A DNA stretch of 64,000 bases from Sphingomonas sp. EC-HK361 (lineage in GTDB: Bacteria; Pseudomonadota; Alphaproteobacteria; Sphingomonadales; Sphingomonadaceae). Made by a program: the position numbers and the translations under genes. The notes under the pieces were generated by a model. It made no database searches. It saw only the letters and a list, made by a program, of their open reading frames with translations, and was not told the origin of the DNA. This document shows, one piece after another, positions 1-64,000 of this stretch. The DNA is taken from the NCBI RefSeq assembly GCF_902498785.1, contig NZ_LR701494.1:1317105-1381104 (forward strand). The letters are read 5' to 3'. The number at the start of each line of letters is the position of its first letter. Within the stretch, counting starts at the first letter, position 1.

Positions 1-493
1 CCGAAACGATGGTTTCGCCCCGATAGCGGCGTGCGAGGTCAGGGCCGATCACCTGGACTTTCAGCTCGGACGTGCAGAAGCGCAGCGATGCCGAGGACCA
101 GGGTCCGATGAGATTGTAGGTTTCGAGCGCCTCGTAGCGGCGCTTGCCCGACAGGAAGCGTTGCTCCCAGCGGCTCACCATGTCGCCTGCCGATCGGCTG
201 ACCACCAGCAAGGGCAGCCCAAGCCTGTCGGCGATTGCTGCGACCATCGCCGGGGTCGAGCGCCATTCCGCCCGGCCGAGGTCAGCGTGAATCGCGATCC
301 GGCGATCACGCGGATGGCCCAGGGCGTTGAGCAGCGCGAGTCCGGCATGGGCCGAGGCGGTGGAATCCTTGCCGCCCGAGAGATTGAAGGCGAACCAGGC
401 TCCGCGCCGCGCGGCGGCTATGACCCTATCGTCGATCGCAGGCAAAGGATCATCAGGCGCGGCAAGCAAGCCGCGCGCAAGAGCTGCGCCCAT
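1..493 (-). CDS. PP-loop ATPase, PAPS-reductase domain protein (partial, 3' end off window)
   Basis: This gene starts at ATG 493 on the minus strand and runs off the left edge, so only about 164 N-terminal residues are visible. Around residues 38-46 it has FNLSGGKDST, the nucleotide-binding PP-loop of the phosphoadenosine phosphosulfate (PAPS) reductase / ATP-pyrophosphatase fold. Downstream are IHADLGRAEW and LRFCTSELK, patterns typical of the same family. Stand-alone members on plasmids and phages are usually not sulfate-assimilation enzymes, and some relatives (DndC) act in DNA modification. Its place at the end of a minus-strand block with Mom-like and transglycosylase-like genes suggests a nucleic-acid role, but that is inference. 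The fold is clear; the substrate is not. Confidence 0.85.
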   Translation of the reverse strand, partial: MGAALARGLLAAPDDPLPAIDDRVIAAARRGAWFAFNLSGGKDSTASAHAGLALLNALGHPRDRRIAIHADLGRAEWRSTPAMVAAIADRLGLPLLVVSRSAGDMVSRWEQRFLSGKRRYEALETYNLIGPWSSASLRFCTSELKVQVIGPDLARRYRGETIVS

Positions 494-534
494 GCGGTGT
501 CTCCTCACGGTGGATCGGCGCGACTGCGCGCCAG

Positions 535-1062
535 TCAGTGTCCGGCAGGCAACCTGTTGTCGTAGAGGGGCTCCGTGCCGGGCTCCCAGTCGCCGGGCAT
601 CCAGATCCGGCCGTTATAGCTGATTCGCCCCACAGGCGTTTCGGCCACCAACAGCAGCGCCTCGGGGTACATGCTGGCGCCCAGACCCAATCGGTCGCGG
701 CGCTCGCAATAGAGGTCGGAGGCTTCCTTCCAGCTCGCTGCGGCAAGCTCGGCATAGCCTTTTTGGGCGATGCGAAAGGGTTTGCGCGAAGCACCCCGTT
801 GCCGGATCCCGCCGAGGACCCGGGCGACATGTCCGGCATAGACGGCAACGGTAGCCCAGTAGGCAGCGACAAACACCTTGCGGCTCTCCCAGCTCGATCG
901 CGAACGGTGGCGCGCGTCGGCGGCAAGGTCGAGCAGCAGCACTGCGAGCAAGGTGCGGGTATCGGCTGGCATAGCCTGGAGGAGGCGTGCGGCGGGAAGG
1001 CCGAGGACCGGATTGCGAACCTCGGCCCTGGAGGAGCGGCAGGTCATCGCAGGGGCCCTCAC
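535..1062 (-). CDS. conserved hypothetical protein
   Basis: About 175 residues with no domain I recognise. The N-terminal part is Arg/Leu-rich, the middle has a short hydrophobic stretch (VFVAAYWATVAVYAGHVARV), and the C-terminal half is acidic and aromatic (RIWMPGDWEPGTEP). I chose GTG 1062 because it overlaps the TGA of the upstream gene (GTGA), which implies translational coupling; GTG 1065 and ATG 1047 are alternatives. It lies 41 bp ahead of the PP-loop gene on the same strand, so all three are probably cotranscribed. Function unknown. Confidence 0.65.
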   Translation of the reverse strand: MRAPAMTCRSSRAEVRNPVLGLPAARLLQAMPADTRTLLAVLLLDLAADARHRSRSSWESRKVFVAAYWATVAVYAGHVARVLGGIRQRGASRKPFRIAQKGYAELAAASWKEASDLYCERRDRLGLGASMYPEALLLVAETPVGRISYNGRIWMPGDWEPGTEPLYDNRLPAGH

Positions 1063-1745
1063 CACTCGAAGGTCTCAAGACCGTCGATGCAATCCGCGTC
1101 GCGGTCGAGAAGAAGCCAGCGGCAGCCCTGCGCGCGCGCGAATTCGATGGCGGCCCAAAGCTCGTTTGGGACCATCTCCCGTTCCAGGCCGTCGAGCGGA
1201 TCGGTGAGGACGAACCAGCCATAGCCGGCCTCGGCGACACCAAGCGGGCGCGATTCCGGGACCATCGGCGCCCATTGGTCGAGAAGGTCGGCGGTGGCGG
1301 GACGGATATGGCTGGTGCTGATCACGAGATGGCGACCGACGCGTAATGCCTTCGGCGAGCCGATCGGCGGCGCGTCGACCGAGATGCGCTCGGTCCAGAG
1401 ATATTCTTCTTCGTGCGCGTCGAAGTAGATCGACCCTGCGTCTTCATCAGGGAGCGTCGCGGGATCGCGCGTGTCGCGTATCTCCGACCACCATTCTCGG
1501 CAGAATGAGGCGACCTCTGCCATTAACGCCTCGCGGGTGAAGGCGGCATAGAGATCGCCTCCATGACGATGGTCGATGAACGCGACGTGGATATCCGCCG
1601 ACCAGGGAACTACGTGGTTTTCCACGAGCCGTTCGGCCTGTGCCAATTCGTCGCACAGGATATGTCCTGCCGGGTTTGCGTCGGCGATCGCAGTGCGAGC
1701 GCGGGCCAGCAGGCGCGCAAAATCGTGCCTTGTCGTCTGGGTCAT
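1059..1745 (-). CDS. conserved accessory protein, DUF5983-like C-terminal part
   Basis: This 228-residue soluble protein is acidic and Trp-rich. The C-terminal third (ISTSHIRPATADLLDQW, then EAGYGWFV and a closing LLLDRDAD) resembles the DUF5983 family of plasmid and phage proteins, which has no known activity. The N-terminal half looks like a separate small domain with no match I can name. It starts at ATG 1745 and its stop overlaps the start of the next gene. It shares the strand and tight packing of the accessory block, where genes are thought to help establish the plasmid in a new host. Function not known. Confidence 0.7.
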   Translation of the reverse strand: MTQTTRHDFARLLARARTAIADANPAGHILCDELAQAERLVENHVVPWSADIHVAFIDHRHGGDLYAAFTREALMAEVASFCREWWSEIRDTRDPATLPDEDAGSIYFDAHEEEYLWTERISVDAPPIGSPKALRVGRHLVISTSHIRPATADLLDQWAPMVPESRPLGVAEAGYGWFVLTDPLDGLEREMVPNELWAAIEFARAQGCRWLLLDRDADCIDGLETFEW

Positions 1746-1802
1746 GATTCTTTCCTTGGGATGTGTCGAGTGCGCGGCGGGGCGTCCGACCGGAGCGTGT
1801 CA

Positions 1803-2297
1803 TCAGCGCCGGTCGAGCGCCCGGCTGATGGCGACGAGCGCGTCGGCGATATGCTGCTCGACCTCGTGCGTGGTGATGCCGAGGCGCGCCGCGATCGCGG
1901 TAAAATCTTCGTCGCCTAGTAGATCGGCCATGAAAACCTGGCGGGTGATCTCTGGCAGTGCGGTAAACGCGCTGGCGTATCGGTCGATCTGCGCGGCACC
2001 GGCTTCGTCCAGACCGGCTGCATCAACGCGCACCCATGCCCGCACCCAATAGCCGTCGCCATCACGCTGGACCGTTTGCTCGTCGGGGTCGATGCGCAAC
2101 ATATGGGCAGTAGCCCAGCGTTCGCGGGCGGCAGCCACGATGGGGTAAACGGCCGTGTCCGGCGCAAGGAAAGCGTCGATCCGCGCGGCAAGCTCGTAGC
2201 TCGTCCGACGCCGGTCGCGTCGCAGGCTGAAGCGGGGATGGTCGTTGAAGAAATCGAGCGCCTCGACAAGGAGGGCGCGGGCGTCATGGTCGGGCAT
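1803..2297 (-). CDS. small protein with sigma-70 region 4-like helix-turn-helix
   Basis: The protein has 164 residues. The last 55 (LPEITRQVFMADLLGDEDFT, then AIAARLGITTHEVEQHIADA) follow the pattern of sigma-70 region 4: a 'reaching the end of the catalytic cycle' leucine segment followed by a helix-turn-helix. The first 110 residues do not look like sigma region 2, so this is probably not a complete sigma factor. It may be a transcription regulator or a sigma/anti-sigma partner. A G-rich tract lies 35-61 nt upstream of ATG 2297, shared with other gene starts in this block. The HTH call is firm; the role is inference. Confidence 0.7.
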   Translation of the reverse strand: MPDHDARALLVEALDFFNDHPRFSLRRDRRRTSYELAARIDAFLAPDTAVYPIVAAARERWATAHMLRIDPDEQTVQRDGDGYWVRAWVRVDAAGLDEAGAAQIDRYASAFTALPEITRQVFMADLLGDEDFTAIAARLGITTHEVEQHIADALVAISRALDRR

Positions 2298-2331
2298 GGT
2301 GGGGTTCTCCGTTGCGCCGATCCCTGACCGG

Positions 2332-2358
2332 CACCCATCCCTGCCCCCTTCCCTCCGG
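2332..2358 (-). promoter_or_regulatory. G-rich motif upstream of the sigma-4-like gene (copy 1)
   Basis: On the minus strand the tract contains GGAGGGAAGGGGG followed by GGGATGGG, ending 35 nt before ATG 2297. The same 13-mer occurs ahead of the genes starting at 6122 and 15229. It could form a G-quadruplex in DNA or in the 5' leader. See the finding on this family. Confidence 0.6.
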
Positions 2359-2373
2359 CTGGATACGCGTGCG

Positions 2374-2535
2374 TCAGGCTGTGTGGGCGAGCAGCGGGAG
2401 CGCCGTCACGTCTCCGGCGGGCGTGGCGCGATCGAGAATGGAATAAGGCAGGCTAGGTACCGCCGGCGGCGCGATCCGCGCCGAATTGGTGAGTGGGAAC
2501 AGATAGAAATGGTTTGGTCCGTTCCGGAAGCCGTC
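2374..2535 (-). pseudogene. C-terminal remnant of a second Mom-like gene
   Basis: On the minus strand this stretch reads GFRNGPNHFYLFPLTN, then SARIAPPAVPSLPYSILDR, and ends VTALPLLAHTA followed by TGA. It is colinear with the last ~55 residues of the intact Mom-like protein at 3043-3915 (NHTYLFPLTNAARIA, VPSLPYPVLDR, VTVLPLLAHAA). Upstream in the same frame there is a TAA within ten codons and no homology, so only the tail survives. It is probably the leftover of a tandem duplication followed by deletion. Two small genes now separate the remnant from the intact copy. Confidence 0.8.
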
Positions 2536-2641
2536 ATGTTACGGCCGTTAACGGGCGACAGCATGTCGGAAGCGCAACCCGGCTGTTCCGACGATATTAT
2601 CGTCATCAGCGTGCGGAAATCACGGATGAAGGGACGTTAGA

Positions 2642-2941
2642 TCAGTCGCGACGAAGGAGCCGGCCTTCCTCCAGCACGACATCATCGAGACGAATGGAAA
2701 TCGGCTTATCCATATTCGGGTGCACCTCGCCTTGATCGGTCGTGATGAAGGCGTCGTGCGTGACTGCATCCGCCGGGATTGGTCCATAATATGCGAGAAG
2801 CGCGTGATTGAATGCGCTGGGTGGTAGCTCAAGGGCCATGCCGAGAAGGGGCGTCCGGCGATGGCAAATGATCTCGCCCAATGCCGCAATAAACCGTTCT
2901 GGATTCCTGAGCGGATAAATATGACCTTCACGGAACGGCAT
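2642..2941 (-). CDS. small conserved hypothetical protein
   Basis: 99 residues, starting MPFREGHIYPLRNPERFIAA at ATG 2941 and ending in a charged LEEGRLLRRD. No signal peptide, membrane segment or domain that I recognise. It lies between the Mom-like gene and the Mom-like remnant, on the same strand. A 101-bp gap separates it from the upstream gene. Function unknown. Confidence 0.55.
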   Translation of the reverse strand: MPFREGHIYPLRNPERFIAALGEIICHRRTPLLGMALELPPSAFNHALLAYYGPIPADAVTHDAFITTDQGEVHPNMDKPISIRLDDVVLEEGRLLRRD

Positions 2942-3042
2942 TTGGTTCTCCTTCGTCGGCGCTTTATCATTTAAGCGGTCGGAAAATCATAATAGTCGCG
3001 CATTGCGCCGCCAGACGGATCACGTCCTTTATATCATTACGG

Positions 3043-3915
3043 TCAAGCGGCATGAGCCAATAACGGCAGTACGGTGACGTCACCCCCGGTCGCCGCGCGA
3101 TCGAGCACGGGGTAAGGCAGGCTTGGCACCTTGCGGGCGGCGATCCGGGCGGCGTTCGTCAAAGGAAATAAATAGGTGTGGTTGCCCGGGTGCTTCCGGC
3201 GGCGCAGAAAACCGACACGTTCAAGATCGGCGAGCCAGTGGGCGGCATCTTCGCCCGAACGACGGGCCCGAGCACCGGCGGCCACCAGCTGTTCGGCTGC
3301 ATAGCGCTGACCGCATTCGTCGTTGCGGATCTTGGAGATCGCCCGGCTCGAAATCGGCTGGCCGTTGGGCAGTATGAGATCGATGCGCGCTGACGAGCGT
3401 CCGGTATAGCGGCTGCCCATCACGCAATAGAGCGTGCCGACATGGCCGGGCATGAACACCTGACCTTGTTCGTCGGTGCGACGGATCGGATCGGCATAGG
3501 AGATGACCGACACGATCTCCGGTTTCTCGCGACGCAGCAGTTTGAAGGCGCGCGAGAGCATCCAGGTTTCGGCGTTACCGCCTGTGTCATCGAGCAGCAC
3601 GAGGCGCCCGAGGTCGCAGGCGCTGCGCGGATCGGGGAGACCTGCTGATTTCGGGACGCTGGCATTGTTGACCGGGTGGGCGAAGACGCAAACGCCGACC
3701 AGGTCGGATTGCCCACCGGCGCCGTTTCGGAAGAGACCGACCGACAGGCGCGTGACAGGCATCGAGGCGGCATAGTGATGCTGGCGTACGAAAGGTGCTG
3801 CCTGTTTGACGGTATCGATTATATCGACGGCGAAGCGCCGGGGATCGATCTCGGTGGCGCCGGGCACCCAGCGGCAGCGCCGATCGCGCCAGCGTTGGCT
3901 TCTGGTGATGATCAT
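3043..3915 (-). CDS. Mom-like (GNAT-fold) DNA-modification protein
   Basis: 290 residues. The central part has the layout of the Mu Mom family: LVGVCVFAHP (strand of the acetyltransferase-like core), then CDLGRLVLLDD, a helix AFKLLRREKPEIVSVISYAD, and GHVGTLYCVMGSRYTG. Mom converts adenine in DNA to N6-carbamoylmethyladenine and so protects phage DNA from restriction. About 100 extra C-terminal residues contain a winged-helix-like segment (DAAHWLADLERVGFLRRRKH) absent from Mu Mom. Start ATG 3915 has GGAG nine bases upstream; a TTG at 3924 is less likely. On a conjugative element it would plausibly protect incoming DNA. The family assignment is from pattern, not from a search, and DNA as substrate is inferred. 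Confidence 0.6.
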   Translation of the reverse strand: MIITRSQRWRDRRCRWVPGATEIDPRRFAVDIIDTVKQAAPFVRQHHYAASMPVTRLSVGLFRNGAGGQSDLVGVCVFAHPVNNASVPKSAGLPDPRSACDLGRLVLLDDTGGNAETWMLSRAFKLLRREKPEIVSVISYADPIRRTDEQGQVFMPGHVGTLYCVMGSRYTGRSSARIDLILPNGQPISSRAISKIRNDECGQRYAAEQLVAAGARARRSGEDAAHWLADLERVGFLRRRKHPGNHTYLFPLTNAARIAARKVPSLPYPVLDRAATGGDVTVLPLLAHAA

Positions 3916-3988
3916 GAGCGGCAACTCCGGTTGCGGTCGCGACTCCTCCCGCTGCGTCGCGATCGGCGGCGGGAGTAAGCCGGGCTGC

Positions 3989-4195
3989 CTATTGCGCGAT
4001 CACGCGACGCGTGAGATCGGGGATGCGCGCATTGTCGTAGGGGCTGGAGACCGACATCTCGATCGCGTCGCGTTGGGCGCGATACCAGTCGGTCGCTTCG
4101 ACCGTATAGGTCTCGGTCGCGTAGGGTTCGCCACCGCTGGAGAATTCAACGGTGACGGTGAAGGTCTGCATTTCGACCTGGGCGGATGCGTGCAT
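3989..4195 (-). CDS. small conserved hypothetical protein
   Basis: 68 residues, beta-rich, with the segment ATETYTVEATDWYRAQRDA. That resembles the start of the zinc-ribbon protein encoded just upstream (4298-4915), where a similar 'TYQAATAEDACRLA' segment occurs, so both may carry a small shared fold. No domain name known to me. It is preceded by a hairpin with a T-run that may end the upstream unit, so it may have its own promoter. Confidence 0.55.
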   Translation of the reverse strand: MHASAQVEMQTFTVTVEFSSGGEPYATETYTVEATDWYRAQRDAIEMSVSSPYDNARIPDLTRRVIAQ

Positions 4196-4213
4196 GATCG
4201 GATCCTTTCGATA

Positions 4214-4248
4214 TGAAAAGGGCGGCTCCGACCTGGGTCGAAGCCGCC
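4214..4248 (-). terminator. probable factor-independent terminator
   Basis: GGCGGCT...AGCCGCC with inner CGAC/GTCG forms a strong hairpin (4221-4248). Read on the minus strand it is followed by CCCTTTTC. It lies 50 bp after the stop of the zinc-ribbon gene and just before the 68-residue gene, so it probably attenuates transcription between them. Confidence 0.6.
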
Positions 4249-4297
4249 TCGGGGTGGACGGGTGTTGAAGGTTGGCCCGTTGGGCCGGACTCGATGG

Positions 4298-4915
4298 TCA
4301 GGCGCCTGCGGCGCTGCGCCATCGGGCGGCGGCTTCATCAGCGGTCAGCTGGCCATGGCTCTCGGTGCAGAAGCGCTGGAATTCGGCTTCCCAGGCAAGG
4401 GACGTGGTTTCCAGCGCCTGGATCACTTCCCACAGGAAAGCCGTGGCCGAGCCAGCCTCGGCGACCGGGACCCAGAGGGCGAGATTGTTGCTGTCCGCGC
4501 CGCATCGCTCGCAGGTTTGGCTGTCATAGGTCGCGAGCAGCGACCATTGCTGGGTGGTCTCGTCCCAGATGGCGTTCGCGTCCCGGCAGATGTCCGCGCT
4601 GCCGCAATGACGACAGCGCGGCATGAGCGGAGCCGCTGTTGGCGTGACCGGTTTCGTCCCGTTCGCCAGCGGCGGATTATCACCTTCGGCGAAACCGGGA
4701 GGTAACGCCAGCGAGGGGGCCGCATAGGCGCTATCCACACCGGGCCAGATACCAGTCAGGTAAGTGGCGCCGCTATTTTCATAGTCCTCCTTCTGGCCTT
4801 CCCAGTCGTTGTCCTGGACGGCGAGCCGGCAGGCATCTTCGGCGGTTGCCGCCTGATAGGTCCGGTGCCGGAAAATCGGCAGCCGGTAGGTGCTTTCGAT
4901 CGTGAAGCTCGGCAC
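4298..4915 (-). CDS. zinc-ribbon accessory protein
   Basis: 205 residues from GTG 4915, chosen because GAGGAGG lies five bases upstream and the reading frame before it overlaps the upstream gene. Two CxxC pairs (CRHC near residue 101 and CERC about 33 residues later) make a probable zinc ribbon. The N-terminal ~60 residues form a small beta-rich module. The C-terminal ~45 residues (FLWEVIQALE, then EFQRFCTE and AAARW) match the C-terminus of the 104-residue protein at 7248-7562. It follows the DUF932 gene with only 10 bp between, so they are cotranscribed. Function unknown. Confidence 0.75.
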   Translation of the reverse strand: MPSFTIESTYRLPIFRHRTYQAATAEDACRLAVQDNDWEGQKEDYENSGATYLTGIWPGVDSAYAAPSLALPPGFAEGDNPPLANGTKPVTPTAAPLMPRCRHCGSADICRDANAIWDETTQQWSLLATYDSQTCERCGADSNNLALWVPVAEAGSATAFLWEVIQALETTSLAWEAEFQRFCTESHGQLTADEAAARWRSAAGA

Positions 4916-4925
4916 GGCGTCCTCC

Positions 4926-6122
4926 TCAGTTCGCCTTGGCAAAGAGCTTGCGCGCCTTGCCCTCGATCTCGAGCCGCGTGTCCTGGTTGGACTTCGCGCG
5001 TGCATGCGCGGTGATGCCCTGGACAAAATCGAACAGGCTGGCGGGCGGATGGCCTTCTTCGGCGATCACCGACTGGATGATCTTCGCGGTGTCCGCCTTG
5101 GAGAAGCCGTTCTTGCGCAGGAAGGAGTCGCGATCCTCGTCGGACCGTGCGACGATACGGCCGCGTGCCGTCTTGATGCCTTCGATGAAGCTCATGGCCG
5201 AGGAGTCGGCGAAGGTCTCGAGTGCGGGCGCTGCTTCATGGGCGAAGCGGTTGGCAGCGAATTTCGAGTGGCGGATGGAGATCTCCTCGAAATTTTCGAC
5301 GCCCCAAAGATTACGATTCATGCAAACCGCGCGCAGATAAAAAGTCGCAATTCCCAATGTCTTGGAGCCGACTTCTGAGTTCCAGCAATAAAATCCGCGA
5401 AAGAAGAGATCGGGATCGCCATTCGGCAATTTCCCTGCCTCGATCGGATGCGTGTCGTCGACGAGGAACAGGAAAACGTCGCGATCCGACGCATAGAGGG
5501 TCGTCGTCTCGTGCGTGACGTCGACATAGGGGTTATAGCGCATCGAGCGCCAGTCGAGCACGCCCGGAACCTTCCAGCGCGTATCGGAAACGCCGTTGCC
5601 CGCGATCTTCATGACAGCCGCGACCAGCTCATGGTCCCAGATCCGGCCGTAATCGGGTCCGGTAACTGCCCGCAATTCAGCGCGACCCTCATGGGTCTTG
5701 AGAAGCTTCACCTGCTCGCCGCGATGGCTAAGGAGGCCATGCTGGAGATTGATGCCGGCGAGCGCGGCGGGAAGGTTGCGCAGATAGGAGGCGGGAGCGC
5801 CCACGAGGCTCGACAATTGACCGAACGACCAGTTGGTGGGGGCGATCGGCTCGGCTTCGCCGGGAACGATGAGGCTGAGGCGCTCGGCATTGTCCATGCT
5901 CGCCTCGACGCGGACGTCGCGGCTTTCGACGATGCGTGTGCGCGCACGGTCAGCGCGGCGTCGAACGCTCTCATAGAGATCGTCGAGGGACAGGAATTTC
6001 TCGTCGTCGGGACGCGAATACCATTCGGACGAGACCCGTCCGATATTGCGACCGCGGGATATGTCGACCTTGTAGGCGCCCGAGACCTGGGGCGCGTCGA
6101 TATGCTGGGCAAGCGTTGCCAT
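4926..6122 (-). CDS. DUF932 plasmid/phage protein
   Basis: 398 residues matching the DUF932 family (phage/plasmid-like protein, TIGR03299 type). Recognisable segments include SFGQLSSLVGAPASYLRNLP, YGRIWDHELVAAV and RAVCMNRNLWGVENFEEISI. Family members are frequent on conjugative plasmids near anti-restriction genes, and no activity is established. Start ATG 6122 has AGGAGA upstream, and a G-rich tract lies 46-77 nt before the start, suggesting that a transcription unit begins here. The downstream zinc-ribbon gene follows closely. Confidence 0.9.
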   Translation of the reverse strand: MATLAQHIDAPQVSGAYKVDISRGRNIGRVSSEWYSRPDDEKFLSLDDLYESVRRRADRARTRIVESRDVRVEASMDNAERLSLIVPGEAEPIAPTNWSFGQLSSLVGAPASYLRNLPAALAGINLQHGLLSHRGEQVKLLKTHEGRAELRAVTGPDYGRIWDHELVAAVMKIAGNGVSDTRWKVPGVLDWRSMRYNPYVDVTHETTTLYASDRDVFLFLVDDTHPIEAGKLPNGDPDLFFRGFYCWNSEVGSKTLGIATFYLRAVCMNRNLWGVENFEEISIRHSKFAANRFAHEAAPALETFADSSAMSFIEGIKTARGRIVARSDEDRDSFLRKNGFSKADTAKIIQSVIAEEGHPPASLFDFVQGITAHARAKSNQDTRLEIEGKARKLFAKAN

Positions 6123-6167
6123 GGGACATCTCCTGGTTGGAACGGCCCGATCCGTTTCGAACCGGCC

Positions 6168-6199
6168 AACCCTTCCCCACCCCCTTCCCTCCCATCCCG
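6168..6199 (-). promoter_or_regulatory. G-rich motif upstream of DUF932 (copy 2)
   Basis: The minus strand contains GGGATGGGAGGGAAGGGG, then GTGGGGAAGGG, with at least six runs of three or more G. It lies in the 100-bp gap between the transglycosylase-like gene and DUF932 and shares the exact 13-mer GGAGGGAAGGGGG with copies 1 and 4. Confidence 0.65.
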
Positions 6200-6222
6200 G
6201 CGCGTGGCGCCTCGGTTCAGGG

Positions 6223-7236
6223 CTAGCGTGCGATACTGTCCCGGTAGATGTCGGCCGCCCATTGCTCGACCCAGAGCGTCGTCACGTCCTCGTGGCCGAT
6301 GTCGCCGTCCTCGACGAGAGAACGGATTTCAGCGCGCGCCTGAGCAATTGCCTGCTCCCAGGGGTCGGCCGGGGTTGGATCCGACTGTGGCAGGAATAAT
6401 TCGGACTGGCGGAGCACCGGAGCCCCGCGAAGGCGCGCGAACTGGCTGGCCGTCCATGCCTGCATGTGCTGCGCCACAAGGGTGTCGGTCTTCGGGATCC
6501 CTTGCGCGAAGGCATCGTGCCTTGCGGCCTGGCCATAAGCCTGGCTGTCGATCGAGGCGATCCGATGCTCGATCCCTTTCAGATGGGAGAGAGCGGTGCC
6601 CTTGATTCCGAAGCCATGCAACATGACCCCCTTCGGCAGAATTCGGTCAAGATGATCGAAGACAGCGATCAGCCCCTCCGGACCCGAGGCATGGCGGCGG
6701 CACATGCTGCCCACGCCGATCAGGGGCGTACGACCATAGTCGAGTGCGAGGCCGTCGAGGCAGCGCTCATAATCCTCGGGCCGCCGCCCCTGGATCACCG
6801 GCATCAAGCGGTGCTCGATGCCGAGATCGCGCGCGCCCGACCGGCAATCGAAATTGGCGCGGATCGTGCGCGATATCCGATCGAGCACTTCCTCGCGGTC
6901 GCAGGCGATTTCGGGCTCGACACAATAGTCCATGCTGGCGAACCAGTGGAATGGATAACTCGCCGCGAGCGTGAGATAGTCGCCGGTCGACCAGGGGAAA
7001 CCACCATAGCGTGCCATGGCGACAAACCCGGCGGAATCAAGTGAGAGGCTGGCCAGTCCGCGAGCATTGTCGAGTTGTCCGAGGTTCCAGCCCTGCCATT
7101 CCGGCCAACCTTTGCGCCGGCTCCAGCGCGAGAGCGCGTTGGCCGAAATCAGCGTTGGCACCCGCATGTCGACGGCGCGCTTGAGGATTGTACCATTGCC
7201 CAGGTGTGGAAGGCCGACGATGATGTCGATCGTCAT
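6223..7236 (-). CDS. queuine/DpdA-like transglycosylase family protein
   Basis: 337 residues with a TIM-barrel-like pattern. FASMDYCVEPEI (near residues 92-103) fits the aspartate that opens the tRNA-guanine transglycosylase active site. LMPVIQGRRPEDY and LIGVGSMCRRH fit the substrate loop and the VGS(M/V)C motif of the DpdA-related group, and MLHGFGIKG follows. Known members exchange guanine for a 7-deazaguanine, in tRNA (Tgt) or in DNA (DpdA). The protein lacks the usual zinc-site cysteines of tRNA enzymes. Start ATG 7236 has GAGG upstream. With a Mom-like gene 2.3 kb away, DNA modification or anti-restriction is plausible but inferred; no queuosine-precursor genes are in the window. Confidence 0.7.
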   Translation of the reverse strand: MTIDIIVGLPHLGNGTILKRAVDMRVPTLISANALSRWSRRKGWPEWQGWNLGQLDNARGLASLSLDSAGFVAMARYGGFPWSTGDYLTLAASYPFHWFASMDYCVEPEIACDREEVLDRISRTIRANFDCRSGARDLGIEHRLMPVIQGRRPEDYERCLDGLALDYGRTPLIGVGSMCRRHASGPEGLIAVFDHLDRILPKGVMLHGFGIKGTALSHLKGIEHRIASIDSQAYGQAARHDAFAQGIPKTDTLVAQHMQAWTASQFARLRGAPVLRQSELFLPQSDPTPADPWEQAIAQARAEIRSLVEDGDIGHEDVTTLWVEQWAADIYRDSIAR

Positions 7237-7247
7237 GGGGCACCTCG

Positions 7248-7562
7248 CTATCCGATCGACCAGCAGCACCAGCGTTCGGCGGCCTGGCGTGGGGTGAACA
7301 GGTCGAAGGCGTTGGCGCAAAAGGACTGGAACGCCGCATTGAGGGCAAGGCCGGGATTGCCGAGCCTTTCGATGACCTCCCACATGAAGCGATCCGCCGG
7401 GTCGGTCACGCCTCCCGGTTCGCTGTCGCGGCAGTGGGCAAGAAAGTCGGCGAAGGTGGCCAGATCGTCCTGCGTGCCGATATAGCGCAGGAGAAGGCCG
7501 ATTTGTGTGGCCTCGCTCCAACCTTCGCTGTCGGCAAATTGATGGAATAGAGTGTCGGGCAT
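7248..7562 (-). CDS. small protein sharing a C-terminal module with the zinc-ribbon protein
   Basis: 104 residues. The C-terminal half (DRFMWEVIERLGNPGLAL, then AFQSFCANAF and QAAERW) matches the C-terminus of the protein at 4298-4915, position by position at the W-E-V-I, F-x-F-C and A-A-x-R-W residues. The N-terminal half has no match I know. It ends 12 bp before the transglycosylase-like gene on the same strand, so the two are probably cotranscribed. The shared module may be a partner-binding surface, but that is a guess. Confidence 0.65.
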   Translation of the reverse strand: MPDTLFHQFADSEGWSEATQIGLLLRYIGTQDDLATFADFLAHCRDSEPGGVTDPADRFMWEVIERLGNPGLALNAAFQSFCANAFDLFTPRQAAERWCCWSIG

Positions 7563-7607
7563 CTTTCGCTTTCAAGATAATGGAGGAGACAAAACGTGGG
7601 CTTGTGC

Positions 7608-7883
7608 TCAGTCGAACAGCGGCAGGCTCGACTGACGGTCACAGACTGCACGGCCGCAGATGCCGAGGGGGCATGGGCCATATTTGCCCTCGCGGTCTGC
7701 GAGGAGGTCGCGAGCGGCATGAAGTTCGACGAACGGGCCGCTGTGGCCGCTGGGGCGCCGGCAGCCAGCGCCTGCGGGCGCGTGGCAATCCGGGCATGGG
7801 ACAAGCAATACGGGATCGACGTCCCAGCATTTGCCGCAGCCTGGCTTGTTGCAGACCGCCGGTCCCTTGACGATGAAGGCCAT
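7608..7883 (-). CDS. small zinc-binding protein
   Basis: 91 residues with eight cysteines: C11, C16 and C19 in the CNKPGCGKC segment, then CPDCHAPAGAGCRRPSGHSG, and two near the C-terminus. The CPxCxAPxGxxCRxPSGHxx pattern is a known small zinc-binding motif in bacterial and phage proteins. Probably a zinc-ribbon adaptor or nucleic-acid-binding protein. Start ATG 7883 lies 3 bp after the stop of the upstream gene. No enzymatic motif is present. Confidence 0.7.
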   Translation of the reverse strand: MAFIVKGPAVCNKPGCGKCWDVDPVLLVPCPDCHAPAGAGCRRPSGHSGPFVELHAARDLLADREGKYGPCPLGICGRAVCDRQSSLPLFD

Positions 7884-7886
7884 GGC

Positions 7887-8591
7887 TCAGGCGGCGTCCC
7901 GGCGCAGCCACTCATAGAGCAGATGTGAATCGGGATCATATTCCGAGCCGTTCGAAATCCGCACGAGCTTCCCGTCGCAGGCGAAGGCGGAGGCGCGCGG
8001 AAAGCTCAGATAGGAGCGGCCCTCGAGAATGAGATCTCCTGAGCGAACCTGTGTGATTGCTCTCGTCGTTCCGAGCGAACGGTGTCCGGCTGGCGCATCG
8101 ACGAGCTTCAGGCTGTCACCGGCTCTGACCTGCTTCTTGAACGCGGCAAGGGAGACTTTGGCTTCGACGGGATTCTTTGCTCCCCGACGCGCGGCCAATG
8201 CTGCCCAATAGGCCTGCCCGACCCGTGCCTCGCAGTAGAAGGAGCAGGTGTGGTAATCCTGGAGCAGGTTGGAGCGCGTATAGCCGAAGCGCTCCATCTG
8301 GTCGCGCACCGCGATAAAAAAGTCGTTCTGCGCGTCACGCCCGGTAAGGTCCGCTGGCGTGTCGAGTATCTCGGCAATGATCTTGCGGCCGCCTGCGAAT
8401 TTTTCGGTCTTGATCGCGAAGCGCGTGTCGGGAAATTTGGTCTTGAGATGACCGTCGATGCGCGCGGCGAGCGTCGAGAGATTGTCGCCGGTTCGATAGA
8501 GGTCGCCCTCATAATGGAAGTTGCCCCGCTCATCGAACGGGGTCTGGCTGTACAGGCGCGTGGACGCGCCCGGCGTCGAAACGTCGATCAT
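7887..8591 (-). CDS. conserved accessory protein, possibly LPD29-like N-terminus
   Basis: 234 residues, soluble. The first half (LAARIDGHLKTKFPDTRFAI, then KFAGGRKIIAEI) resembles the small 'large polyvalent protein' domain LPD29, known from plasmid and phage polyproteins; the match is by eye and tentative. The second half ends in a beta-rich part with SFPRASAFACDGKLVRI. It is followed 3 bp later by the small zinc-binding protein gene, so the two are likely made together. Function unknown. Confidence 0.65.
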   Translation of the reverse strand: MIDVSTPGASTRLYSQTPFDERGNFHYEGDLYRTGDNLSTLAARIDGHLKTKFPDTRFAIKTEKFAGGRKIIAEILDTPADLTGRDAQNDFFIAVRDQMERFGYTRSNLLQDYHTCSFYCEARVGQAYWAALAARRGAKNPVEAKVSLAAFKKQVRAGDSLKLVDAPAGHRSLGTTRAITQVRSGDLILEGRSYLSFPRASAFACDGKLVRISNGSEYDPDSHLLYEWLRRDAA

Positions 8592-8659
8592 GGTTTTTCT
8601 CCGTGTTGAAGCTGTGGCGGCCGGTGCTGCGGCCGGCTGTTGTCAGGCCTCAGGGGCCC

Positions 8660-9240
8660 CTATGGTAATTCCATCGCGATGAAGGCGCGGGCGCGCTTCA
8701 CGGCGACCTCATCGATCTGGCCCGCGACCTCGGGCGTGGTGGCCGCCAGGCGATCGATCGCGCCAAGCAGGTTTGAGAGCAGATGAAGCGCTGTTGGAGA
8801 TGCCGTTGAACTATCCCAGCCCGGCGGCGGTCCGGCGTGGCAATAGCCATGATCGAGCGACCCGTAGCGCCTGACGATCGCGAGCGCCTGGTCGGCTGTT
8901 TCGCAATCGTCGAGCGCGAAGCGACACGTCATTTCATCGACTGTGATGCCGGCGTAGAAGAGCGCCGCGGACACGCCATTTGCGAGTGTGCACCGCATCG
9001 GGCGGTTCGCTTCACGGTGGATATAGGCGATGTTGCCCAGTCGATCGGTTGCACGAATTCGAACGGCGTCACGACGCGGTGCGGCGTTGGTCGTTCGAGG
9101 ATTGTCGTCAGAGGCGAGCATTTCCGACCGGGCGTCGATCCATGCGCAATAGCCAAGACGGTATCGTCGTTAGCGACCTCGGTTTTCCAGTCGTCGATGG
9201 GATGGTCGGGATCGTCTTCCCAATGATCACGGTGGGTCAT
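8660..9240 (-). pseudogene. hypothetical protein gene with a one-base frameshift
   Basis: Translation from ATG 9240 gives MTHRDHWEDDPDHPIDDW and continues to about residue 27 (ANDDT). The sensible continuation (RLGYCAWIDARSEMLASDDN, then a conserved-looking 150 residues ending AFIAMELP) is in another frame, entered near position 9160. One missing base there would join the two into a protein of about 193 residues. ATG 9240 overlaps the TGA of the upstream gene (ATGA), supporting it as the original start. The 3' part alone could start at ATG 9121. Either this is a real inactivating deletion or a sequencing error. Product function unknown. Confidence 0.7.
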
Positions 9241-9740
9241 GAAATGCCTCCCTCAAGCGCCTTTGAAAGCGCTTCCCGCGTGAATTCCATTTCGATCCGG
9301 TCCGGGAAAACCGCGCACCACCCTCCGCCGAAACTGTCGAGATAGGGTTTGGTACAGGTGAAGCTCCAGTCGAACCCGACCGGGGCAATCGCCAGCGACG
9401 ATTGGCAGCAACGCTGGATCACCCCGGCGATCGGCCAGGGCTGAAAATCGATCGTGCTGTAGATGGTAACCGTGCAGGTCTTCGGATCTTCGATGGAATT
9501 CGCGACCCGAATGTCGGCGCCGAAGTCGGGAAAGTTCGCGTCATCGAAGATGGCGGTAAACCCGCTCAGCGGTTTATCGCCAATGGTCGGCGGAAAGACT
9601 GCCTTCAATTCGTCACTGATGGGGTCGGGCTTAAAATCCCCCATGAGATCGGCGGCAAGCTGCCATGCTTCTTCGATCAGCGCGACTTCAGCGATCGAGC
9701 AGGTGAAGGCGAATGAGCCCTGGATGAAGTGGTCGGCCAT
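9237..9740 (-). CDS. conserved hypothetical protein
   Basis: 167 residues from ATG 9740, which has GGAGG six bases upstream; earlier in-frame starts would run through the G-rich tract. It is beta-rich with several cysteines (VIQRCCQSSLAIAPVGFDW). There is no signal peptide and no domain that I recognise. It heads the minus-strand run toward 7.6 kb and is coupled by a 4-bp overlap to the frameshifted gene. A divergent promoter region separates it from the MucR-like gene. Confidence 0.65.
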   Translation of the reverse strand: MADHFIQGSFAFTCSIAEVALIEEAWQLAADLMGDFKPDPISDELKAVFPPTIGDKPLSGFTAIFDDANFPDFGADIRVANSIEDPKTCTVTIYSTIDFQPWPIAGVIQRCCQSSLAIAPVGFDWSFTCTKPYLDSFGGGWCAVFPDRIEMEFTREALSKALEGGIS

Positions 9741-9780
9741 GGGGCCTCCATGAACATAGTGGGCAGCCCAATTGCCGCGC

Positions 9781-9810
9781 CACCCACATCCACCCTCCTC
9801 CCCTCCCTTT
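9781..9810 (-). promoter_or_regulatory. G-rich motif upstream of the 9740 gene start (copy 3)
   Basis: The minus strand reads AAAGGGAGGGGAGGAGGG followed by TGGATGTGGGTGG, ending 41 nt before ATG 9740. It is a variant of the motif at copies 1, 2 and 4, and closer to copy 5 in its GGGAGGGGAGG core. It sits in the divergent gap next to the MucR-like gene. Confidence 0.55.
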
Positions 9811-9904
9811 GACTTGAGCACCGAATGAAGGCACGAGTTCGTTTACGCTTGCGCAAGAGCGTCTGGTTCAAGACCTGTGTTTCCAGCAAGAAGAAGGATG
9901 TTAC

Positions 9905-10870
9905 ATGGCCGAAGCCGAAGATTCGGGCGTCATGTCTTTGACCGTGACGTTACTCAGCGCCTATTTCGCGAACAACACGGTGCCGAGTGGCGAATTGCCG
10001 GCGCTCGTGGAGGGGACACGGCGGGCCCTCCTGGGCGGCGCGCCTGTTGCGATACCAGCCGCCGCTCCTGCGACTGAAGATGTTGCGCAGGAGACGCCCG
10101 TGGCGGCGCCCGAAACGTCAGCGGCTGCACCGACGACGCCGGTGCCCGTGCCGGAATATAAGCCGATGGTCTCCATTGAGGAAAGCCTGGCCTCGGCCGA
10201 TCACATATTGAGCCTGATTGATGGCAAGCCCTACAAGGCCCTGAAACGACATCTGTCAGCGCACGGGCTGACCCCTGCGGAATATCGCGGCCGTTATGGC
10301 CTTCCGGCGGACTATCCGTTGGTTGCGCGCGGATATTCGGCGGCCCGGAGGGAAGTCGCACTGAAGCTGGGCCTCGGCGGCAAACGTAAAAACTCTCCTT
10401 CGCCTGTTGCCGAGAAAGTGTCTTCACCCCCAGTTACCGAGGCGACCGAGCCTGTTGTTTCTGAGACACCCCCGGCAAAGGCCGCGCCGGCACGTCGCCC
10501 GCGAACCAAGACGGTGGAGGCCGAACCGAAGCCTGCGGCCAAGAAGCCTAAGCGTAAGGCCTCTCCAGCGCCTGTAGCCGCGGGCGAGCCTGCCTCCCTG
10601 GTTGCCGAGGCAACAGAGTCTTCCGTTGCCGACACGCTCCCAGCAGAGACCGCTCAGGAGCGTCACCCGCCGGTCAAGGCTGCAGAGGCGGCACCGAAGC
10701 CCGCGACAGAAAAGCCTAAGCGCAAGGTCTCCACGGGCTCTACGGTCAAGGCGCCTGTCGTGAGCGCGGATGCGGCACCAAAGCCGAAGCGTATTCGGGC
10801 GAAAAAGACGGACGCTGAAGCGGCTCCAGCGGCTGAGCCCACGCCGGAAACCCCGCTCGCGGCAAGTTGA
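9905..10870 (+). CDS. MucR/Ros-family regulator lacking the zinc cysteines, with histone-H1-like tail
   Basis: 321 residues. Residues ~88-165 carry the MucR/Ros DNA-binding core: DGKPYKALKRHLSAHGLTP, then EYRGRYGLPADYPLVA and ALKLGLGGKRK. The CxxC pair of Ros is replaced (HILSLIDG), so the fold would have to be stabilised without the usual zinc site, as in the known zinc-less Ml-type homologues. An Ala/Pro-rich linker precedes the core and a 155-residue Lys/Ala/Pro tail follows, with repeated KKPKRK-like blocks (KPKRKAS, KPKRKVS, KPKRIRAKK) resembling eukaryotic H1 tails. It is the only plus-strand gene in this block, divergent from its neighbours, and likely a plasmid-borne nucleoid or xenogeneic-silencing protein. 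Confidence 0.8.
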   Translation: MAEAEDSGVMSLTVTLLSAYFANNTVPSGELPALVEGTRRALLGGAPVAIPAAAPATEDVAQETPVAAPETSAAAPTTPVPVPEYKPMVSIEESLASADHILSLIDGKPYKALKRHLSAHGLTPAEYRGRYGLPADYPLVARGYSAARREVALKLGLGGKRKNSPSPVAEKVSSPPVTEATEPVVSETPPAKAAPARRPRTKTVEAEPKPAAKKPKRKASPAPVAAGEPASLVAEATESSVADTLPAETAQERHPPVKAAEAAPKPATEKPKRKVSTGSTVKAPVVSADAAPKPKRIRAKKTDAEAAPAAEPTPETPLAAS

Positions 10871-10875
10871 TCGAT

Positions 10876-10911
10876 GCGGTCCGGGCGCGCAGAGTTCCCG
10901 GACCGCCTTTC
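10876..10911 (+). terminator. probable terminator after the MucR-like gene
   Basis: GCGGTCCGGG (10876-10885) and CCCGGACCGC (10897-10906) form a perfect 10-bp stem with an 11-base loop, followed by CTTTC. The T-run is weak. It starts 6 bp after the stop codon and separates this gene from the convergent helicase gene. Confidence 0.65.
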
Positions 10912-10936
10912 AAGTGTCGATCAGACTTCAGATGGG

Positions 10937-13900
10937 TCAGGTCCGCGTCATCGCCAGGATCGCCTCGATGACCTCGTTCGACCGGTCGAGTGGAATGAAC
11001 AGCCGGGTCTTGTACTGAATGACCTCGCTGAACACGCCGTGCGCCTTAAGCCGTTCGCGATCCTCCGGCCGGTAATTGCGGATTTCGAGCCGACGTGACC
11101 CGTTGACGAGCGCGGTTGCCATTGTCGCGCCACCCAGGCCTGGGATTGCGATACCCGTGCCTTTCTGGGCGGCGGCGCCAAGTTCGGCAGCGGTTAGCGC
11201 GATCGTGCCGTCGAGACCAAACGCTGATTGCAGATCCGCCATCGCCGCCGCAGGGATGAGCCGCCCGAGGATCGAAGTTCCCTGACCATCGTCGATCCGC
11301 CAGACGCGGACATCATCTTGTGGAAGTCGGTGCCATACCGGCAGGAGAAGCCCGGTCGCGACGTTGACGGTTTCGATATCGACCTTGGCTTCCGCCTCGT
11401 TCGCTTCGGCTTCCCAGAGTTGCTGAAATTTGTCGCGGTCGATCTCTTTCCAGAGGCTGGCCCACATCGCGATTTCCTGCATGCGGGTTCCACCGGTCGG
11501 ACGAACAAGCTGGCACATGGACACGATGCGCCCTTCCTCGTCCGTGATCGACCAGGACGGCACCTTGAGAGCGACGCGCTTGGACCGGCTGTTCCAGAGA
11601 TAAGCGATTTCGCTCGTGCCGTCCCAGATCTGCATCAGCCGCTTCCAATGCATGACGCGCGGGCGCAGATGAAGCTCGAGCCGCAGCAACCTGGTTTCGG
11701 CCCCGGTCACCGGATCGGTGCGCAGCGTCTGCTCGGATCGGGTGATGATCTGTTCGGCGCGGATGGTCTCGACCCCGACGTCGAATGTGCCGGCCTCGCG
11801 CGCCGCATCAATGCGCGCCTGGATCAGGCCCATATATTCATCGAAGATCGCGTTCTGGGTCGCGATCCTGAGCGCGAGGATACGGTTGAGCCAGCGCTGG
11901 ATCGGCGGCAGTTTCTCCAGAAGTGTGCCGTCCTCGTCGGTGAGCTTGAGGCCGGTCATGCCCTGGAAGCGCTCCATGTTCACGCTCGAGAGCTTGTTGC
12001 CATGGAGAAGATGATACCATTGAGTGAGGGCTTCTCGCGCGTAGTCGCTTTCCAGATTATCCGCAGGATCGAACAGGTTCTGGCCACCCGTCTGGCGCTG
12101 CCCGCGTGTCAGCGCGCCCAGACTGTCGAGACGGCGCGCGATGGTCGAGATGAAGCGTCGCTCGCCCTTGCAGTCGGTCGTCACCGGCCGGAACACGGGC
12201 GGCATGCTCTGATTGGTGCGATGGGTGCGCCCCAGACCCTGGATCGCGACATCGGCCCGCCAGCCCGGTTCCAGCAGGAAATGGACGCGGCGCTTGTCGG
12301 CCGTCCTGCAGGTCAGGTCAGCATGATAGGAACGACCGGTGCCACCGGCGTCGGAGAAGACAAGAATGGGTTTCAGCCCGTCCATGAATGCCTGGGTCTC
12401 GGAGAGATTGGCGCGTGCGCCGCGCCGTTCAAGCTTCTGGGAACCGTCGCTGCCGATGACGATGCGACGCGATCGGCCGGTCACCTCGGCGACTTGGCTC
12501 GTACCGAAATGCGCGAGCAGCGCGTCCAGAGCAGCCGGAACCGGCGGCATGGCGCAGAGTTCCTCGATCAGCGCATCGCGCGTGGCCAAGGCTTCGGCGC
12601 ATTCGACCATATTGCCCGCTTCATCACGCATCGGCTCTGATCGGAGCGAACCGTCGCTGGTGGCGAAGACATGCATCTGCTGTGTCGGGAAGGCGTTCTT
12701 GAGGTAGTCGATCATGGTCGCTCGGGGCGAGAGTTCCAGATCGAGATGAGCGCGTTCTTGCGGAGAGATTTCAGCCAGCCGCCTGTCGAGGATAGCCTCG
12801 GCGGTGCTGACAAGTTGAACAACCGCGACGTTGCCGGCCGAGAGTTCGGTTTCGATCGCCTTGAAGACCGTCGGCATCTTCATCGAGATCAGCAATGCCG
12901 ACCAGAAGCGCTGCTTGGAGCTTTCGAACCGGCTCAGCGCAGATCCCTTAGCCATTGCGTTCAGGGTTCGGCCCGAGGCGCGATCAACGATATTGGCGGC
13001 TTTCAATGCGGCGTCGACATTGCGATGAATCACGGCCCACGCGTCGGCATAGGCGTCGTAAATCTCGATCTGGGCGGGTGTAAGCTTATGCTCAAGCGGG
13101 TCATATTCGACCCCGGCGAAGCTGAGTGCGCGGGCCGTGTAGAGGCCCATGGCCTTGGTGTCGCGCGCCACGATCTCCATCGCCGCGATACCGCCCTCCT
13201 CCATTGCCGCAAGGAAAGCGTCTCTGTCCCGGAAGGCGGTGCCTGGCCCCCACAGGCCGAGCCGCGCGGTGTAGCTCAGATTTTCCGGCTTGGTCGCTCC
13301 GGTCGCGGAGACATAGATGACCCGGGCGCGCGGCAACGCGATCTGCAGCCGGACGCCGGCAAGGCCCTGTTCGGACCCCTTGGCCGCGCCAAACTCGGTC
13401 TCAGTGCCGGCCGCGTTCCCGAGTGCATGCGATTCGTCGAGCAGGATGACGCCGTCGAAGTCTGGCCCCGCCCAATCGAGCAATTGTTGCAGACGCGATG
13501 CGCGGTCATGCCGCTGAGAGCGGAGCGTCGCATAAGTGAGGAAGACGATCCCGCTAGCCATGGCGACGGGTTCACCGAGGGGAAACGCATCGAGCGGCTG
13601 GATATCGATCGGCACGCCCCCGAGCGCGCTCCAGTCCCGCCTTGCGTCCTCGATCAAGGCCGAGCTGCGCGAAATCCAGATCGCCCGGCGGCGGCCGCGG
13701 TTCCATTGGTCGAGGATGATGCCCGCGCCTTCACGGCCTTTGCCGACACCGGTGCCGTCAGCGATGAAGAAGCCCGTCCGGTAAACCGCGCCTTCCGCAT
13801 CCTCGTGCAACTGGTCGCCCGCCTTGTTGGGGGAGAAGGTGCCTTTGAGATCGCGCTCACACGCTTCGCCGGCATGGATGATCGTTTCGAGCTGGGCGTC

Positions 13901-15229
13901 AGACAGGGCCGCGAAAGCCTGCGGCTGGAACATCGGACGATAGCTGGGCGCGGGCGGCAGCACGGATGCCATGGCAACCGACTCCACCAATTGGTCCGGG
14001 TGGGGCCTTGCGCCGTGAATTTCGATGCGTGCAGGCCGCCAGGGCGCGTAATGTCCGAGCGGATCGCCCGCTGGCAGCGGCGTTGCGCGGATCGTATAGT
14101 CGACCGGACTGGCACTTCCATCGGCCGCTATGCGGTCGGGGACAACCAGCGCGCGCTTCTGGATGCCGCCGAAGATCGTCGACGGCGATGGCTTGGCGGA
14201 GGCGCGCGGTCGCAGGGGGATGACGGCCGGTGCTGGCGGCTCCGGCTCGGGCACGGAAAGGCGCGGCGGGACGCCTGCGACCAGCGCCGCGGCTTCCTCG
14301 ATCGTTTGGGCAGTCAAGCGTTCCGTTGGCCCTGTCCAGCCTTTGTCGAGTATGATCAGGCGGACCGCGATGCTGGTGCCATGCTTGGCATAGGGGTTGC
14401 CGAGGATCGTGATTTCGACACGCGGCTTCGCGGTCTCGCAGACCATCGTATAGCCGGTGGCCGCTGTACCATCCGCTGCGAAGCTGGGTGGCATGATCGC
14501 GACGCAGCGGCCGCCCGGTGCAAGCCGCAGCAGCGCGGAACGCAAATGACGGGCGCCGGCGAAGCGGTCCTTGCCCCGACCGTCGCTCCGGCTGAAGGGC
14601 GGGTTCATCAGCACGAGGCTCGGGGAAACGCCGGGGGGTAGCAGGTCGTTGATGAATTCGGCGTCGTGGGTTGTGACAGGATCGCCGAGCAGCTTTCCAA
14701 GCAGCGCGGCGCGGCCGGGATCGCGCTCGTTCAGGGTCAGCGCGACACCGAGCCGAACCGCTTGAGCGGCCAGCATGCCGGTACCGGCAGAGGGTTCGAG
14801 CACCTGGTCGTCCTTGCGGATACGCGCGGCCTGCGCGGCGAGCCAGGCAAGCGAGATCGGCGTACTGAACTGCTGCATCTCGACCTGATGCTCGCTGCGA
14901 TAGGTCTGGGTGGGGAGCGCCCGTTCGAAGCGGCGAAGCGAGGCGAATGCATCGGCGCCGTCCGGAACGATGCCGGTCCAGCCTCCAGGTGATTTGAGGA
15001 GGATAACCTGTGCCGCCTCGAGCGCATCATAAGCGTCGCGCATCGACCAGTTGCCGGTCGCGTCGGAGGCCGAGAAGGCTTCCTCCATCAGGCGTTTGAG
15101 GTCCTGGCGGCGAATAGAGTGGCCGCGTCGGAGCAGGTCAGACAACCGGGTGGCGACGTCGAGAAGACGCGTGGTCTTGGAAGTTTCAGGCTCGTCGGGA
15201 TGTGCGAGCGCGAGCAAAGGAACAGACAT
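10937..15229 (-). CDS. N6/N4 DNA methyltransferase - Strawberry-notch-type DEAD/DEAH helicase fusion
   Basis: 1430 residues from ATG 15229 (GGAG upstream). The N-terminal part is a class I SAM-dependent methyltransferase: motif I VLEPSAGTGMLAAQ near residue 145 and NPPF near residue 210, the catalytic motif of adenine-N6/cytosine-N4 enzymes. A superfamily 2 helicase follows: Walker A GTGVGKGREGAG near 493, Walker B LLDESHALGN near 597, motif III VSATGATKPENL, and the C-terminal lobe with VFSDAGGTGRSYHADL near 960. This is the Strawberry-notch architecture found on alphaproteobacterial plasmids and phages. It probably acts on plasmid DNA during establishment, modifying or unwinding it. Whether it methylates DNA is untested. 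A G-rich tract and a terminator hairpin precede it. Confidence 0.9.
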   Translation of the reverse strand: MSVPLLALAHPDEPETSKTTRLLDVATRLSDLLRRGHSIRRQDLKRLMEEAFSASDATGNWSMRDAYDALEAAQVILLKSPGGWTGIVPDGADAFASLRRFERALPTQTYRSEHQVEMQQFSTPISLAWLAAQAARIRKDDQVLEPSAGTGMLAAQAVRLGVALTLNERDPGRAALLGKLLGDPVTTHDAEFINDLLPPGVSPSLVLMNPPFSRSDGRGKDRFAGARHLRSALLRLAPGGRCVAIMPPSFAADGTAATGYTMVCETAKPRVEITILGNPYAKHGTSIAVRLIILDKGWTGPTERLTAQTIEEAAALVAGVPPRLSVPEPEPPAPAVIPLRPRASAKPSPSTIFGGIQKRALVVPDRIAADGSASPVDYTIRATPLPAGDPLGHYAPWRPARIEIHGARPHPDQLVESVAMASVLPPAPSYRPMFQPQAFAALSDAQLETIIHAGEACERDLKGTFSPNKAGDQLHEDAEGAVYRTGFFIADGTGVGKGREGAGIILDQWNRGRRRAIWISRSSALIEDARRDWSALGGVPIDIQPLDAFPLGEPVAMASGIVFLTYATLRSQRHDRASRLQQLLDWAGPDFDGVILLDESHALGNAAGTETEFGAAKGSEQGLAGVRLQIALPRARVIYVSATGATKPENLSYTARLGLWGPGTAFRDRDAFLAAMEEGGIAAMEIVARDTKAMGLYTARALSFAGVEYDPLEHKLTPAQIEIYDAYADAWAVIHRNVDAALKAANIVDRASGRTLNAMAKGSALSRFESSKQRFWSALLISMKMPTVFKAIETELSAGNVAVVQLVSTAEAILDRRLAEISPQERAHLDLELSPRATMIDYLKNAFPTQQMHVFATSDGSLRSEPMRDEAGNMVECAEALATRDALIEELCAMPPVPAALDALLAHFGTSQVAEVTGRSRRIVIGSDGSQKLERRGARANLSETQAFMDGLKPILVFSDAGGTGRSYHADLTCRTADKRRVHFLLEPGWRADVAIQGLGRTHRTNQSMPPVFRPVTTDCKGERRFISTIARRLDSLGALTRGQRQTGGQNLFDPADNLESDYAREALTQWYHLLHGNKLSSVNMERFQGMTGLKLTDEDGTLLEKLPPIQRWLNRILALRIATQNAIFDEYMGLIQARIDAAREAGTFDVGVETIRAEQIITRSEQTLRTDPVTGAETRLLRLELHLRPRVMHWKRLMQIWDGTSEIAYLWNSRSKRVALKVPSWSITDEEGRIVSMCQLVRPTGGTRMQEIAMWASLWKEIDRDKFQQLWEAEANEAEAKVDIETVNVATGLLLPVWHRLPQDDVRVWRIDDGQGTSILGRLIPAAAMADLQSAFGLDGTIALTAAELGAAAQKGTGIAIPGLGGATMATALVNGSRRLEIRNYRPEDRERLKAHGVFSEVIQYKTRLFIPLDRSNEVIEAILAMTRT

Positions 15230-15263
15230 GGCGGAACTCCGGATTGGATCAGGACCATCGCGG

Positions 15264-15293
15264 CCCACCACTCCTCCTCCCCCTTCCCTCCCG
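15264..15293 (-). promoter_or_regulatory. G-rich motif upstream of the helicase gene (copy 4)
   Basis: The minus strand contains CCGGGAGGGAAGGGGG followed by AGGAGGAGTGGTGGG, ending 35 nt before ATG 15229. It carries the same 13-mer as copies 1 and 2. Confidence 0.65.
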
Positions 15294-15309
15294 GTGTGCG
15301 GTCAGCATG

Positions 15310-15341
15310 AAAACAGGGCCGTGGCATGAGGCCAGGCCCTG
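15310..15341 (-). terminator. probable terminator after the 122-residue gene
   Basis: CAGGGCC and GGCCCTG (15314-15320 / 15335-15341) pair, with an inner TGGC/GCCA stem. On the minus strand the hairpin is followed by TTTTC. It lies 41 bp after the stop at 15382 and upstream of the helicase gene, so the latter is likely a separate transcription unit. Confidence 0.65.
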
Positions 15342-15381
15342 AGTTGGAGGCAGAAGGTGAGACGGAGAACTTAGTGGCGCC

Positions 15382-15750
15382 CTATGATGATCCGAGAAGG
15401 ATCACGGCAATCGACGGCTTCTCCTCAGACGGATGGTGCCGGCTGTCATAAGCATTGCGGCCCCCGCGACCGATGGTGAACAGGTCGAAGCTGGGCGATG
15501 TCCCACCATTCGCATTGGGGATGGTGGTCCCATTGTCGTGATATTGGATGTCGATGAAGCTCGGCGCAGCGCCGCGCTTATATTCGCCGAAGAAGAAGGT
15601 GATGCGGCGCCCATCGCTGGTGCGTGCGCTGATCGTGAAGTTCCCGTCGGGGATATCGATCGGCATGGTAGGCACATCGTTGAAACGGGCGAAACCGATC
15701 GATTCGGCGTCGCGTGCGGTCATGATGGGGAGCTGGGTGATATCGGCCAT
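15382..15750 (-). CDS. small conserved hypothetical protein
   Basis: 122 residues from ATG 15750. It is beta-rich (FTISARTSDGRRITFFFGEY), with a C-terminal SRHHPSEEKPSIAVILLG. No signal peptide. It is flanked by terminator-like hairpins on both sides, so it is probably monocistronic on the minus strand. I do not recognise the family. Confidence 0.6.
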   Translation of the reverse strand: MADITQLPIMTARDAESIGFARFNDVPTMPIDIPDGNFTISARTSDGRRITFFFGEYKRGAAPSFIDIQYHDNGTTIPNANGGTSPSFDLFTIGRGGRNAYDSRHHPSEEKPSIAVILLGSS

Positions 15751-15797
15751 GGTCTGGTTCCTCGGACCTGGTTCGCCGCTTGAGGCGCAAGTGGACG

Positions 15798-15830
15798 AAA
15801 AAAGGGACCGCAACGCGAGGCTGCGGTCCC
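15798..15830 (-). terminator. factor-independent terminator after parB-like gene
   Basis: GGGACCGCA (15804-15812) and TGCGGTCCC (15822-15830) form a perfect 9-bp stem with a 9-base loop, followed on the minus strand by six T residues (15798-15803). It lies 12 bp beyond the parB-like stop codon. This is the clearest terminator in the window. Confidence 0.9.
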
Positions 15831-15842
15831 ATGGACGTTGGA

Positions 15843-17834
15843 TCAGGCGGCCTGCTGGAGTTCGTCATCCGAGCCGGTGACGCTCTCGTCATTTGCGGGC
15901 ACCGGCTCAGGCGCGATGGCGGGCACGCTGAAACGCATGACGTCAGGCACCCAGGCGAGAGCCGCTTCGCGCAGTTCAGCCTCGATGGGGACGGAGCCGC
16001 CGAAGATCTTCTCGGCCGAGGTCGCGAGATCATGCTTCTTCGACGCACCGTAGCGGCTCGACAATTCCTTGCCCCCAATCTCTTCGAGATGGGTGAGGAT
16101 CGCCGCCTTGCTGCTCAGGCGATCGAAATAGTTGTTCGCGGTCGGACGCCACCAGGCCGCTACATCGATTTCGAGCTTGGTGCCGAGATGGTCGATCATG
16201 GCCTCGCCAGTCTTGCCCGCGACGACTGCGTGGAGCGTCCGGGCGATTGCCCAGGCGAGCCAGGCCGCACGAACCTCATCGGGAAGCGCGCAGAAGGCGT
16301 CGTAGCGCTGACAGGCATCGCCAGCCTCGGTCCAGCTGCGATCGAGCGCCTCGTCGATCTTGCCCCATTCCTCGGCGGCAAGCGTGCCGCTCTGGTAGCC
16401 GGTGAGCCCGGAGAAGGGCTTATCGGCCTTGAGTTCGGTCGCAAGGTCGAAACCGCTGGAATGCCGGGTCGCCTTGTCGACCATCCAGAACGTTCCGAGA
16501 TCGAGGGCGAAGCGCGGATCGCTGGCGATATGAACGCGCAGCAATTCGCTCTTCATCTCGGCCAGTTCCAGGCTGAGACGCTGGCTGTACGCGGACCTCC
16601 CCGTGGTGGCGACGACATCGTCGTTGTCGACCTCGCCTTCAGCCTGCTCGTCCTGCTCCTCATCATCAGGCTCGTCGACCGGAGCGACATAGAGTTGCTC
16701 GTGAAGGCGCGGCTGGCCGTCATGACCGATGACGACATAGGCGAGCGCCCCCGCCTTCTGCTCCTCGGAGATGATCGGTACGGGTTTCTCGATCGCGCGA
16801 TATTCCGCTTCGAGCATTTCGACTCGGTTGGCCTGTTCGACCTGGCCGTCTTCATCAGCATCTTCCCAGGCTTCGTTGGCGGCCTCGATTTCAGCCTCAA
16901 TCTCCTCGAGACGCGCCTGCTGCTCCGCCGTGAGTTCGGGCGCGTCGCCCTTGAGCGGGCGCAGGTCCCAGGTGTCGTTGTAGCTGACATGGGTCGAGGG
17001 AATGATGCGGACTTCCGCCAGCCCCTCACGGGTGCGCAGGTCTTCCGCGGCGGCCGCGAGCTTGTCCGCCACGAGACGGTTAAGGAGATCGCCGTCGATC
17101 CAGCGCTCGGTCGTCGAGTCGGTGAACAGGTCGAGATCGACCCGGCCGCCTGCCTCGATATAAGCATCGCGCCCGACCAGAAGCGCCTTGGGATCGCTGC
17201 CGACATAAGTGTCCTCAACGAGCTGACGTTTGATCTCGTTGACGTTGGCCCGGTAATAGCCATCCTTGAGGAGTTCGAACACCTCAGCCTGCTTGGTACG
17301 ATCGCTATTGCTGGCATAGGCAACGGCTACATTCAGCGTGATCTCGCCGTTGCGCAGAGCTTCGAAAATCGGATCGGCGAGATCGGCAAGGCGAAGCCGA
17401 CTGCGCACGAACCGCTCGGTGAGGCCGAAGCGCTTGGCGACGTCTTCGGGGGTCTTCTTCTCGCTCTCGATGATGTCCTGGAAGGCCCGGCAAGTATCGG
17501 CCGGGTTCATCGTGAGGTTGAAAAAGTTCTCTTCGAGGCTGGTCTCGATCGCGTCCTTGGCATTGCCCAGAACGAGGACCGCCAGCTGATAGTCGGCAGC
17601 GAACACGCCCTTCTCGATCAGGCGATGGACCGCGTCGAGCCGTCGTCCGCCCGCGATGATGCGGTAATGTCCCTTTTTGCGCGACACAGGCACGCCGATG
17701 AGGTTCTGGCGGACGCCCTTGACGGCAATATTCGCCTCGAGCTGGGCATCGGCGACGGGATCGCCGACAGTTCGAACGTTGCTCGGGGACTTGGCGAGGT
17801 TCGCCGCGGCCACGAGGATGGGTAGTTGGGTCAT
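15843..17834 (-). CDS. parB: large ParB/RepB/Spo0J-family protein
   Basis: 663 residues. The N-terminal ParB/sulfiredoxin-like domain is at residues ~15-110 (KSPSNVRTV, RIIAGGRRLDAVHRL, SLEENFFNLTMNPADTCRAF). The HTH of KorB/ParB type follows (EDVAKRFGLTERFVRSRLRL), then a long acidic middle and a C-terminal ~200 residues of unknown fold. At 663 residues it is roughly twice the size of canonical ParB. Many such large plasmid ParB-like proteins act as nucleases or regulators rather than in partition. No parA is visible in the window and no parS-like palindromes were identified. It follows the primase gene by 33 bp, with a G-rich tract at the junction, and ends at a strong terminator. Confidence 0.85.
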   Translation of the reverse strand: MTQLPILVAAANLAKSPSNVRTVGDPVADAQLEANIAVKGVRQNLIGVPVSRKKGHYRIIAGGRRLDAVHRLIEKGVFAADYQLAVLVLGNAKDAIETSLEENFFNLTMNPADTCRAFQDIIESEKKTPEDVAKRFGLTERFVRSRLRLADLADPIFEALRNGEITLNVAVAYASNSDRTKQAEVFELLKDGYYRANVNEIKRQLVEDTYVGSDPKALLVGRDAYIEAGGRVDLDLFTDSTTERWIDGDLLNRLVADKLAAAAEDLRTREGLAEVRIIPSTHVSYNDTWDLRPLKGDAPELTAEQQARLEEIEAEIEAANEAWEDADEDGQVEQANRVEMLEAEYRAIEKPVPIISEEQKAGALAYVVIGHDGQPRLHEQLYVAPVDEPDDEEQDEQAEGEVDNDDVVATTGRSAYSQRLSLELAEMKSELLRVHIASDPRFALDLGTFWMVDKATRHSSGFDLATELKADKPFSGLTGYQSGTLAAEEWGKIDEALDRSWTEAGDACQRYDAFCALPDEVRAAWLAWAIARTLHAVVAGKTGEAMIDHLGTKLEIDVAAWWRPTANNYFDRLSSKAAILTHLEEIGGKELSSRYGASKKHDLATSAEKIFGGSVPIEAELREAALAWVPDVMRFSVPAIAPEPVPANDESVTGSDDELQQAA

Positions 17835-17867
17835 GTGGATAGTCTCCTGGCGGGGACAGCCTGACCA

Positions 17868-18806
17868 TCAGGCCACTTTCCGCCACCACTCCCCCACTCC
17901 CTCCCCTCCCGCCCGAAGCACGTCGTTCCAGTCCTTGAAGCCGGGCGGCGGGAACTCGGTGTCGATATCGCGACCCGGCATCGCGTAGCTTTCGAGTGCG
18001 TGGGCGACGCCGATTTCGCCGGCGATGTCATTGTCAGGGAATAGAATCAGGCGCCTGACGCGGTCGGGGATCGCAATCTGATGGAGTCGCTCGCTGCCGA
18101 GCGTGGCCCAGACCGGAATCCCGAACAGGATCATTGCGGAGATTGCGGTTTCGACCCCTTCGGCGAGTCCAAGGATCGACGTCGCAGTGCCCAGCATGAC
18201 TGCCGCGCGCTCGGGGCGGCCAAGCGTCATGCGTGGATCGGCAAGATCGCGGGCGCGCCGCGCATCGTCCCGATCGAAGAATGTGCGCTGGATGGCGATG
18301 AAGCGCCCCTCATCATGAAGGCCGCCGTCGTGAAGAGCCGTGATCATAGCGGGCCGGAACTCAACGTCGTCCCCCTGTCCGAGAGGTGTCCGGGGATGGA
18401 AACGCAAGGCACGGGGCAGCAGCGCTATTCGTCTGCGCCGCAGATAGATTTCGGCGGGTGTGCCGATCAATGGCCTGGCTTCATCCCATATCCGCAATGC
18501 CTGCTGACGCCGCCACAGGTCCGTTGGCATTCCCGCCGAGGCCTGAGAGGCCTTGTCCACATGGTGCAGTGCTTTTTCTTCGAGGCGCAGGATCTCATTG
18601 ATGACGTCGCGAGAATCGCAGCCGGCGAAGCACTTGAAGAGCAGTGCATGGTCCCCCACGCGGACAGAGAGGCTGGGACTGCGGTCGGCATGGGCGGGAC
18701 AACGGCACATCGCACCGCCCGGCTTCCAGACGCCCCCCAGACGCTTCACGATATCGGACCCGATAGCCTCGAGTTCCGGATTATATTTGCTTATGGTACG
18801 AGCCAT
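17868..18806 (-). CDS. Toprim-domain plasmid primase (DUF7146 type)
   Basis: 312 residues. An N-terminal zinc-finger-like segment (CRCPAHADRSPSLSVRVG, then LLFKCFAGC) corresponds to the CHC2-type zinc ribbon of bacterial primases. The Toprim core follows: GLAEGVETAISAM with its conserved Glu, and LILFPDNDIAG with the DxD pair. These residues bind metal ions for primer synthesis. The combination is typical of plasmid and phage primases used in lagging-strand priming or conjugative strand synthesis. Start ATG 18806. The final codons overlap a G-rich regulatory tract that lies before the parB-like gene. Confidence 0.85.
   Translation of the reverse strand: MARTISKYNPELEAIGSDIVKRLGGVWKPGGAMCRCPAHADRSPSLSVRVGDHALLFKCFAGCDSRDVINEILRLEEKALHHVDKASQASAGMPTDLWRRQQALRIWDEARPLIGTPAEIYLRRRRIALLPRALRFHPRTPLGQGDDVEFRPAMITALHDGGLHDEGRFIAIQRTFFDRDDARRARDLADPRMTLGRPERAAVMLGTATSILGLAEGVETAISAMILFGIPVWATLGSERLHQIAIPDRVRRLILFPDNDIAGEIGVAHALESYAMPGRDIDTEFPPPGFKDWNDVLRAGGEGVGEWWRKVA
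17874..17914 (-). promoter_or_regulatory. G-rich motif upstream of parB-like gene (copy 5)
   Basis: The minus strand has GGGCGGGAGGGGAGGG then AGTGGGGGAGTGGTGG, ending about 40 nt before ATG 17834. It also encodes the last residues of the primase (Gly/Glu/Trp-rich), so it is under coding constraint and still fits the family. Confidence 0.5.
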
Positions 18807-18910
18807 GGGCGTGTCCCGAAAATGGGCTGCCCGCCGGTGGCCTCATCGGACGTGAAGAACGGCAGATGGGAAGAGACGGGCAAGCATTGGACGGGCGACC
18901 CGCAGATCAC

Positions 18911-18938
18911 CCAACCAATTTCCGCCCACTCCCCTCCA
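18911..18938 (-). promoter_or_regulatory. degenerate G-rich motif upstream of primase gene (copy 6)
   Basis: The minus strand has GGAGGGGAGTGGGCGGAAAT then TGGTTGG. It matches the second half of copy 5 (GGGGAGTGGTGGCGGAAAG) closely. It lies 105 nt before ATG 18806, farther than the others, so its role is less certain. Confidence 0.4.
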
Positions 18939-19001
18939 TCGCCTTGGCCGCGATGGTGCGACTGGTCTAAGTTTATGGCGAGCACCCATGCTCCCGGCCA
19001 C

Positions 19002-19244
19002 CTACCCCAATGGGCCGAGATCTCCGGCAAACAACATAGGCTGGGACTCCAGCCTCTCGCCGATTTCTGGGTAGGTGATATCGAAACGCCGCAGCCTCTC
19101 GGTAAGATGCCGGGCGTCGTCGCCAATAGCGACTCTGCGGCGGACGCGGTCCGTCCCGACTAGCTCGCTCCGTAAGCTTGGCGAGGCGCTCGCAAGGGCA
19201 ACCTCCAAATGAAGCGACAGCGTTGATTCGTCGAGTCGGGTCAT
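19002..19244 (-). CDS. possible small protein, 80 residues
   Basis: A reading frame from ATG 19244 (MTRLDESTLSLHLEVALASA), with AGGGG just upstream, ends at 19002. It is soluble, rich in Leu and Arg, with no domain that I recognise. Coding looks plausible but I would not insist on it. It lies alone between the primase gene and the lasso-locus side of the window. Confidence 0.35.
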   Translation of the reverse strand: MTRLDESTLSLHLEVALASASPSLRSELVGTDRVRRRVAIGDDARHLTERLRRFDITYPEIGERLESQPMLFAGDLGPLG

Positions 19245-19559
19245 CCCCTGAATGGAACAACGTAAGAACATTCTGTCAATGAGTGGAGGGCTGCAGCCTT
19301 CCCATATCGTCGGCGGGCATTGTGGGCACGCTTCGTTCCGCGTTGGCGAACACACGCCGCATCCGCAGCATCACGTCGGCCGGTTCGGGAGATTTCCGCC
19401 TTGACCTGGGCGATGTGATTGCTCCCGTCGCAGTGATTATTGATGACCATATTATCATCCAGAATGGAGCAAAGGGCATTGCGCAGCATTTACACGCAAA
19501 AATTTACAATATGAGCGACGCGACGTGAGTTTCCTTCTCGCATGAGAAAGGAGCTTCCC
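19245..19559. other. intergenic region, no convincing gene
   Basis: This 315-bp stretch is more AT-rich toward its right end. Short frames exist on both strands but none has a good ribosome binding site and protein-like composition. It probably holds the promoter for the leader ORF and winged-helix gene to the right. I could not pick out a confident -35/-10 pair. Confidence 0.4.
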
Positions 19560-19634
19560 ATGCCCATTCGCATCAGATTGAAGACCTATCGGCTGCGATC
19601 CGCGCGGCTCTCGGGACTGGAGAGCGCACAATGA
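19560..19634 (+). CDS. 24-codon leader ORF coupled to the winged-helix gene
   Basis: ATG 19560 is preceded by AAAGGAG with a six-base spacer, the best ribosome binding site in the neighbourhood. The product is 24 residues (MPIRIRLKTYRLRSARLSGL then ESAQ), very basic with six Arg. Its TGA overlaps the ATG of the next gene (ATGA). The winged-helix gene itself has no good ribosome binding site, so its translation probably depends on reading this leader. The peptide may be functional or only a coupling device. Confidence 0.55.
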   Translation: MPIRIRLKTYRLRSARLSGLESAQ

Positions 19635-20026
19635 TCGAGGGGCAACGAATAACGACGACGGTCAGCCGATGCAGCATGATTGGATTGACCGAACAGGTAC
19701 AACGACTGCGCGCCGACGAGTTTGGCAAGGATCTTTTCACGATTCCTGCATTCGAGATGTTACTCGATCTCTACACCCGCAGGAGCGTCCATCCGCGATC
19801 GCTGACATCGCTCACAGGCGCATCAAGCGCGTCGGAGCGAAACTCCCAACGCATTGTCCACCGCCTGGCAGAACGTGGCTTTGTCGACCTTCATCGTGAT
19901 CCGTCCGATGGGCGCAGGATCATCGTCGAACTGAGAGAGGAAACGAACGAGATGCTCGATCGCTTCTTCGATCGACTGGTCGAGATGGCTGCCGACATGC
20001 CCATGCATCGTAGGCCTCAGAAGTGA
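19631..20026 (+). CDS. winged-helix (MarR-like) transcription regulator
   Basis: 131 residues. A winged-helix core runs from about residue 35: FEMLLDLYTRRSVHPRSLTS (helices), then ERNSQRIVHRLAERGFVDLH (recognition helix) and the wing DPSDGRRIIVELREE. This is the MarR arrangement, including the wing Asp-x-x-Asp-x-R-R. There are no metal- or ligand-binding residues that I can point to. It lies 276 bp upstream of the ECF sigma gene of the lasso locus, same strand, so it could regulate that locus. That link is inference. Confidence 0.75.
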   Translation: MIEGQRITTTVSRCSMIGLTEQVQRLRADEFGKDLFTIPAFEMLLDLYTRRSVHPRSLTSLTGASSASERNSQRIVHRLAERGFVDLHRDPSDGRRIIVELREETNEMLDRFFDRLVEMAADMPMHRRPQK

Positions 20027-20302
20027 AGGTTCGCCTGCTGCATCGCGGCATTGCGACATCCGATTTTCGCGCCTTGCCAGAGGTGAAAATCCGATGCACA
20101 GTTCTCATGCGGTCGGGAAATGGCTGGGATCCGGCTGCAGGATATTCCTTCCAAGCATGATGATGGGCTCATCCAAGGCGGTTGAGCGCAATTGTTGGAC
20201 AATGTTGCCCGCCACCTTTGGGTGGTTTTGTCATGCTGTCTTCCGTTCAAAAAGGCGGCCGTACGTCGGTGCCCTTCGATCTCGTCCGGTGCGCCTGAGC
20301 AT

Positions 20303-20851
20303 ATGTACGGCGTACAACAAAACGAGGGCGCGTGCGCGCCTGCGGCCGCTGTATACGAGGAACGCCAGTTCGTGGCCATATATCGCGAGGAAGCACCGAA
20401 GCTGCGCTCCTTTCTCCGACGACGAATTTGGCTCGAGGACGACCGCGACGACATGGTGCAGGAGGCTTTCGCCAGGCTGGCAGCATCACGATCGGCCACA
20501 GCCTGGAGCAATCCCGGTGCCTATTTGCACGGCATCGTGCGGCATCTCCTCGCTGATCGGGTGCGAGCCTGGGCCAGGAGCCGTTCCTTGGACCCCGTGG
20601 TCTGCGCAGCCGGCCAGGAAGCGGCCGGGCCAGATGCAACGGCGGAGTTGAACCAAATGCGGGAGCGTTATCGTCTGGCTATCGACGGCCTTCCGCCCAG
20701 GACGAAAGAGGTATATTTGTTACATCGTGTTGAAGAACTCGGATACAGGCAGATTGCGGAACAGCTGAGCATCAGTATCCGAACTGTGGAGTGGCATGTG
20801 GCGGAGGCCATTACGCGCATCGGCAAGAGCATTGGCAATTCCAATGGCTGA
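20303..20851 (+). CDS. fecI: FecI-type ECF sigma factor of the lasso locus
   Basis: 182 residues from ATG 20303. Sigma region 2 (LRSFLRRRIWLEDDRDDMVQ, then EAFARLA) and region 4 (IDGLPPRTKEVYLLHRVEEL, then GYRQIAEQLSISIRTVEWHV) are complete, and the short linker is typical of FecI-group ECF factors. It overlaps the fecR start by 8 bp and is followed by a TonB receptor with an STN domain, the standard cell-surface-signalling trio. It should direct transcription of the receptor and isopeptidase when a ligand, probably the lasso peptide, is bound outside. The start could be farther upstream (20192), but that extension does not look conserved. Confidence 0.9.
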   Translation: MYGVQQNEGACAPAAAVYEERQFVAIYREEAPKLRSFLRRRIWLEDDRDDMVQEAFARLAASRSATAWSNPGAYLHGIVRHLLADRVRAWARSRSLDPVVCAAGQEAAGPDATAELNQMRERYRLAIDGLPPRTKEVYLLHRVEELGYRQIAEQLSISIRTVEWHVAEAITRIGKSIGNSNG

Positions 20852-21911
20852 GAACGAACAGCCGGAGGGTCTGCCTCGTATGGATCAGTTGACGCGCGAA
20901 GGGTCGCTATGGTTTGCGCGCATGCGCGGCCCCGATGCCCAGAGCTATCGGCCCCAGTTTGAACACTGGCTCTCGTTGGGTGCATCGCACCGCGATGCCT
21001 ATGAGCGCGCGGGCGAAATCTTTGCATTGGGGCGCTTCCTCGCCAGTCAGAGGGAAGAAATCGAAGCTGAAGCCAACGACAATGGGCCGGCAGGTCATAA
21101 TTGGAAATGGGCGGCCATCGCAGCCAGCCTTCTTCTTGCGCTCGGCACCGGCAGTTGGTTCGCGAACAGCGAGTTGCGCGGCCCGGCAGGTGGGACTCCC
21201 TTGGTGGCACAGGTGGATGCCCACACCGGCATCGAACGGGGTGTCTACGATACGGTGGTCGGTGGACGACGGAACATTCGACTCGCTGATGGATCTTTCG
21301 TCGAGCTCGACGAGGGCAGCGAATTGTCGACGACGTTCAGCGAGGGCAGGCGCGAACTGAGGCTCAAGCGCGGTCGCGCGCGTTTCGAGGTTGCACATGA
21401 AGGCCGTCCTTTCGTTGTATTGGCCGGCGGCGGCAGCGTGACGGCCCGTGGCACGGTGTTCGATGTCATTCTTGGCAGGGACAAGCGCGTCACGGTACGT
21501 TTGTTGCGAGGCGCTGTTGACGTCGAGCGCCCGCAGGGCGCGAAAGGCGGCCGGGGCGCAGCCGCCGCGGTGGCGAGACTGGAGCCCGGCGAGGTGCTGA
21601 GCTTCGCGGCCATAACCCCGGTGGCGCTCCCGAGCATTTCGGGCAAGGCCGCGATCGAGCCCGTCATGCTTAAACCGGATCAGCCGCTGATCCGGGAATA
21701 TGAGCGCACGCCGCTGTCCGCCGTCGTTGCCGAAGCGAACAGGGACTCGGCGACCTCGATCAGATTGGCAGACCCCGTCATCGGGGCTCTCAGGGTCAGC
21801 GGGCGCTTTCGCGTGGACAATGCCGATCAGGTTGCGGACCGCCTCGCGATATTGTTCGATCTCGACGTCGAACGAACCAAATCGGACGAAATCACGCTTC
21901 GCAAAAGATAG
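20844..21911 (+). CDS. fecR: FecR-type anti-sigma regulator
   Basis: 355 residues. The N-terminal DUF4880-like anti-sigma part (GSLWFARMRGPDAQSYRPQF, then EHWLSLGASHRDAYERA) is cytoplasmic. One membrane segment follows at ~80-100 (WAAIAASLLLALGTGSWF), then the periplasmic FecR domain (NIRLADGSFVELDEGSELST, GEVLSFAA) and a C-terminal STN-like part (TPLSAVVAEANRDSATSIRL). It transmits the signal from the receptor's N-terminal domain to the sigma factor. Start ATG 20844 overlaps fecI, implying translational coupling. Confidence 0.92.
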   Translation: MAENEQPEGLPRMDQLTREGSLWFARMRGPDAQSYRPQFEHWLSLGASHRDAYERAGEIFALGRFLASQREEIEAEANDNGPAGHNWKWAAIAASLLLALGTGSWFANSELRGPAGGTPLVAQVDAHTGIERGVYDTVVGGRRNIRLADGSFVELDEGSELSTTFSEGRRELRLKRGRARFEVAHEGRPFVVLAGGGSVTARGTVFDVILGRDKRVTVRLLRGAVDVERPQGAKGGRGAAAAVARLEPGEVLSFAAITPVALPSISGKAAIEPVMLKPDQPLIREYERTPLSAVVAEANRDSATSIRLADPVIGALRVSGRFRVDNADQVADRLAILFDLDVERTKSDEITLRKR

Positions 21912-22009
21912 TCCGAGATTTTTACACCCCCTACCCCGTAGATTGCAGTTTTGTTGCGATGCTCCCTGAAACTCCCGCCAGATTGTCGGGAATTTCATAG
22001 GGGGCAAGA

Positions 22010-24616
22010 ATGGTCCAGATGCGGTCTCGGTCACGGTTTCGTTGTGCACTCCTCGCTGCGGTGGCGATTGGTACGCTTGTTCCGGGCGCCGCCGCACTTG
22101 CCCAGGAGCAACGCCGCGTCGAATACAAGATCGAGGCCGGCGATCTCGGGGAAGCCCTCAAGGCGGTCAGCCGCCAGTCGGGAAAGGACATCATCTTCAC
22201 TTCCGAGGCAGTACTGGGACGGAGTGCTCCGGCGCTGCACGGAACCTATAGCGCTGACGAAGCGGTTCGGGCGCTGCTGGCAGGTTCCGACCTGGTGGCG
22301 CAGTTCCGGAAGGATGTCATCATCATCCGGGGGCGATCGAAGCCGTCGGGGGATCTAGCGGATCGCCCGGCGGATCAGCGCGACATCGTGGTTACGGGCT
22401 CGCGGATCAAGGGCGCTCCGGCGACATCGCCAGTCACGATCAGTTCCAGAGACCAAATTGAAAAGCAGGGCGCGACGGATCTTGGGAGCTACATCAGGCT
22501 TCTGCCGCAAAACTACAATGGTGGTCAAAATCCGAATGTCGCCGGCGGCGGGGCTCAGGGCAACAACAATAATGTGAGTTCCTCCTCCACGCTCAATCTG
22601 CGTGGACTTGGTCCGGACGCGACGCTTACATTGCTCAACGGCCATCGACTGGCTTACGACGCCTTGGCTCAGGGCGTGGACATCTCTGCGATCCCGTTAG
22701 CCGCGGTCGATCGTGTCGAAGTGGTGGCAGACGGCGCGTCCGCGCTCTATGGCTCCGATGCAGTTGGCGGCGTCGCGAACATCATTCTGCGTCCGGAGTT
22801 CCGCGGAACCGAGATCTCAACGCGCTTTGCAACGACGACAGATGGCGGCGGCAGACAAGCTCAAGTCTCGGCGGTGACAGGATCGACATGGTCGAGCGGT
22901 GGCTTCATGGTTGCAGCGGACTATCTATCTTCGGAGCGCATTAGCGCAGGGCAGCGCAGCTACACGGCCCTTATGGACGAGAGCGCGACGCTTGTACCCA
23001 GCGTGCGGCAAATCAGCATCGTCGCTACCGGCCATCAGCAGATGGCGGAAGGCGTAGAATTGAAGATCGATGGAACCTTCAGCCGGCGCAATTCAAAATA
23101 TGATAATCCGTACCTGAATACAGGGGCAGTTACGGAAAACGGACTCCGGTCCAACCCCATCGTTCGCACCTATTCGGTCTCGCCGAGCCTGACCATAGCT
23201 TTGACGCCAGTCTGGTCGCTCAATTTCTCAGGGACGATCGCCGATAGCAAAGCGGACCTTCATTCAAGGCGATACGCTGCTTCGATCGAGACGCCGGGAC
23301 GCCTTGTTTACGGAAACGACCTGAAAGCGTTGGAAGTGGGGGTCCAGGGGACTCTTGCAGAGCTGCCAGGGGGGAAGGTCAAGCTTGCGGCCGGAGGCGG
23401 AATCCGATCCTTGGGGCTCGGTGTTGAGGTATCCAACACGCCGTCCGGATCACCCACGATCGTGACCGAACAGTTTCATACGAGGCGGGCCGTCCAGTTT
23501 GCCTATGGCGAACTGACGATCCCGGTCATTGGCGCGGAAAACAGCCGGCCACTACTCTATCGGCTTGATTTCACAGCGGCGGGCCGGTTCGAGCATTATG
23601 AGGCGGTCGGATCGGTTGCGACCCCAAAGTTCGGCTTTCGCTATGCGCCATCGCCTGATTTGAGTCTGATGGGCAGTTGGGGCCGTTCATTCAAGGCGCC
23701 AACTCTTTATCAACAGAACCAGATACGACAAGGCGTATTGTTGCCCGGTTCAATCTTCTCCGATAATCCGAGCGGTCTTCCCGTCCTTTTGCTGGCTGGT
23801 GGGGGCACGCCCCTAAGCTCGGAGAAGGCTGAAACCTGGACGGCAACCATCTCGTTGACGCCGCGAGCGCTTTCAGGCCTGCATTTGCAGGCGAGCTATT
23901 TTGACGTGGCGTACAAGGATAGAGTTTCGGTACCAATTGTCGGCGCAACGGCCGCTCTGAACAATCCGATATATGCCAATCTTGTGCGCCTGTCGCCGTC
24001 GTCAGCCACTGTAGAGGCAGAAATCGCTCGTCTTCCTCAAGGACTTTCCAATTTTACTGGCGCAGCGTTTGATGCAGCCAGCCTCGCGGCGATCATCGAC
24101 GCCACGGACCAGAATGTAGCTCGCCAGAACGCCCGAGGCATCGATCTCTCCGGCCAATATAAGTTCTCCATCGGTGGATCACAGACGCTGGAGCTATCAG
24201 CGAATGCGAGTTACCTCGAGAGCCGCCGCCAGGTGGCAACTGGCTTGCCATTCAGTCGATTGGCCGGCACCATTTTCAACCCACCGCACTGGCGCGCCGA
24301 AGGAGGTCTTACATATTCCCGCACGTCCTTCGACGCCTCTCTATTCGTCAACCATATTGGGGGAACCAGCGACACTCGATCGCTCCCCGAGCTCAATGTG
24401 GGATCGTTCACGTCATTCGACGCAACGCTAAGATATAAGGCCGATAAAACCAGTGGCATACTCGCCGGGACCGAGATCATGCTTTCGGTTCTCAATGTGT
24501 TGGATGAGAAGCCAGCTTCAATCGAGAACTCCGATCCATCGCTGCCGCCATATGACTCGTCCAACTATTCGGTGATCGGACGGCAGGTTTCTGTGACGAT
24601 CCGTAAGCTATTCTAG
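22010..24616 (+). CDS. TonB-dependent receptor with STN signalling domain
   Basis: 868 residues with a signal peptide (cut near ALAQE, residue ~32). An STN domain follows at ~35-110 (YKIEAGDLGEALKAVSRQSG, then DIIFTSEAVLG), then a TonB-box-like DIVVTGSRIKG. The plug includes LRGLGPDATLTLLNGHRLAY and VEVVADGASALYGSDAVGGV. The 22-strand barrel ends YSVIGRQVSVTIRKLF, with the terminal Phe of outer-membrane proteins. Context (FecI/FecR before, lasso isopeptidase directly after with overlapping stop/start) points to uptake and sensing of the lasso peptide rather than an iron chelate. Shine-Dalgarno AGGGGG precedes ATG 22010. Confidence 0.93.
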   Translation: MVQMRSRSRFRCALLAAVAIGTLVPGAAALAQEQRRVEYKIEAGDLGEALKAVSRQSGKDIIFTSEAVLGRSAPALHGTYSADEAVRALLAGSDLVAQFRKDVIIIRGRSKPSGDLADRPADQRDIVVTGSRIKGAPATSPVTISSRDQIEKQGATDLGSYIRLLPQNYNGGQNPNVAGGGAQGNNNNVSSSSTLNLRGLGPDATLTLLNGHRLAYDALAQGVDISAIPLAAVDRVEVVADGASALYGSDAVGGVANIILRPEFRGTEISTRFATTTDGGGRQAQVSAVTGSTWSSGGFMVAADYLSSERISAGQRSYTALMDESATLVPSVRQISIVATGHQQMAEGVELKIDGTFSRRNSKYDNPYLNTGAVTENGLRSNPIVRTYSVSPSLTIALTPVWSLNFSGTIADSKADLHSRRYAASIETPGRLVYGNDLKALEVGVQGTLAELPGGKVKLAAGGGIRSLGLGVEVSNTPSGSPTIVTEQFHTRRAVQFAYGELTIPVIGAENSRPLLYRLDFTAAGRFEHYEAVGSVATPKFGFRYAPSPDLSLMGSWGRSFKAPTLYQQNQIRQGVLLPGSIFSDNPSGLPVLLLAGGGTPLSSEKAETWTATISLTPRALSGLHLQASYFDVAYKDRVSVPIVGATAALNNPIYANLVRLSPSSATVEAEIARLPQGLSNFTGAAFDAASLAAIIDATDQNVARQNARGIDLSGQYKFSIGGSQTLELSANASYLESRRQVATGLPFSRLAGTIFNPPHWRAEGGLTYSRTSFDASLFVNHIGGTSDTRSLPELNVGSFTSFDATLRYKADKTSGILAGTEIMLSVLNVLDEKPASIENSDPSLPPYDSSNYSVIGRQVSVTIRKLF

Positions 24617-24624
24617 TGAGCGTC

Positions 24625-26709
24625 ATGAACAAGGCAGTCCATCTGCTCGCGCTGGCGTGCCTGGTGCCATATTCAGGCTCGGCCGCCCTGCCCAGTGACA
24701 ATTCCTGCTTCGAACGGCTTACGGCCTACGCCATTGAGCGTCCACGCATACCGGGCTCGTGGATGGAACGGCCACAGTTCGATGTATCGCGAGACGGCAA
24801 GCACCTGATTTATGTTGAGCGATCTGCGAACGTTGCCGACAATTCGATCACCGACAGATTGTGGACCATCGACCTGAAGGACGGTCTCAAACGACATTTC
24901 GTAAGCGTGCTCCAGACCGCCCGTGACGGAGCTAATTTGCGGTTGCCAAGCCCCTCGTTCGATCCAGATGGAACTCGCGTTGCAGTTCTGGGGGGGAAGG
25001 TCACGACTGGCGTTACAGTCTTCGATCTGTCGGATAATCGATCCCGAGCATTCAGCCTGGAAAATGCAGCCATTGCAGATCTGCGTTGGTCTCCAGATGG
25101 GAAATCATTGGCCGTACTGGTCACGACTGCCCAAGCCGGTCTGCGACGCACCGCCTTTCAACCATCACTGGATTGGGATGGCTCGAGCCGAAGCACGCCC
25201 CGTCAAAGTGTCGCGATCCTTGATTCATCAAACGGTGCCGTCGTCGACGAGGTGCCGACTGCCTATGATCTTGTCGGGCTTGATGCCGATTTTTCCTGGT
25301 CGCCCGATGGCCGGAAAATTGCGTTCAGCGCGCAGCTATCGGGAGCGGACAGGTCGAGCCCTGCCGGGCCGAACATCTATGTGTGGGATCTCGTCACTAG
25401 GGCGATCAAGGTTCTGTCTGACCGACCGGGACCCAATCTTGACCCGCGCTGGTCTCCTGACGGAAGAAGGATAGCCTATCTGACCTCGGAGCGCCGAGAC
25501 CTGCTGAAAGGCGGCTTGCAACTGGTCGTTCAGAGTAGTTCCGGCCACGAGCAGGTGATCGTATCGAAGCCGGACGAGACGACAGGTTCCCCCTATCTTC
25601 CGACCTGGATCGACGCCGAACATCTTACCTATGTCGCGATGCGTCAGATGGAATGTCCGGTTTTCAAGGTCGATGCCATTCGGGGAACAGCGGCGCTCTT
25701 GGGGCGGCAGTCATTAAATTGCTTCGGCGGAAGCAAAATCGGGATTGGTGGTTCGCTGCTCATGACCCGGCATAGCCTCGAAAATCCCGGGGAAGTCATC
25801 ACGACCGCCGGGAATTTATGGTCGCCAAAAGCGCTGAGCCTTCAGCCGGGCGGCCCGCGCCTTCCTTGGCGCGCTGAGGCGGTATCATGGCAAAGCAAGG
25901 ACGGCGATTACCTGATAAGCGGCGTGCTTATCCGGGCAGTCGGTCGCCAAGCAGATCAGGCAATGCTTGTTTCCGTCCCAGGCGGGCCGGCCATGGTTAC
26001 ACCGGATAGCTATAATGATGACGCCCCCTTTCTTCCCTATGGCCCTCTTATGAACGGCTTTTCTATATTGATCCCGAACACGAGAGGGCGCGGCGGATAT
26101 GGACGTGATTTTGAAGCCGCGATCCGCGACCGGAAGGATTATGTGGAAGGCCCGCTGGAGGACGTCCTGGGAGGGGTCGATTATGCGGCGAAAAGGCTCG
26201 GCACTCCTCGATCCAGAATGGCTTTAGCTGGCTTCAGCTATGGCGGAATCCTTACCGCTTATGCAGCCAGCAACGTGCATGCATTTCGAGCGACCATAGC
26301 AATGGAAGGCGTTGTCGATTTCTACAGCAGAGCGTTGCTGGAATATGGCGGACCAAACCAACAAGCAGCCTACGCCAACATGGGTTTTGGAAATCCCTAT
26401 GACATTGGTGAGAAGGAACGACTTCTATCACAATCGCCCCTGCTTTCGATCGACGCCCTTCAAACCCCTGTACTCCTGGAATGCGGAGAGAACAGTCTGG
26501 GACCCACTGATTGTCTGAAGTTTTTCCGTACCGGCAACACCCGCGGTTCGGCGCCCGTCGAGCTTGCGATCTATCCAAGAACCGGCCATCAGATTCTTGA
26601 ACCTGCGCTTCGGTTCGACAGCGCGAGACGGCAGCTGGAATGGCTTCGCAGATGGATTCCTGCATCACCATCTGACTCTGATGAAAAGGGTTGCTATGGG
26701 CTCCAGTGA
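24625..26709 (+). CDS. S9-family lasso-peptide isopeptidase (AtxE2-like)
   Basis: 694 residues from ATG 24625; GTG 24616, overlapping the receptor stop, is an alternative. A signal peptide (MNKAVHLLALACLVPYSGSA) sends it to the periplasm. The N-terminal half is a beta-propeller with WSPDG repeats (DLRWSPDGKS, DFSWSPDGRK, DPRWSPDGRR). The C-terminal alpha/beta-hydrolase has the nucleophile motif GFSYGG and the final His in RTGHQILEP. AtxE-type enzymes cut the isopeptide bond that closes a lasso ring. Assignment rests on the fold plus position next to a receptor and a convergent A-B-C set. A general prolyl-oligopeptidase is the alternative, but unlikely here. Its 3' end overlaps the cyclase gene's 3' end by 16 bp. 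Confidence 0.88.
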   Translation: MNKAVHLLALACLVPYSGSAALPSDNSCFERLTAYAIERPRIPGSWMERPQFDVSRDGKHLIYVERSANVADNSITDRLWTIDLKDGLKRHFVSVLQTARDGANLRLPSPSFDPDGTRVAVLGGKVTTGVTVFDLSDNRSRAFSLENAAIADLRWSPDGKSLAVLVTTAQAGLRRTAFQPSLDWDGSSRSTPRQSVAILDSSNGAVVDEVPTAYDLVGLDADFSWSPDGRKIAFSAQLSGADRSSPAGPNIYVWDLVTRAIKVLSDRPGPNLDPRWSPDGRRIAYLTSERRDLLKGGLQLVVQSSSGHEQVIVSKPDETTGSPYLPTWIDAEHLTYVAMRQMECPVFKVDAIRGTAALLGRQSLNCFGGSKIGIGGSLLMTRHSLENPGEVITTAGNLWSPKALSLQPGGPRLPWRAEAVSWQSKDGDYLISGVLIRAVGRQADQAMLVSVPGGPAMVTPDSYNDDAPFLPYGPLMNGFSILIPNTRGRGGYGRDFEAAIRDRKDYVEGPLEDVLGGVDYAAKRLGTPRSRMALAGFSYGGILTAYAASNVHAFRATIAMEGVVDFYSRALLEYGGPNQQAAYANMGFGNPYDIGEKERLLSQSPLLSIDALQTPVLLECGENSLGPTDCLKFFRTGNTRGSAPVELAIYPRTGHQILEPALRFDSARRQLEWLRRWIPASPSDSDEKGCYGLQ

Positions 26710-28439
26710 GACACCCAGGCTTCGGTATCGATCAAGGACAACAGGCGCGCCTGATCCGCTCCCATGGTCGGTTGATCATTGGAGAGAGCCGAGACGATTT
26801 CATCGCAGTCGATGATCTTCTGGCGCGCTAGATGGCCGCTGGTCAGCCGCTCAAGAATCTCGGCTCGATGCAAGGTTATGATCTGGTTCGCGAACCCATC
26901 AGGACCGCCCTTAGATCGCCTCTCAAATATCCGATTGGGCAGGATGCGGCTGAAAGCGCGTCGAGCCAAAGCCCTATCTCTTCCTCCTTCAACCCAAGCC
27001 CAGGACGGCACGGCAAGGCACGTCTCAAGAACTGGCTGACTCATAAGCGGGTTGATCATCGCTGGATGCCGACGGTCATATCCCTCCAGACCCGATTGTA
27101 TTCTCAAAATGGCGGCTATGTGCGCTGCCTTTCCCGGCAGGCGCGCGCGACCATCCGATAGCCAGGGATGCTTCACCGGTTTTGTGGCGAGGCGAGCCAC
27201 CAGATCGGCATGCAAGAAGCGAGAATCAGGTCGCCATTGGTATCCTTTTCCTCGCTCGTGGATCGATCTGATCGTTGCTGCAGCAGCTTCGACAGGCGTG
27301 CAGCCCGTCAGTCGGCAGACGTCGCGCCCCGTCCGAAGGGCACCGATACCTATACCGCCAACGAGAAGTCTATCAGCGACGGGATTTGCGGATTGAGTAT
27401 AGTAGAATATATTGTCGCCACCGTTTCCACTGAAAAACGCTTCAATGCGTCGCTCGCGAGCGACACGGTGTATCGCGCGATCATACGCCAAGGCGTGGCT
27501 TCGGCCAATCGGACGGGCAAGGTGGGCAACGCACGACGTGGCGAGATCTATGTCCGCCAGATCATACTGTATTTCGAGAATTTCTAGCCCAATCTCACGC
27601 CCAAGATACCTCGTAAAGAGCCTTTCATCGCCATCTGGATCGTCGGTAACGAGGGTAACACCCACAACTTCCGTTCGTCGAGCTGGGATACTGGCCGCGA
27701 CGATGGATGAATCTAGTCCCCCAGAAACACCGATCAGGATTGAGGGATATTTCGAAGACCATGACGAAACCACGTTCTGGATAGTTCGTTGAAGGATTTC
27801 TGCCTGGTCGGAGATATCGGATACGAATCCCAACGGTGTATAATCCCAGGGAGACCACAACTCTTTAACGCTCATCGAAGCATCGCAAATGTTGCATGCA
27901 GTGCCAGGCAGCAGCTCAGCTAACCCCTTAAGTGGCGTCACGGGGCCTGGTAGCCCCCGCGTGTATAGATGGATCGCTAAGTCTTCCCACGATACTGCGG
28001 GTTTCCAAAGTCCAGTGGCGGCTATGATCTCGGGATCGGAGCCTATCACGCAGGAACCAGCAGCGCCCGAATGGTAGGCCGGCAGCCCGCCAGATGGATC
28101 GCGCATAACGTTGAAATCAGTTCCATCACTTAAGAGAGAACAGTAGGATCCCCAATAGTTCTCAAGGAGGGCGCGCTCGCCTCTAGCAGAGATCAGCTTC
28201 TGCTGATCCATTTTCATTTCGCCTATGGGTTCTGGTGGACCGTGGCGGTCGAAGAGTGTCCCGAGAATTACGCCACGATCTCCACCGAGGCGAATGCCGT
28301 AGCCGGGCGACACGAAAGCCCGGACTCCACATGCATCGAAGCATAATTCGAGCCGGAAGCGTTCCGCAGCTTTCTCGACCCGCCTCCGGTCGGGAATAGC
28401 CCGATCAATCAGAAATCGCGGAGCGCTCACAGCGCGCAT
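26694..28439 (-). CDS. lasso-peptide cyclase (asparagine-synthetase-like, C protein)
   Basis: 581 residues from ATG 28439, which overlaps the stop of the B gene by 13 bp. The C-terminal half has the ATP PP-loop IGVSGGLDSSIVAASI and later FFSGNGGDNIFYY and the RRSKGGPDGF segment, as in asparagine synthetase B. The N-terminal glutaminase-like half lacks the catalytic Cys2 (starts MRAVSAP), as in other lasso cyclases, which do not use glutamine. It activates the Asp side chain in the precursor core as an AMP ester so that the Gly1 amine can attack. Cytoplasmic; partner of the B protein. Confidence 0.93.
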   Translation of the reverse strand: MRAVSAPRFLIDRAIPDRRRVEKAAERFRLELCFDACGVRAFVSPGYGIRLGGDRGVILGTLFDRHGPPEPIGEMKMDQQKLISARGERALLENYWGSYCSLLSDGTDFNVMRDPSGGLPAYHSGAAGSCVIGSDPEIIAATGLWKPAVSWEDLAIHLYTRGLPGPVTPLKGLAELLPGTACNICDASMSVKELWSPWDYTPLGFVSDISDQAEILQRTIQNVVSSWSSKYPSILIGVSGGLDSSIVAASIPARRTEVVGVTLVTDDPDGDERLFTRYLGREIGLEILEIQYDLADIDLATSCVAHLARPIGRSHALAYDRAIHRVARERRIEAFFSGNGGDNIFYYTQSANPVADRLLVGGIGIGALRTGRDVCRLTGCTPVEAAAATIRSIHERGKGYQWRPDSRFLHADLVARLATKPVKHPWLSDGRARLPGKAAHIAAILRIQSGLEGYDRRHPAMINPLMSQPVLETCLAVPSWAWVEGGRDRALARRAFSRILPNRIFERRSKGGPDGFANQIITLHRAEILERLTSGHLARQKIIDCDEIVSALSNDQPTMGADQARLLSLIDTEAWVSHWSP

Positions 28440-29107
28440 ATCGGGGTGTATATCCGCGTGATGTCGATTGAATCGCCAACAACGACCGAACCTTGCTGCA
28501 CCCAACAGTGGGCGGTGAACGGGTTGATCCGCACACCGATCACTAGGGAGGGATTGTGGCCCGCACGCAAGCACCGTCTGATGATCGCAATCGCCCGCGG
28601 TAGGCAACGATCATGGCGGCCAAACACAAAATCGCTGACCTCGAAGGCCGCTGACACGGCAAGGTTCGAGGTCGGAATACACGCTGAACGTCGGTGGGCG
28701 AACCGCAAGCGCTCTTGCGCTATCAGGCGTCGAACGTCAGCGATGGCTCGGCGTGCCGCGATCCGCTTTGAGCGCAGCCGTTCGAAGAGGGCTGCAGCAA
28801 TTTCGATTGCTGGTGCATCATGGATGGAAAGCCGACCAAGATCGCCATTCGGCTCGACGACAGAAGCGGGTGTCGTCAGTCCGCCTTTCCTTGCATTTTC
28901 GCCTTGAATTATCTCCAGGGATATCAGGTCGGCGATCAAGGCATCTTCGGAGATCTCGCAGCGCTTTCCGTTCGCTAAGATCAGGCGTTGAAATGCTCGA
29001 TCGACATCCTCAGGAATGCAAAAATACCGGCTCGTATCCTCATCAAGAAAGATGGTCCGACCATCAACCGTGCAAAAGTGCAATCCAGGCTTGATGTGAA
29101 GGTCCAT
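28427..29107 (-). CDS. fused RRE + leader protease of lasso biosynthesis (B protein)
   Basis: 226 residues from ATG 29107. Residues 1-85 form the PqqD-like RRE that grips the leader (HFCTVDGRTIFLDEDTSRYF). Residues ~100-226 are the transglutaminase-like cysteine protease with Cys168 (HDRCLPRAIA), His200 (PFTAHCWVQQ) and Asp212 (VVGDSIDI). This fused form is normal in proteobacteria; actinobacteria split it into B1 and B2. It removes the 23-residue leader before ring closure. A frame extension to 29170 exists but lies in the A-B hairpin, so it is rejected. It is translated before C with overlapping ends. Confidence 0.93.
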   Translation of the reverse strand: MDLHIKPGLHFCTVDGRTIFLDEDTSRYFCIPEDVDRAFQRLILANGKRCEISEDALIADLISLEIIQGENARKGGLTTPASVVEPNGDLGRLSIHDAPAIEIAAALFERLRSKRIAARRAIADVRRLIAQERLRFAHRRSACIPTSNLAVSAAFEVSDFVFGRHDRCLPRAIAIIRRCLRAGHNPSLVIGVRINPFTAHCWVQQGSVVVGDSIDITRIYTPICAL

Positions 29108-29128
29108 CGCTAACTTTCCATACAGAAG

Positions 29129-29163
29129 GGAACGTCCGCAGCGATCGAGCCAACGGACGTTCC
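29129..29163 (-). promoter_or_regulatory. A-B intergenic hairpin
   Basis: GGAACGTCCG (29129-29138) and CGGACGTTCC (29154-29163) form a perfect 10-bp stem with a 15-base loop between the precursor and B genes. There is no T-run, so it is more likely an mRNA-stabilising or partial-attenuation element that gives more precursor than enzyme. Hairpins at this place are known in proteobacterial lasso clusters. Confidence 0.75.
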
Positions 29164-29175
29164 GAGGCATCCTGG

Positions 29176-29316
29176 TCAGTCGGCGGAGAGACCGCCGAAG
29201 ATCGGACGAAGCCCGTTCTGGTTGTCGTTGACCGACATGGCGCCGCCCTTGGTCTGCTGCATGACCCCGCCGAGATCGAGGCGCTTCACGTCACGCTTGT
29301 CGTTCTTCCGTTGCAT
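29176..29316 (-). CDS. lasso-peptide precursor (A)
   Basis: 46 residues, start ATG 29316 with AGAGGA upstream. The leader is 23 residues (MQRKNDKRDVKR...LDLGGVMQQTK) with the conserved Thr at position -2. The predicted core is 23 residues: ring GGAMSVND, then loop/tail NQNGLRPIFGGLSAD. Gly1 and Asp8 would close an eight-residue macrolactam. Bulky Arg14, Ile16 or Phe17 could act as plugs, and the tail ends in Ala-Asp as in some astexins. It was too short for automatic gene lists. Position directly before B and C and the receptor/isopeptidase set on the other side support it strongly. I do not recognise the core as a published peptide. Confidence 0.9.
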   Translation of the reverse strand: MQRKNDKRDVKRLDLGGVMQQTKGGAMSVNDNQNGLRPIFGGLSAD

Positions 29317-29502
29317 GGTTCATTCCTCTTCAATTGCCGCACTGATTTGTGGCCAAAGGAGGATAAATTGATCTCTGAGCGATCTCCCGAAATATACCCC
29401 GACAAGATGGCTGGAAATCCACACGATTCCCTTTCCAAAGCACGACAAATTGTCCAAGATGCTGATTACACGAAGATTTTAGACAGGCTGACGGTCTTCC
29501 GC

Positions 29503-30120
29503 TCATCTGAAAGCGGACTTCTGCCGGTCAATTCTCCGCATATGATAAGCCTCAAGCCTGCGCCGCATGCTCTTTTGGAGATCCGTCACCGAAATATTTG
29601 TCAAAATTCTGACCTCTTTCGCGGCGTCGCGGAGATCTTGAATTTCGCCGATTCGGACATAATGGAGCCGTTCATTCAGGTTGCTGACAGACAAGACCGC
29701 AAACTCATTGCCCGTCGCCGATGCAAGGGAAAGAAATAGCGAACCCACCGCGTGCGAGATTGCTACGGGCGTCCGTTGCAGATTCTGCGGGGTCGCCTCT
29801 TCAATTGCTCGTTTCAACGCTGATAGTCTGACTTCGTGAACCAGACCCATGAGAAGGCTCATGTTCCACGCATATAGGTGGGCCAACCTTTCACCACTAT
29901 ACATAGGTAATCGAAGACCACCGTCGGGGTGCGGCTCTATCAATCCCTCGCCCATCAACCGACAGAGGGCTTCCCGCGCAGGCGTTTTGCTTGCGCGATA
30001 TCGGTCTGCAATCTCTTGCACATCGAGCCGGCGCCCTGGGGAAAATACGCCCGCAGCGTAATCTTCTTTCAATGATCTGTAGAGCATTTCCTGAAGCGGC
30101 GGATCCATCGCTGACATCAT
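29503..30120 (-). CDS. GntR-family regulator (FadR/FCD-like)
   Basis: 205 residues. The N-terminal winged helix is clear: RSLKEDYAAGVFSPGRRLDV, then QEIADRYRASKTPAREALCR and LMGEGLIEPHPDGGLRL. The C-terminal ~120 residues are all-helical as in FCD ligand-binding domains, but the metal-binding His/Asp set is not evident. Start ATG 30120 overlaps the stop of the XRE gene by 4 bp (ATGA). It lies 187 bp before the lasso precursor on the same strand, so it is a candidate regulator of peptide production. The ligand is unknown. Confidence 0.8.
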   Translation of the reverse strand: MMSAMDPPLQEMLYRSLKEDYAAGVFSPGRRLDVQEIADRYRASKTPAREALCRLMGEGLIEPHPDGGLRLPMYSGERLAHLYAWNMSLLMGLVHEVRLSALKRAIEEATPQNLQRTPVAISHAVGSLFLSLASATGNEFAVLSVSNLNERLHYVRIGEIQDLRDAAKEVRILTNISVTDLQKSMRRRLEAYHMRRIDRQKSAFR

Positions 30121-30536
30121 AATCCAGCACCCGCAGGAATTGCCGCCACCTGCCAGGCCGGGGTGAGGGCGCGCGTGAGATGATCAAGGTTCCGCTGCGC
30201 GATCATCTCGATACACATCCGCTCAAGATCGCTGAGGTCGCCCATCGCGAGCTGTCGCGGAAAGCACATCCGTTGGCCCGCAAAAAGCAGCGGTATCAGG
30301 ATATGACCCGTCGATAGTCCGAGCCTGTAGGCGCAGAGCAGATGGTCGTCGAGCCGCGAGCGGGGATTGCCGGCCTCGATCTCGCGAAGCCAGCGTACAC
30401 CCATGCCAAGTTCTCTCGCCAGATCGCGTTGCGTCAGGCGAAGTCTCTTCCGTGCCTCTTCAATTTGCCGCCCGGACTGCACTTTGACGTACAGGATTGG
30501 ACATTCGGCAACGGAAGTCGCTAAATCATGCGACAT
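30117..30536 (-). CDS. XRE-family helix-turn-helix regulator
   Basis: 139 residues. The HTH (QIEEARKRLRLTQRDLAREL, then GMGVRWLREIEAG) lies at residues ~24-58 and has the Cro/C1 pattern. The C-terminal 80 residues are helical with no named domain. AAGGAG lies eight bases ahead of ATG 30536. It is cotranscribed with, and translationally coupled to, the GntR-type gene. The pair may control the lasso A-B-C unit just downstream. Confidence 0.78.
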   Translation of the reverse strand: MSHDLATSVAECPILYVKVQSGRQIEEARKRLRLTQRDLARELGMGVRWLREIEAGNPRSRLDDHLLCAYRLGLSTGHILIPLLFAGQRMCFPRQLAMGDLSDLERMCIEMIAQRNLDHLTRALTPAWQVAAIPAGAGL

Positions 30537-30647
30537 GTCCGCGTCTCCTTACGGGAGATACCGCCCGCCAAGGCAATTCGTTAAATTGAAAGCTAAGGTG
30601 TACTTACCACCACCGTCAAGACACAACCTCGGCCACTTTGTCGCTAT

Positions 30648-31097
30648 TTATCCGGCAAGATCATCAACCTCCCGACTTGCCGGTGTTCGCGCTCCAGACT
30701 GCAATGCGCGATCGAAGGCGTTTATCAGGTCTGATTTACCTGCCTTGGGGATCTGCATCAGCGCCAGGAGATAAATTGTACCGAGATTGGGTTGGCGACC
30801 CTCGGGCGATGTCTTCTGTACCCGTTCGGTAATGCTTGTGGCGATATCCCAGAGCCGATTGGACGCTCCGACATGGTGCTCTTCGGCGCCACCTAGACAA
30901 TCAAGCTCCTGGAGCTGCATTTGGTCGACGATTTCGGTGGTTGACAAGGTGCTGAGATGTTCGACCGCAACATGAAGGGTCGTTCCCCACGCAATCAGGG
31001 ACCGGGTAACGCGAATCAGGTGGCAATGCGAGTCGATAAGAACGTCGAGCCCTGCCGGCGAAAGCCGGAGTTTGAAACTGCGTCTAGCTCGAGCCAT
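30648..31097 (-). CDS. conserved hypothetical protein
   Basis: 149 residues from ATG 31097, chosen for the GGAG five bases upstream. It begins with a basic segment (MARARRSFKLRLSPAGLDVL) and continues as an alpha-helical soluble protein with HLIRVTRSLIAWG and LQELDCLGGAEEHH. No family that I recognise. A TATAAT on the minus strand at 31186-31191 could be its -10 box. It lies between the lasso regulators and the transfer operon. Confidence 0.5.
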   Translation of the reverse strand: MARARRSFKLRLSPAGLDVLIDSHCHLIRVTRSLIAWGTTLHVAVEHLSTLSTTEIVDQMQLQELDCLGGAEEHHVGASNRLWDIATSITERVQKTSPEGRQPNLGTIYLLALMQIPKAGKSDLINAFDRALQSGARTPASREVDDLAG

Positions 31098-31440
31098 CAC
31101 TCCTTCTCCTGCCTTAGCTGTTGCATTGTCCCGCGCCGGCGAGCCGAACGGGAGCATTTTCACGACGAATGGAAGCAGAAACGGCATTATAGTGCCGCTT
31201 CTTTCCAAATTTGATCTTTTCAACGCATCGCGAGATCAACTCCTCACTTTCGTCGTTCCGATGCTTTGTTTCACCGCTTCGGCACTTCAGTGCCCTCCCT
31301 ATTGCAGCGGCGATACCTGATCGTCATGCCCTGGGACGCACCGGATCGGTGGCCACTGCGGACTCAAGTCCCGGCCATCCACCCGGCCTAACCAAACCCC
31401 GAACCCGAGCGCCTCGCGGCGCCACGAGGAGACATGTGCC
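31098..31440. other. intergenic region between hypothetical gene and transfer operon
   Basis: 343 bp that should carry the minus-strand promoter of the 31097 gene and the plus-strand promoter of the transfer operon. I see a 7-bp inverted repeat TTGATCT / AGATCAA (31213-31219 and 31235-31241) and a small CGGCA/TGCCG hairpin around 31182-31197. No confident plus-strand -35/-10 pair. Confidence 0.4.
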
Positions 31441-31740
31441 ATGGACTTCCCATGCCCATTACCGGCGCTTGCGGCAGCCCTGCTGCTCTGCGCAAGCGCT
31501 GTACCGGCCAGCGCTCAAACCTATCGGCCCGATGCGGAGGCTTACCCTTGCACTCGCGGCCCCCAGCTCGCCGTCGTTCAAAGCGACCTTGGCTTTTCCA
31601 TCCGCGAAAAGACCGCACGCTCTTTGCCGCCTGTCGCCCCTGCCGCAATCAAGATCGGCAGCGCGCTAACGCTCGACAGCCGACTTTTCGCGTGCACCTC
31701 CCTCGTTCGTCCGGAGCCCAACCATGTTCCGCAGCGCTAA
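31441..31740 (+). CDS. small secreted protein at the head of the transfer operon
   Basis: 99 residues with a clear signal peptide (LPALAAALLLCASAVPASAQ, cut after residue ~26). The mature part has two cysteines and no match that I know. GAGGAGA lies upstream of ATG 31441. Its stop overlaps the start of the dsbC-like gene by 17 bp, so it belongs to the operon. It may be a periplasmic accessory of the secretion channel. Confidence 0.6.
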   Translation: MDFPCPLPALAAALLLCASAVPASAQTYRPDAEAYPCTRGPQLAVVQSDLGFSIREKTARSLPPVAPAAIKIGSALTLDSRLFACTSLVRPEPNHVPQR

Positions 31741-32488
31741 GCTGATCTCGGCTGCCCTGCTCTGTGCAACGGCACCCGCCTACGCTCAGGATAGCGGTGC
31801 CGAGCCCCTCACGGCCGCGGCCGCAGAAGCTCAGCGTCAATTGCGCCAGACCTTCACCAACCTGACCTTCGAGGACTTTGGTTCGGCGCCTGTCAAAGGC
31901 CCAATATATCAGGCCGTTGCGGGTGGACGAGTCATCTATTTCGCGCCGGAGAGCCAGCATCTCCTCTTCGCAGCGATCTACGACAAGAATGGCGTCAATC
32001 TGACAGCGTTGGCGCAGGACACCAGCGCCAGGAAGCGCGTCGGCGCCATCAATCCTGCCGATGCGCTGGTCGTGGGCCCCGCAGGCGCCCCTAAGGTGAT
32101 TGAGTTCACCGATCCCGACTGTCCCTATTGCCAGGCGCTCGAGCGCTTCTGGCTGGCGAAGGAGGCCGAAGGCAAGCCGGTCCAGCGCCTCGTCTATTTC
32201 GTGAGCGGCATCCACCCGCAAGCGGCGGCCAAGGCCGAGCACATCCTGTGCTCGCCTGACCCCCAGGCGACCTTCAAGGCGGTCTATGCCGGCGCGCAGC
32301 CCGCATCGCTGCTCAAATGCCGGGCAGGTGCCGAGAAGGTTTCACGCGACGCGGACACGGTCCGCAAGATGGGCGTGTCGGGCACGCCGACGCTTTTCGT
32401 CGATGGGAAGCTCGTGTCGGGGTTCCAGCAAGCAGAGCTCGAGGCCTTTCTCGACGCCGAGAGCCCCAAACCCAAGCCCAGCCCCTGA
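31724..32488 (+). CDS. dsbC: DsbC-type thiol:disulfide isomerase of the transfer system
   Basis: 254 residues with a signal peptide ending near AYAQD. The C-terminal thioredoxin fold has the active site DPDCPYCQALERF (Cys-Pro-Tyr-Cys) near residue 130 and the cis-Pro loop VSGTPTLFVDG. Such an isomerase is common in F-type transfer operons, where it forms or shuffles disulfides in Cys-rich TraN, TraU and TraH in the periplasm. A proline-rich end (PKPKPSP) follows the fold. Confidence 0.88.
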   Translation: MFRSAKLISAALLCATAPAYAQDSGAEPLTAAAAEAQRQLRQTFTNLTFEDFGSAPVKGPIYQAVAGGRVIYFAPESQHLLFAAIYDKNGVNLTALAQDTSARKRVGAINPADALVVGPAGAPKVIEFTDPDCPYCQALERFWLAKEAEGKPVQRLVYFVSGIHPQAAAKAEHILCSPDPQATFKAVYAGAQPASLLKCRAGAEKVSRDADTVRKMGVSGTPTLFVDGKLVSGFQQAELEAFLDAESPKPKPSP

Positions 32489-32665
32489 CGGCGACAGTTG
32501 ACGATTTTGGCGGACCTCGCGTGCGCGTTCAACGCGCCGCCGGGACCGAGATGCCGGCGGGAGCGCGCCTCCAGGGGCCGTCCAGCACTGCCGCCGGCCG
32601 GACACGACCACCGATCGGTACCGGCAAGCATGTCCTGGACGGCCCCACGCACAAGGAGACTGCAT

Positions 32666-32983
32666 ATGTTGACTATGCTTCGGGGAAGGACGTTCCGCAC
32701 GATCGACGCGGCGGTCCTTTTCCTCCTGGCCGCGATCGCTGGTACGAGCGTCGCTTACGCGTTCCAGGCCCCTGCCGCAGGCGACCTCGGTTACGACATC
32801 TACGACATCGTCGTGAACCAGGGTGTAAAGGGTCCGCTCGGCTTCGTGGGCGGCGTTGCCGCCTTCCTGTTCGGTGTCTCGCGGCTCTTCTCGAACATCA
32901 TGATCGGCATCCCGACGATCGTGGCGGCGGTCTGCCTCATCAAGGCGGATTCGATCCTCCAGACCTTCGGCATGTTGATCTGA
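32666..32983 (+). CDS. traA: TraA-like conjugative pilin
   Basis: 105 residues from ATG 32666 (AAGGAG upstream). A leader with a hydrophobic segment (AAVLFLLAAIAGTSVAYAFQ) is followed by mature pilin of about 70 residues with two membrane helices (GPLGFVGGVAAFLFGVSRLF and IMIGIPTIVAAVCLIKAD). Size, layout and place directly before traL and traE fit the TraA/TrbC pilin family. It assembles into the transfer pilus after leader removal. A strong hairpin follows the gene. Confidence 0.8.
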   Translation: MLTMLRGRTFRTIDAAVLFLLAAIAGTSVAYAFQAPAAGDLGYDIYDIVVNQGVKGPLGFVGGVAAFLFGVSRLFSNIMIGIPTIVAAVCLIKADSILQTFGMLI

Positions 32984-33027
32984 GACCAGGACCGGGCGCG
33001 CCGGGCGGGCCGGCCGCCCTCACGAGA

Positions 33028-33050
33028 CGGAAGGCGATGGTCGCCTTCCG
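33028..33050 (+). promoter_or_regulatory. hairpin between traA and traL
   Basis: CGGAAGGCGA and TCGCCTTCCG form a perfect 10-bp stem with a TGG loop and no T-run. It sits 45 bp after the pilin stop. It could protect the pilin mRNA 3' end or partly stop transcription, so that pilin is made in excess over the channel proteins. Confidence 0.6.
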
Positions 33051-33091
33051 GAACCCACGCCCAGCGGCGTGGTGAAGCAAGGGAGAAGGGC

Positions 33092-33358
33092 GTGGACGAA
33101 CGTCTGCCACAGTTCCTGCATCGGCCGCTCCAGATCCTCTGGTTCGACAGTCAGGAGTTCATCGTCGTGATGTCCACGATCTTCGTCGCGGTCATCGTCG
33201 GCGGGATCATCGGCTGGGCTCTCATCGGCGCCCTTCTCCTCTTCATCCCCTGGAAGCGGACCAAGCCGCGCGGGTTCATCCCGCACCTGGCCTGGCGCTG
33301 GGGCCTCGCCCGCTTCCGCAACTATCCGGGTCCGACCCAGACCCGCTTTTTCGAGTAA
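33092..33358 (+). CDS. traL: TraL, pilus assembly protein
   Basis: 88 residues from GTG 33092 (GGGAGAAGGG upstream). One long membrane segment (VVMSTIFVAVIVGGIIGWAL and onward) and the short basic end WKRTKPRGF match TraL/VirB3-like proteins. It acts at the inner membrane with TraC and TraE. It precedes traE by 5 bp. Confidence 0.85.
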   Translation: MDERLPQFLHRPLQILWFDSQEFIVVMSTIFVAVIVGGIIGWALIGALLLFIPWKRTKPRGFIPHLAWRWGLARFRNYPGPTQTRFFE

Positions 33359-33363
33359 GCGAG

Positions 33364-33999
33364 ATGGCTTTTCCCTTCAGGCGCAAGCCCCAGGCCGATA
33401 TGATCGGCGATACGCGGCCGAGCTGGCACCTGCACCGCTACCTGCAGGGATCGGCCAACCTCTTCGAGGAAAATCGACTTCTCAAGGTCGCGATCGCCGG
33501 CCTCTTCGGCATCACCGCGGTCCTGGGCACGGTCATCTACACCTCGAACCAGAACACACGAACGGTGATCGTCCCGTTCGGCGCGGACGGCGACCTCTAT
33601 GTGACGGGCAACAAGCCCTCCGAGGCCTATCTCCGGGCGATCACCTTCAACATCGTCGGCCTTGCCGGCACCTATTCCGCCTATTCGGCTGACCGGCAGT
33701 TCCACGAGCTGCTGCGGATCGCGCATCCCAGCGCCTATAATGGCCTGCGCGACAGCCTGAACCGGCTGCTCGATGAGCTCGGCAACAATCCGACGCTCTC
33801 GATCGCAACCTATATCCGGGGCGACCAGCCCGTCACCTGGACGGGCAGCGAGATCCTTGTCCCCGTCGAGAAAGTCCGCGTGATCGGCGGCGTGATCCGC
33901 AAGTTCCGGGGCAATCTGCGCATTCGCTACGCGCTCGAGAATGGCCGTTTCTGGCTGACCGCCCTGCAGGAGGAGAATTTCAATGCCGATATCCGGTAA
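33364..33999 (+). CDS. traE: TraE, inner-membrane channel protein
   Basis: 211 residues. One N-terminal membrane helix (LLKVAIAGLFGITAVLGTVI) is followed by a periplasmic domain, the layout of TraE/VirB8-type proteins. The N-terminal NLFEENRLLKV segment is typical of TraE. It is part of the inner-membrane ring of the secretion channel. The traK start overlaps its end by 17 bp. Confidence 0.88.
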   Translation: MAFPFRRKPQADMIGDTRPSWHLHRYLQGSANLFEENRLLKVAIAGLFGITAVLGTVIYTSNQNTRTVIVPFGADGDLYVTGNKPSEAYLRAITFNIVGLAGTYSAYSADRQFHELLRIAHPSAYNGLRDSLNRLLDELGNNPTLSIATYIRGDQPVTWTGSEILVPVEKVRVIGGVIRKFRGNLRIRYALENGRFWLTALQEENFNADIR

Positions 34000-34777
34000 T
34001 CGGGCGAGGCGTGTCCGCCTTGCCGGGGCACCCGCCTTTTTGATCTTGGCCGCGACAATCCCTGCCGCTTCGCCCGCCCTCGCCCAGTCGATCGCGGCTT
34101 TGCCCGACCAGACAAGCCGCATCCGGCTGTCCAACCGTGACGTCAATCATATCGTCTGCGTGGGCGGCGAAATCGAGGACGTCAAATTTTCGGCCGAAAA
34201 GGGCCTCGCCGTCGAGCGCGGCGGTTCGGACGCCTGGGTCAAGTTCCTCGTGCTCGAGACCGACGATATGGGGGCCAAGACGCGCACCTATGTGACGACC
34301 CCTTCCGAATTCTTCGTCTCGTGCAACGGCGCGATCTACCCGCTCTATGCCGAACCGGCCGATATTCCGGCACAAACGGTGACGCTGGTTCCCGGCGGCG
34401 CGCAGCGCGCCCGCGCCAATGACGCGCTCCTGGGACCGCTGGTCGAAGAGGAACGGGCGGTCGGGATTGCGCTGGCGATCCTGCAGGACCGGGTACCGGC
34501 CTCCTTCTCCGAAGTGGCGCCCTCGCGCGACCGGCTGATCCTCGCTGATCTTCCGACCGCCTCGCTGTCGGAACGACGCCGCCTCGAGGTTGAGGGTGCG
34601 GGCCTGTCGGTCAGCGAATATCTCGTCCGCGCTGTTGCTACCACCACGCTCGATGAGCGCGACTTTCTCGATACCGCGCTCGGAGCCGACATCTTCGCCA
34701 TCACGATCGATCGCCTCACGCTGGGTCCAGGTGAGACTGCGCGGCTGATCGTCGTTCGCAGGAGCGTTCAGCCATGA
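33983..34777 (+). CDS. traK: TraK, secretin-like outer core component
   Basis: 264 residues with a signal peptide ending ASPALAQ (residue ~35). The mature part starts SRIRLSNRDVNHIVCVGG, the TraK signature region, and is beta-rich to the end. TraK is the VirB9-like periplasmic part of the outer-membrane core complex with TraB and TraV. AGGAGGA lies upstream of ATG 33983. Confidence 0.88.
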   Translation: MPISGNRARRVRLAGAPAFLILAATIPAASPALAQSIAALPDQTSRIRLSNRDVNHIVCVGGEIEDVKFSAEKGLAVERGGSDAWVKFLVLETDDMGAKTRTYVTTPSEFFVSCNGAIYPLYAEPADIPAQTVTLVPGGAQRARANDALLGPLVEEERAVGIALAILQDRVPASFSEVAPSRDRLILADLPTASLSERRRLEVEGAGLSVSEYLVRAVATTTLDERDFLDTALGADIFAITIDRLTLGPGETARLIVVRRSVQP

Positions 34778-36078
34778 CGACGCCAGAGGACACTCCGCAG
34801 ACGTCTCCGGCCGCGACGCCCCGTGCCGGTGGCGACGAAAGCCTCAACGATACGTCGCCCCGCCCCGCGTTGCTCGATCTGAGGGCGCAGTGGTCGAAAC
34901 TTACCTCGGATCAGAAGCTGCGCACCAAGCAGTTGGGCGTGGTCTCGACGATCGCGCTGCTCGGCCTCGGCCTCTACACCGCCAGCTCTAGCGGAAAGAA
35001 GGAAGCGCCCAAGGCGCCCCAGGCCAGCAATCTTGATATGGGCGCAGGGCTTCGCGGCGATAGCCTCGAGGTGAAACTGCGCGGCGACCTCCAGAAGATC
35101 CTCGACGGACAGAGCTTGCTCGGCGACCGGGTCACCGCGATCGAGGAGGGCAAGGTCGTTCCCGGTGGCAGCGCTGGCGCTCACACGCCAGCAGCAGGCG
35201 ATGGCGGTGATCTCCCGCCCGCGATCCCCGGCGAGGCGCCCGCCTATCCGCCCGTACCTCGCGAGGCAAAGGGCGCGGCGGACGAAATTCCAGCACCGCC
35301 GACCCCGCCTGCCGCGCCCCCGGCACCGCCTGCTCCGCCTACCGAGCGCCAGATCGGCGCGATCGGCGCGGCGACCGCCGCGCAAGGAGCGGAGGGAGGC
35401 GCGAGCGGCGGGGCTGCATCAAAAAAAGGGAAGCGGACGATCTATTTGCCACCTGGTTTCATGAAGGCGCGGCTGCTGACCGGCATCGACGCGCTGGCGA
35501 GCCGGGACGCGACCAGTAACCCCGAGCCGATCATCGCCCGGGTCCAGGCGCCCGCCGTGCTTCCGAACGAGGTGAAGGCCAATCTCGCCGGCTGCTTCGT
35601 CATCGGCAATGCGACCGGCAGCCTCGCCAAGGAGCGGGTCGAGATCCAGCTGGTTTCGATCTCCTGCGTGGACTTTGAGAGTCATGCAGTCGTCGATCAG
35701 GCGATCAAGGGTTTCTTCGTCGATGCCGACGGCAAGAAGGGCCTGTCCGGCAAGGTCGTGACCCGTGCCGGCGCGACGCTCGCCCGCTCGTTCATCGCCG
35801 GCACGATCGCCGGCATCTCACAGAGCGTCGAAGGATCGTTCGGCAGCCTGTCGACGTCAGCGCTGGGCAGCGTGCGGAGCCTCGATGCCGGCGACGCCGT
35901 GAAGACCGGCATTGCCGGAGGGCTGTCCAAATCGTCGGACAAGCTCACCGACTTCTATCTCGATCTGGCCCGCCAGGCCGGCCCCGTCGTCGAAGTCGGC
36001 GCGGCGAAGGACGTCGTGGTCGTCATCCAGGAGGGCCTCGCCCTCGAGATCAAGCCATCGGTCGGGAGCAAATTCTGA
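34774..36078 (+). CDS. traB: TraB, core-complex scaffold protein (VirB10-like)
   Basis: 434 residues. A cytoplasmic N-terminus, one membrane helix (~62-72), then a Pro/Ala-rich periplasmic linker with PPAPPAPP repeats. The conserved C-terminal domain has RTIYLPPGFMKARLLTGIDA and SISCVDFESHAVVD and spans periplasm and outer membrane. TraB/VirB10 senses ATP use and gates the channel. It overlaps traK by 4 bp and ends one base into the following frame. Confidence 0.9.
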   Translation: MTTPEDTPQTSPAATPRAGGDESLNDTSPRPALLDLRAQWSKLTSDQKLRTKQLGVVSTIALLGLGLYTASSSGKKEAPKAPQASNLDMGAGLRGDSLEVKLRGDLQKILDGQSLLGDRVTAIEEGKVVPGGSAGAHTPAAGDGGDLPPAIPGEAPAYPPVPREAKGAADEIPAPPTPPAAPPAPPAPPTERQIGAIGAATAAQGAEGGASGGAASKKGKRTIYLPPGFMKARLLTGIDALASRDATSNPEPIIARVQAPAVLPNEVKANLAGCFVIGNATGSLAKERVEIQLVSISCVDFESHAVVDQAIKGFFVDADGKKGLSGKVVTRAGATLARSFIAGTIAGISQSVEGSFGSLSTSALGSVRSLDAGDAVKTGIAGGLSKSSDKLTDFYLDLARQAGPVVEVGAAKDVVVVIQEGLALEIKPSVGSKF

Positions 36079-36113
36079 TGCTCCCCGCGCCCCAGTCCAT
36101 AGGAGTCTCCGCC

Positions 36114-36776
36114 ATGCATCTGCTGGCCCATCAGTCTCTTCATCGCTCGCTGCTCTCGCTCAGCCTGCTGGTTGCCCTAGGCGGCTGCGCCACGGTCGGC
36201 TCGATGATGTCGCCCTATTCGGAGAAGTTCGACTGCAAGAACAGCGATCACGGTCAGTGCATCCATCCTGACCGCGCCTATGCCGACGCTGTGGCCGGCG
36301 TCGCGTCGAAGTCCGACCCCAAAGTCACCAACGACCGCGCCATGCTGCGCGGCCAGGATGCGGACCGAGCGGGCATGCGGTCACAGGCCGAGGCTGCCGG
36401 CACTGCCTATGGCAGCTACCGCGACAGCGTCTATCGCGAACTCAAGGGTCTGATCGAGGCGCCCGTCACGCCGATGCTGAAGCCGGCGCGCACGGTGCGC
36501 ACGCTGATCCTGCCCTATGCAGATCGCCAGCGCCCCGACCGTCTCTATATGCCGCGCTATGTCTATTCGGTGACCGACAAGCCTGTCTGGGTGGTAGGCG
36601 GCGCCCTCATCGCCTCGCCCGACCGCGCATCCCAGGCGCCGATCCTCGGCCAGGTCCGCGATACCAACGCGCCGGACGGCGAGCCTGCACCGGCTCAGGA
36701 GTCCGTCATCGCTCCTTCTGCCCCGGCGCCTGTCTCCCAAACGAACGCCCCGCCCGCACCGGAGCCGAAGCCATGA
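36114..36776 (+). CDS. traV: TraV, outer-membrane lipoprotein
   Basis: 220 residues from ATG 36114 (AGGAGTC upstream); a start at 36078 is possible. A lipobox LVALGGC near residue 23 makes it a lipoprotein, with the mature end CATVGSMMSPYSEKFDC. The TraV-type short cysteine region is followed by a long Pro/Ala-rich tail. It anchors the core complex in the outer membrane (VirB7-like role). Overlaps traC by 4 bp. Confidence 0.85.
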   Translation: MHLLAHQSLHRSLLSLSLLVALGGCATVGSMMSPYSEKFDCKNSDHGQCIHPDRAYADAVAGVASKSDPKVTNDRAMLRGQDADRAGMRSQAEAAGTAYGSYRDSVYRELKGLIEAPVTPMLKPARTVRTLILPYADRQRPDRLYMPRYVYSVTDKPVWVVGGALIASPDRASQAPILGQVRDTNAPDGEPAPAQESVIAPSAPAPVSQTNAPPAPEPKP

Positions 36777-39271
36777 GCGCGCTTAGCTATAAGCGGTTGC
36801 GCAGTGCCGTCCGGCGCGACAGCTTTTCAGATCATCTCCCGCTCGTCGCATGGGATGAGGATACGGAAGCATTCCTGTGCATCGACGACACCTGGGGTCA
36901 TGCCTGGGAGCTGGTGCCGACCGCCTATATGTTCGCCCATGTCCAGGGCGCGCTGCAGGGCTTGCTCAATATCCATTTCCCCGACGGCACGGTCCTGCAG
37001 CTGCACACCTTCGCGGACCCGCTGATCGACGGCGCGCTGGATGCGTTTCTTGACCTCAAGATCCGCGACGATCCGCTCATTCAGGCATCCGCGCGCCATA
37101 CCCGCGCCTATCTGAGCGAGGGACGTCATGGCCTCAAAGCGCTGCACGGCATCCCGGTCCGCAACTTCCGGACATTGCTGTCGATCAAGACAAGGCGCCC
37201 GCTCGGCGAGGATCTGCGCCGACAGGTCGAGGAGCAATTGTCGAAACTCGGCATCCGCAGATTGCCGCCCGAGGACATGGTCGCCTTCTATCGTCGAGTC
37301 TTCAACGGCGTCGCGAACCCGGCGCCAGGCGTGTTTGCCGATGGCACCACCGTCGGCGCGCCGCCGATCGCGAAACAGATCATCGATGCGGGACCCGATC
37401 TCGTGTTCGAGGGCGCGGAGGTGTTCCTCGGCAATCAGGTCGCGCGCTGCCTGACCCCCAAGGCGCCGGCGCGGCGGATCACCGCCGAACGGGCCAACCG
37501 CTTCATGGGCGGGATGCGCGGGGCGTCCGAGGACAGTGACCAGATCGGCGGACCGTTTCTCTACACGCTCAACATCCTGTTCGATCATTCGCAGTTCGAG
37601 ATTCATAAGCGCGCGCAAATTCTGTCGGCGCAGAAGGCAGCCGGAAGCTTCGCGGTCGAGGTCGGCAAGCAGATCGAGGAGATCGGCTGGATCCTTGACG
37701 AGGCGGGCAACAGCAAGTTCGTCCGCGTCATTCCCACGATTTGGGTGTTCGGCAGGGACCGCGCCCATGCCCGCGATCTCGCCGCGCGCGCCAAGCGGCT
37801 GTGGGAGGGCGAACCCTTGCCCTTCTCGATGCAGGAGGAGAGCTATCTCAACCCGACGCTACTGGTGATGAGCCTGCCTTTCGGGCTTTACCCTGACCGA
37901 ACGACGCTACGCCTGCTCGAGCGTGACTTTCGTATGCCGGTCAAGGCTGCGGTGCTGATGGCGCCGATCCAGACGGATTTCCGCGGCGGCGGGCGACCGG
38001 CCCTGCTCTACACAGGGCGCAAGGGCCAGCTCGTCACGCTCGACCTCTTCGATCCGCGCATCAACAATTATAACTTCATCGTCTCGGCCGAGAGTGGGGC
38101 CGGCAAGAGCTTCCTGCTCAACAATCTGTGCCAGCAATATTTCGCCTGCGGCGCGCTGATCCGCATCATCGATATCGGCGGCAGCTACCGCAAGCTCTGT
38201 ACCCTCTGTTCGGGCCGGTACATCGACATTGGCGAAGAGCATCTCGTCCTCAACCCCTTCGATATGGGATTGGCGCTCGACGGCGACGACAAGCAGTCGG
38301 CCATCACCATGGCTGTGGCGATCGTCGCCGAGATGGCGAATGCGGCCACCCGCAAGGGCGTCACGACATCGGAATGGAATCTGCTGAAGTCGGCCGTCCA
38401 GTGGACGATCGACACGGGTCGCGCCGACCATGGCATCGACGCGGTGCGCGAGTGGCTCGGTACTTATCCCTCGCAAGTGGAGACCGCGCTCGACAGCGTC
38501 GATCACCTCGTCCCCGTCGCGCGTGAGCTCGCCTTCAACTTGCGCGATTTCGGGTCGGGCGGCGCCTATGGCCATTATTTCAACGGCCCCTCGACGCTCG
38601 ACATCCGCAACGATGAATTCGTCGTGCTGGAACTCGAGCGCCTGAAGTCGATGCCCGACTTGTTCAACGTCATCGTCATGGTGGTGGTGAACGCGGTCAC
38701 GCAGGAACTCTATCTCTCCGCCCGCGACCGTCCGCGATTTGTGCTGTGCGACGAGGCCGCGCAATTCATGACGCGCACCGACGGGCAGGATCTCTCGCGC
38801 CTCGCCGAGGCGTTCGGCCAGGGCTATCGCCGCGCGCGCAAATATCGGGGCTCGTTCGGTATCGTGCTCCAGTCGATGAACGACCTCACGCTGTTTGGCG
38901 GAACGGGCCAGGTCATCCTCGAAAATGCCGCGACCCGCTTCCTGTTGCAGGGCTCGACCTACGACCGGGCCGTCGACAACAAGATCCTCGATTATTCGGG
39001 CTTCGTCCTCGACCTTTTAAAGTCGGTTCGCAACTCGAAGCCCAATTATTCCGAGGTGTTCATCGACTCGCCGCTCGGGCTCGGCATCGCCCGGCTCGTG
39101 GTCGATCCCTTCTCCTACTGGATCAACACGAGCGCGCCCGACGAAGTGGCGGCGTTCGAGGCGTTGATGCGCCAGGGGCTGTCGCCACTCGAGGCGGTCT
39201 GCCGCCTGGCCGGCGTCGATCCATCCGAAATCCTGGGCGCGCCGACCGTGCCCGGCCTGGTGGAGGGCTGA
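36773..39271 (+). CDS. traC: TraC, VirB4-family secretion ATPase
   Basis: 832 residues, cytoplasmic. Walker A AESGAGKSFLLNN lies near residue 442, and Walker B with following Glu is at VLCDEAAQFM near residue 658. The N-terminal TraC domain includes the segment GGMRGASEDSDQIGGPFLYT. TraC energises pilus assembly and substrate transfer. It is the longest-conserved gene of the set and follows traV with a 4-bp overlap. Confidence 0.95.
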   Translation: MSALSYKRLRSAVRRDSFSDHLPLVAWDEDTEAFLCIDDTWGHAWELVPTAYMFAHVQGALQGLLNIHFPDGTVLQLHTFADPLIDGALDAFLDLKIRDDPLIQASARHTRAYLSEGRHGLKALHGIPVRNFRTLLSIKTRRPLGEDLRRQVEEQLSKLGIRRLPPEDMVAFYRRVFNGVANPAPGVFADGTTVGAPPIAKQIIDAGPDLVFEGAEVFLGNQVARCLTPKAPARRITAERANRFMGGMRGASEDSDQIGGPFLYTLNILFDHSQFEIHKRAQILSAQKAAGSFAVEVGKQIEEIGWILDEAGNSKFVRVIPTIWVFGRDRAHARDLAARAKRLWEGEPLPFSMQEESYLNPTLLVMSLPFGLYPDRTTLRLLERDFRMPVKAAVLMAPIQTDFRGGGRPALLYTGRKGQLVTLDLFDPRINNYNFIVSAESGAGKSFLLNNLCQQYFACGALIRIIDIGGSYRKLCTLCSGRYIDIGEEHLVLNPFDMGLALDGDDKQSAITMAVAIVAEMANAATRKGVTTSEWNLLKSAVQWTIDTGRADHGIDAVREWLGTYPSQVETALDSVDHLVPVARELAFNLRDFGSGGAYGHYFNGPSTLDIRNDEFVVLELERLKSMPDLFNVIVMVVVNAVTQELYLSARDRPRFVLCDEAAQFMTRTDGQDLSRLAEAFGQGYRRARKYRGSFGIVLQSMNDLTLFGGTGQVILENAATRFLLQGSTYDRAVDNKILDYSGFVLDLLKSVRNSKPNYSEVFIDSPLGLGIARLVVDPFSYWINTSAPDEVAAFEALMRQGLSPLEAVCRLAGVDPSEILGAPTVPGLVEG

Positions 39272-39276
39272 CCGTC

Positions 39277-39603
39277 ATGGCCCGCTATACCCCGCACCCC
39301 GACCAGCTGCCGCTCAACTGGTCCGACAATGAGGCCATCGAGCTGATCGTCGAGCAGCGGCTCGCCGAGCGGTTCGAGGCGGAGTCCTTTCAGTGGCGCT
39401 TCCGGCTCGTGATGATCGAGACCGTGATGATGGGCCTGCTGGTGCTGGTGGCCGGGCTCCTTCTCAAGCAACCGACCATGATGGTGCTTCGCGCCTCGCT
39501 GCTCGTCGCGGCGTCCTGCATGGCGACGGGCCTGCTGTTGCTCAGTCTGTCGGCCGGCACCGCTAAGCTGATGAGCCGCCTTCGCCGGAGACGCGGCAAA
39601 TGA
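39277..39603 (+). CDS. small membrane protein of the transfer operon
   Basis: 108 residues with two membrane helices (VMIETVMMGLLVLVAGLLL and MVLRASLLVAASCMATGLLL) and basic ends (RLRRRRGK). It occupies the place of trbI in F-type operons (between traC and traW), but I see no clear TrbI sequence match. It overlaps the next gene by 4 bp (ATGA). Confidence 0.7.
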   Translation: MARYTPHPDQLPLNWSDNEAIELIVEQRLAERFEAESFQWRFRLVMIETVMMGLLVLVAGLLLKQPTMMVLRASLLVAASCMATGLLLLSLSAGTAKLMSRLRRRRGK

Positions 39604-39833
39604 ATGGGCTTACCTCTTCCACGCCCTCGCAGGCGGCGATCCGTCTAACGGTCAGCGGCTTCCTGCTGATGCAGATCCAGAGCGCGCTGCTGCTGATGTC
39701 GCCATCGCTCGACCGTGAGTCCGGCATGCTGATCTGGATCCTCACGCCAATTGCCGTCTCAGCCTTCGTCGCCGCCCTGATCGGCATCCCCGAGCCGCCT
39801 GAAGGACATTGGAGACAGCGTCATGGCCGATAA
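39600..39833 (+). CDS. small membrane protein of the transfer operon
   Basis: 77 residues with two hydrophobic helices (LTVSGFLLMQIQSALLLMS and LIWILTPIAVSAFVAALIGI). Not recognised. It overlaps the preceding gene by 4 bp and the traW gene by 11 bp, so it is firmly inside the operon. The two small membrane proteins may work as a pair. Confidence 0.65.
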   Translation: MNGLTSSTPSQAAIRLTVSGFLLMQIQSALLLMSPSLDRESGMLIWILTPIAVSAFVAALIGIPEPPEGHWRQRHGR

Positions 39834-40509
39834 CCTGCTCCGCCGGCTTCGCCCTGGCCCGATCCTTGTTGCCTTTCTCGCCTGCAACGCCCTGGCCGCA
39901 GCCAGTGCGCTGGCGCTCACCGGGCCGGTGGCGGGCGGCACACGCAGCACCATCGGGCGCACCTGGCCAATCGCGGAGCCGGATGCGCTTGCCGAGATCG
40001 AGGGCAAGGTCGCGACGCTGCCGGGCGATATGAGCACAGCCTTTGGCCCGCGTGACAAGTGGACCGCGCTTAAGGCTGCTCCGCTGGGAGTAGCGGGCGC
40101 CGATCGGGTGCGCAGCGTCGTGCCCTTCTACACTCTCGAATTCGATATCACGCTGCCGGACGGGAAGACGCTCTACCCCAAGGGCTTTACCTTCAATCCG
40201 CTGACCTATGTGACGCTGCCACAGCGCCTCGTCGTCGTGCACCCCCGCGACCTGGGCTGGGCGCTGCGCAATGCCCGGGCCAGCGATTTCATCCTGCTCT
40301 CGGCGCTTGGGTCACAGAATGGCGACGCGATCGACCTCTCTGAAAAGACCGGGCGTCCGATCTACATCCTGGAGGAACGGGTCAAGCAGAGGTTCGGACT
40401 GACGGTGGCGCCGGTCATCGTCGAGCAGTCGGGCACGCGGCTCATGCTCACCGAATATGGTCCGAAGAGCCGGGTGACCGTGGTCGCGGCGAAAGGAGCG
40501 ACGCGATGA
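39823..40509 (+). CDS. traW: TraW, periplasmic pilus assembly protein
   Basis: 228 residues with an N-terminal hydrophobic export signal (ILVAFLACNALAAASALAL). The mature part has IGRTWPIAEPDALAEIEGKV near the start and FNPLTYVTLPQRLVVV, both typical of TraW. TraW acts in the periplasm with TrbC and TraU in pilus formation. Overlaps traU by 4 bp. Confidence 0.9.
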   Translation: MADNLLRRLRPGPILVAFLACNALAAASALALTGPVAGGTRSTIGRTWPIAEPDALAEIEGKVATLPGDMSTAFGPRDKWTALKAAPLGVAGADRVRSVVPFYTLEFDITLPDGKTLYPKGFTFNPLTYVTLPQRLVVVHPRDLGWALRNARASDFILLSALGSQNGDAIDLSEKTGRPIYILEERVKQRFGLTVAPVIVEQSGTRLMLTEYGPKSRVTVVAAKGATR

Positions 40510-41522
40510 TTGGGCGCCTCCCCATCTTCGTCACTGGCCTCCTCATCGGGCTTGCGATGACGCTGGCCTGGCCGAGCCCGGCGCGCGCCTCCAAATGCGA
40601 GGCGGGCACCGTCTTCAACCCCATCACCAAGGTGCGCTGGACCTGCATCTTTCCGATCACGGTCGGAGGCATTCGGGTCGGAAGCTTCGACAAGCTCGAC
40701 AAGGCGCTCGACGCGCAGTCCGCGTCCAAGCCGCTCTGTGCCTGCCGCAAGGGCATCCAGTTCTGGTTCGGCGTCAAGGTCTCCTACTGGTCGCCGAACC
40801 GGATGGTCGATGTCGTGACCGAACCCGGCTGCATGATGGCTCTGGGCGCCGATCTCCTGCCGACCGGCGGCAAGCTCCAGGGCAGCCAGTCGTCGATCTC
40901 GGACGGCACCAACACCCGCAAGATGTTCGCGCAAATGCATTATTACATCTCGCCGGTCTGGGCGATGCTTGACATGTTCACAGACCTGCCCTGCCTCGAG
41001 AATGACGGCTTCGACGTGGCCATGATGACCGAGGTGCTGCCCACCTGGCAGTCGGGGACGCTGGGCGCGATCATCCAGCCCGAGGGCATCCTGTTCGGCA
41101 ATCCCGCCGCCGGGCTTGCCTGCATGGGCGACAGCGCGGCGGCGGCGGCCGGGAAGGTCATCGACCCGCTGTTTTGGTGCATGGGGAGCTGGGGCGCGAC
41201 CTATCCGATCGCCGGCGACATCCATTTCGACGACAGCGTCGAGGCATGGGCGGGGCTTGCCGCGCGCGGTGTGTTCATGATGGGCCGTCTCGGCGCGCTC
41301 ACGATCAGTTCGGCCGATGGCTGCTCGTTCGTGCCGCAGCCAGTGTGGACCAAGAGCCGCTACAAGCTCCAGATCATGGAGCCCGTGAAGGGCGGCAAGT
41401 GCGTCAATATCGGCCGTCCGGGATCGCTCTGGTCCTCGGCCAAGCATGCGCCTGGCAAGGACAATGCCCAGTTCATGCTCTTCGAAAAGGTGATCTGCTG
41501 CGCCGGGATACCGGTGCCATGA
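40506..41522 (+). CDS. traU: TraU, conjugal transfer protein
   Basis: 338 residues with a signal peptide ending SPARAS. It is Cys-rich (CEAGTVFNPITKVRWTCIFP, PLCACRKG, and CWG-like pairs toward the C-terminus), the pattern of TraU. It is needed for DNA transfer more than for pilus growth in F. Its disulfides probably depend on the DsbC-like protein at the operon head. Confidence 0.93.
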   Translation: MIGRLPIFVTGLLIGLAMTLAWPSPARASKCEAGTVFNPITKVRWTCIFPITVGGIRVGSFDKLDKALDAQSASKPLCACRKGIQFWFGVKVSYWSPNRMVDVVTEPGCMMALGADLLPTGGKLQGSQSSISDGTNTRKMFAQMHYYISPVWAMLDMFTDLPCLENDGFDVAMMTEVLPTWQSGTLGAIIQPEGILFGNPAAGLACMGDSAAAAAGKVIDPLFWCMGSWGATYPIAGDIHFDDSVEAWAGLAARGVFMMGRLGALTISSADGCSFVPQPVWTKSRYKLQIMEPVKGGKCVNIGRPGSLWSSAKHAPGKDNAQFMLFEKVICCAGIPVP

Positions 41523-41677
41523 GCCGATCATTTTCCCCCGTTCCCGCACGCGCCAGCCATCCATTCCGGAGGTCTGTTCGCCAAGGCCCCTACGGCCGAG
41601 GGCTGCCGTGCGGGACAGGAGCGGCGCCGCCAAGCCCCCCTGGCGGCGTCGCTCCACCCCCGGCCAGCGCGGCCGCA

Positions 41678-43630
41678 ATGTCCCGTCGGCAGAAAAGGCG
41701 TATCCTCTCCGCCTGCTCCGTCGTCGCGGTCGCGCTGGCCATTCCCTTCGCCACATCCGCCTCGGCACAAACGATGGAAGACCGTGCGCGCACCGCAGCG
41801 CAAGCGTCGCGTACAAAGACCAGCGACAGCGAGGCGCTCCAGCAGAATTATGTGACGCCGGGGCTTGCGGGTCAGTCGATCTCCACGGTCGACAACAGCC
41901 GCACCTTCGCGCCCAACATCGCCTGCCAGAAAACCGCGACGATGCTGGAGGTGCTGGTCCAACCCTCGGGGACCGGCGACCTGGGCTCGGTCACGATCGC
42001 GCGCGACACCGATCTCGACGGTACGGTCGACAGCACGTCAAAGCTTCCCGTCCCCGTGTCGGGCATCTGCGCCAATGGTGTGGTCTCCTGCCAGCCGGGC
42101 AGCTGGAACGGGTGCAGCTTCTTCCGCTGGGACGTGGACGCAGCCAACGCGCTCAAGCTGACGGCGGTCGATATGCCCAAGCTCGCCGGCTGCTACTGCA
42201 TCAACAATAGCTGCGGCGCCAATCTTGCCTGGGGCAATATGCCCTCGGTCCTGCGCGATCTGGGCGGCGGGATGATCGGCGCACTCACGACCGCTGACCC
42301 ACGCTATGGCGTCGCCGAAGCCGTGATCGATGGTCCGGCGATCCGATATGTGGGCGCGCAATCGACCGCATGCTCGTCCAACCCCGCTTTGCCCCAGACC
42401 GCCTACCGGTCCAATCCCGCGACCATCGCCTCCGACGCTTATGCCGCCTCGACCGGCAATAGCGTGTTCCAGGCGCTCAAGGGTTCGGCGATCGGCACCG
42501 GCACATCCCTGCAATATCGGCATTGCACGATCGAGCGGCGGGCGACCGTGCTCAAGCCCGGCGCGGAGGACATTATCAGCCGGACCGCCGGCGGCTATTC
42601 GACGATCCAGAACGGATCGTCCTTCGATTTCCTGATGGGGTCCCCGGCGGACAACAGTCTGGCTGGCGGGAGCTGCACGCTCATCGATTTCCGGATGACA
42701 CTGCATGTGAGCGAGCCGGACCGGATCGTCGATGCACGCCTCACACAGTTCTTCGCCGATGACTGGGCGCAGGTACGCATCGACGGGCAGCTTGTCGGTT
42801 CGGGCCCTTCCGCCTGGACCACCCTTGGCCTCCCGCCCTCCAAATGCGAGCTCAAGAAGACCTTCTATGCCTATCCCAATCTCGACCTGAAGCCCTGGCT
42901 CACCGCCGGCGATCACGAGATCTGGTTGCGCGTCGCGGTCGCGGAAGGCGGCGAGGGTTTCGCGCAGGTCCATGTCGATGTCGACAATAGCTGCAAGACG
43001 CTGGAGCAGCTGGTCGACGGATGCGGGACGATCGCCGCCGATCCGCAATGCAAACTCGACAGCGAATTGGTCGATGGCGTCCAGACCTGGATCAACGGCG
43101 TCGCGACGGGCCTGAAGCCCCTGCCCCAGACCCGTATCCTGGGCGGCCCCGCCTGCCCGACCGATCTCACCCGCGACTTCTTTCTGAAAGACCGCACCTA
43201 TCGCTGTTCGGTCGATGACATCGCCAAACCCGATACGAGCCGCGGCACCTATATCATCGACCATTCGACCGAGACGATGCTCGCCGACCGCGCCCGGCAG
43301 AGCGATGGCAGTTTCGCGACCTCGACCCGCGCCTTCAGCCTGCCAGACAGGGGTTCCGTTCCGGCCTGCGAGGCCGTCTGCAAGACGCGCGCGCCCAAAG
43401 CAAACAACGCGGCTGCGCCGGATGGAGTCGTCGGCGCCAAACAGAATGTGCCAACCGGCTACGACACCTTCTTCCACGCCTGCACGTCCGACAATCAGTG
43501 CCCCGCAGGTCCGGGTGAGGAAGTGGTCTCCGCCTGTGGATGCCTTGACGACTTTCCCGAGGCGGTCGTGATGATGCAGACCGTCCGCCTCGCCGGCGCC
43601 GACCTCGTCTGCACGGGGAGCGTGCAATGA
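41678..43630 (+). CDS. traN: TraN-type mating-pair protein, N-terminal piece
   Basis: 650 residues from ATG 41678, which gives a standard signal peptide (SACSVVAVALAIPFATSASA). ATG 41519, overlapping the traU stop, would add 53 residues and is possible through coupling. The mature protein is Cys-rich and includes a beta-rich middle (FFADDWAQVRIDGQLVG), typical of the N-terminal two-thirds of TraN-like outer-membrane adhesins. The conserved TraN C-terminal domain is missing and is instead encoded by the next gene with a 4-bp overlap. Confidence 0.75.
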   Translation: MSRRQKRRILSACSVVAVALAIPFATSASAQTMEDRARTAAQASRTKTSDSEALQQNYVTPGLAGQSISTVDNSRTFAPNIACQKTATMLEVLVQPSGTGDLGSVTIARDTDLDGTVDSTSKLPVPVSGICANGVVSCQPGSWNGCSFFRWDVDAANALKLTAVDMPKLAGCYCINNSCGANLAWGNMPSVLRDLGGGMIGALTTADPRYGVAEAVIDGPAIRYVGAQSTACSSNPALPQTAYRSNPATIASDAYAASTGNSVFQALKGSAIGTGTSLQYRHCTIERRATVLKPGAEDIISRTAGGYSTIQNGSSFDFLMGSPADNSLAGGSCTLIDFRMTLHVSEPDRIVDARLTQFFADDWAQVRIDGQLVGSGPSAWTTLGLPPSKCELKKTFYAYPNLDLKPWLTAGDHEIWLRVAVAEGGEGFAQVHVDVDNSCKTLEQLVDGCGTIAADPQCKLDSELVDGVQTWINGVATGLKPLPQTRILGGPACPTDLTRDFFLKDRTYRCSVDDIAKPDTSRGTYIIDHSTETMLADRARQSDGSFATSTRAFSLPDRGSVPACEAVCKTRAPKANNAAAPDGVVGAKQNVPTGYDTFFHACTSDNQCPAGPGEEVVSACGCLDDFPEAVVMMQTVRLAGADLVCTGSVQ

Positions 43631-44751
43631 TCGGCCTGCCCAGCAAGAGAAGCCGGCCCCTCGATCCGCGCGGAGCTGCGCTCGCGATAGCGCTTTGCCT
43701 GGGCGCGAGCATCGCCTTCCCGAGCGCCGCCAGTGCGCAGCAGATCTGCGCCGCCGATCTCAACAATAATGGCGATGCTGCCGACGAAGGCGAGCAGGCT
43801 AGCTGCCTCGCCACGACAAGCGGCGCGTGGCTCTGCCCGATCCAGCAGGTCGACTGCGTGGCCGACGCCGCCGGACAATATAGCTGCCCGGCCGGACCGC
43901 AATTTGCCTGCATGGTGAAAAGCACAGGCGGCCCGCCGGCTTGCTCGCCCAATCAGTGCGCGGACCTCGCGACCAACCCGATCGTCAACGAACCGCCGAT
44001 GGACGATCCGGGCAGCCAGCCCAATGGGGGCATCGATGCCGACGGCAATTGTATGGGCCAGATCGAGATTTTCTCCGGGCGTGGCGTGCGCTGCCGCCCG
44101 GCCGGGCTTTCGACCACCTTTTCCAATTGCTGCAAGGACAAGGGCAAGATCGTCAAGGACGGCATGGGCTCGTCGATTGGTTCGATCGGCACCAAGATCG
44201 CCGTCGCCAAAGGCGTGTTCACGGGCATGAAGGCGGCCTATGTCGCCTTCAAGGCGGGCGCGACCGCGAGCCAGGCGGCCAGCGCCGGTGCGAACGCGCT
44301 GATCGTTGGGCTCGACCCAACCTCGCTCGCGGTCAGCCTCGCGATCAATTTCATGATCGAGTTCCTTTTCTCCGGCTGTGATCAGCAGGATATGGAAACC
44401 GCCATGCTGCGGTCGTCGGGCATGTGTCACGAAATCGGTAGCTACTGTACGTCCAGCTTCCTGGGGATCTGCCTCCAGAAGGCGCGCGGCCATTGCTGCT
44501 TCAACACAAAGCTCGGCCGCATCATCCAGGAACAGGGCCGTCCCCAGCTTAAGGCCTTCAACGGCAATCTTTGGGGCACGGCCAAGAAGCCGATGTGCCG
44601 TGGGTTCACGCCTGAGGAGTTCCAGGCGCTAGATTTCAGCAAGATCGATCTCTCCGAATATTATGCGGACATCGAGGCCCGCGCCCAATCCGACATCCAG
44701 ATAGACATGGGGGAGCGCGTCAATGCGTATCTCAAAGCCATCAATCCGTAA
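43627..44751 (+). CDS. traN: TraN C-terminal domain protein with its own signal peptide
   Basis: 374 residues with an export signal ending SAASAQQ. The N-terminal part has the Cys-rich CAADLNNNGDAADEGEQASC repeat-like module. The C-terminal ~130 residues (HCCFNTKLGRIIQEQGRPQL, then CRGFTPEEFQALDFSKIDLS) are the TraN signature. In F this domain follows the adhesin part in one chain; here the two are separate but overlapping genes. It probably forms the outer-membrane mating-pair stabiliser with the preceding product. Confidence 0.85.
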   Translation: MIGLPSKRSRPLDPRGAALAIALCLGASIAFPSAASAQQICAADLNNNGDAADEGEQASCLATTSGAWLCPIQQVDCVADAAGQYSCPAGPQFACMVKSTGGPPACSPNQCADLATNPIVNEPPMDDPGSQPNGGIDADGNCMGQIEIFSGRGVRCRPAGLSTTFSNCCKDKGKIVKDGMGSSIGSIGTKIAVAKGVFTGMKAAYVAFKAGATASQAASAGANALIVGLDPTSLAVSLAINFMIEFLFSGCDQQDMETAMLRSSGMCHEIGSYCTSSFLGICLQKARGHCCFNTKLGRIIQEQGRPQLKAFNGNLWGTAKKPMCRGFTPEEFQALDFSKIDLSEYYADIEARAQSDIQIDMGERVNAYLKAINP

Positions 44752-45604
44752 CGCCGCTCTCCTCGTGGCTGCAGGCGCCGCAACCGCCGCGCTGGCACAG
44801 GATGCCACGCCCGTTGCCCCTCGCGGCGATGCCAGGGGATCCACCGCCGAGCAGGGCCAAAAAGCCATGGATCGGCTCGAGGGCATCGTCACGCGAGAGA
44901 AGGAGGCTGCGGGACACACGCCTGACCCGAGGCTGCCGCCGACTGACGATCCGGCTGTCCGTCGGCGCGCATTCGAAGGCCTGCGAGGCCGGACGCCTAT
45001 GCCGGAGATGGAAGCACGCGCTCGCGCCGCCCAGGCGCGCGGCGAGGCGAGCCTTGCCGCCGAGCGAGAGCGACAGGCCAAAGCGCTCCGTCAGGCGCTG
45101 GGGCTCGAGCCCGCCGAGGAACAGGCGCTCGCCAAGGCCGCGCCGGCCGTTGCCGCCAGGGGCTGGGTGCCGGTCCTGTTCGTGTCTTCCTCCATGCCGA
45201 TCTCGACACTGCGCAACTACGCCGCTCAGTTGGCGAAGGTTCACGGCGTCATGGCGTTCCGCGGCGTACCCGGGGGGCTCCGGAAAATGGGCCCGATGGC
45301 GAAGCTGACCGCGCAGATCCTCAGGCTCGATCCCGGCTGCGAAGGTCCGAACTGCGTGATGCGCGATGTGCAGCTGATCATCGATCCGATCGTGTTTCGC
45401 CAACATGGCATCGCCCAGGTCCCCGCACTCGCGATGATCCCGGGCGATCCGACCCAGGCCTATTGCGAGCGCGACGACGACAGTCCCCGCGCCAGCCATG
45501 TCGTGTTCGGCGACAGCGCTCTTTCCGGAATGCTCGAAGAATATGCCCGCCTCGGCGGAAAAGAGGAGGTCAGCCATGCTCAGGCTCTTCTGGTTGCTCG
45601 CTAG
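44723..45604 (+). CDS. trbC: TrbC, pilus assembly protein
   Basis: 293 residues with a signal peptide ending ATAALAQ. A charged helical linker leads to the C-terminal TrbC domain: PVLFVSSSMPISTLRNYAAQ, then IDPIVFRQHGIAQVPALAMI, a thioredoxin-like fold with no CxxC. In F, TrbC works with TraW, and the two are fused in some systems. It overlaps the upstream gene by 29 bp. Confidence 0.92.
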   Translation: MRISKPSIRNAALLVAAGAATAALAQDATPVAPRGDARGSTAEQGQKAMDRLEGIVTREKEAAGHTPDPRLPPTDDPAVRRRAFEGLRGRTPMPEMEARARAAQARGEASLAAERERQAKALRQALGLEPAEEQALAKAAPAVAARGWVPVLFVSSSMPISTLRNYAAQLAKVHGVMAFRGVPGGLRKMGPMAKLTAQILRLDPGCEGPNCVMRDVQLIIDPIVFRQHGIAQVPALAMIPGDPTQAYCERDDDSPRASHVVFGDSALSGMLEEYARLGGKEEVSHAQALLVAR

Positions 45605-46181
45605 GTGGACGGCCGGCTTATGGCCACGCCTGCGGCGTCTTCCCCGCAAGGCCGCGGTCGCGCTCGGCGCTCCCGGCCCGGATCAGCCTGCGCGCCCCGA
45701 CCGCCTATGGCGCGCGATGCTGGTCGTGTTGCCGCTCGCCCTCTGCGCAGCGCTGGTGATGCCGCAAGTGACCCTGGTCATGACCCCGTCGATCGAGGCC
45801 TTTGCCGTGCGCAAGAGCCCGGGGCCGATCCTGCGCGGCGACTATGTGATGTTCACCCTGCATCACCCGATCGCCGGGCCGAAGCCAGTCTCCGTTACCA
45901 AGCATGCGCTGTGCCTCCCCGGTGATCGGCTCACCATGTTCGAAACGCCCTCACCGCTGACCCAAAACGGCTGGGACGGCCATTATTATTGCAACGGCCA
46001 GTTGCTCGGCGTCAGCCTGCCCCAAGCCCATAACGGGCTGAAGCTTGACCATATGAAGTGGAGCGGCCTCATCCCCGCCGGGATGGCCTATGTCGGCTCG
46101 ACGCACCCGCGCGGGTTCGACAGCCGCTATTTCGGGCTGCTGCCGATCGCAAACCTTACCAGGATGGAGCGCATCCTGTGA
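45576..46181 (+). CDS. S26-family signal peptidase of the transfer system
   Basis: 201 residues from ATG 45576 (GAGGAGG upstream). One membrane helix (~49-66), then the Ser/Lys catalytic pair: Ser72 in VMTPSIEAF and Lys109 in VTKHALCLPGD. The fold is that of conjugative TraF/LepB-type peptidases. It probably removes the long pilin leader or matures another transfer protein in the periplasm. It overlaps trbC by 29 bp and the next gene by GTGA. Confidence 0.9.
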   Translation: MLRLFWLLARWTAGLWPRLRRLPRKAAVALGAPGPDQPARPDRLWRAMLVVLPLALCAALVMPQVTLVMTPSIEAFAVRKSPGPILRGDYVMFTLHHPIAGPKPVSVTKHALCLPGDRLTMFETPSPLTQNGWDGHYYCNGQLLGVSLPQAHNGLKLDHMKWSGLIPAGMAYVGSTHPRGFDSRYFGLLPIANLTRMERIL

Positions 46182-47071
46182 GCGCGCGGCGGCTGATCGT
46201 CGCGGCAGCGACATCTATCGTTCTTGCCTCGATGCCGGCGAACGCCCAGACAGAAGGGCAGGCTCAAGGACAGCGCCAAGGCTATTGGTGGTATGAAGCG
46301 CCCCGGCCAAAGCCTGAGGAAAGAGCCGAGCCGGACGGATTGGTCAAACCCGTCATACCACCGATGGCGGAACTGGCTACCTGGACCCCGCCGAAGATCC
46401 GCAAGCTCATCGAAGAGCAGCGCGATTATGCCGCGACCGTGCTGACGGTCGATGCCGTCGCCGATTTTTGGCGGCTTCAGGACTTCGCGCGGCGCAAGGC
46501 GCGCGCGTTCGCCGGCGTGACGCAGATCGCAATGCTGCAACATCCCGAGCTCAACTCGAAGTCCGCAAACCCCATGGTCGGCGATGCCCGCTCGGAGCTT
46601 GGCGCGCAGAAGGACGCCATCCGTCGGTCCTACCTGCGCGCCCATGCGGGCGAGTTCGCGCTCGTCATGTTCTCGCGTTCGACCTGCGGCTATTGCCGCG
46701 TCCAGTGGCCGATCATCCAGCGTTTCCAGGAAGAGATGGGCTGGCAGGTCACGCTCATGGATGTCGACAAGCGGCCGGATGTCAGCCAGCGGTTCGGGGT
46801 AGAGATCACGCCCACGACGATGATCATTCGCCGTGGAAGCCAGCAGCGCATGGTCATTGCGTCCGGCGTGGAGGCTTATCCCAATCTCGCGCAGATGGCG
46901 TATCAGGCGGTGCGCCTGCTGCGCGGCGATATCCGGCCCGAACAGTTCATGACGGGTCCGGGCGAGGATGCCGGCTTCTTCGACGCGCTCGGCAACGGCC
47001 CGGTCTCCGCCACCGACCCCCGCGCACTCGGCGGCGATCTTGTCGACGCCTCGACCGGACAGAAGCCGTGA
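46178..47071 (+). CDS. traF: TraF, thioredoxin-like assembly protein
   Basis: 297 residues from GTG 46178, overlapping the peptidase stop. The signal peptide ends SMPANAQ. The N-terminal part has GYWWYEAPRP, typical of TraF. The C-terminal thioredoxin fold keeps an active site (STCGYCRVQWPII) and cis-Pro (EITPTTMII), whereas F TraF has lost its cysteines. It is periplasmic and probably helps disulfide formation in TraN/TraU/TraH. Confidence 0.9.
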   Translation: MSARRLIVAAATSIVLASMPANAQTEGQAQGQRQGYWWYEAPRPKPEERAEPDGLVKPVIPPMAELATWTPPKIRKLIEEQRDYAATVLTVDAVADFWRLQDFARRKARAFAGVTQIAMLQHPELNSKSANPMVGDARSELGAQKDAIRRSYLRAHAGEFALVMFSRSTCGYCRVQWPIIQRFQEEMGWQVTLMDVDKRPDVSQRFGVEITPTTMIIRRGSQQRMVIASGVEAYPNLAQMAYQAVRLLRGDIRPEQFMTGPGEDAGFFDALGNGPVSATDPRALGGDLVDASTGQKP

Positions 47072-47646
47072 TGCGCGCGCTCATCCTCCTCGGCATCCCA
47101 GGCCTGGTGATCGGCATGGGGTCTGCGTCCGCACAGACCGTGACGCCCGATGACGCGATGCGGGCCGCGATCCATCCGGTTGGCGATGCAAAGACGATGC
47201 AGGCATGGCTGTCACGAGTGCCCGTAACGCGCGACTTCCCGGACGATTTCACCGCGACGCTGCGCGGCCACGGGGCCGCGTTCGTGATCGAGATGACCAC
47301 GGCGCCCGGATGCGTGCCCTGCGGCGATCTCTGGAGCAAGCTGACGGCCCTCGGCACGCGCTATGGCTGGCAGGTTCGCACGATTGGCGCCCAGGAGGCG
47401 ATGATCCGGTCGGGGCGCCTTGGTCTCCCCTGGGTCGGACATCCGGTCGCCTGGGTGCGGCCGATCGCGGACGACATCCGCGTCGTGCCGGTGGCGATTG
47501 GCACCGACCACGCGCCCAACCTCGCGCGCAATCTCTATCTTGCCGCAAAGATGCTGACGGGCGTGAGACCCGCGGTCGGCGTCCGCGCCATGTCCAAATT
47601 CACCGGCATCGTGGGGCTGCCGGCGACCCGCAACGGAAGGCACTGA
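47071..47646 (+). CDS. TrbB-like periplasmic thiol protein
   Basis: 191 residues with a signal peptide ending GSASAQT. A thioredoxin-like motif APGCVPCGDLWSKL (Cys-Val-Pro-Cys) lies near residue 78. The later part, including DDIRVVPVAIGTD, is beta/alpha in character. Place between traF and traH matches trbB of F. ATG 47071 overlaps the traF stop by one base. It is the third thiol-active protein in the operon. Confidence 0.75.
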   Translation: MRALILLGIPGLVIGMGSASAQTVTPDDAMRAAIHPVGDAKTMQAWLSRVPVTRDFPDDFTATLRGHGAAFVIEMTTAPGCVPCGDLWSKLTALGTRYGWQVRTIGAQEAMIRSGRLGLPWVGHPVAWVRPIADDIRVVPVAIGTDHAPNLARNLYLAAKMLTGVRPAVGVRAMSKFTGIVGLPATRNGRH

Positions 47647-47699
47647 GCAATGGCGGCCTCAGTCCTTCCGCCCCCAACCCAGATTGTCCGGAGTCCGCC

Positions 47700-49124
47700 A
47701 TGTTCGGTCGGTATCGCACCGCTGCGCGCGCGCTGATCGCGCTTGTCCTTGCCACATTCGTCTCGACCGCGCCTGCCCATGCGCAGAGCTGGGCGGAAAG
47801 CTGGTTCGACAATGTCACCTATACCTCTCCCGGTTCGTTCGAGGACCAGACGCGCGGCTATGTGACGGCCGGCGGCATGTCGGGCCGTGTCGACGTCCAT
47901 AATGATTATCTCATGTCCGTCAGCCTGCCAAAGGTGAAAGCCGGCTGCGGCGGTATCGACATGTTCCTGGGCGGCATGTCATTCCTTGATCCCGACTATC
48001 TGGTCCAGAAGCTCGAGAGCATTCTGCAGGCCGCGCCTGCGGTGGCGTTCCAGTATCTGCTCGAAACGCTGGACGAGAAGATGGGCAACATCATCTCGAA
48101 GATGGAAGCAGCGACCAATTTCCTGAACTCGATCCAGGTCAATGATTGCCGGCTCGCCAATCGCATGGTGCAGATAGCCAAGGGCGACGACAACATGTCG
48201 GGTATCATCGAGGAGATGACCGGCTATCGCTCGGTCAAGCAGGGCTTCGCCAAGAGCTATCAGCAGAGCCGCGAGAAGATCGAGGCGAACAACAACAACC
48301 CCACCGAGGATCTGAAGGACGCGCTCGCCAACTGCCCAGCGGAGGTGACCGACATCTTCCGTACCGGCTCGCTGTTGTCCCATGCCGCCTCGCGCGTCGG
48401 CGCTGGCGACTGGGCAAGCGTCATGCGGGCCCGGGTCGGTGACGTCTATATGCGCTGGGACGATGGCGACCGGGTACCGCTGTTCACAGCCATTCCCCAA
48501 TGTCCCGCGCAGGATACGGAAAGCGCGCAGGACTTCCTGACCGGCCGGGTCCAACGCAGGACGCTCAATTTCCCGCCGACGGGTGCGGATTGCGCACAGG
48601 ACGGCTCGGGACGGGGTGCCCTCGTGCTCGCCCGCGAGCGCATGCAGTCGATCGCCACCAAGATCCGCACGCGGGCGGCGCTCTCGGCCGAGGAACGACA
48701 GTTCGTCGCCAACGTCCGAACGCTGCCGGTCTACCGGATGCTCGAATGGGGCGTGCGCCAGGGCGTCGTCGATTCCGTGATTGCAGATACCGACGAACTG
48801 GTCGCGCTCACCCTCGCCTACCAGATGCTCAATGACCTGACCCGCACGATCGATTTCACCGTGACCAATGCCGAGCGCGGCGCGACCGTCGCGGGATCGG
48901 CAGACGGCAACAACAAGAATGTCTGTCAGACGCGCATCCTGTCCAAGGGGATCGAGCAGCTGCGTGACCTGAGAGACGAAGTGCTGCGCCAACGCGCGCA
49001 GATGCGCCAAAGCTACATGGCAGCTCTCAATCAGGCCAACCTCTCCACCAATTATGCCGGACTCCTGCGGGAGCGCGACCGCGACGCGCGCGATGCCGCC
49101 GGCGCCGCTGCCCGCAATCAATAG
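47700..49124 (+). CDS. traH: TraH, pilus assembly protein
   Basis: 474 residues from ATG 47700 (CGGAG upstream), signal peptide ending APAHAQS. The mature start WAESWFDNVTYTSPGSFEDQ and the segment VSLPKVKAGCGGIDMFLGG are the TraH signature. The C-terminal half has coiled-coil character. It interacts with TraF and TraU at the outer membrane. Confidence 0.95.
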   Translation: MFGRYRTAARALIALVLATFVSTAPAHAQSWAESWFDNVTYTSPGSFEDQTRGYVTAGGMSGRVDVHNDYLMSVSLPKVKAGCGGIDMFLGGMSFLDPDYLVQKLESILQAAPAVAFQYLLETLDEKMGNIISKMEAATNFLNSIQVNDCRLANRMVQIAKGDDNMSGIIEEMTGYRSVKQGFAKSYQQSREKIEANNNNPTEDLKDALANCPAEVTDIFRTGSLLSHAASRVGAGDWASVMRARVGDVYMRWDDGDRVPLFTAIPQCPAQDTESAQDFLTGRVQRRTLNFPPTGADCAQDGSGRGALVLARERMQSIATKIRTRAALSAEERQFVANVRTLPVYRMLEWGVRQGVVDSVIADTDELVALTLAYQMLNDLTRTIDFTVTNAERGATVAGSADGNNKNVCQTRILSKGIEQLRDLRDEVLRQRAQMRQSYMAALNQANLSTNYAGLLRERDRDARDAAGAAARNQ

Positions 49125-49135
49125 GACACACCATC

Positions 49136-52100
49136 ATGCGCCGGCTTGCGAGGCTCTTTGCCGCCCTTCCCGCCCTGCTTCTCGCCACGCCCGCCCTGGC
49201 GGTCGATACGAGCTTCCACACCTATGACGGCTTCGCCGAGACGGTCGATGCCTTTCGCCTAGTCTCGATGATCTTCAGCGATCCGCGCTACGAGACGCTG
49301 GTGATGATCGTCGCGACGGTCGGCATCGGTCTCGGTGCAATCATCGCCAGCGTGCGCGGGACCGGCATGGGCCTAGTCGCCTTCGGCTTCCAGATCCTGA
49401 TCGGTATCGGCCTGTTTGTCGGCCTCATCGCCACGACCGGGACGGTCCATGTCTATGACCGCGTGCGCAATGCCTATCAGCCTGTCGGCGGCGTCCCCAA
49501 CCTCCTCGTACTCGTCGCCGGAGCGACCAACATGATGGAACGCGCGATGGTCGAGACGATCGACGACAACACGCTGGACCCCAATGCGAAGATCGAGTTC
49601 GGTGCCGGCGGGCACAGCTTCGACCTTTTCCTAAACGCCGTTTCGCCGCGCGGTCCGATGACCGACGTGTTCCTCGACGCGACGATCAAGGACTATGTCC
49701 GCCAATGCTATCCGGTCGCCCGTGTGTCGGCGGCTTATGGCGTGGACGATGACCAGCTGTTCCGGACCTCGACCGATCTGCCTGCTTCGTTCGCGGCGAT
49801 GGCCGGGCCATCCACCTTCTCCACGGTCTACACGCAATCCGACAAGGGTGGAACGACGGTCAGCTGCAGCGACGCCTGGACGCACATCTCCGATCGCCTG
49901 TCCGATCCCGTCCTGTTCGAAAGCTACACCAACCAGATCTGCACCCGAACGGGCTATGATACTGGCAATGCACAGCAGATGACGCGTTGCCGCCAGCAGC
50001 TTGGGGAGATGGGGCAGATGATGCTTGGCCGGCCGCTCAGCGCGCAAGCCTTTCTGACCCACATCCTGCTGGGCAACACCGTAGGCGACGTCCTGTTCGA
50101 GGATTCCCCGGCGAGCGCCGCCAGGGTGATGGCCAACCGGGCGGTCATCTCCAATGGTCTCGCCACCATGTCGGTCGCGAACGAATGGATGCCGACGATC
50201 CGCGCCACGGTGTTCGGCATCATGTTGTTCATGATCCCGATCGCGCTGCTGTTCATCCTGACGCCCATCAACCTGCGCGTGGCGAGCTTTGCCCTCGGTA
50301 TGTTCGTGTTCGTGGCGCTCTGGGGCGTGATCGACGCGGGGATCTATCAGTTGACCCTCGGGCGCGCGACCGCGACGCTCGCCGAACTGCGCTCGAACGC
50401 GCTCGCCGCCAATGCCTGGCTATTGGCGCCATCGGCGGCGATGAAGGCGCTGGCGATCTTCGGCAGCTTCCGGACCGCCGCCGCTGGCCTCGCCGGCGCG
50501 TTCGTTTTCACAGTCTTCCGCTTCAGCGGCAATGTGTTCACCTCCTTCACCTCAGGGTCGCTCGGGATAGCGAGCCAGGGCACGGCCGCCGCCGCGCCGA
50601 TGGGCACCGCCGAGGGACAGGCATCCGCGCTCGAGGCCCAGGCTTCAGCCATGGGAACGCGTACCCGCGCGGCCGCCGCTTCGAGCTTTGGCGATTTTGG
50701 GGAGCGTTCGACCTTCAATGCGAACCGAAGCTATGGCGAGGCGGGACATATCCTTGGCGAGCGTCCTGGCACGCCGGGCGGAACGGCGTTCGCACTCGGC
50801 GGCATCGAAGGCTCGCGCCAGATGGGGAGCCTCGCTCCCGCGCTGGGTGGCCGGGACCTTGCCGATCCCGGGGTCGCGCGCGCCGTCCAGGCCAATGCGG
50901 CCACTACAGCGATCCATCAGTTCGCGGAGAAGGATGCCCTGAGGGGTCTGGGCACGAGCTATTTTGGTCAGGACGAGGCCGGCGAGAAGGCGTTCGCGGC
51001 CTTCAGCCAGAACCTCGTCCAGTGGCGCGCCTTCGGCGACCAGCGCGCTTACAGCATGATGATGCAGGGGGCGGCCCGGCATTTTGAACGCGCCGGTTAT
51101 TCGCCGGCTGATGCCCAGCTCAAGGCATCAGGCGTGATCGGCGACGCCCAGGCTGATCCGACATTCGCCAAGCTGATCGCCAACACTTATGATCAGGAGC
51201 AGATGCTGCGCAACGACCTCACGTCCGCGCAGGTCCAGGTCGGCGCGATGGAGGGACGCCGCGACTATGCCGGCGACAATGTTGCAGGCGTCGAGCGTGC
51301 CAATGTCGCGACCGAGCAGGGCTGGCGAAGCGGCAGCAATCAGGGCCAGCGCGAAGCGGCGGCGATGCTCGGCCTGTCAGTCGATGAAACTTCGCGCCGG
51401 ATCGGCTTCATCAATGCGCTGTCGGGCGAAGCGCGCAGTTCCGCCATAACTCAACTGTCCCGCGCGACGGGGCGCAATGAGGCGCAAATCGAGGCCGCGC
51501 TCGAACGCTATAATGCGGCCGTCCAGGTCGGGACAGCCGATGGCGCGACGGCCGAGGCCGGCCGCGAAGGGACCAGCATCTATGGACGCACGCGCGAGGC
51601 GTCGGGCTACGATTTCGCCGAACGGTCCGGCAAGCTTGACGCGCAGCGAGAGGTTGGAACAACGGGCACGCGAAGCGCGGCGCGCATCGGCGAGCAGCGG
51701 CGCCAATCGGAAAATTTCGGGTTCGCAGAGGGCGCAGCTGCGGCGGGCGTCTCGACGCGGGAGGCAGCACGGCTCGACAGCTTCATCCAGGCGCTGAGCC
51801 GCACAGCGGGGAACCAGGTCGATATGGCCGAAGGCGGCGCCGGGGGCATCGCTGATCGCGCGCGCAACGAGCGCATCACCTCGATCGTCGATCGGGAGCG
51901 CTTGACCCGTATGCAGGGTCTCCTTGCCGAGAACGGCATCAACCTCACGAAGCGCCAGATCGCCATGGACCAGAATGGTGACCTCGGCCTCAATCTCACC
52001 CCGGAGACCGCTGCTGCGATGTGGAAGGCCGGGCTTATCAACGAGAGCCAGCTTGGCGCGATCGCCAATGGCGGGCACGCACGGTTCAGTTTCGCGCACA

Positions 52101-52900
52101 ATGATCTTCTGGTTTCCAGCGGCACGGATTTCAGCCGCTCGGCACGCAGCGACACCAGTACCCGGTTCGAGGCTGGCAAGCAGGCAGGGCCTGACACGAT
52201 CGAGCATTTCATGGGCGGTGGCGCCGAGGGGCAGGCTATGCTCGCCAACTGGCTGCGCGGCGGATTCGAGATGGACCGCAAAGGCGAATGGAGATTGAAG
52301 CCACAGGTCGCCGACACGCTCCAGCGCGACGTCCAGGCGATCATGGCGCAAACAGGATGGCAGAGAACTCTCTCCCGTTCCGCCGCGGATCAGACAACAA
52401 TGGGAACCACTTTCGGCCTCGAAATCGGGAGAACGATATCTACCTCCGATAGTGAAACCACGAGCGACAGCGCGCGGTCTGGCAAAGGACGGCAACGAGG
52501 ACCTACCCAGACAACTAGCAAAGGGAGAACGACAGCCGGTCGGTTTGGTGGTAATATAGGTTTTCGAAGCACGGATCAGGGATCCACTACCGAAACCGCG
52601 CAATCCACGATGGACGTTATGAACTATGATGTCCGGGAATCCATTGCTGCCGCTGAGCGTGCCGCAGCGCGCTCCAGCGATCCGGCAGCAACCTTCTCCC
52701 GCGAACTTTCGAACCGCGTCCTTGGGAACGAAGGCATGCGCAATCGCTACCTTCAGGATGCGGACAATGGACGCGCCACCTTTGATATCACCGGCCCATT
52801 AACCTCGCTCGAGCAGAACTCAGTCCTCTCGAAGGGCAGTTTCTCGACCGACATCGCCGGCAGTCCTGGCGACGGAGACAGTAAATTCAAGAAGCGCTAA
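49136..52900 (+). CDS. traG: TraG, inner-membrane mating-pair protein
   Basis: 1254 residues. A signal-like first segment is followed by the TraG N-terminal membrane domain with helices at ~60-115 and ~365-480 (FGIMLFMIPIALLFILTPIN among them). A long, hydrophilic Gln/Ala/Gly-rich periplasmic C-terminus of ~750 residues follows, with the segment RETNS-like EREA pattern and Ser/Thr-rich end. It is about 300 residues longer than F TraG. It acts in pilus assembly and mating-pair stabilisation, and in F its C-terminus helps in entry exclusion. Last gene of the operon. Confidence 0.92.
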   Translation: MRRLARLFAALPALLLATPALAVDTSFHTYDGFAETVDAFRLVSMIFSDPRYETLVMIVATVGIGLGAIIASVRGTGMGLVAFGFQILIGIGLFVGLIATTGTVHVYDRVRNAYQPVGGVPNLLVLVAGATNMMERAMVETIDDNTLDPNAKIEFGAGGHSFDLFLNAVSPRGPMTDVFLDATIKDYVRQCYPVARVSAAYGVDDDQLFRTSTDLPASFAAMAGPSTFSTVYTQSDKGGTTVSCSDAWTHISDRLSDPVLFESYTNQICTRTGYDTGNAQQMTRCRQQLGEMGQMMLGRPLSAQAFLTHILLGNTVGDVLFEDSPASAARVMANRAVISNGLATMSVANEWMPTIRATVFGIMLFMIPIALLFILTPINLRVASFALGMFVFVALWGVIDAGIYQLTLGRATATLAELRSNALAANAWLLAPSAAMKALAIFGSFRTAAAGLAGAFVFTVFRFSGNVFTSFTSGSLGIASQGTAAAAPMGTAEGQASALEAQASAMGTRTRAAAASSFGDFGERSTFNANRSYGEAGHILGERPGTPGGTAFALGGIEGSRQMGSLAPALGGRDLADPGVARAVQANAATTAIHQFAEKDALRGLGTSYFGQDEAGEKAFAAFSQNLVQWRAFGDQRAYSMMMQGAARHFERAGYSPADAQLKASGVIGDAQADPTFAKLIANTYDQEQMLRNDLTSAQVQVGAMEGRRDYAGDNVAGVERANVATEQGWRSGSNQGQREAAAMLGLSVDETSRRIGFINALSGEARSSAITQLSRATGRNEAQIEAALERYNAAVQVGTADGATAEAGREGTSIYGRTREASGYDFAERSGKLDAQREVGTTGTRSAARIGEQRRQSENFGFAEGAAAAGVSTREAARLDSFIQALSRTAGNQVDMAEGGAGGIADRARNERITSIVDRERLTRMQGLLAENGINLTKRQIAMDQNGDLGLNLTPETAAAMWKAGLINESQLGAIANGGHARFSFAHNDLLVSSGTDFSRSARSDTSTRFEAGKQAGPDTIEHFMGGGAEGQAMLANWLRGGFEMDRKGEWRLKPQVADTLQRDVQAIMAQTGWQRTLSRSAADQTTMGTTFGLEIGRTISTSDSETTSDSARSGKGRQRGPTQTTSKGRTTAGRFGGNIGFRSTDQGSTTETAQSTMDVMNYDVRESIAAAERAAARSSDPAATFSRELSNRVLGNEGMRNRYLQDADNGRATFDITGPLTSLEQNSVLSKGSFSTDIAGSPGDGDSKFKKR

Positions 52901-53385
52901 CGATGCCTTCCGGTGTGGGGATCAATGTAGTCTGGATTCAGTGGGTTCGAAGGGTTGCCGATCCAGAGCGGTCCAGATCGGGGGTCGAATGGATCGGCGA
53001 AAGCGCGCGATCTCTCCACCATCCGCTCATGCTCTTCCCAAACACGCTGTCTCTCGGCGTCACCCTCCTCATCGGACAGCGGCACACCATCGCCTTGCCC
53101 GATGAAACTATCCAGGCGTTCGCGAACATAACCGACGCCCAGCACCATGACCGCAGTCATCGGAAAGAACAGGATGTCGAGATAGCCCGCGATCCCCCCA
53201 CGATAGAAGGCTTCCAGCGTGTCGATGCGGGTGGAGAGGGCCATCCCTCCCCACCAGACCGGAATGGTCGCCCACCAGAGCTTCGCGTACCATGGACGCC
53301 AGAAAAAGTGTCGGGCGCGCAGCGTTTGCCCCCCGGTAGCAGGCGTAAGTGGTGGAGGCTGATCGGCGACAGAATCATGTGGCAT
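52897..53385 (-). CDS. small membrane protein opposed to traG
   Basis: 162 residues from ATG 53385. Two hydrophobic helices (KLWWATIPVWWGGMAL and YLDILFFPMTAVMVLGVGYV) are followed by a charged C-terminus ending DPHTGRHR. The gene overlaps the end of traG by 4 bp, tail to tail. In F plasmid the exclusion protein TraS is encoded next to traG, so an entry-exclusion role is conceivable, but there is no sequence support. Confidence 0.6.
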   Translation of the reverse strand: MPHDSVADQPPPLTPATGGQTLRARHFFWRPWYAKLWWATIPVWWGGMALSTRIDTLEAFYRGGIAGYLDILFFPMTAVMVLGVGYVRERLDSFIGQGDGVPLSDEEGDAERQRVWEEHERMVERSRAFADPFDPRSGPLWIGNPSNPLNPDYIDPHTGRHR

Positions 53386-53413
53386 GTGCACGCCCGTTCT
53401 GACCGAAAGGAGA

Positions 53414-53737
53414 TCAGACCAGCTCGATGACGTGAGCCTGCCCGACGCCCTCATGCCGAGGGCTGACCTGATAGGCGACATCATGCCCGAGCTTCCTGAG
53501 AGCCGTCGCGATATAGGCTTCGCTGATGCCGTCCAACCTGCCGTTCAGGATCTTCGACAGCTTGGGCTGCGGAATGCCGATCATTCGGCTCGCGACAGTC
53601 TGGCTCAGTTTGAGCTCATGGATGGACCGGAGCATCAGTGCCGCCAGGTCGGATTTGACCTTGAGATCATCGGCATCGGCCAAGCCGAGATCGGCAAAGA
53701 CGTTGCCTCCGCCGGAAGTTACATGTTCGACAGCCAT
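53414..53737 (-). CDS. higA: XRE-family antitoxin (HigA-type)
   Basis: 107 residues. The helix-turn-helix (LSQTVASRMIGIPQPKLSKI, then LNGRLDGISEAYI) is at residues ~50-85. AAGGAC lies ahead of ATG 53737. It follows the toxin gene by one base, the reversed order typical of HigBA. It should bind the toxin and repress the shared promoter upstream at 54117-54193. Confidence 0.85.
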   Translation of the reverse strand: MAVEHVTSGGGNVFADLGLADADDLKVKSDLAALMLRSIHELKLSQTVASRMIGIPQPKLSKILNGRLDGISEAYIATALRKLGHDVAYQVSPRHEGVGQAHVIELV

Positions 53738-53738
53738 A

Positions 53739-54116
53739 TCAATGTCCTTTGCTCTTACTCGCGCTACGCTGATCTTCCGCGTCCCGCCTGGCATCTTTCA
53801 ATCTGCTCTCAATCGTCGTCTTGTCGTGTTTCGGGATAGCGATCCCGTTCGTTGACTTCTTCTGGAAGCAATGCAGCACATAGACAGCGGAATCGATTCT
53901 AGTGGTGTAGACCGCCCGATAGGAATCGCCATCATGGTCCTCGATCAGTTCAACTGCTCCATCATAACCTTTCAGCGTCTTCGCATCCGGCGCACGCTCC
54001 CCCTTCTGGGCCAAGCGGAGACCGTAACCCAGTGGCCGCTTCACCTCGTCGGGCATGGCCGACAAATCCTTGAGCGTGCTCCCCAGCCATCTTATTTCCT
54101 TGTCTGACTCACTCAT
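53739..54116 (-). CDS. higB: RelE/HigB-like toxin (Gp49 family)
   Basis: 125 residues. IRWLGSTLKDLSAMPDEVKR, then GYGLRLAQKGERAPDAKTLK and YRAVYTTRIDSAVYVLHCFQ with the ending KKSTNGIAIPKHD, are the pattern of the phage Gp49/HigB group of RelE-fold mRNA interferases, which cut mRNA on the ribosome. It comes first in the operon, with the antitoxin one base downstream. The promoter region carries a perfect inverted repeat. Confidence 0.87.
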   Translation of the reverse strand: MSESDKEIRWLGSTLKDLSAMPDEVKRPLGYGLRLAQKGERAPDAKTLKGYDGAVELIEDHDGDSYRAVYTTRIDSAVYVLHCFQKKSTNGIAIPKHDKTTIESRLKDARRDAEDQRSASKSKGH

Positions 54117-54140
54117 TCCCGGACCACATCATCTTACAAC

Positions 54141-54162
54141 ACCCATTTATACCTAAATGGGT
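54141..54162. promoter_or_regulatory. operator-like inverted repeat between two toxin-antitoxin loci
   Basis: ACCCATTTA (54141-54149) and TAAATGGGT (54154-54162) form a perfect 9-bp inverted repeat with a TACC spacer. It lies 24 bp ahead of the HigB start and 31 bp ahead of the Xre-type gene on the other strand. It is a likely binding site for HigA, and possibly for both antitoxins. Confidence 0.7.
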
Positions 54163-54193
54163 ATAGCGTCAATAGCCGGTCTGCTTTGTTCAG

Positions 54194-54655
54194 ATGCGCC
54201 AGGCACTTGCAATCGCTCCGGGCGACGTCGCGCCAGAATCGCCAGCTGATTTCGAGGCGATCAGGGCTGCGCGCGAGAAGACCGCGCGCTTCCGCGACGA
54301 TATGGCTCAGCGCGCCAGTAGGATGTTTGATCGCACTGATGTTACCGAGATGCTTGGCGTGACTGCGGTCGCCATCAAGAAGCAACGGCAGCGGCGGCAG
54401 ATGCTCGGCGTCCCCTATGGCGCTGAAATCCCATATCCGGCTGCCCAGCTCGTCAATGGCGAGGCGCTTCCCAATCTCAAGCGATTGCTCGAGGCCTTCG
54501 GCGACACTCATCCCTGGGAGCAATTGATGCTCCTGACGACGCCGGTTGAAGGCTTCAGCGCCCACGAGGAAACACCGCTGGCGATCCTGGGGCGTCGCCC
54601 GGATCAGGAAACCTTGCGTCAGCTCGTCGCACTTGTCGCGAGTTGGGCGGTCTGA
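54194..54655 (+). CDS. Xre/MbcA/ParS-family antitoxin
   Basis: 153 residues. The N-terminal helical region contains an HTH-like segment (DVTEMLGVTAVAIKKQRQRR). The C-terminal part (NLKRLLEAFGDTHPWEQLML, then ETPLAILGRRPDQ) is the family's toxin-binding domain. It precedes a RES-domain toxin by 6 bp, the standard order. It neutralises the toxin and probably represses its own promoter. Confidence 0.85.
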   Translation: MRQALAIAPGDVAPESPADFEAIRAAREKTARFRDDMAQRASRMFDRTDVTEMLGVTAVAIKKQRQRRQMLGVPYGAEIPYPAAQLVNGEALPNLKRLLEAFGDTHPWEQLMLLTTPVEGFSAHEETPLAILGRRPDQETLRQLVALVASWAV

Positions 54656-54661
54656 CCAGGA

Positions 54662-55222
54662 ATGGCCGCCACCATGTTGCGACGCGTCGGTGCGGGCGTG
54701 CATATGCACCGGATTCATCGTGCTGCCCATGATCCGCTTTTCTTCGGGCCGTTCGGGCCTAAACCCGAAGGCCGCTTCGACGCCCCCGATGGCAGCTACA
54801 AGGTACTCCACACCGCCCGCACGCTGGTAACGGCTTTTGGCGAAACGCTCGTCCGACGGCCTGCGATACCCTACATCCTGTCCAGTGCGGTCCAGGCTCG
54901 CGCTCGCAGTGAAATCGTCACCACACGAGCGCTCAGGCTCTATCCACTCCTCGATGGCGGCATATCGGTTCATGGCCTGTCCTTCACCGACCTGCACGGC
55001 GACGCCTATGGCAAGACCTGGGCTGCCAGCCGGCACATCCATCAAACGACCACGGCGGACGGGATTCTTTATACATCCCGGCTCGACAATCAGCCTTGCG
55101 TTGCCCTGTTCGAGCGTGCCGCAACCGCCATCGCCATCTCGGAGGTCAGCAACGTCAGCATCTCGCCGTCCGAGGCGACATCACTCGCCGCGCACTTTGG
55201 GAAGGACTATGTGGAACCGTAG
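54662..55222 (+). CDS. RES-domain toxin (ParT/MbcT-type)
   Basis: 186 residues. The RES domain starts at HMHRIHRAAHDPLFFG with the conserved Arg. The Glu is in FGETLVRRP, and the Ser is in ILYTSRLDNQPC. RES toxins degrade NAD+ or ADP-ribosylate a metabolic target. The usual central segment GRFDAPDGSYKVLHTA is intact, so it is probably active. It forms a pair with the upstream antitoxin gene. Confidence 0.88.
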   Translation: MAATMLRRVGAGVHMHRIHRAAHDPLFFGPFGPKPEGRFDAPDGSYKVLHTARTLVTAFGETLVRRPAIPYILSSAVQARARSEIVTTRALRLYPLLDGGISVHGLSFTDLHGDAYGKTWAASRHIHQTTTADGILYTSRLDNQPCVALFERAATAIAISEVSNVSISPSEATSLAAHFGKDYVEP

Positions 55223-55423
55223 ATCACTCGATGTTTTTCAGCGGTTCTGAATAGCGCAGCGGACTGTCGAAGGCCGATGTCTGGCCGTCTCCGACCGGGC
55301 CAATAACTCAATCCGCGAAAATTGCGGACAAAACGCTCAATCTCGCGGGCGAGATGCCGCGACATTATGCACAGCCTCCCCGCCCTGTCCTGAAAGCGCA
55401 ACTCCATCGCGATATCCAGGGAC

Positions 55424-55454
55424 TTGACCGTGACATGATGTCAGACCTTATCTA
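55424..55454 (+). promoter_or_regulatory. CueR-type promoter of the copper ATPase
   Basis: TTGACC (55424-55429) and TATCTA (55449-55454) are separated by 19 bp, the long spacer typical of MerR-family activated promoters. Within the spacer lies the perfect palindrome TGACATGATGTCA (55431-55443). The ATPase start codon follows 22 bp later with AAAGGAG. The CueR-like gene is downstream in the same operon. Confidence 0.85.
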
Positions 55455-55475
55455 CAGCCGTAAAGGAGCAAGGCG

Positions 55476-57827
55476 ATGCATGATCATCATGGCCATAGCG
55501 GCCATAGCTTCTCGCACGGCAAACCCGCGGGCGAAACCAAGGATCCCGTCTGCGGAATGAGCGTCGATCCTGGGAAGACGCACCAACATGCCGAGCACAA
55601 TGGCGCTTCCTATCACTTCTGCAGCGCCAACTGCCGGGCGAAGTTCATCGCCGATCCCGCAAAATATCTGGCGCCGCAATCGGCATCCGCTCCTGTGGCA
55701 TCGGCATCCAGGATCTGGACCTGCCCGATGCATCCGGAGATCCGTCGCGATGCCCCCGGCTCCTGCCCGATCTGCGGCATGGCGCTGGAGCCCGCTGAGC
55801 CTGGCGCCGACGAGGGGCCGAACCCCGAACTGGTCGACTTTACCCGCCGCCTCTGGGTGAGTGGGATCCTCGCGGTGCCGCTGCTGCTGCTTTCCATGGG
55901 TGGCGAGATGGTGGGGTTGCACCTCGTGCCCATGCGTTGGTCCCCCTGGGTGCAGCTCGCCCTCACCGCGCCGATCGTGCTGTGGGCCGGATGGCCGTTT
56001 TTCGAACGCGGATGGGCCTCGCTGAAGAGCCGCCACTATAATATGTTCACGCTGATCGCGATCGGCGTGGGGGCAGCGTTCCTCTACAGTCTGATCGCTA
56101 CAGTCGCCCCCGGCCTCTTCCCGGCCGCTCTCCGCACGCATGGCGATATGGTTCCAGTCTATTATGAGGCTGCGGGCGTCGTCGTTGCGCTCGTCCTGCT
56201 CGGCCAGGTGCTGGAGTTGCGCGCACGGGCCTCCACGGGACGCGCCATCCGTGCATTGCTCAAACTCGCGCCCAAGACGGCACGGCGCATCAGCCCCGAC
56301 GGCGCCGAAAGCGAAGTGCCGTTGGCAGACATTGCGAGAGGCGACCGCCTGCGCGTGCGCCCCGGCGAGGCGATCCCGGTCGACGGCGTCGTGAGCGACG
56401 GCCACTCGCCGGTCGATGAATCGATGCTCACCGGCGAGCCGGCGCCGGTGTTCAAGTTTCCCGGCGCGGCGGTCACGGGCGGCACAGTCAACGGCACCGG
56501 CAGCCTGGTCATGGAAGCACAAGCGATCGGCTCGGACACCATGTTGGCCCGCATCGTCGCGATGGTGGCAGAGGCGCAACGCAGCCGCGCGCCGATTCAG
56601 GCAGTCGCCGACCGCATAGCCGGCTGGTTCGTGCCGGCGGTGGTGCTGGTGGCGATCGCGACCTTCATCATCTGGAATCTGGTCGGGCCGGAGCCGCGCT
56701 TCGGCCACGCGCTGCTCAACGCCATCGCCGTCCTCATCATCGCCTGTCCCTGCGCGCTGGGACTCGCCACGCCGATGTCGATCATGGTTGGCACCGGACG
56801 CGGAGCGCAAGCCGGGGTGTTGGTCAAGAACGCCGAGGCTCTGCAGGCGCTCGATGGCGTCGATACGCTGGTGATCGACAAGACCGGCACGCTGACCGAG
56901 GGCAAGCCGAAGCTGATGGCAGTCGAACCGACCCAGGGGTTCACGGCGGACGAGCTGCTGGCACTGACCGCCGCGCTGGAGGAACGGTCCGAGCATCCGC
57001 TGGCTCTCGCGATCATCGCGGGCGCGAGCGATCGGGGGCTCACGCTCAGCGAGGTCCGCAATTTCGAATCGCAAACCGGGATGGGGATCAGCGGGACTGT
57101 CGGAGGCCGCACGATCGCCGTCGGCAATGCCGCGCAGATGGAGCGGATCGGTGCCGACAGCACATTGCTCGCCCCAGCCGCCGAACGCCATCGGGCCAAT
57201 GCAGCCGGCGTGATGTTCGTTGCCGTCGGCGGGCGTGCCGCAGGCCTGATCGCGGTCGCCGATCCGATCAAGGCCTCGACGCGCGAGGCCCTCGCCGCGC
57301 TTCAAGCCGAAGGACTGCACATCGTCATGCTGACCGGCGACAGTCGCGGCACGGCCGAGGCGGTCGCGAACGCAATTGGCGGCATCGACGAGGTTCATGC
57401 CGATCTCAGGCCCGACGACAAGGCGCGGATCATCACCGAACTGAAGACAAAAGGCGCGCGCGTCGCCATGGCGGGTGACGGCATCAACGACGCGCCGGCG
57501 CTGGCCGCCGCAGATGTGGGGATCGCGATGGGAACGGGCACCGACGTCGCCATCGAAAGCGCCCGACTGACCCTGACCGCGGGCGATCTGGCGGCGATGG
57601 TACGGGCGCGCCGGCTCGCCCGGGCGACCATGTCCAATATCCGCCAGAACCTTTTCTTCTCCTTCCTCTTCAACGGCATCGGCGTTCCGGTCGCGGCGGG
57701 CGTGCTCTACCCGGTCGCCGGCATCCTGCTCTCGCCGATGTTCGCTGGCGCCGCCATGGCCCTGTCCTCTTTCACCTTGGTCGCCAATGCGCTGCGGCTG
57801 AGTGCCGTGAGGCTCGACGGGAGCTAG
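55476..57827 (+). CDS. copA: copper-translocating P-type (P1B) ATPase
   Basis: 783 residues. A His-rich tip ([14 protein letters not shown]) is followed by a YHS domain ([18 protein letters not shown], residues ~23-66) and a heavy-metal-binding segment with [20 protein letters not shown] (~81-105). Eight membrane helices include the CPC motif ([12 protein letters not shown] near 423). The phosphorylation site DKTGTLTEG lies near 467 and the hinge [10 protein letters not shown] near 668. The YHS plus metal-binding N-terminus is typical of Cu+/Ag+ exporters. It works in the inner membrane to export copper. The CueR promoter and regulator gene support copper. Confidence 0.95.
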
Positions 57828-57829
57828 CC

Positions 57830-58219
57830 ATGAACATCGGCCAGGCGTCACAGGCGAGCGGGGTGTCGCAGCGAATGATCCGGCATTATGAGAAGATCGG
57901 TCTCGTCCCGCCGCCGGCCCGGCGGCGCAGCGGTTATCGCGACTATTCGGACGCGGACGTGCATCGCCTCCGCTTCATTGCCAATGCCCGCGACCTTGGC
58001 TTCCCGATCGAGGAGATCCGCTCGCTCCTCGGCTTGTGGCAGGATCGTGGGCGATCGAGCGGCGACGTCAAGGCACTGGCCATGGCGCGCGCCGAGGAGC
58101 TGGGCCGAAAGGCCGCAAAGCTTCAGGCAATGAGGACGGCGTTGGTGACGCTGGCTGAGGCCTGTCATGGCGATGTTCGACCGGAATGCCCGATCATCGA
58201 GCGTCTCGCCCGCACATAG
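57830..58219 (+). CDS. cueR: CueR/HmrR-type MerR regulator
   Basis: 129 residues. The MerR HTH (NIGQASQASGVSQRMIRHYE, then KIGLVPPPARRRSGYRDY) is at the N-terminus, followed by a dimerisation helix. The metal loop CHGDVRPEC has the Cys-x7-Cys pattern of Cu(I)-sensing members. It starts 2 bp after the ATPase, so it is made from the same promoter and activates it when copper is present. Confidence 0.93.
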   Translation: MNIGQASQASGVSQRMIRHYEKIGLVPPPARRRSGYRDYSDADVHRLRFIANARDLGFPIEEIRSLLGLWQDRGRSSGDVKALAMARAEELGRKAAKLQAMRTALVTLAEACHGDVRPECPIIERLART

Positions 58220-58368
58220 CCCGGGAGTTGACGCGGCCTGAAGCCGACACGCGCGGCTCGCTCAGAAGCACGCTCACGGCGGCACGCCCAGGCCGACCGT
58301 GGACTGGCGCTTCAATTTGCGTCACGCGCTCAGTTTCGCGTTGCCAAACTCCGTCCCAAGTCCTATAT

Positions 58369-58384
58369 CTGACTAGCTAGTCAG
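58369..58384. promoter_or_regulatory. perfect 16-bp palindrome ahead of the Phd-type antitoxin
   Basis: CTGACTAGCTAGTCAG is fully self-complementary. It partly overlaps the ribosome binding site (AGGAG) of the antitoxin gene, so repressor binding could block both transcription and translation. Probably the autoregulatory site of the antitoxin-toxin complex. Confidence 0.75.
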
Positions 58385-58394
58385 GAGAATGCGA

Positions 58395-58691
58395 ATGGGC
58401 ACGGCAATCCGAAAGGACCCGGAAGCCAAGGACGGACAAGGCGGCACCTGGAAACTCGAGGACGCCAAGGCGCGCTTCAGCGAGGTTGTCCGACGCGCTC
58501 AAAGCGAAGGCCCCCAGCGAGTCACCGTGCGAGGGCGCGAGACTGTTGCGGTCATCAGCGTGGAAGAGCTCGAACGGCTCCTGCCCACGGACGGCAGCAA
58601 GCCCGCCTTCGTACCCTTCCTCGAAGGCCTCGGGCTCGACGGTCTCGATCTGGAGCGCGAAATGGACCGGGGACGGGATATTCTTCTGTGA
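58395..58691 (+). CDS. Phd/YefM-family antitoxin
   Basis: 98 residues from ATG 58395, which has AGGAG seven bases upstream; ATG 58389 is too close to it. TWKLEDAKARFSEVVRRAQS followed by RVTVRGRETVAVISVEELER is the Phd/YefM DNA-binding and dimer domain. The C-terminal ~30 residues bind the toxin. It overlaps the PIN gene by 4 bp. Confidence 0.9.
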   Translation: MGTAIRKDPEAKDGQGGTWKLEDAKARFSEVVRRAQSEGPQRVTVRGRETVAVISVEELERLLPTDGSKPAFVPFLEGLGLDGLDLEREMDRGRDILL

Positions 58692-59140
58692 AGGGCTGGC
58701 TGTTGGATACCCATGTCGTGTCGGCCCTGGCCAGTCCGAATGGGGCTCCGAGTGTGAAGGCCTGGGCAGCGAGCCAGACCGAGCATAGCATGTATCTGAG
58801 CGTGCTCACTCTCGCGGAGATCGACAAGGGCATCCACAATCTGGACCCGGAAAGTCCGGACCGTTCCCGCTATCTCGCCGCGCGCGCCGCCCTCGCCGAT
58901 CGGTTCAGCGGCCGGTTGTTGTCCGTCGAGGATGCTGTGGTCTTTCGGTGGGGCGTCATTTCCGGCGAGGTGAAGCGCCGCGTTGGTCAATCGCCTCCCG
59001 TCGTGGACACGCTGCTCGCCGCGACCGCGATCGAAAACGACCTTTTTCTGGTCACCCGTAACGTCAAGGACACACGAAACAGCGGAGCGGCGCTCTTCAA
59101 CCCCTGGGAAGACGGGCCCGCTGATTTCTCCGTCACATAA
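58688..59140 (+). CDS. vapC: PIN-domain toxin (VapC-type ribonuclease)
   Basis: 150 residues from GTG 58688, overlapping the antitoxin stop (GTGA). The PIN acidic residues are present: Asp7 (LLDTHVVSAL), Glu in TLAEIDKG, Asp in PPVVDTLLAATA, with the closing TRNVKD. It acts as a metal-dependent RNase that cleaves tRNA or rRNA when free of antitoxin. Confidence 0.9.
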   Translation: MKGWLLDTHVVSALASPNGAPSVKAWAASQTEHSMYLSVLTLAEIDKGIHNLDPESPDRSRYLAARAALADRFSGRLLSVEDAVVFRWGVISGEVKRRVGQSPPVVDTLLAATAIENDLFLVTRNVKDTRNSGAALFNPWEDGPADFSVT

Positions 59141-59159
59141 GTTGAATGGCACCGAGGCA

Positions 59160-60086
59160 ATGAAAACGGACATCGACCATCTTCCGGCCAGCAAGCGACA
59201 CGAGCTTGATCGGGTCATTCAGATCCTGTTCGAGGAGTTCGACGATGCCCATGGCAACCCAACCGGTGCTCGCAAGCTCGGCCGCATCCTCAAGATCATT
59301 CTTTACGGTTCCTATGCAACGGGCCGCTGGGTGCATGAACCCCACACCGAGCGCGGCTACCGATCGGATTTCGATCTGCTTATCATCGTCAACCAGAAGG
59401 AACTGACCGACCGGCTCGAATATTGGGACAAGGCTGAAGAACGTCTCAACATCGAGACCATGATCCTCAACCGGCTGCGGACGCCGGTCAATTTCATCAT
59501 TCACACACTGCAGGAAGTGAATGACGGGCTGGCGCACGGCCGCTATTTCTTCATGGACATCGCCCGCGACGGCATCGCGCTCTACCAGGCCGACGATAGC
59601 GAACTGCACAAACCCAAGCCCAAGACGCCGCAGCAAGCCTATGACATGGCCAAAGGCTATTACGACCAGTGGTTCGAGTTAGCCGTGTCGTCTCGTAGAA
59701 TTTTCCAGTTCTGTTACGACACAAAGCAATTTCCCGACGCGGCCTACAATCTCCAGCAGGCCTGCGAGCGGCTCTATTATTGCGTCCTTCTCGTCTTCAC
59801 ATTTTACACCCCATACAGTCACAACCTGAAATTCCTGCGGCAGCAGGCGGAGCGGCTGTCGCCTCGCCTTGTCGAGGCGTGGCCGCGCGACAAGCGCAAG
59901 CTCGAGGCGCGTTTTCTCAAACTCAAGGACGCCTATGTGAAGGCCCGGCATTCCGACCATTTCAGGATGACTGACGAGGAGTTCGCCTATCTCTCCGAGC
60001 GCGTCGAGATCCTTGGCACGATCGTCAACGAACTCTGCCAGGAGAAACTCGCGGAACTCCACGCGGCGTTAGGATCCCAACCATGA
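59160..60086 (+). CDS. nucleotidyltransferase-HEPN fusion protein
   Basis: 308 residues. The N-terminal minimal nucleotidyltransferase has LYGSYATGR (residues ~49-56) and SDFDLL with Asp70 and Asp72. The C-terminal HEPN-like helical domain contains AYNLQQACERLYYCVLLVF and AYVKARHSDHFRMTDEEFAY (Arg and His near 262-266, the usual RNase position). In MNT/HEPN toxin-antitoxin pairs these are two proteins, and the transferase inactivates the HEPN RNase by adding AMP; here both are in one chain. It opens an operon with two overlapping downstream genes, suggesting a larger system. Confidence 0.85.
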   Translation: MKTDIDHLPASKRHELDRVIQILFEEFDDAHGNPTGARKLGRILKIILYGSYATGRWVHEPHTERGYRSDFDLLIIVNQKELTDRLEYWDKAEERLNIETMILNRLRTPVNFIIHTLQEVNDGLAHGRYFFMDIARDGIALYQADDSELHKPKPKTPQQAYDMAKGYYDQWFELAVSSRRIFQFCYDTKQFPDAAYNLQQACERLYYCVLLVFTFYTPYSHNLKFLRQQAERLSPRLVEAWPRDKRKLEARFLKLKDAYVKARHSDHFRMTDEEFAYLSERVEILGTIVNELCQEKLAELHAALGSQP

Positions 60087-60523
60087 GCATCCGGAAGCGC
60101 GAGGGAAACCGTCCTGATCGACGGTTTGCCGACGAAGAATTTCTGAAAGTGGAAGACCGCAAGGCTCTGTGTGCACGCCTCCGTTATGTCGGATCGGCAA
60201 ATCATAAGCTGCGACCCGGGGATTATGGTTTTCATCCGTCGCACAATCCCCGCCCCTCCAAATCGCCCTGCGACGCGCTGCGAGCGGTTCTTCTGGCGGA
60301 AGCCTCGTCCCTGATGCAGCAGGGGATCATGCTCGGCATGGTCAGTCAATTCGGCGACGGCAGCGTTCCAAAGTATATTTGGGCCGTCGATGAGGCTAAT
60401 GAGGTTTACGAAGCTAAAACACGACCGGAGCTAGAGACGGACTATCACGGATACAGGCTTGGCGATGACGAGCGCGACATGCGCGCCTACATTTTGAAGG
60501 AATGGAAGCGGCGGTGCCGGTAG
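60083..60523 (+). CDS. unknown protein of the nucleotidyltransferase-HEPN operon
   Basis: 146 residues, basic at the N-terminus (MSIRKREGNRPDRRFADEEF), with LRYVGSANHKLRPGDYGFHP and GDGSVPKYIWAVDEANEVYE. The latter resembles small beta-folds of phage and defence proteins, but I know no family name. It overlaps the upstream gene by 4 bp and the downstream gene by 22 bp, so the three are made together. Confidence 0.7.
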   Translation: MSIRKREGNRPDRRFADEEFLKVEDRKALCARLRYVGSANHKLRPGDYGFHPSHNPRPSKSPCDALRAVLLAEASSLMQQGIMLGMVSQFGDGSVPKYIWAVDEANEVYEAKTRPELETDYHGYRLGDDERDMRAYILKEWKRRCR

Positions 60524-61842
60524 GATTGGAATTTGGACTTGCGCCTGAGCGCCTCGACGAGGGAAGCCGCGAAGAGCGGGCTGCCTTCGGCCTGTTTACC
60601 ATGCGCACGGCTCGCCAGTCGCTGACGGAGGGCTTCGACTCTTTCCTGAACGGCTTCCGGCAGGGACCGCTGGTCTCCGGTTATCATGTGGCGGAATGGC
60701 TGGCATGGAATTGGTGGCGCCTGCGCTGGGAACCCCGCTCGGCATCACCGGACTGGTCGCTCGCCCACAAGATGAACTCGATCGGCGAAGGGTATCTCTG
60801 GCCGAACATCGAGATCTGGTCGGATGGCGTGCGCACCATGTTAATTTCCCACGCCTCCGCGGAGCCTGACGCGAAGCCATTCCGATATGTGGGCGCATTT
60901 CCGACAATCGTCCCCTCGACACTTTTCGAGGCAGCCCTCGACGAATTTCTGCCAAGGATCATTGGTCGCTTGCACGAGCAAGGCGTTGGGGAAACCAATC
61001 TCGACCGGCTCTGGCGGGATGTCATTGCGGAGCGGGCGGACCCGGAGATTGCCAGGCGCCGACGTCTCGAGGCGCTGATGGGACGCGATCCCGACGCGTT
61101 CGACGACGACGCGGTGGAGGTGCTGATCGGCGATGCCGAACGTCTGGGTGAAGATGCTGTCCGGGAAGTCGCGGCTGAGCGTGCCCGGTTGCCGCACGAG
61201 AGCGAGGATCTCCTAACCGCGCGCCGGCTGGAAGAAATTGCCCAGACCCTCGGTCATCGTGGTTCTGCCAGGGACGCGGTGGTGCTCGACGCCCAGTATC
61301 GCGTTGTCAAGGACCCGGAAGTGCCCGCCTGGAAGCTCGGGACAAACGTCGCTGATGCGCTCCGCCAGCAGGAACGGCTCGGGGCCGATATCATTGATGA
61401 TCGGCTGCTGGCGGCACTTGCCGGCACGACCCCTGACGCCTTGACCGAGCATCCGCGCGGGCCTGCCGCCCTCCCCTATGCTCTCGACGACGCCGCAGAA
61501 GACAAATCGCTCATCGTTCTGCCGGGAAAGCGGGAGGTCGGTCGGCGCTTCGCTCTGGCGCGCGTGCTCGGGGATAGGCTGATGAACCGCGAGGGCGCAC
61601 TGCATGCAGCAACGCATGCCTACACCTATCGGCAAAAGGCCCAGCGATCGTTCGCAGCCGAATTCCTCGCGCCCTTCGACGTCGTCGAGGAGATGCTGCG
61701 CGGCGACTATTCGGACGAAAATCAGCAGGACGTGGCGGAGCATTTCCAGGTGTCACCGATGGTCGTGAACACGCTCCTCAAGAATCACGGCCGGATCGAG
61801 CGGGACTGGCCCGAAGAGGATTTCATGACGGCGATTGTCTGA
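60502..61842 (+). CDS. IrrE/ImmA-like protein with lost zinc-protease motif
   Basis: 446 residues. The C-terminal ~110 residues follow the ImmA/IrrE zincin domain: RRFALARVLGDRLM stands where active members have RFTLAHELGHxLL, and FAAEFLAPFDVVEEML plus VAEHFQVSPMVVNTLLKN follow as usual. The HExxH motif is thus replaced (His to Arg, Glu to Val, His to Asp), so the protein should be catalytically dead and may act as a sensor or binding part. The N-terminal ~330 residues have no match that I know. Third gene of an overlapping operon. A short-start alternative is GTG 60514. Confidence 0.75.
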   Translation: MEAAVPVGLEFGLAPERLDEGSREERAAFGLFTMRTARQSLTEGFDSFLNGFRQGPLVSGYHVAEWLAWNWWRLRWEPRSASPDWSLAHKMNSIGEGYLWPNIEIWSDGVRTMLISHASAEPDAKPFRYVGAFPTIVPSTLFEAALDEFLPRIIGRLHEQGVGETNLDRLWRDVIAERADPEIARRRRLEALMGRDPDAFDDDAVEVLIGDAERLGEDAVREVAAERARLPHESEDLLTARRLEEIAQTLGHRGSARDAVVLDAQYRVVKDPEVPAWKLGTNVADALRQQERLGADIIDDRLLAALAGTTPDALTEHPRGPAALPYALDDAAEDKSLIVLPGKREVGRRFALARVLGDRLMNREGALHAATHAYTYRQKAQRSFAAEFLAPFDVVEEMLRGDYSDENQQDVAEHFQVSPMVVNTLLKNHGRIERDWPEEDFMTAIV

Positions 61843-61948
61843 AGCCTCGGAGCTTCATTAATCCGGGTCGAACGGGTGTCGAGGAGATCAGTTCGGTTGT
61901 GTGGCGCCGGAAATACCGCTTAACAGTATGCCTTGGCGAGGAGGCTTC

Positions 61949-62332
61949 ATGAATGAGGATGCAATACCGGATGCGGCCGCCCGACGTATCGCACTCGCCC
62001 TTGTCGAGCAATGCGTCCGCAACACATGTCTCGAGGAGTTTCATGCCGGAAAGGTGCCGGAGAGTGTTACCGAAGACTATAGCGACGTGATGGTAGTCAC
62101 GCCTTACGGCGAAATTCCCTGGCCGGAGGTGTCGAGAATATCAGACGCAGAGATGAAAGCCCTGATGATCGAGGTCGTCAACAAGGTCTACACGTTCCTC
62201 ACGCATCTTGAAGATGTGATTGTTCTGCGCGATTCTGCGCGCTGGAACCGGCCTGAGCACGACCCCGCCCTGCTCGCCTTCGTAAAGCGCCGTGCCGCTG
62301 CCCGGCAAGCGGACGGTGAACAAAGGGAATAG
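61949..62332 (+). CDS. conserved hypothetical protein
   Basis: 127 residues from ATG 61949 with GAGGAGG five bases upstream. It is acidic and helical, with EVVNKVYTFLTHLEDVIVLR in the middle. I do not recognise it. It is 106 bp downstream of the three-gene operon on the same strand and may be an additional member, but it could have its own promoter. Confidence 0.6.
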   Translation: MNEDAIPDAAARRIALALVEQCVRNTCLEEFHAGKVPESVTEDYSDVMVVTPYGEIPWPEVSRISDAEMKALMIEVVNKVYTFLTHLEDVIVLRDSARWNRPEHDPALLAFVKRRAAARQADGEQRE

Positions 62333-62554
62333 GCAATATCATCCGACATCCAAAGATAGGAATGGACGTCGACATCTATAGGATCATCACCTTCCGCGCA
62401 TTCACGAATATGGTCCGGTGACTAATCCAAGGTCCCGATCTCGATGGCTAGTCAGAGAACGGATGCGGAGGCCGGGCATCAGGACACCGGGCGATCAACT
62501 CCTTTATTTTTCGTGTCGCAGGTGCTCAACAATTCATGCGAACCCGGCGTGATG

Positions 62555-63025
62555 TCAGGTTGCGCAGATTTGACAACGACGCCACTTTGCAGGCGTGAGG
62601 CCGGACGCCTTGGCAAACGCCTTGGTGAAGTGAGCCTGGTCGGAGAATCCGCATTCGAGAGCGACCTGCGCCAGCGGCAGCGCGGTATTGGCCAGGAGGT
62701 GCTTTGCGCAGACGATACGCTGCTGTACGAACCATGCATAGGGCGCTATCCCCACTGTATTTGTGAACGCGCGCACGAAGTAGTAGAGCGATAATCTGCA
62801 ACGTGACGCGACCTCGGAGATGGAAATCGGGTTACTGATGTCTTCGCACATAGCCCGCATGGCGAGACCAACCTGCCATGGTGCCAGGCTCGGCTGGCTA
62901 CTGATTGAGCCAAAGCCCCGTCCGTCATTATATCCCGGCCGTTTAGCCGGTCCAGCATGCGCCCGGGTCTGCACCTGTCCTGCGCAGGGCATCGGCCCGG
63001 CGCCCGCACTTCCAAAAGCCGCCAT
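62555..63025 (-). CDS. AraC-family regulator, DNA-binding domain only
   Basis: 156 residues from ATG 63025. Two helix-turn-helices form the AraC domain: SISEVASRCRLSLYYFVRAF and LPLAQVALECGFSDQAHFTK, closed by AFAKASGLTPAKWRR. There is no N-terminal ligand-binding domain; the first ~50 residues are unstructured in appearance. It could bind DNA without a ligand or work with another protein. No close partner gene is visible. Confidence 0.85.
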   Translation of the reverse strand: MAAFGSAGAGPMPCAGQVQTRAHAGPAKRPGYNDGRGFGSISSQPSLAPWQVGLAMRAMCEDISNPISISEVASRCRLSLYYFVRAFTNTVGIAPYAWFVQQRIVCAKHLLANTALPLAQVALECGFSDQAHFTKAFAKASGLTPAKWRRCQICAT

Positions 63026-63272
63026 CGCGACCCCCAATGGGTTGCAGGGTAGACTTCTGACGCCGGGAACTTCAGCGCCCTACCCTATCGGCCGCCACCG
63101 CGAGGCACGACGGACCGAGCCGTCGGGTTCTCGAAGGGGGAGGCCCTACTATTCCCATTTGATGGGACACATGAGGGGAACCAAAGGCGGCCAACTTTCT
63201 TCCGACCCAAATTGCAGACGCCCCATGATCGAGCAGGAGCAGGACCAGGACCAGGATTGGGATACGGCGCTG

Positions 63273-63854
63273 TTAAGATTGCCCCTTGGGCCGACGCAGG
63301 ATCTTGCGAAGATAGGTTTCGGCGCGAACCAGCTCCTTTTGAACAGAGCGCTTGTGCAAACCGAAATCAGCGGCGATCTCGTTCTGCTGCTTTTCGTCAC
63401 GCCATCGGGCCAAAAAAATCGCCTGCCGCTTAAGGGGAAGAGAGTGAAGCGCCTCGAGAGCCCGGTCCATCTCATCTGCAGCAAGGACAGCAGCTTCCTG
63501 GTCCGGTGTGCTATCGGGAAATTCGGAAAGCTCGGCCACATCCAAGTTCACGGTGCGCCACTCGCTACGACGCCGGTTGATCGCGAGATTTACGGCCATC
63601 CGGTAGAGATACGAGCGCGGGCTGCGCAGATCGCCGATGCTGGGCTCAGACCTCAGTTTAACGTAGACATCGTGGAGCGCTTCCGCGGCCGCCTCCGGAG
63701 AGCGCAGATGCGCTGAGAGACGCCTCAGCAGCGAGTCATACTCGCTCTCAAGCAGGGCTAGTAGCCTGTGAGCCGGGCCTTCACTATCGGTCTCGAGGGA
63801 AGCGTCAAATTCGCTTGCCTGTTGAGGTCGAGATGATTCTGTTTCGTCAGTCAT
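63273..63854 (-). CDS. FecI-type ECF sigma factor
   Basis: 193 residues. Region 2 (LRSPEAAAEALHDVYVKL) and region 4 (LHSLPLKRQAIFLARWRDEK, then QQNEIAADFGLHKRSVQKEL) are complete. It is an ECF factor of the FecI group. No fecR follows on the minus strand; the next gene down is the AraC regulator. Its partner may be upstream, beyond the right edge. A short reading frame (63866-63961, minus, encoding MGDRTPIIYFVAAQLLNE at its start) ends just before it. Confidence 0.88.
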   Translation of the reverse strand: MTDETESSRPQQASEFDASLETDSEGPAHRLLALLESEYDSLLRRLSAHLRSPEAAAEALHDVYVKLRSEPSIGDLRSPRSYLYRMAVNLAINRRRSEWRTVNLDVAELSEFPDSTPDQEAAVLAADEMDRALEALHSLPLKRQAIFLARWRDEKQQNEIAADFGLHKRSVQKELVRAETYLRKILRRPKGQS

Positions 63855-64000
63855 TGCCGTCAGGGCTCTAGCGGTAGCCCGCTCGTCCAGGGATCCGACG
63901 TGAATTCATTGAGAAGCTGTGCAGCAACGAAGTAAATGATCGGTGTTCGATCGCCCATTTTTGCCAGTATCTCGCCATTTCCGCCACGAGTGGATCACGG

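Follow-up and report, generated by a model that had tools for sequence, protein, structure and literature searches.

Results

A complete lasso-peptide cluster beside transfer genes

The window, a stretch of 64,000 nucleotides from Sphingomonas sp. EC-HK361, carries a real and complete lasso-peptide cluster consisting of a precursor (A), a B2 cysteine protease (B), a cyclase (C), an S9 hydrolase (E), a TonB receptor, FecR and FecI (Table 1). All seven genes were found where the first-pass annotation had put them, and its description of the locus as complete holds for the parts that it listed; the GntR regulator, the HTH regulator and orf191, which lie upstream of the precursor, had been overlooked. 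The E and C genes are convergent, and their stops overlap by 16 bases. Pseudogenes or chance ORFs were ruled out as an explanation by the frames being open in relatives and by low dN.

The gene set is of an already known kind. According to section 12 of PMC9266682, astexin-type clusters are recognized by the placement of the genes for GntR, the TonB receptor and the sigma/anti-sigma pair, and the cluster in the window is an exporter-less member of this type, with GntR before the precursor and the TonB receptor and sigma/anti-sigma genes after E. An astexin-type cluster without an exporter had been proposed from the outset; the gene order fits, and a Pfam scan of the ten ORFs between 20.2 and 31.2 kb returned no ABC exporter. 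PMC9266682 names one exception, rubrinodin, that has both an exporter and the parts of an isopeptidase cluster.

Table 1. Features of the lasso-peptide locus and its surroundings (positions within the window)
Feature	Position	Strand	Evidence and remarks
ParB-HTH and Toprim proteins, opposite flank of the cluster	15843..18806	-	Also adjoin the L168, L169 and L170 clusters
FecI-type ECF sigma factor	20303..20851 (from ATG)	+	PF08281, PF04542
FecR-type anti-sigma regulator	20796..21911	+	PF04773 3.6e-18
Candidate FecI promoter, block between FecR and receptor genes	21934..21971	+	Alike in 4/4 loci; putative function
TonB-dependent receptor with STN signalling domain	22010..24616	+	PF07660, PF07715, PF00593
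E, divergent S9 hydrolase at isopeptidase position	24616..26709	+	PF00326 1.7e-23
C, Asn-synthetase-like lasso cyclase	26694..28439	-	Start 28439; PF00733 4.5e-20
B	28427..29107	-	226 aa from ATG at 29107; PF13471 1.7e-16
A, precursor	29176..29316	-	46 aa; leader 1-23 (RLDLGG...TK), Thr22-Lys23/Gly24; core GGAMSVNDNQNGLRPIFGGLSAD; predicted ring Gly1-Asp8
Candidate operator/promoter block upstream of precursor gene	29392..29420	-	Alike in 3/3 loci; putative function
GntR regulator, upstream of precursor	29503..30120	-	PF00392 8.6e-12
HTH regulator	30117..30536	-	PF13560
orf191	30648..31223	-	No Pfam family
F-type mating-pair formation genes	31724..52900	+	Pfam

The precursor and its maturation proteins

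The precursor is as first described, with Thr at -2, Gly1 and Asp8, and Thr at -2, Gly1 and an acid within positions 7-9 are kept in two related loci, L169 and L170. One short ORF with the leader/core pattern occurs in the window, compared with two in total over 200 block-shuffled windows; the corresponding count among lasso loci, 86/98, is too high, since false ORFs such as those at L107, L133 and L163 are included in it. The benenodin precursor model NF033522 gives A 16.3 bits, below its cut-off of 33, and the two relatives 17.7 and 18.0. The core had seemed unfamiliar on first inspection, and two stretches of it indeed found no match in the literature searched.

The C-terminal part of B is a B2 cysteine protease in which Cys168, His200 and Asp212 are present and which passes the NCBIfam B2 model NF033537 (70.1 bits, cut-off 33). 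Of the earlier description of B as a fused RRE-protease, the protease half therefore stands as given, while the N-terminal part is presumed to be an RRE: position and length fit, there is no N-terminal Pfam match, and NF033530 reaches an E-value of 0.013, below its cut-off, with a match confined to residues 124-152 of the longer frame. The cyclase has Arg at residue 2, in agreement with the Cys2-less enzyme first noted, and it matches PF00733 while remaining below the cut-offs of the specific lasso cyclase models.

Orthologous clusters and the near-fixed core

A search for E across a collection of 84,980 species, by a method that detects close relatives only, returned three relatives, all inside orthologous lasso clusters (L168, L169 and L170), two of which (L169 and L170) lie on contigs reaching the precursor. 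In these two, B, C and E show 55-74% identity to the window proteins, and GntR, HTH and orf191 are found in both, these being the orthologous clusters whose contigs extend that far. A class-wide profile search for E at an E-value of 1e-40 matched 2 of 385 genomes, G001 and G541, the latter with a general S9 protein that has an Asp at the beta-7 position discussed below. Scans of IMG/VR for more relatives of E or for the receptor found no relative, and a near-identity plasmid search gave no match.

The core is identical to those of L169 and L170 at 22/23 and 20/23 positions, with dN values of 0.02 and 0.06, respectively. For the same two relatives, dN is 0.19 and 0.38 in B, 0.17 and 0.27 in C, and 0.20 and 0.29 in E. 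That the core hardly varies while the enzymes drift suggests selection on the peptide to fit a precise partner.

Placement of E and the position of its acid

The window E scores 107.2 bits with the isopeptidase model NF033523, for which the cut-off is 400, and its relatives score 125.0 (L168), 104.6 (L169) and 101.4 (L170); L047, of the sphingopyxin-I type, likewise remains under this cut-off at 164.6. By profile, E matches general S9 peptidases of Sphingomonadales, which are Dpp5- or acylaminoacyl-peptidase-like, with scores of 375, 294, 248 and 204 for four groups and 173 for a fifth; the first four exceed the scores of the AtxE2 type (191) and the sphingopyxin-I type (114). The best tree also groups E with the general S9 peptidases; it was built from 47 of the 116 aligned rows, picked by us, and the general S9 rows were picked by similarity to the window E, which biases them toward a placement near it. 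The earlier label of E as a propeller-type S9 isopeptidase is therefore not sustained as worded. Profiles and best tree put E outside the isopeptidase clade, but the AU test is not decisive, as joining E to the characterized isopeptidase types was not rejected (p 0.351). Because of this value, and because a branch of the best tree, albeit one with support 0, already has the lasso-position E proteins together on the same side, we do not claim that E was separately recruited from general S9 peptidases. A plain AtxE2-type E, on the other hand, is excluded by the NF033523 score, by a match of 39 bits to 5txc and by Ser at beta-7.

E has Ser541 and His658, yet the usual acid position after beta-7 is occupied by Ser627, and Glu564 lies after beta-6, each in 4/4 window-type proteins. 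In AtxE2, the Glu after beta-7 presumably belongs to the catalytic triad. An acid is found at this column in 49/50 AtxE2-type, 18/18 mid-type, 4/4 L131-type and 28/28 general S9 proteins, 3 of the last 28 having an Asp at the beta-6 column in addition to the beta-7 Asp. It is absent from the sphingopyxin-I type (9/9), the window type (4/4), L085 (the sole locus of its E type, where a precursor was not found) and the L155 type (2/2); these E-type counts leave out 14/98 loci without an S9 ORF of at least 500 aa, some of them owing to contig ends. In these 16 E proteins an acid stands at the beta-6 column in 14 cases and one residue on in 2. L040 has an acid at neither column. The sphingopyxin-I type, so named because it scores 644 bits to 5jrk, which PMC11878206 identifies as the sphingopyxin-I isopeptidase, shows a like switch with Asp at beta-6 (9/9), and we read this Asp as the catalytic acid of 5jrk. 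A single clade of the four beta-6 types was rejected (p-AU 0.0005), and with it a single origin of the acid switch. An AlphaFold model of E from the four-row alignment had a mean pLDDT of 44 and was unusable.

Given its profile and tree placement, E might be a general dipeptidyl- or acylaminoacyl-type peptidase that was recruited to the cluster and leaves the isopeptide bond uncut, digesting instead peptide that is already linear or unthreaded, or shortening the tail. The Dpp5 model indeed outscores the isopeptidase model for the window protein (113.7 vs 107.2) and L170 (113.2 vs 101.4), but the order is reversed for L168 (125.0 vs 112.6) and L169 (104.6 vs 97.9). Moreover, the window type lacks the beta-7 Asp common to all 28 general S9 proteins and has a beta-6 acid, a pattern otherwise belonging to the sphingopyxin-I type, and E occupies the isopeptidase position in 4/4 clusters. 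We thus regard a general peptidase as unlikely, though a possibility to be taken seriously. The replacement of the usual acid by Ser627 in all four proteins could also mean that E is catalytically dead and acts in the periplasm by binding the peptide and passing it to the signalling receptor. However, Ser541, His658 and the whole stretch Met563-Tyr570, including Glu564, are invariant in the four, and dN of E is close to that of the cyclase, making a dead enzyme highly improbable. The likeliest reading of E is that of a lasso-opening hydrolase because of its operon position, its presence in 4/4 clusters and its sphingopyxin-I-like acid switch.

A recurrent spot at the end of F-type transfer operons

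The claim that the cluster stands beside a transfer operon is borne out by Pfam, which identifies DsbC, TraE, TraK, TrbI/TraB, TraV, TraC, TraU, TraN, TrbC, TraF, TraH and TraG in the adjoining F-type block. Neither a relaxase nor a coupling protein was among the ORFs scanned, which are part of those in a window that may not span the whole element. In 7/8 plasmid records, lasso clusters of several lineages lie at one spot adjoining F-type transfer operons on the DsbC side, and the same spot holds lasso clusters in 6/14 genome places. The HTH regulator is found beside the F-type DsbC both with and without a lasso cluster, orf191 occurs, among the loci examined, only in lasso-bearing ones, and identity between L054 and the window drops within the GntR gene. 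It seems that the lasso cassette is swapped whereas its flanks remain alike; the count of changes at the spot is inflated by L168, scored as 'other' since its contig ends before the spot, and is missing L054, whose C is cut. As the first-pass annotation suggested, the cluster could spread between hosts.

Clusters with different cores at one spot are what would be expected of competing toxins, and the peptide might then be a narrow-spectrum antibacterial of the plasmid, with immunity conferred by the receptor and hydrolase. Yet the known peptides of such clusters are, according to section 12 of PMC9266682, without antimicrobial activity, astexin-1 excepted, and no ABC exporter is among the ten ORFs scanned between 20 and 31 kb. 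We consider this role quite improbable.

Discussion

We consider it probable, though far from assured, that the locus encodes an exporter-less lasso circuit on an F-type plasmid-like element, in which E is a lasso hydrolase outside the AtxE2 and sphingopyxin-I types with Glu564 as a catalytic residue. Judging from the protein families, B would cut off the 23-residue leader and C would join Gly1 to Asp8 around the threaded tail. The domains, the gene order and the conserved block before the receptor gene suggest a route for sensing and induction: the TonB receptor would bind extracellular peptide and signal through its STN domain to FecR and on to FecI, which would raise expression of the receptor and E. 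The N-terminus of E resembles a signal peptide, and imported peptide may be cut by E at its isopeptide bond in the periplasm. Catalysis would use Ser541, His658 and Glu564, the last of which, at the end of beta-6, would take over from the acid that normally follows beta-7.

The resemblance of the receptor, FecI and FecR to siderophore uptake also accommodates a peptide that acts as an extracellular carrier of a nutrient or hydrophobic compound, imported by the receptor and relieved of its cargo by E. PMC11006600 reports that phenanthrene use was lost after an insertion into B2 of a Sphingomonas lasso cluster, but its abstract and section 16 give no complementation of this phenotype. In addition, a metal-binding pattern in the core is not evident by eye, and no catabolic family was found among the ORFs scanned, which are part of those in the window. 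A carrier role is therefore unlikely in our view.

The functions of exporter-less lasso peptides are called 'enigmatic' in section 12 of PMC9266682, and the recurrence of the clusters next to conjugation genes suggests a testable candidate for the partner of the peptide. One speculative idea, which we think rather improbable, is that the lasso cluster is a self-recognition or mate-sensing module of the plasmid, with one peptide per plasmid and a matched receptor, signal path and hydrolase. Exchange of the block would then set F-type sphingomonad plasmids apart by their peptides, in the manner of pheromone or exclusion groups, and the beta-6 acid would have arisen at least twice in this same setting. 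For enzymology, E is of interest as a probable lasso hydrolase that belongs to neither of the structurally solved types encountered here (5txc and 5jrk) and has a predicted acid switch.

Comparison with known systems separates what is shared from what is not. The cluster on pCHQ1 of Sphingobium indicum UT26S has the gene order of the window, the DsbC/F-type transfer spot, and HTH and GntR genes upstream. Its core GMGSGSTDQNGQPKNLIGGISDD, which we take to be sphingonodin II, has Asp8 as in the window but is a different core; its B is 31% identical, and its E, unlike the window E, belongs to the AtxE2 type, with 41% identity to the E of L050 over 693 residues. The sphingocin cluster of Sphingomonas BPH, as described in section 16 of PMC11006600, resembles the window in its A-B-C genes with an adjacent, opposite-strand E and TonB receptor and without D, whereas its core GPGFINNDGVGGKLPFAGLSDD differs and its E is reported there to match AtxE2.

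As for E itself, the AtxE2 type (5txc) is alike in its propeller plus alpha/beta-hydrolase, its triad Ser and His, and its cluster position, and departs from the window protein in having, in 49/50 proteins, Glu rather than Ser at the beta-7 column. The sphingopyxin-I type (5jrk) shares the loss of the beta-7 acid and the presence of one at beta-6, Asp in that type and Glu in the window, although 5jrk is not among the matches of the window E at an E-value of 0.001. The general S9 peptidases, closest by profile, keep their beta-7 Asp, and none of the 28 is at a listed lasso-B place; among the S9 matches listed, only G015:C468, besides G001:C47 itself, is at such a place. All but the 18 weakest rows of the lasso-B list were retrieved as loci. 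The gene set is familiar, but its probable opening enzyme is unlike the characterized ones, and such clusters recur by the same conjugation genes.

Cluster content and the peptide

The window carries a complete lasso-peptide cluster (see the table below). The first-pass annotation had most of its genes right but overlooked GntR, HTH and orf191; a GntR gene before the precursor belongs to the usual layout of such clusters, according to the excerpted text of PMC9266682. Its details of the peptide-forming proteins held on re-checking: the B2 cysteine protease (B) has Cys168, His200 and Asp212, the Asn-synthetase-like cyclase (C) has Arg instead of Cys at position 2, and cleavage of the precursor (A) is expected after residue 23. 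The window has one instance of the leader/core pattern, and 200 shuffled windows together have two.

Features of the cluster and its surroundings in the window
Feature	Position	Strand	Basis or remark
Mom-family protein	3043-3924	-	PF25680, 7.3e-23
DpdA-like protein	6223-7575	-	PF23859, 7.7e-19
Strawberry-notch type helicase	10937-15271	-	1444 aa
Lasso-peptide cluster, whole	20.3-31.2 kb
orf191, HTH, GntR, precursor A, B, C	within 20.3-31.2 kb	-
FecI, FecR, TonB receptor with STN domain, S9 hydrolase E	within 20.3-31.2 kb	+	convergent to A-B-C
DsbC, TraE, TraK, TrbI, TraV, TraC, TraU, TraN, TrbC, TraF, TraH, TraG_N	31.7-52.9 kb		Pfam
Heavy-metal P-type ATPase	55476-57827	+	just past transfer genes

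A-B-C would make the peptide, which is likely to be sensed outside the cell through the receptor and FecR/FecI, and E would open it in the periplasm, its signal peptide having been judged by eye from four N-termini. A phenotype link is known only for a cluster other than the window's: in Sphingomonas BPH, a B2 insertion in another lasso cluster stopped phenanthrene use (PMC11006600, in excerpt).

Few parts of the cluster are as well conserved as the core. It reads GGAMSVNDNQNGLRPIFGGLSAD in the window and GGALSVNDNQNGLRPIFGGLSAD and GGALSVNDNQNGLRPIFAGLTAD in two relatives, with 22/23 and 20/23 residues the same. For the leader the counts are 22/23 and 14/23, so against one of the two relatives it is conserved no less than the core. 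Against the same relatives, core dN is 0.02 and 0.06, rough values from only 23 codons, vs 0.19 and 0.38 (B), 0.17 and 0.27 (C), 0.20 and 0.29 (E), 0.10 and 0.17 (TonB receptor) and 0.085 and 0.098 (HTH). Equally low values (0.024 and 0.042) come from TraE, which lies outside the cluster.

A search of an 84,980-species collection, which detects close relatives only, found three relatives of E (76, 69 and 62% identity), in Sphingobium scionense DSM 19371, S. lactosutens DS20 and Novosphingobium profundi F72. All three sit in orthologous clusters, the S. scionense contig stopping short of A and B. B is matched at E 0.001 in 89 of 396 genomes of the order. In G001, the nearest genome, a contig of 31.6 kb matches the window over 20192-30536 with 100% identity. 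Two more lasso B genes of G001 lie in clusters (L037, L038) that both have an AtxE2-type E; one cell can therefore hold three different lasso systems.

Transfer genes and probable cassette exchange

Eight plasmid records have DsbC at 60-80% identity, and in seven a relative of the lasso receptor lies 7-9 kb away, the exception being pDC02 of Rhizorhabdus wittichii DC-6. Those same seven are all the records having an HTH homologue. B and C are present in the six of these seven regions that were retrieved; the seventh record (NZ_CP128493) was placed by coordinates, and two of the seven, both from Novosphingobium resinovorum, may represent one lineage. In the 396 genomes, DsbC at 60% identity or more occurs at 14 places in 12 genomes. 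A lasso cluster adjoins it at six, counting the window's own contig in G001, and neither cluster nor HTH does at three, two of which (L182, L188) have a contig end within about 1 kb. At the remaining five (L181, L183, L185, L186, L187), HTH adjoins DsbC of F-type transfer operons with no lasso cluster in view. HTH thus goes with the transfer region and may regulate transfer. The gene orf191 was found only alongside lasso clusters and is absent from three lasso-bearing plasmid loci (L176-L178). Most lasso clusters lie away from this operon, DsbC being found in five of the 98 lasso neighbourhoods besides the window's own.

At this spot, clusters of several lineages appear to have been put in place, or moved away. 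The cluster of genome G249 (L054; core GGANSGDDSFLQRQPNGIGLEDD) resembles the window in its transfer proteins (81-96% identical) and HTH (90%), whereas B is 29% identical. Between 33.4 and 30.06 kb, DNA identity stays at 0.60-0.94; past that point it is 0.52 to about 0.4. The drop lies inside the GntR gene, whose product is alike at 23/35 positions N-terminally, at 10-11/35 centrally and at 15-16 of 30-35 C-terminally. When the 13 rows from the spot are mapped on a FastTree of 108 cyclases, 10 changes of place are required: 6 are forced by supported branches, and at least one is due to L168, a contig ending before the spot. Shuffled labels need 12.4, and 7 of 500 shuffles were as low as 10.

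The same element carries two candidate DNA-modification genes, Mom-family and DpdA-like. On a plasmid of Sphingopyxis macrogoltabida, too, a queuine tRNA-ribosyltransferase-family gene lies close to a lasso cluster. Some other lasso clusters (L105, L138, L141, L143) have a relative of the Strawberry-notch helicase nearby.

The putative catalytic acid of E

An S9 ORF of 500 aa or more was present in 84 of the 98 neighbourhoods: 50 AtxE2-type and 18 mid-type, assigned by score to a profile partly built from them, and, assigned by tree, 9 sphingopyxin-I type, 4 L131-type, 2 L155-type and the E of L085. Ser541 and His658 of window E are invariant in all four window-type proteins. In the column after strand beta-7, Glu stands in 49/50 AtxE2-type and 18/18 mid-type proteins, and we take this Glu of AtxE2 to belong to its catalytic triad. 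Asp stands there in 4/4 L131-type and 28/28 general S9 proteins, Ser in 4/4 window-type proteins and L085, Pro or Ala in 9/9 of sphingopyxin-I type, and Gly or Pro in 2/2 of L155 type. The 16 proteins of these last groups (window type, L085, sphingopyxin-I and L155 types) carry an acid after beta-6. It is Glu in the first two and Asp in the other two, displaced by one residue in the L155 type. None of the AtxE2-, mid- or L131-type proteins has an acid at the exact beta-6 column; 3/28 general S9 proteins do, alongside beta-7 Asp. L040 (AtxE2-type) has one at neither column. These strands were assigned from the alignment. The AlphaFold model reached a mean pLDDT of 44, too low to be used. We read the beta-6 Asp of 5jrk as its triad acid.

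A single clade of the four switched types was rejected (58 log units, p-AU 0.0005, on a quick tree with the group named by trait), so the acid has probably switched at least twice in lasso-position enzymes. Among alpha/beta hydrolases there are known cases of the acid moving from beta-7 to beta-6 (PMC11878206, in excerpt), which makes such chemistry plausible.

L085 (G015:C468) is a single lasso locus whose E is remote from the window type (profile identity 29%). At L131, L136, L152 and L158 the isopeptidase position is taken by an S9 protein of yet another unusual type, and three of these loci have odd candidate precursors (by pattern, core position 1 is Ser or Ala).

Comparison with characterised systems

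By sequence comparison, E is placed outside the characterised families. It scores 39 bits against AtxE2 (5txc), vs 434 for the E of L050, and 5jrk is absent from its matches at E 0.001, vs 644 bits for the E of L047; 5jrk is the sphingopyxin-I isopeptidase (PMC11878206, in excerpt). Against 16 E proteins of 16 loci, window E scores 33-50 bits; 15 of these score roughly 340-910 bits to each other, and the E of L047 scores 88-133 against them. Missing the NCBIfam isopeptidase cut-off says little, because L047, of sphingopyxin-I type, misses it too (164.6 of 400). In profile comparisons, the window type scores 375, 294, 248, 204 and 173 against five general S9 groups, and 191, 190 and 114 against the AtxE2 type, L085 and the sphingopyxin-I type; the sphingopyxin-I type scores 507 against the AtxE2 type and at best 280 against general S9. 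A 47-row tree contains a branch of support 99 that separates the AtxE2, mid, sphingopyxin-I and L155 types from the window type, L085, the L131 type and general S9. A tree uniting the window type with the characterised types is worse by 3.5 log units (p-AU 0.351), and the general S9 rows were selected by likeness to window E; together these points counsel against a strong reading of its placement.

We found no mention in open-access literature text of an E lineage with a relocated acid, or of repeated cassette exchange beside F-type transfer genes. Two core stretches had no match in a search of open-access article text without supplementary tables. The core in L099 and L116 is presumably sphingopyxin I, and that of the cluster on plasmid pCHQ1 of Sphingobium indicum UT26S presumably sphingonodin II. 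The window's cluster is of a kind already known, to which its peptide adds a new member.
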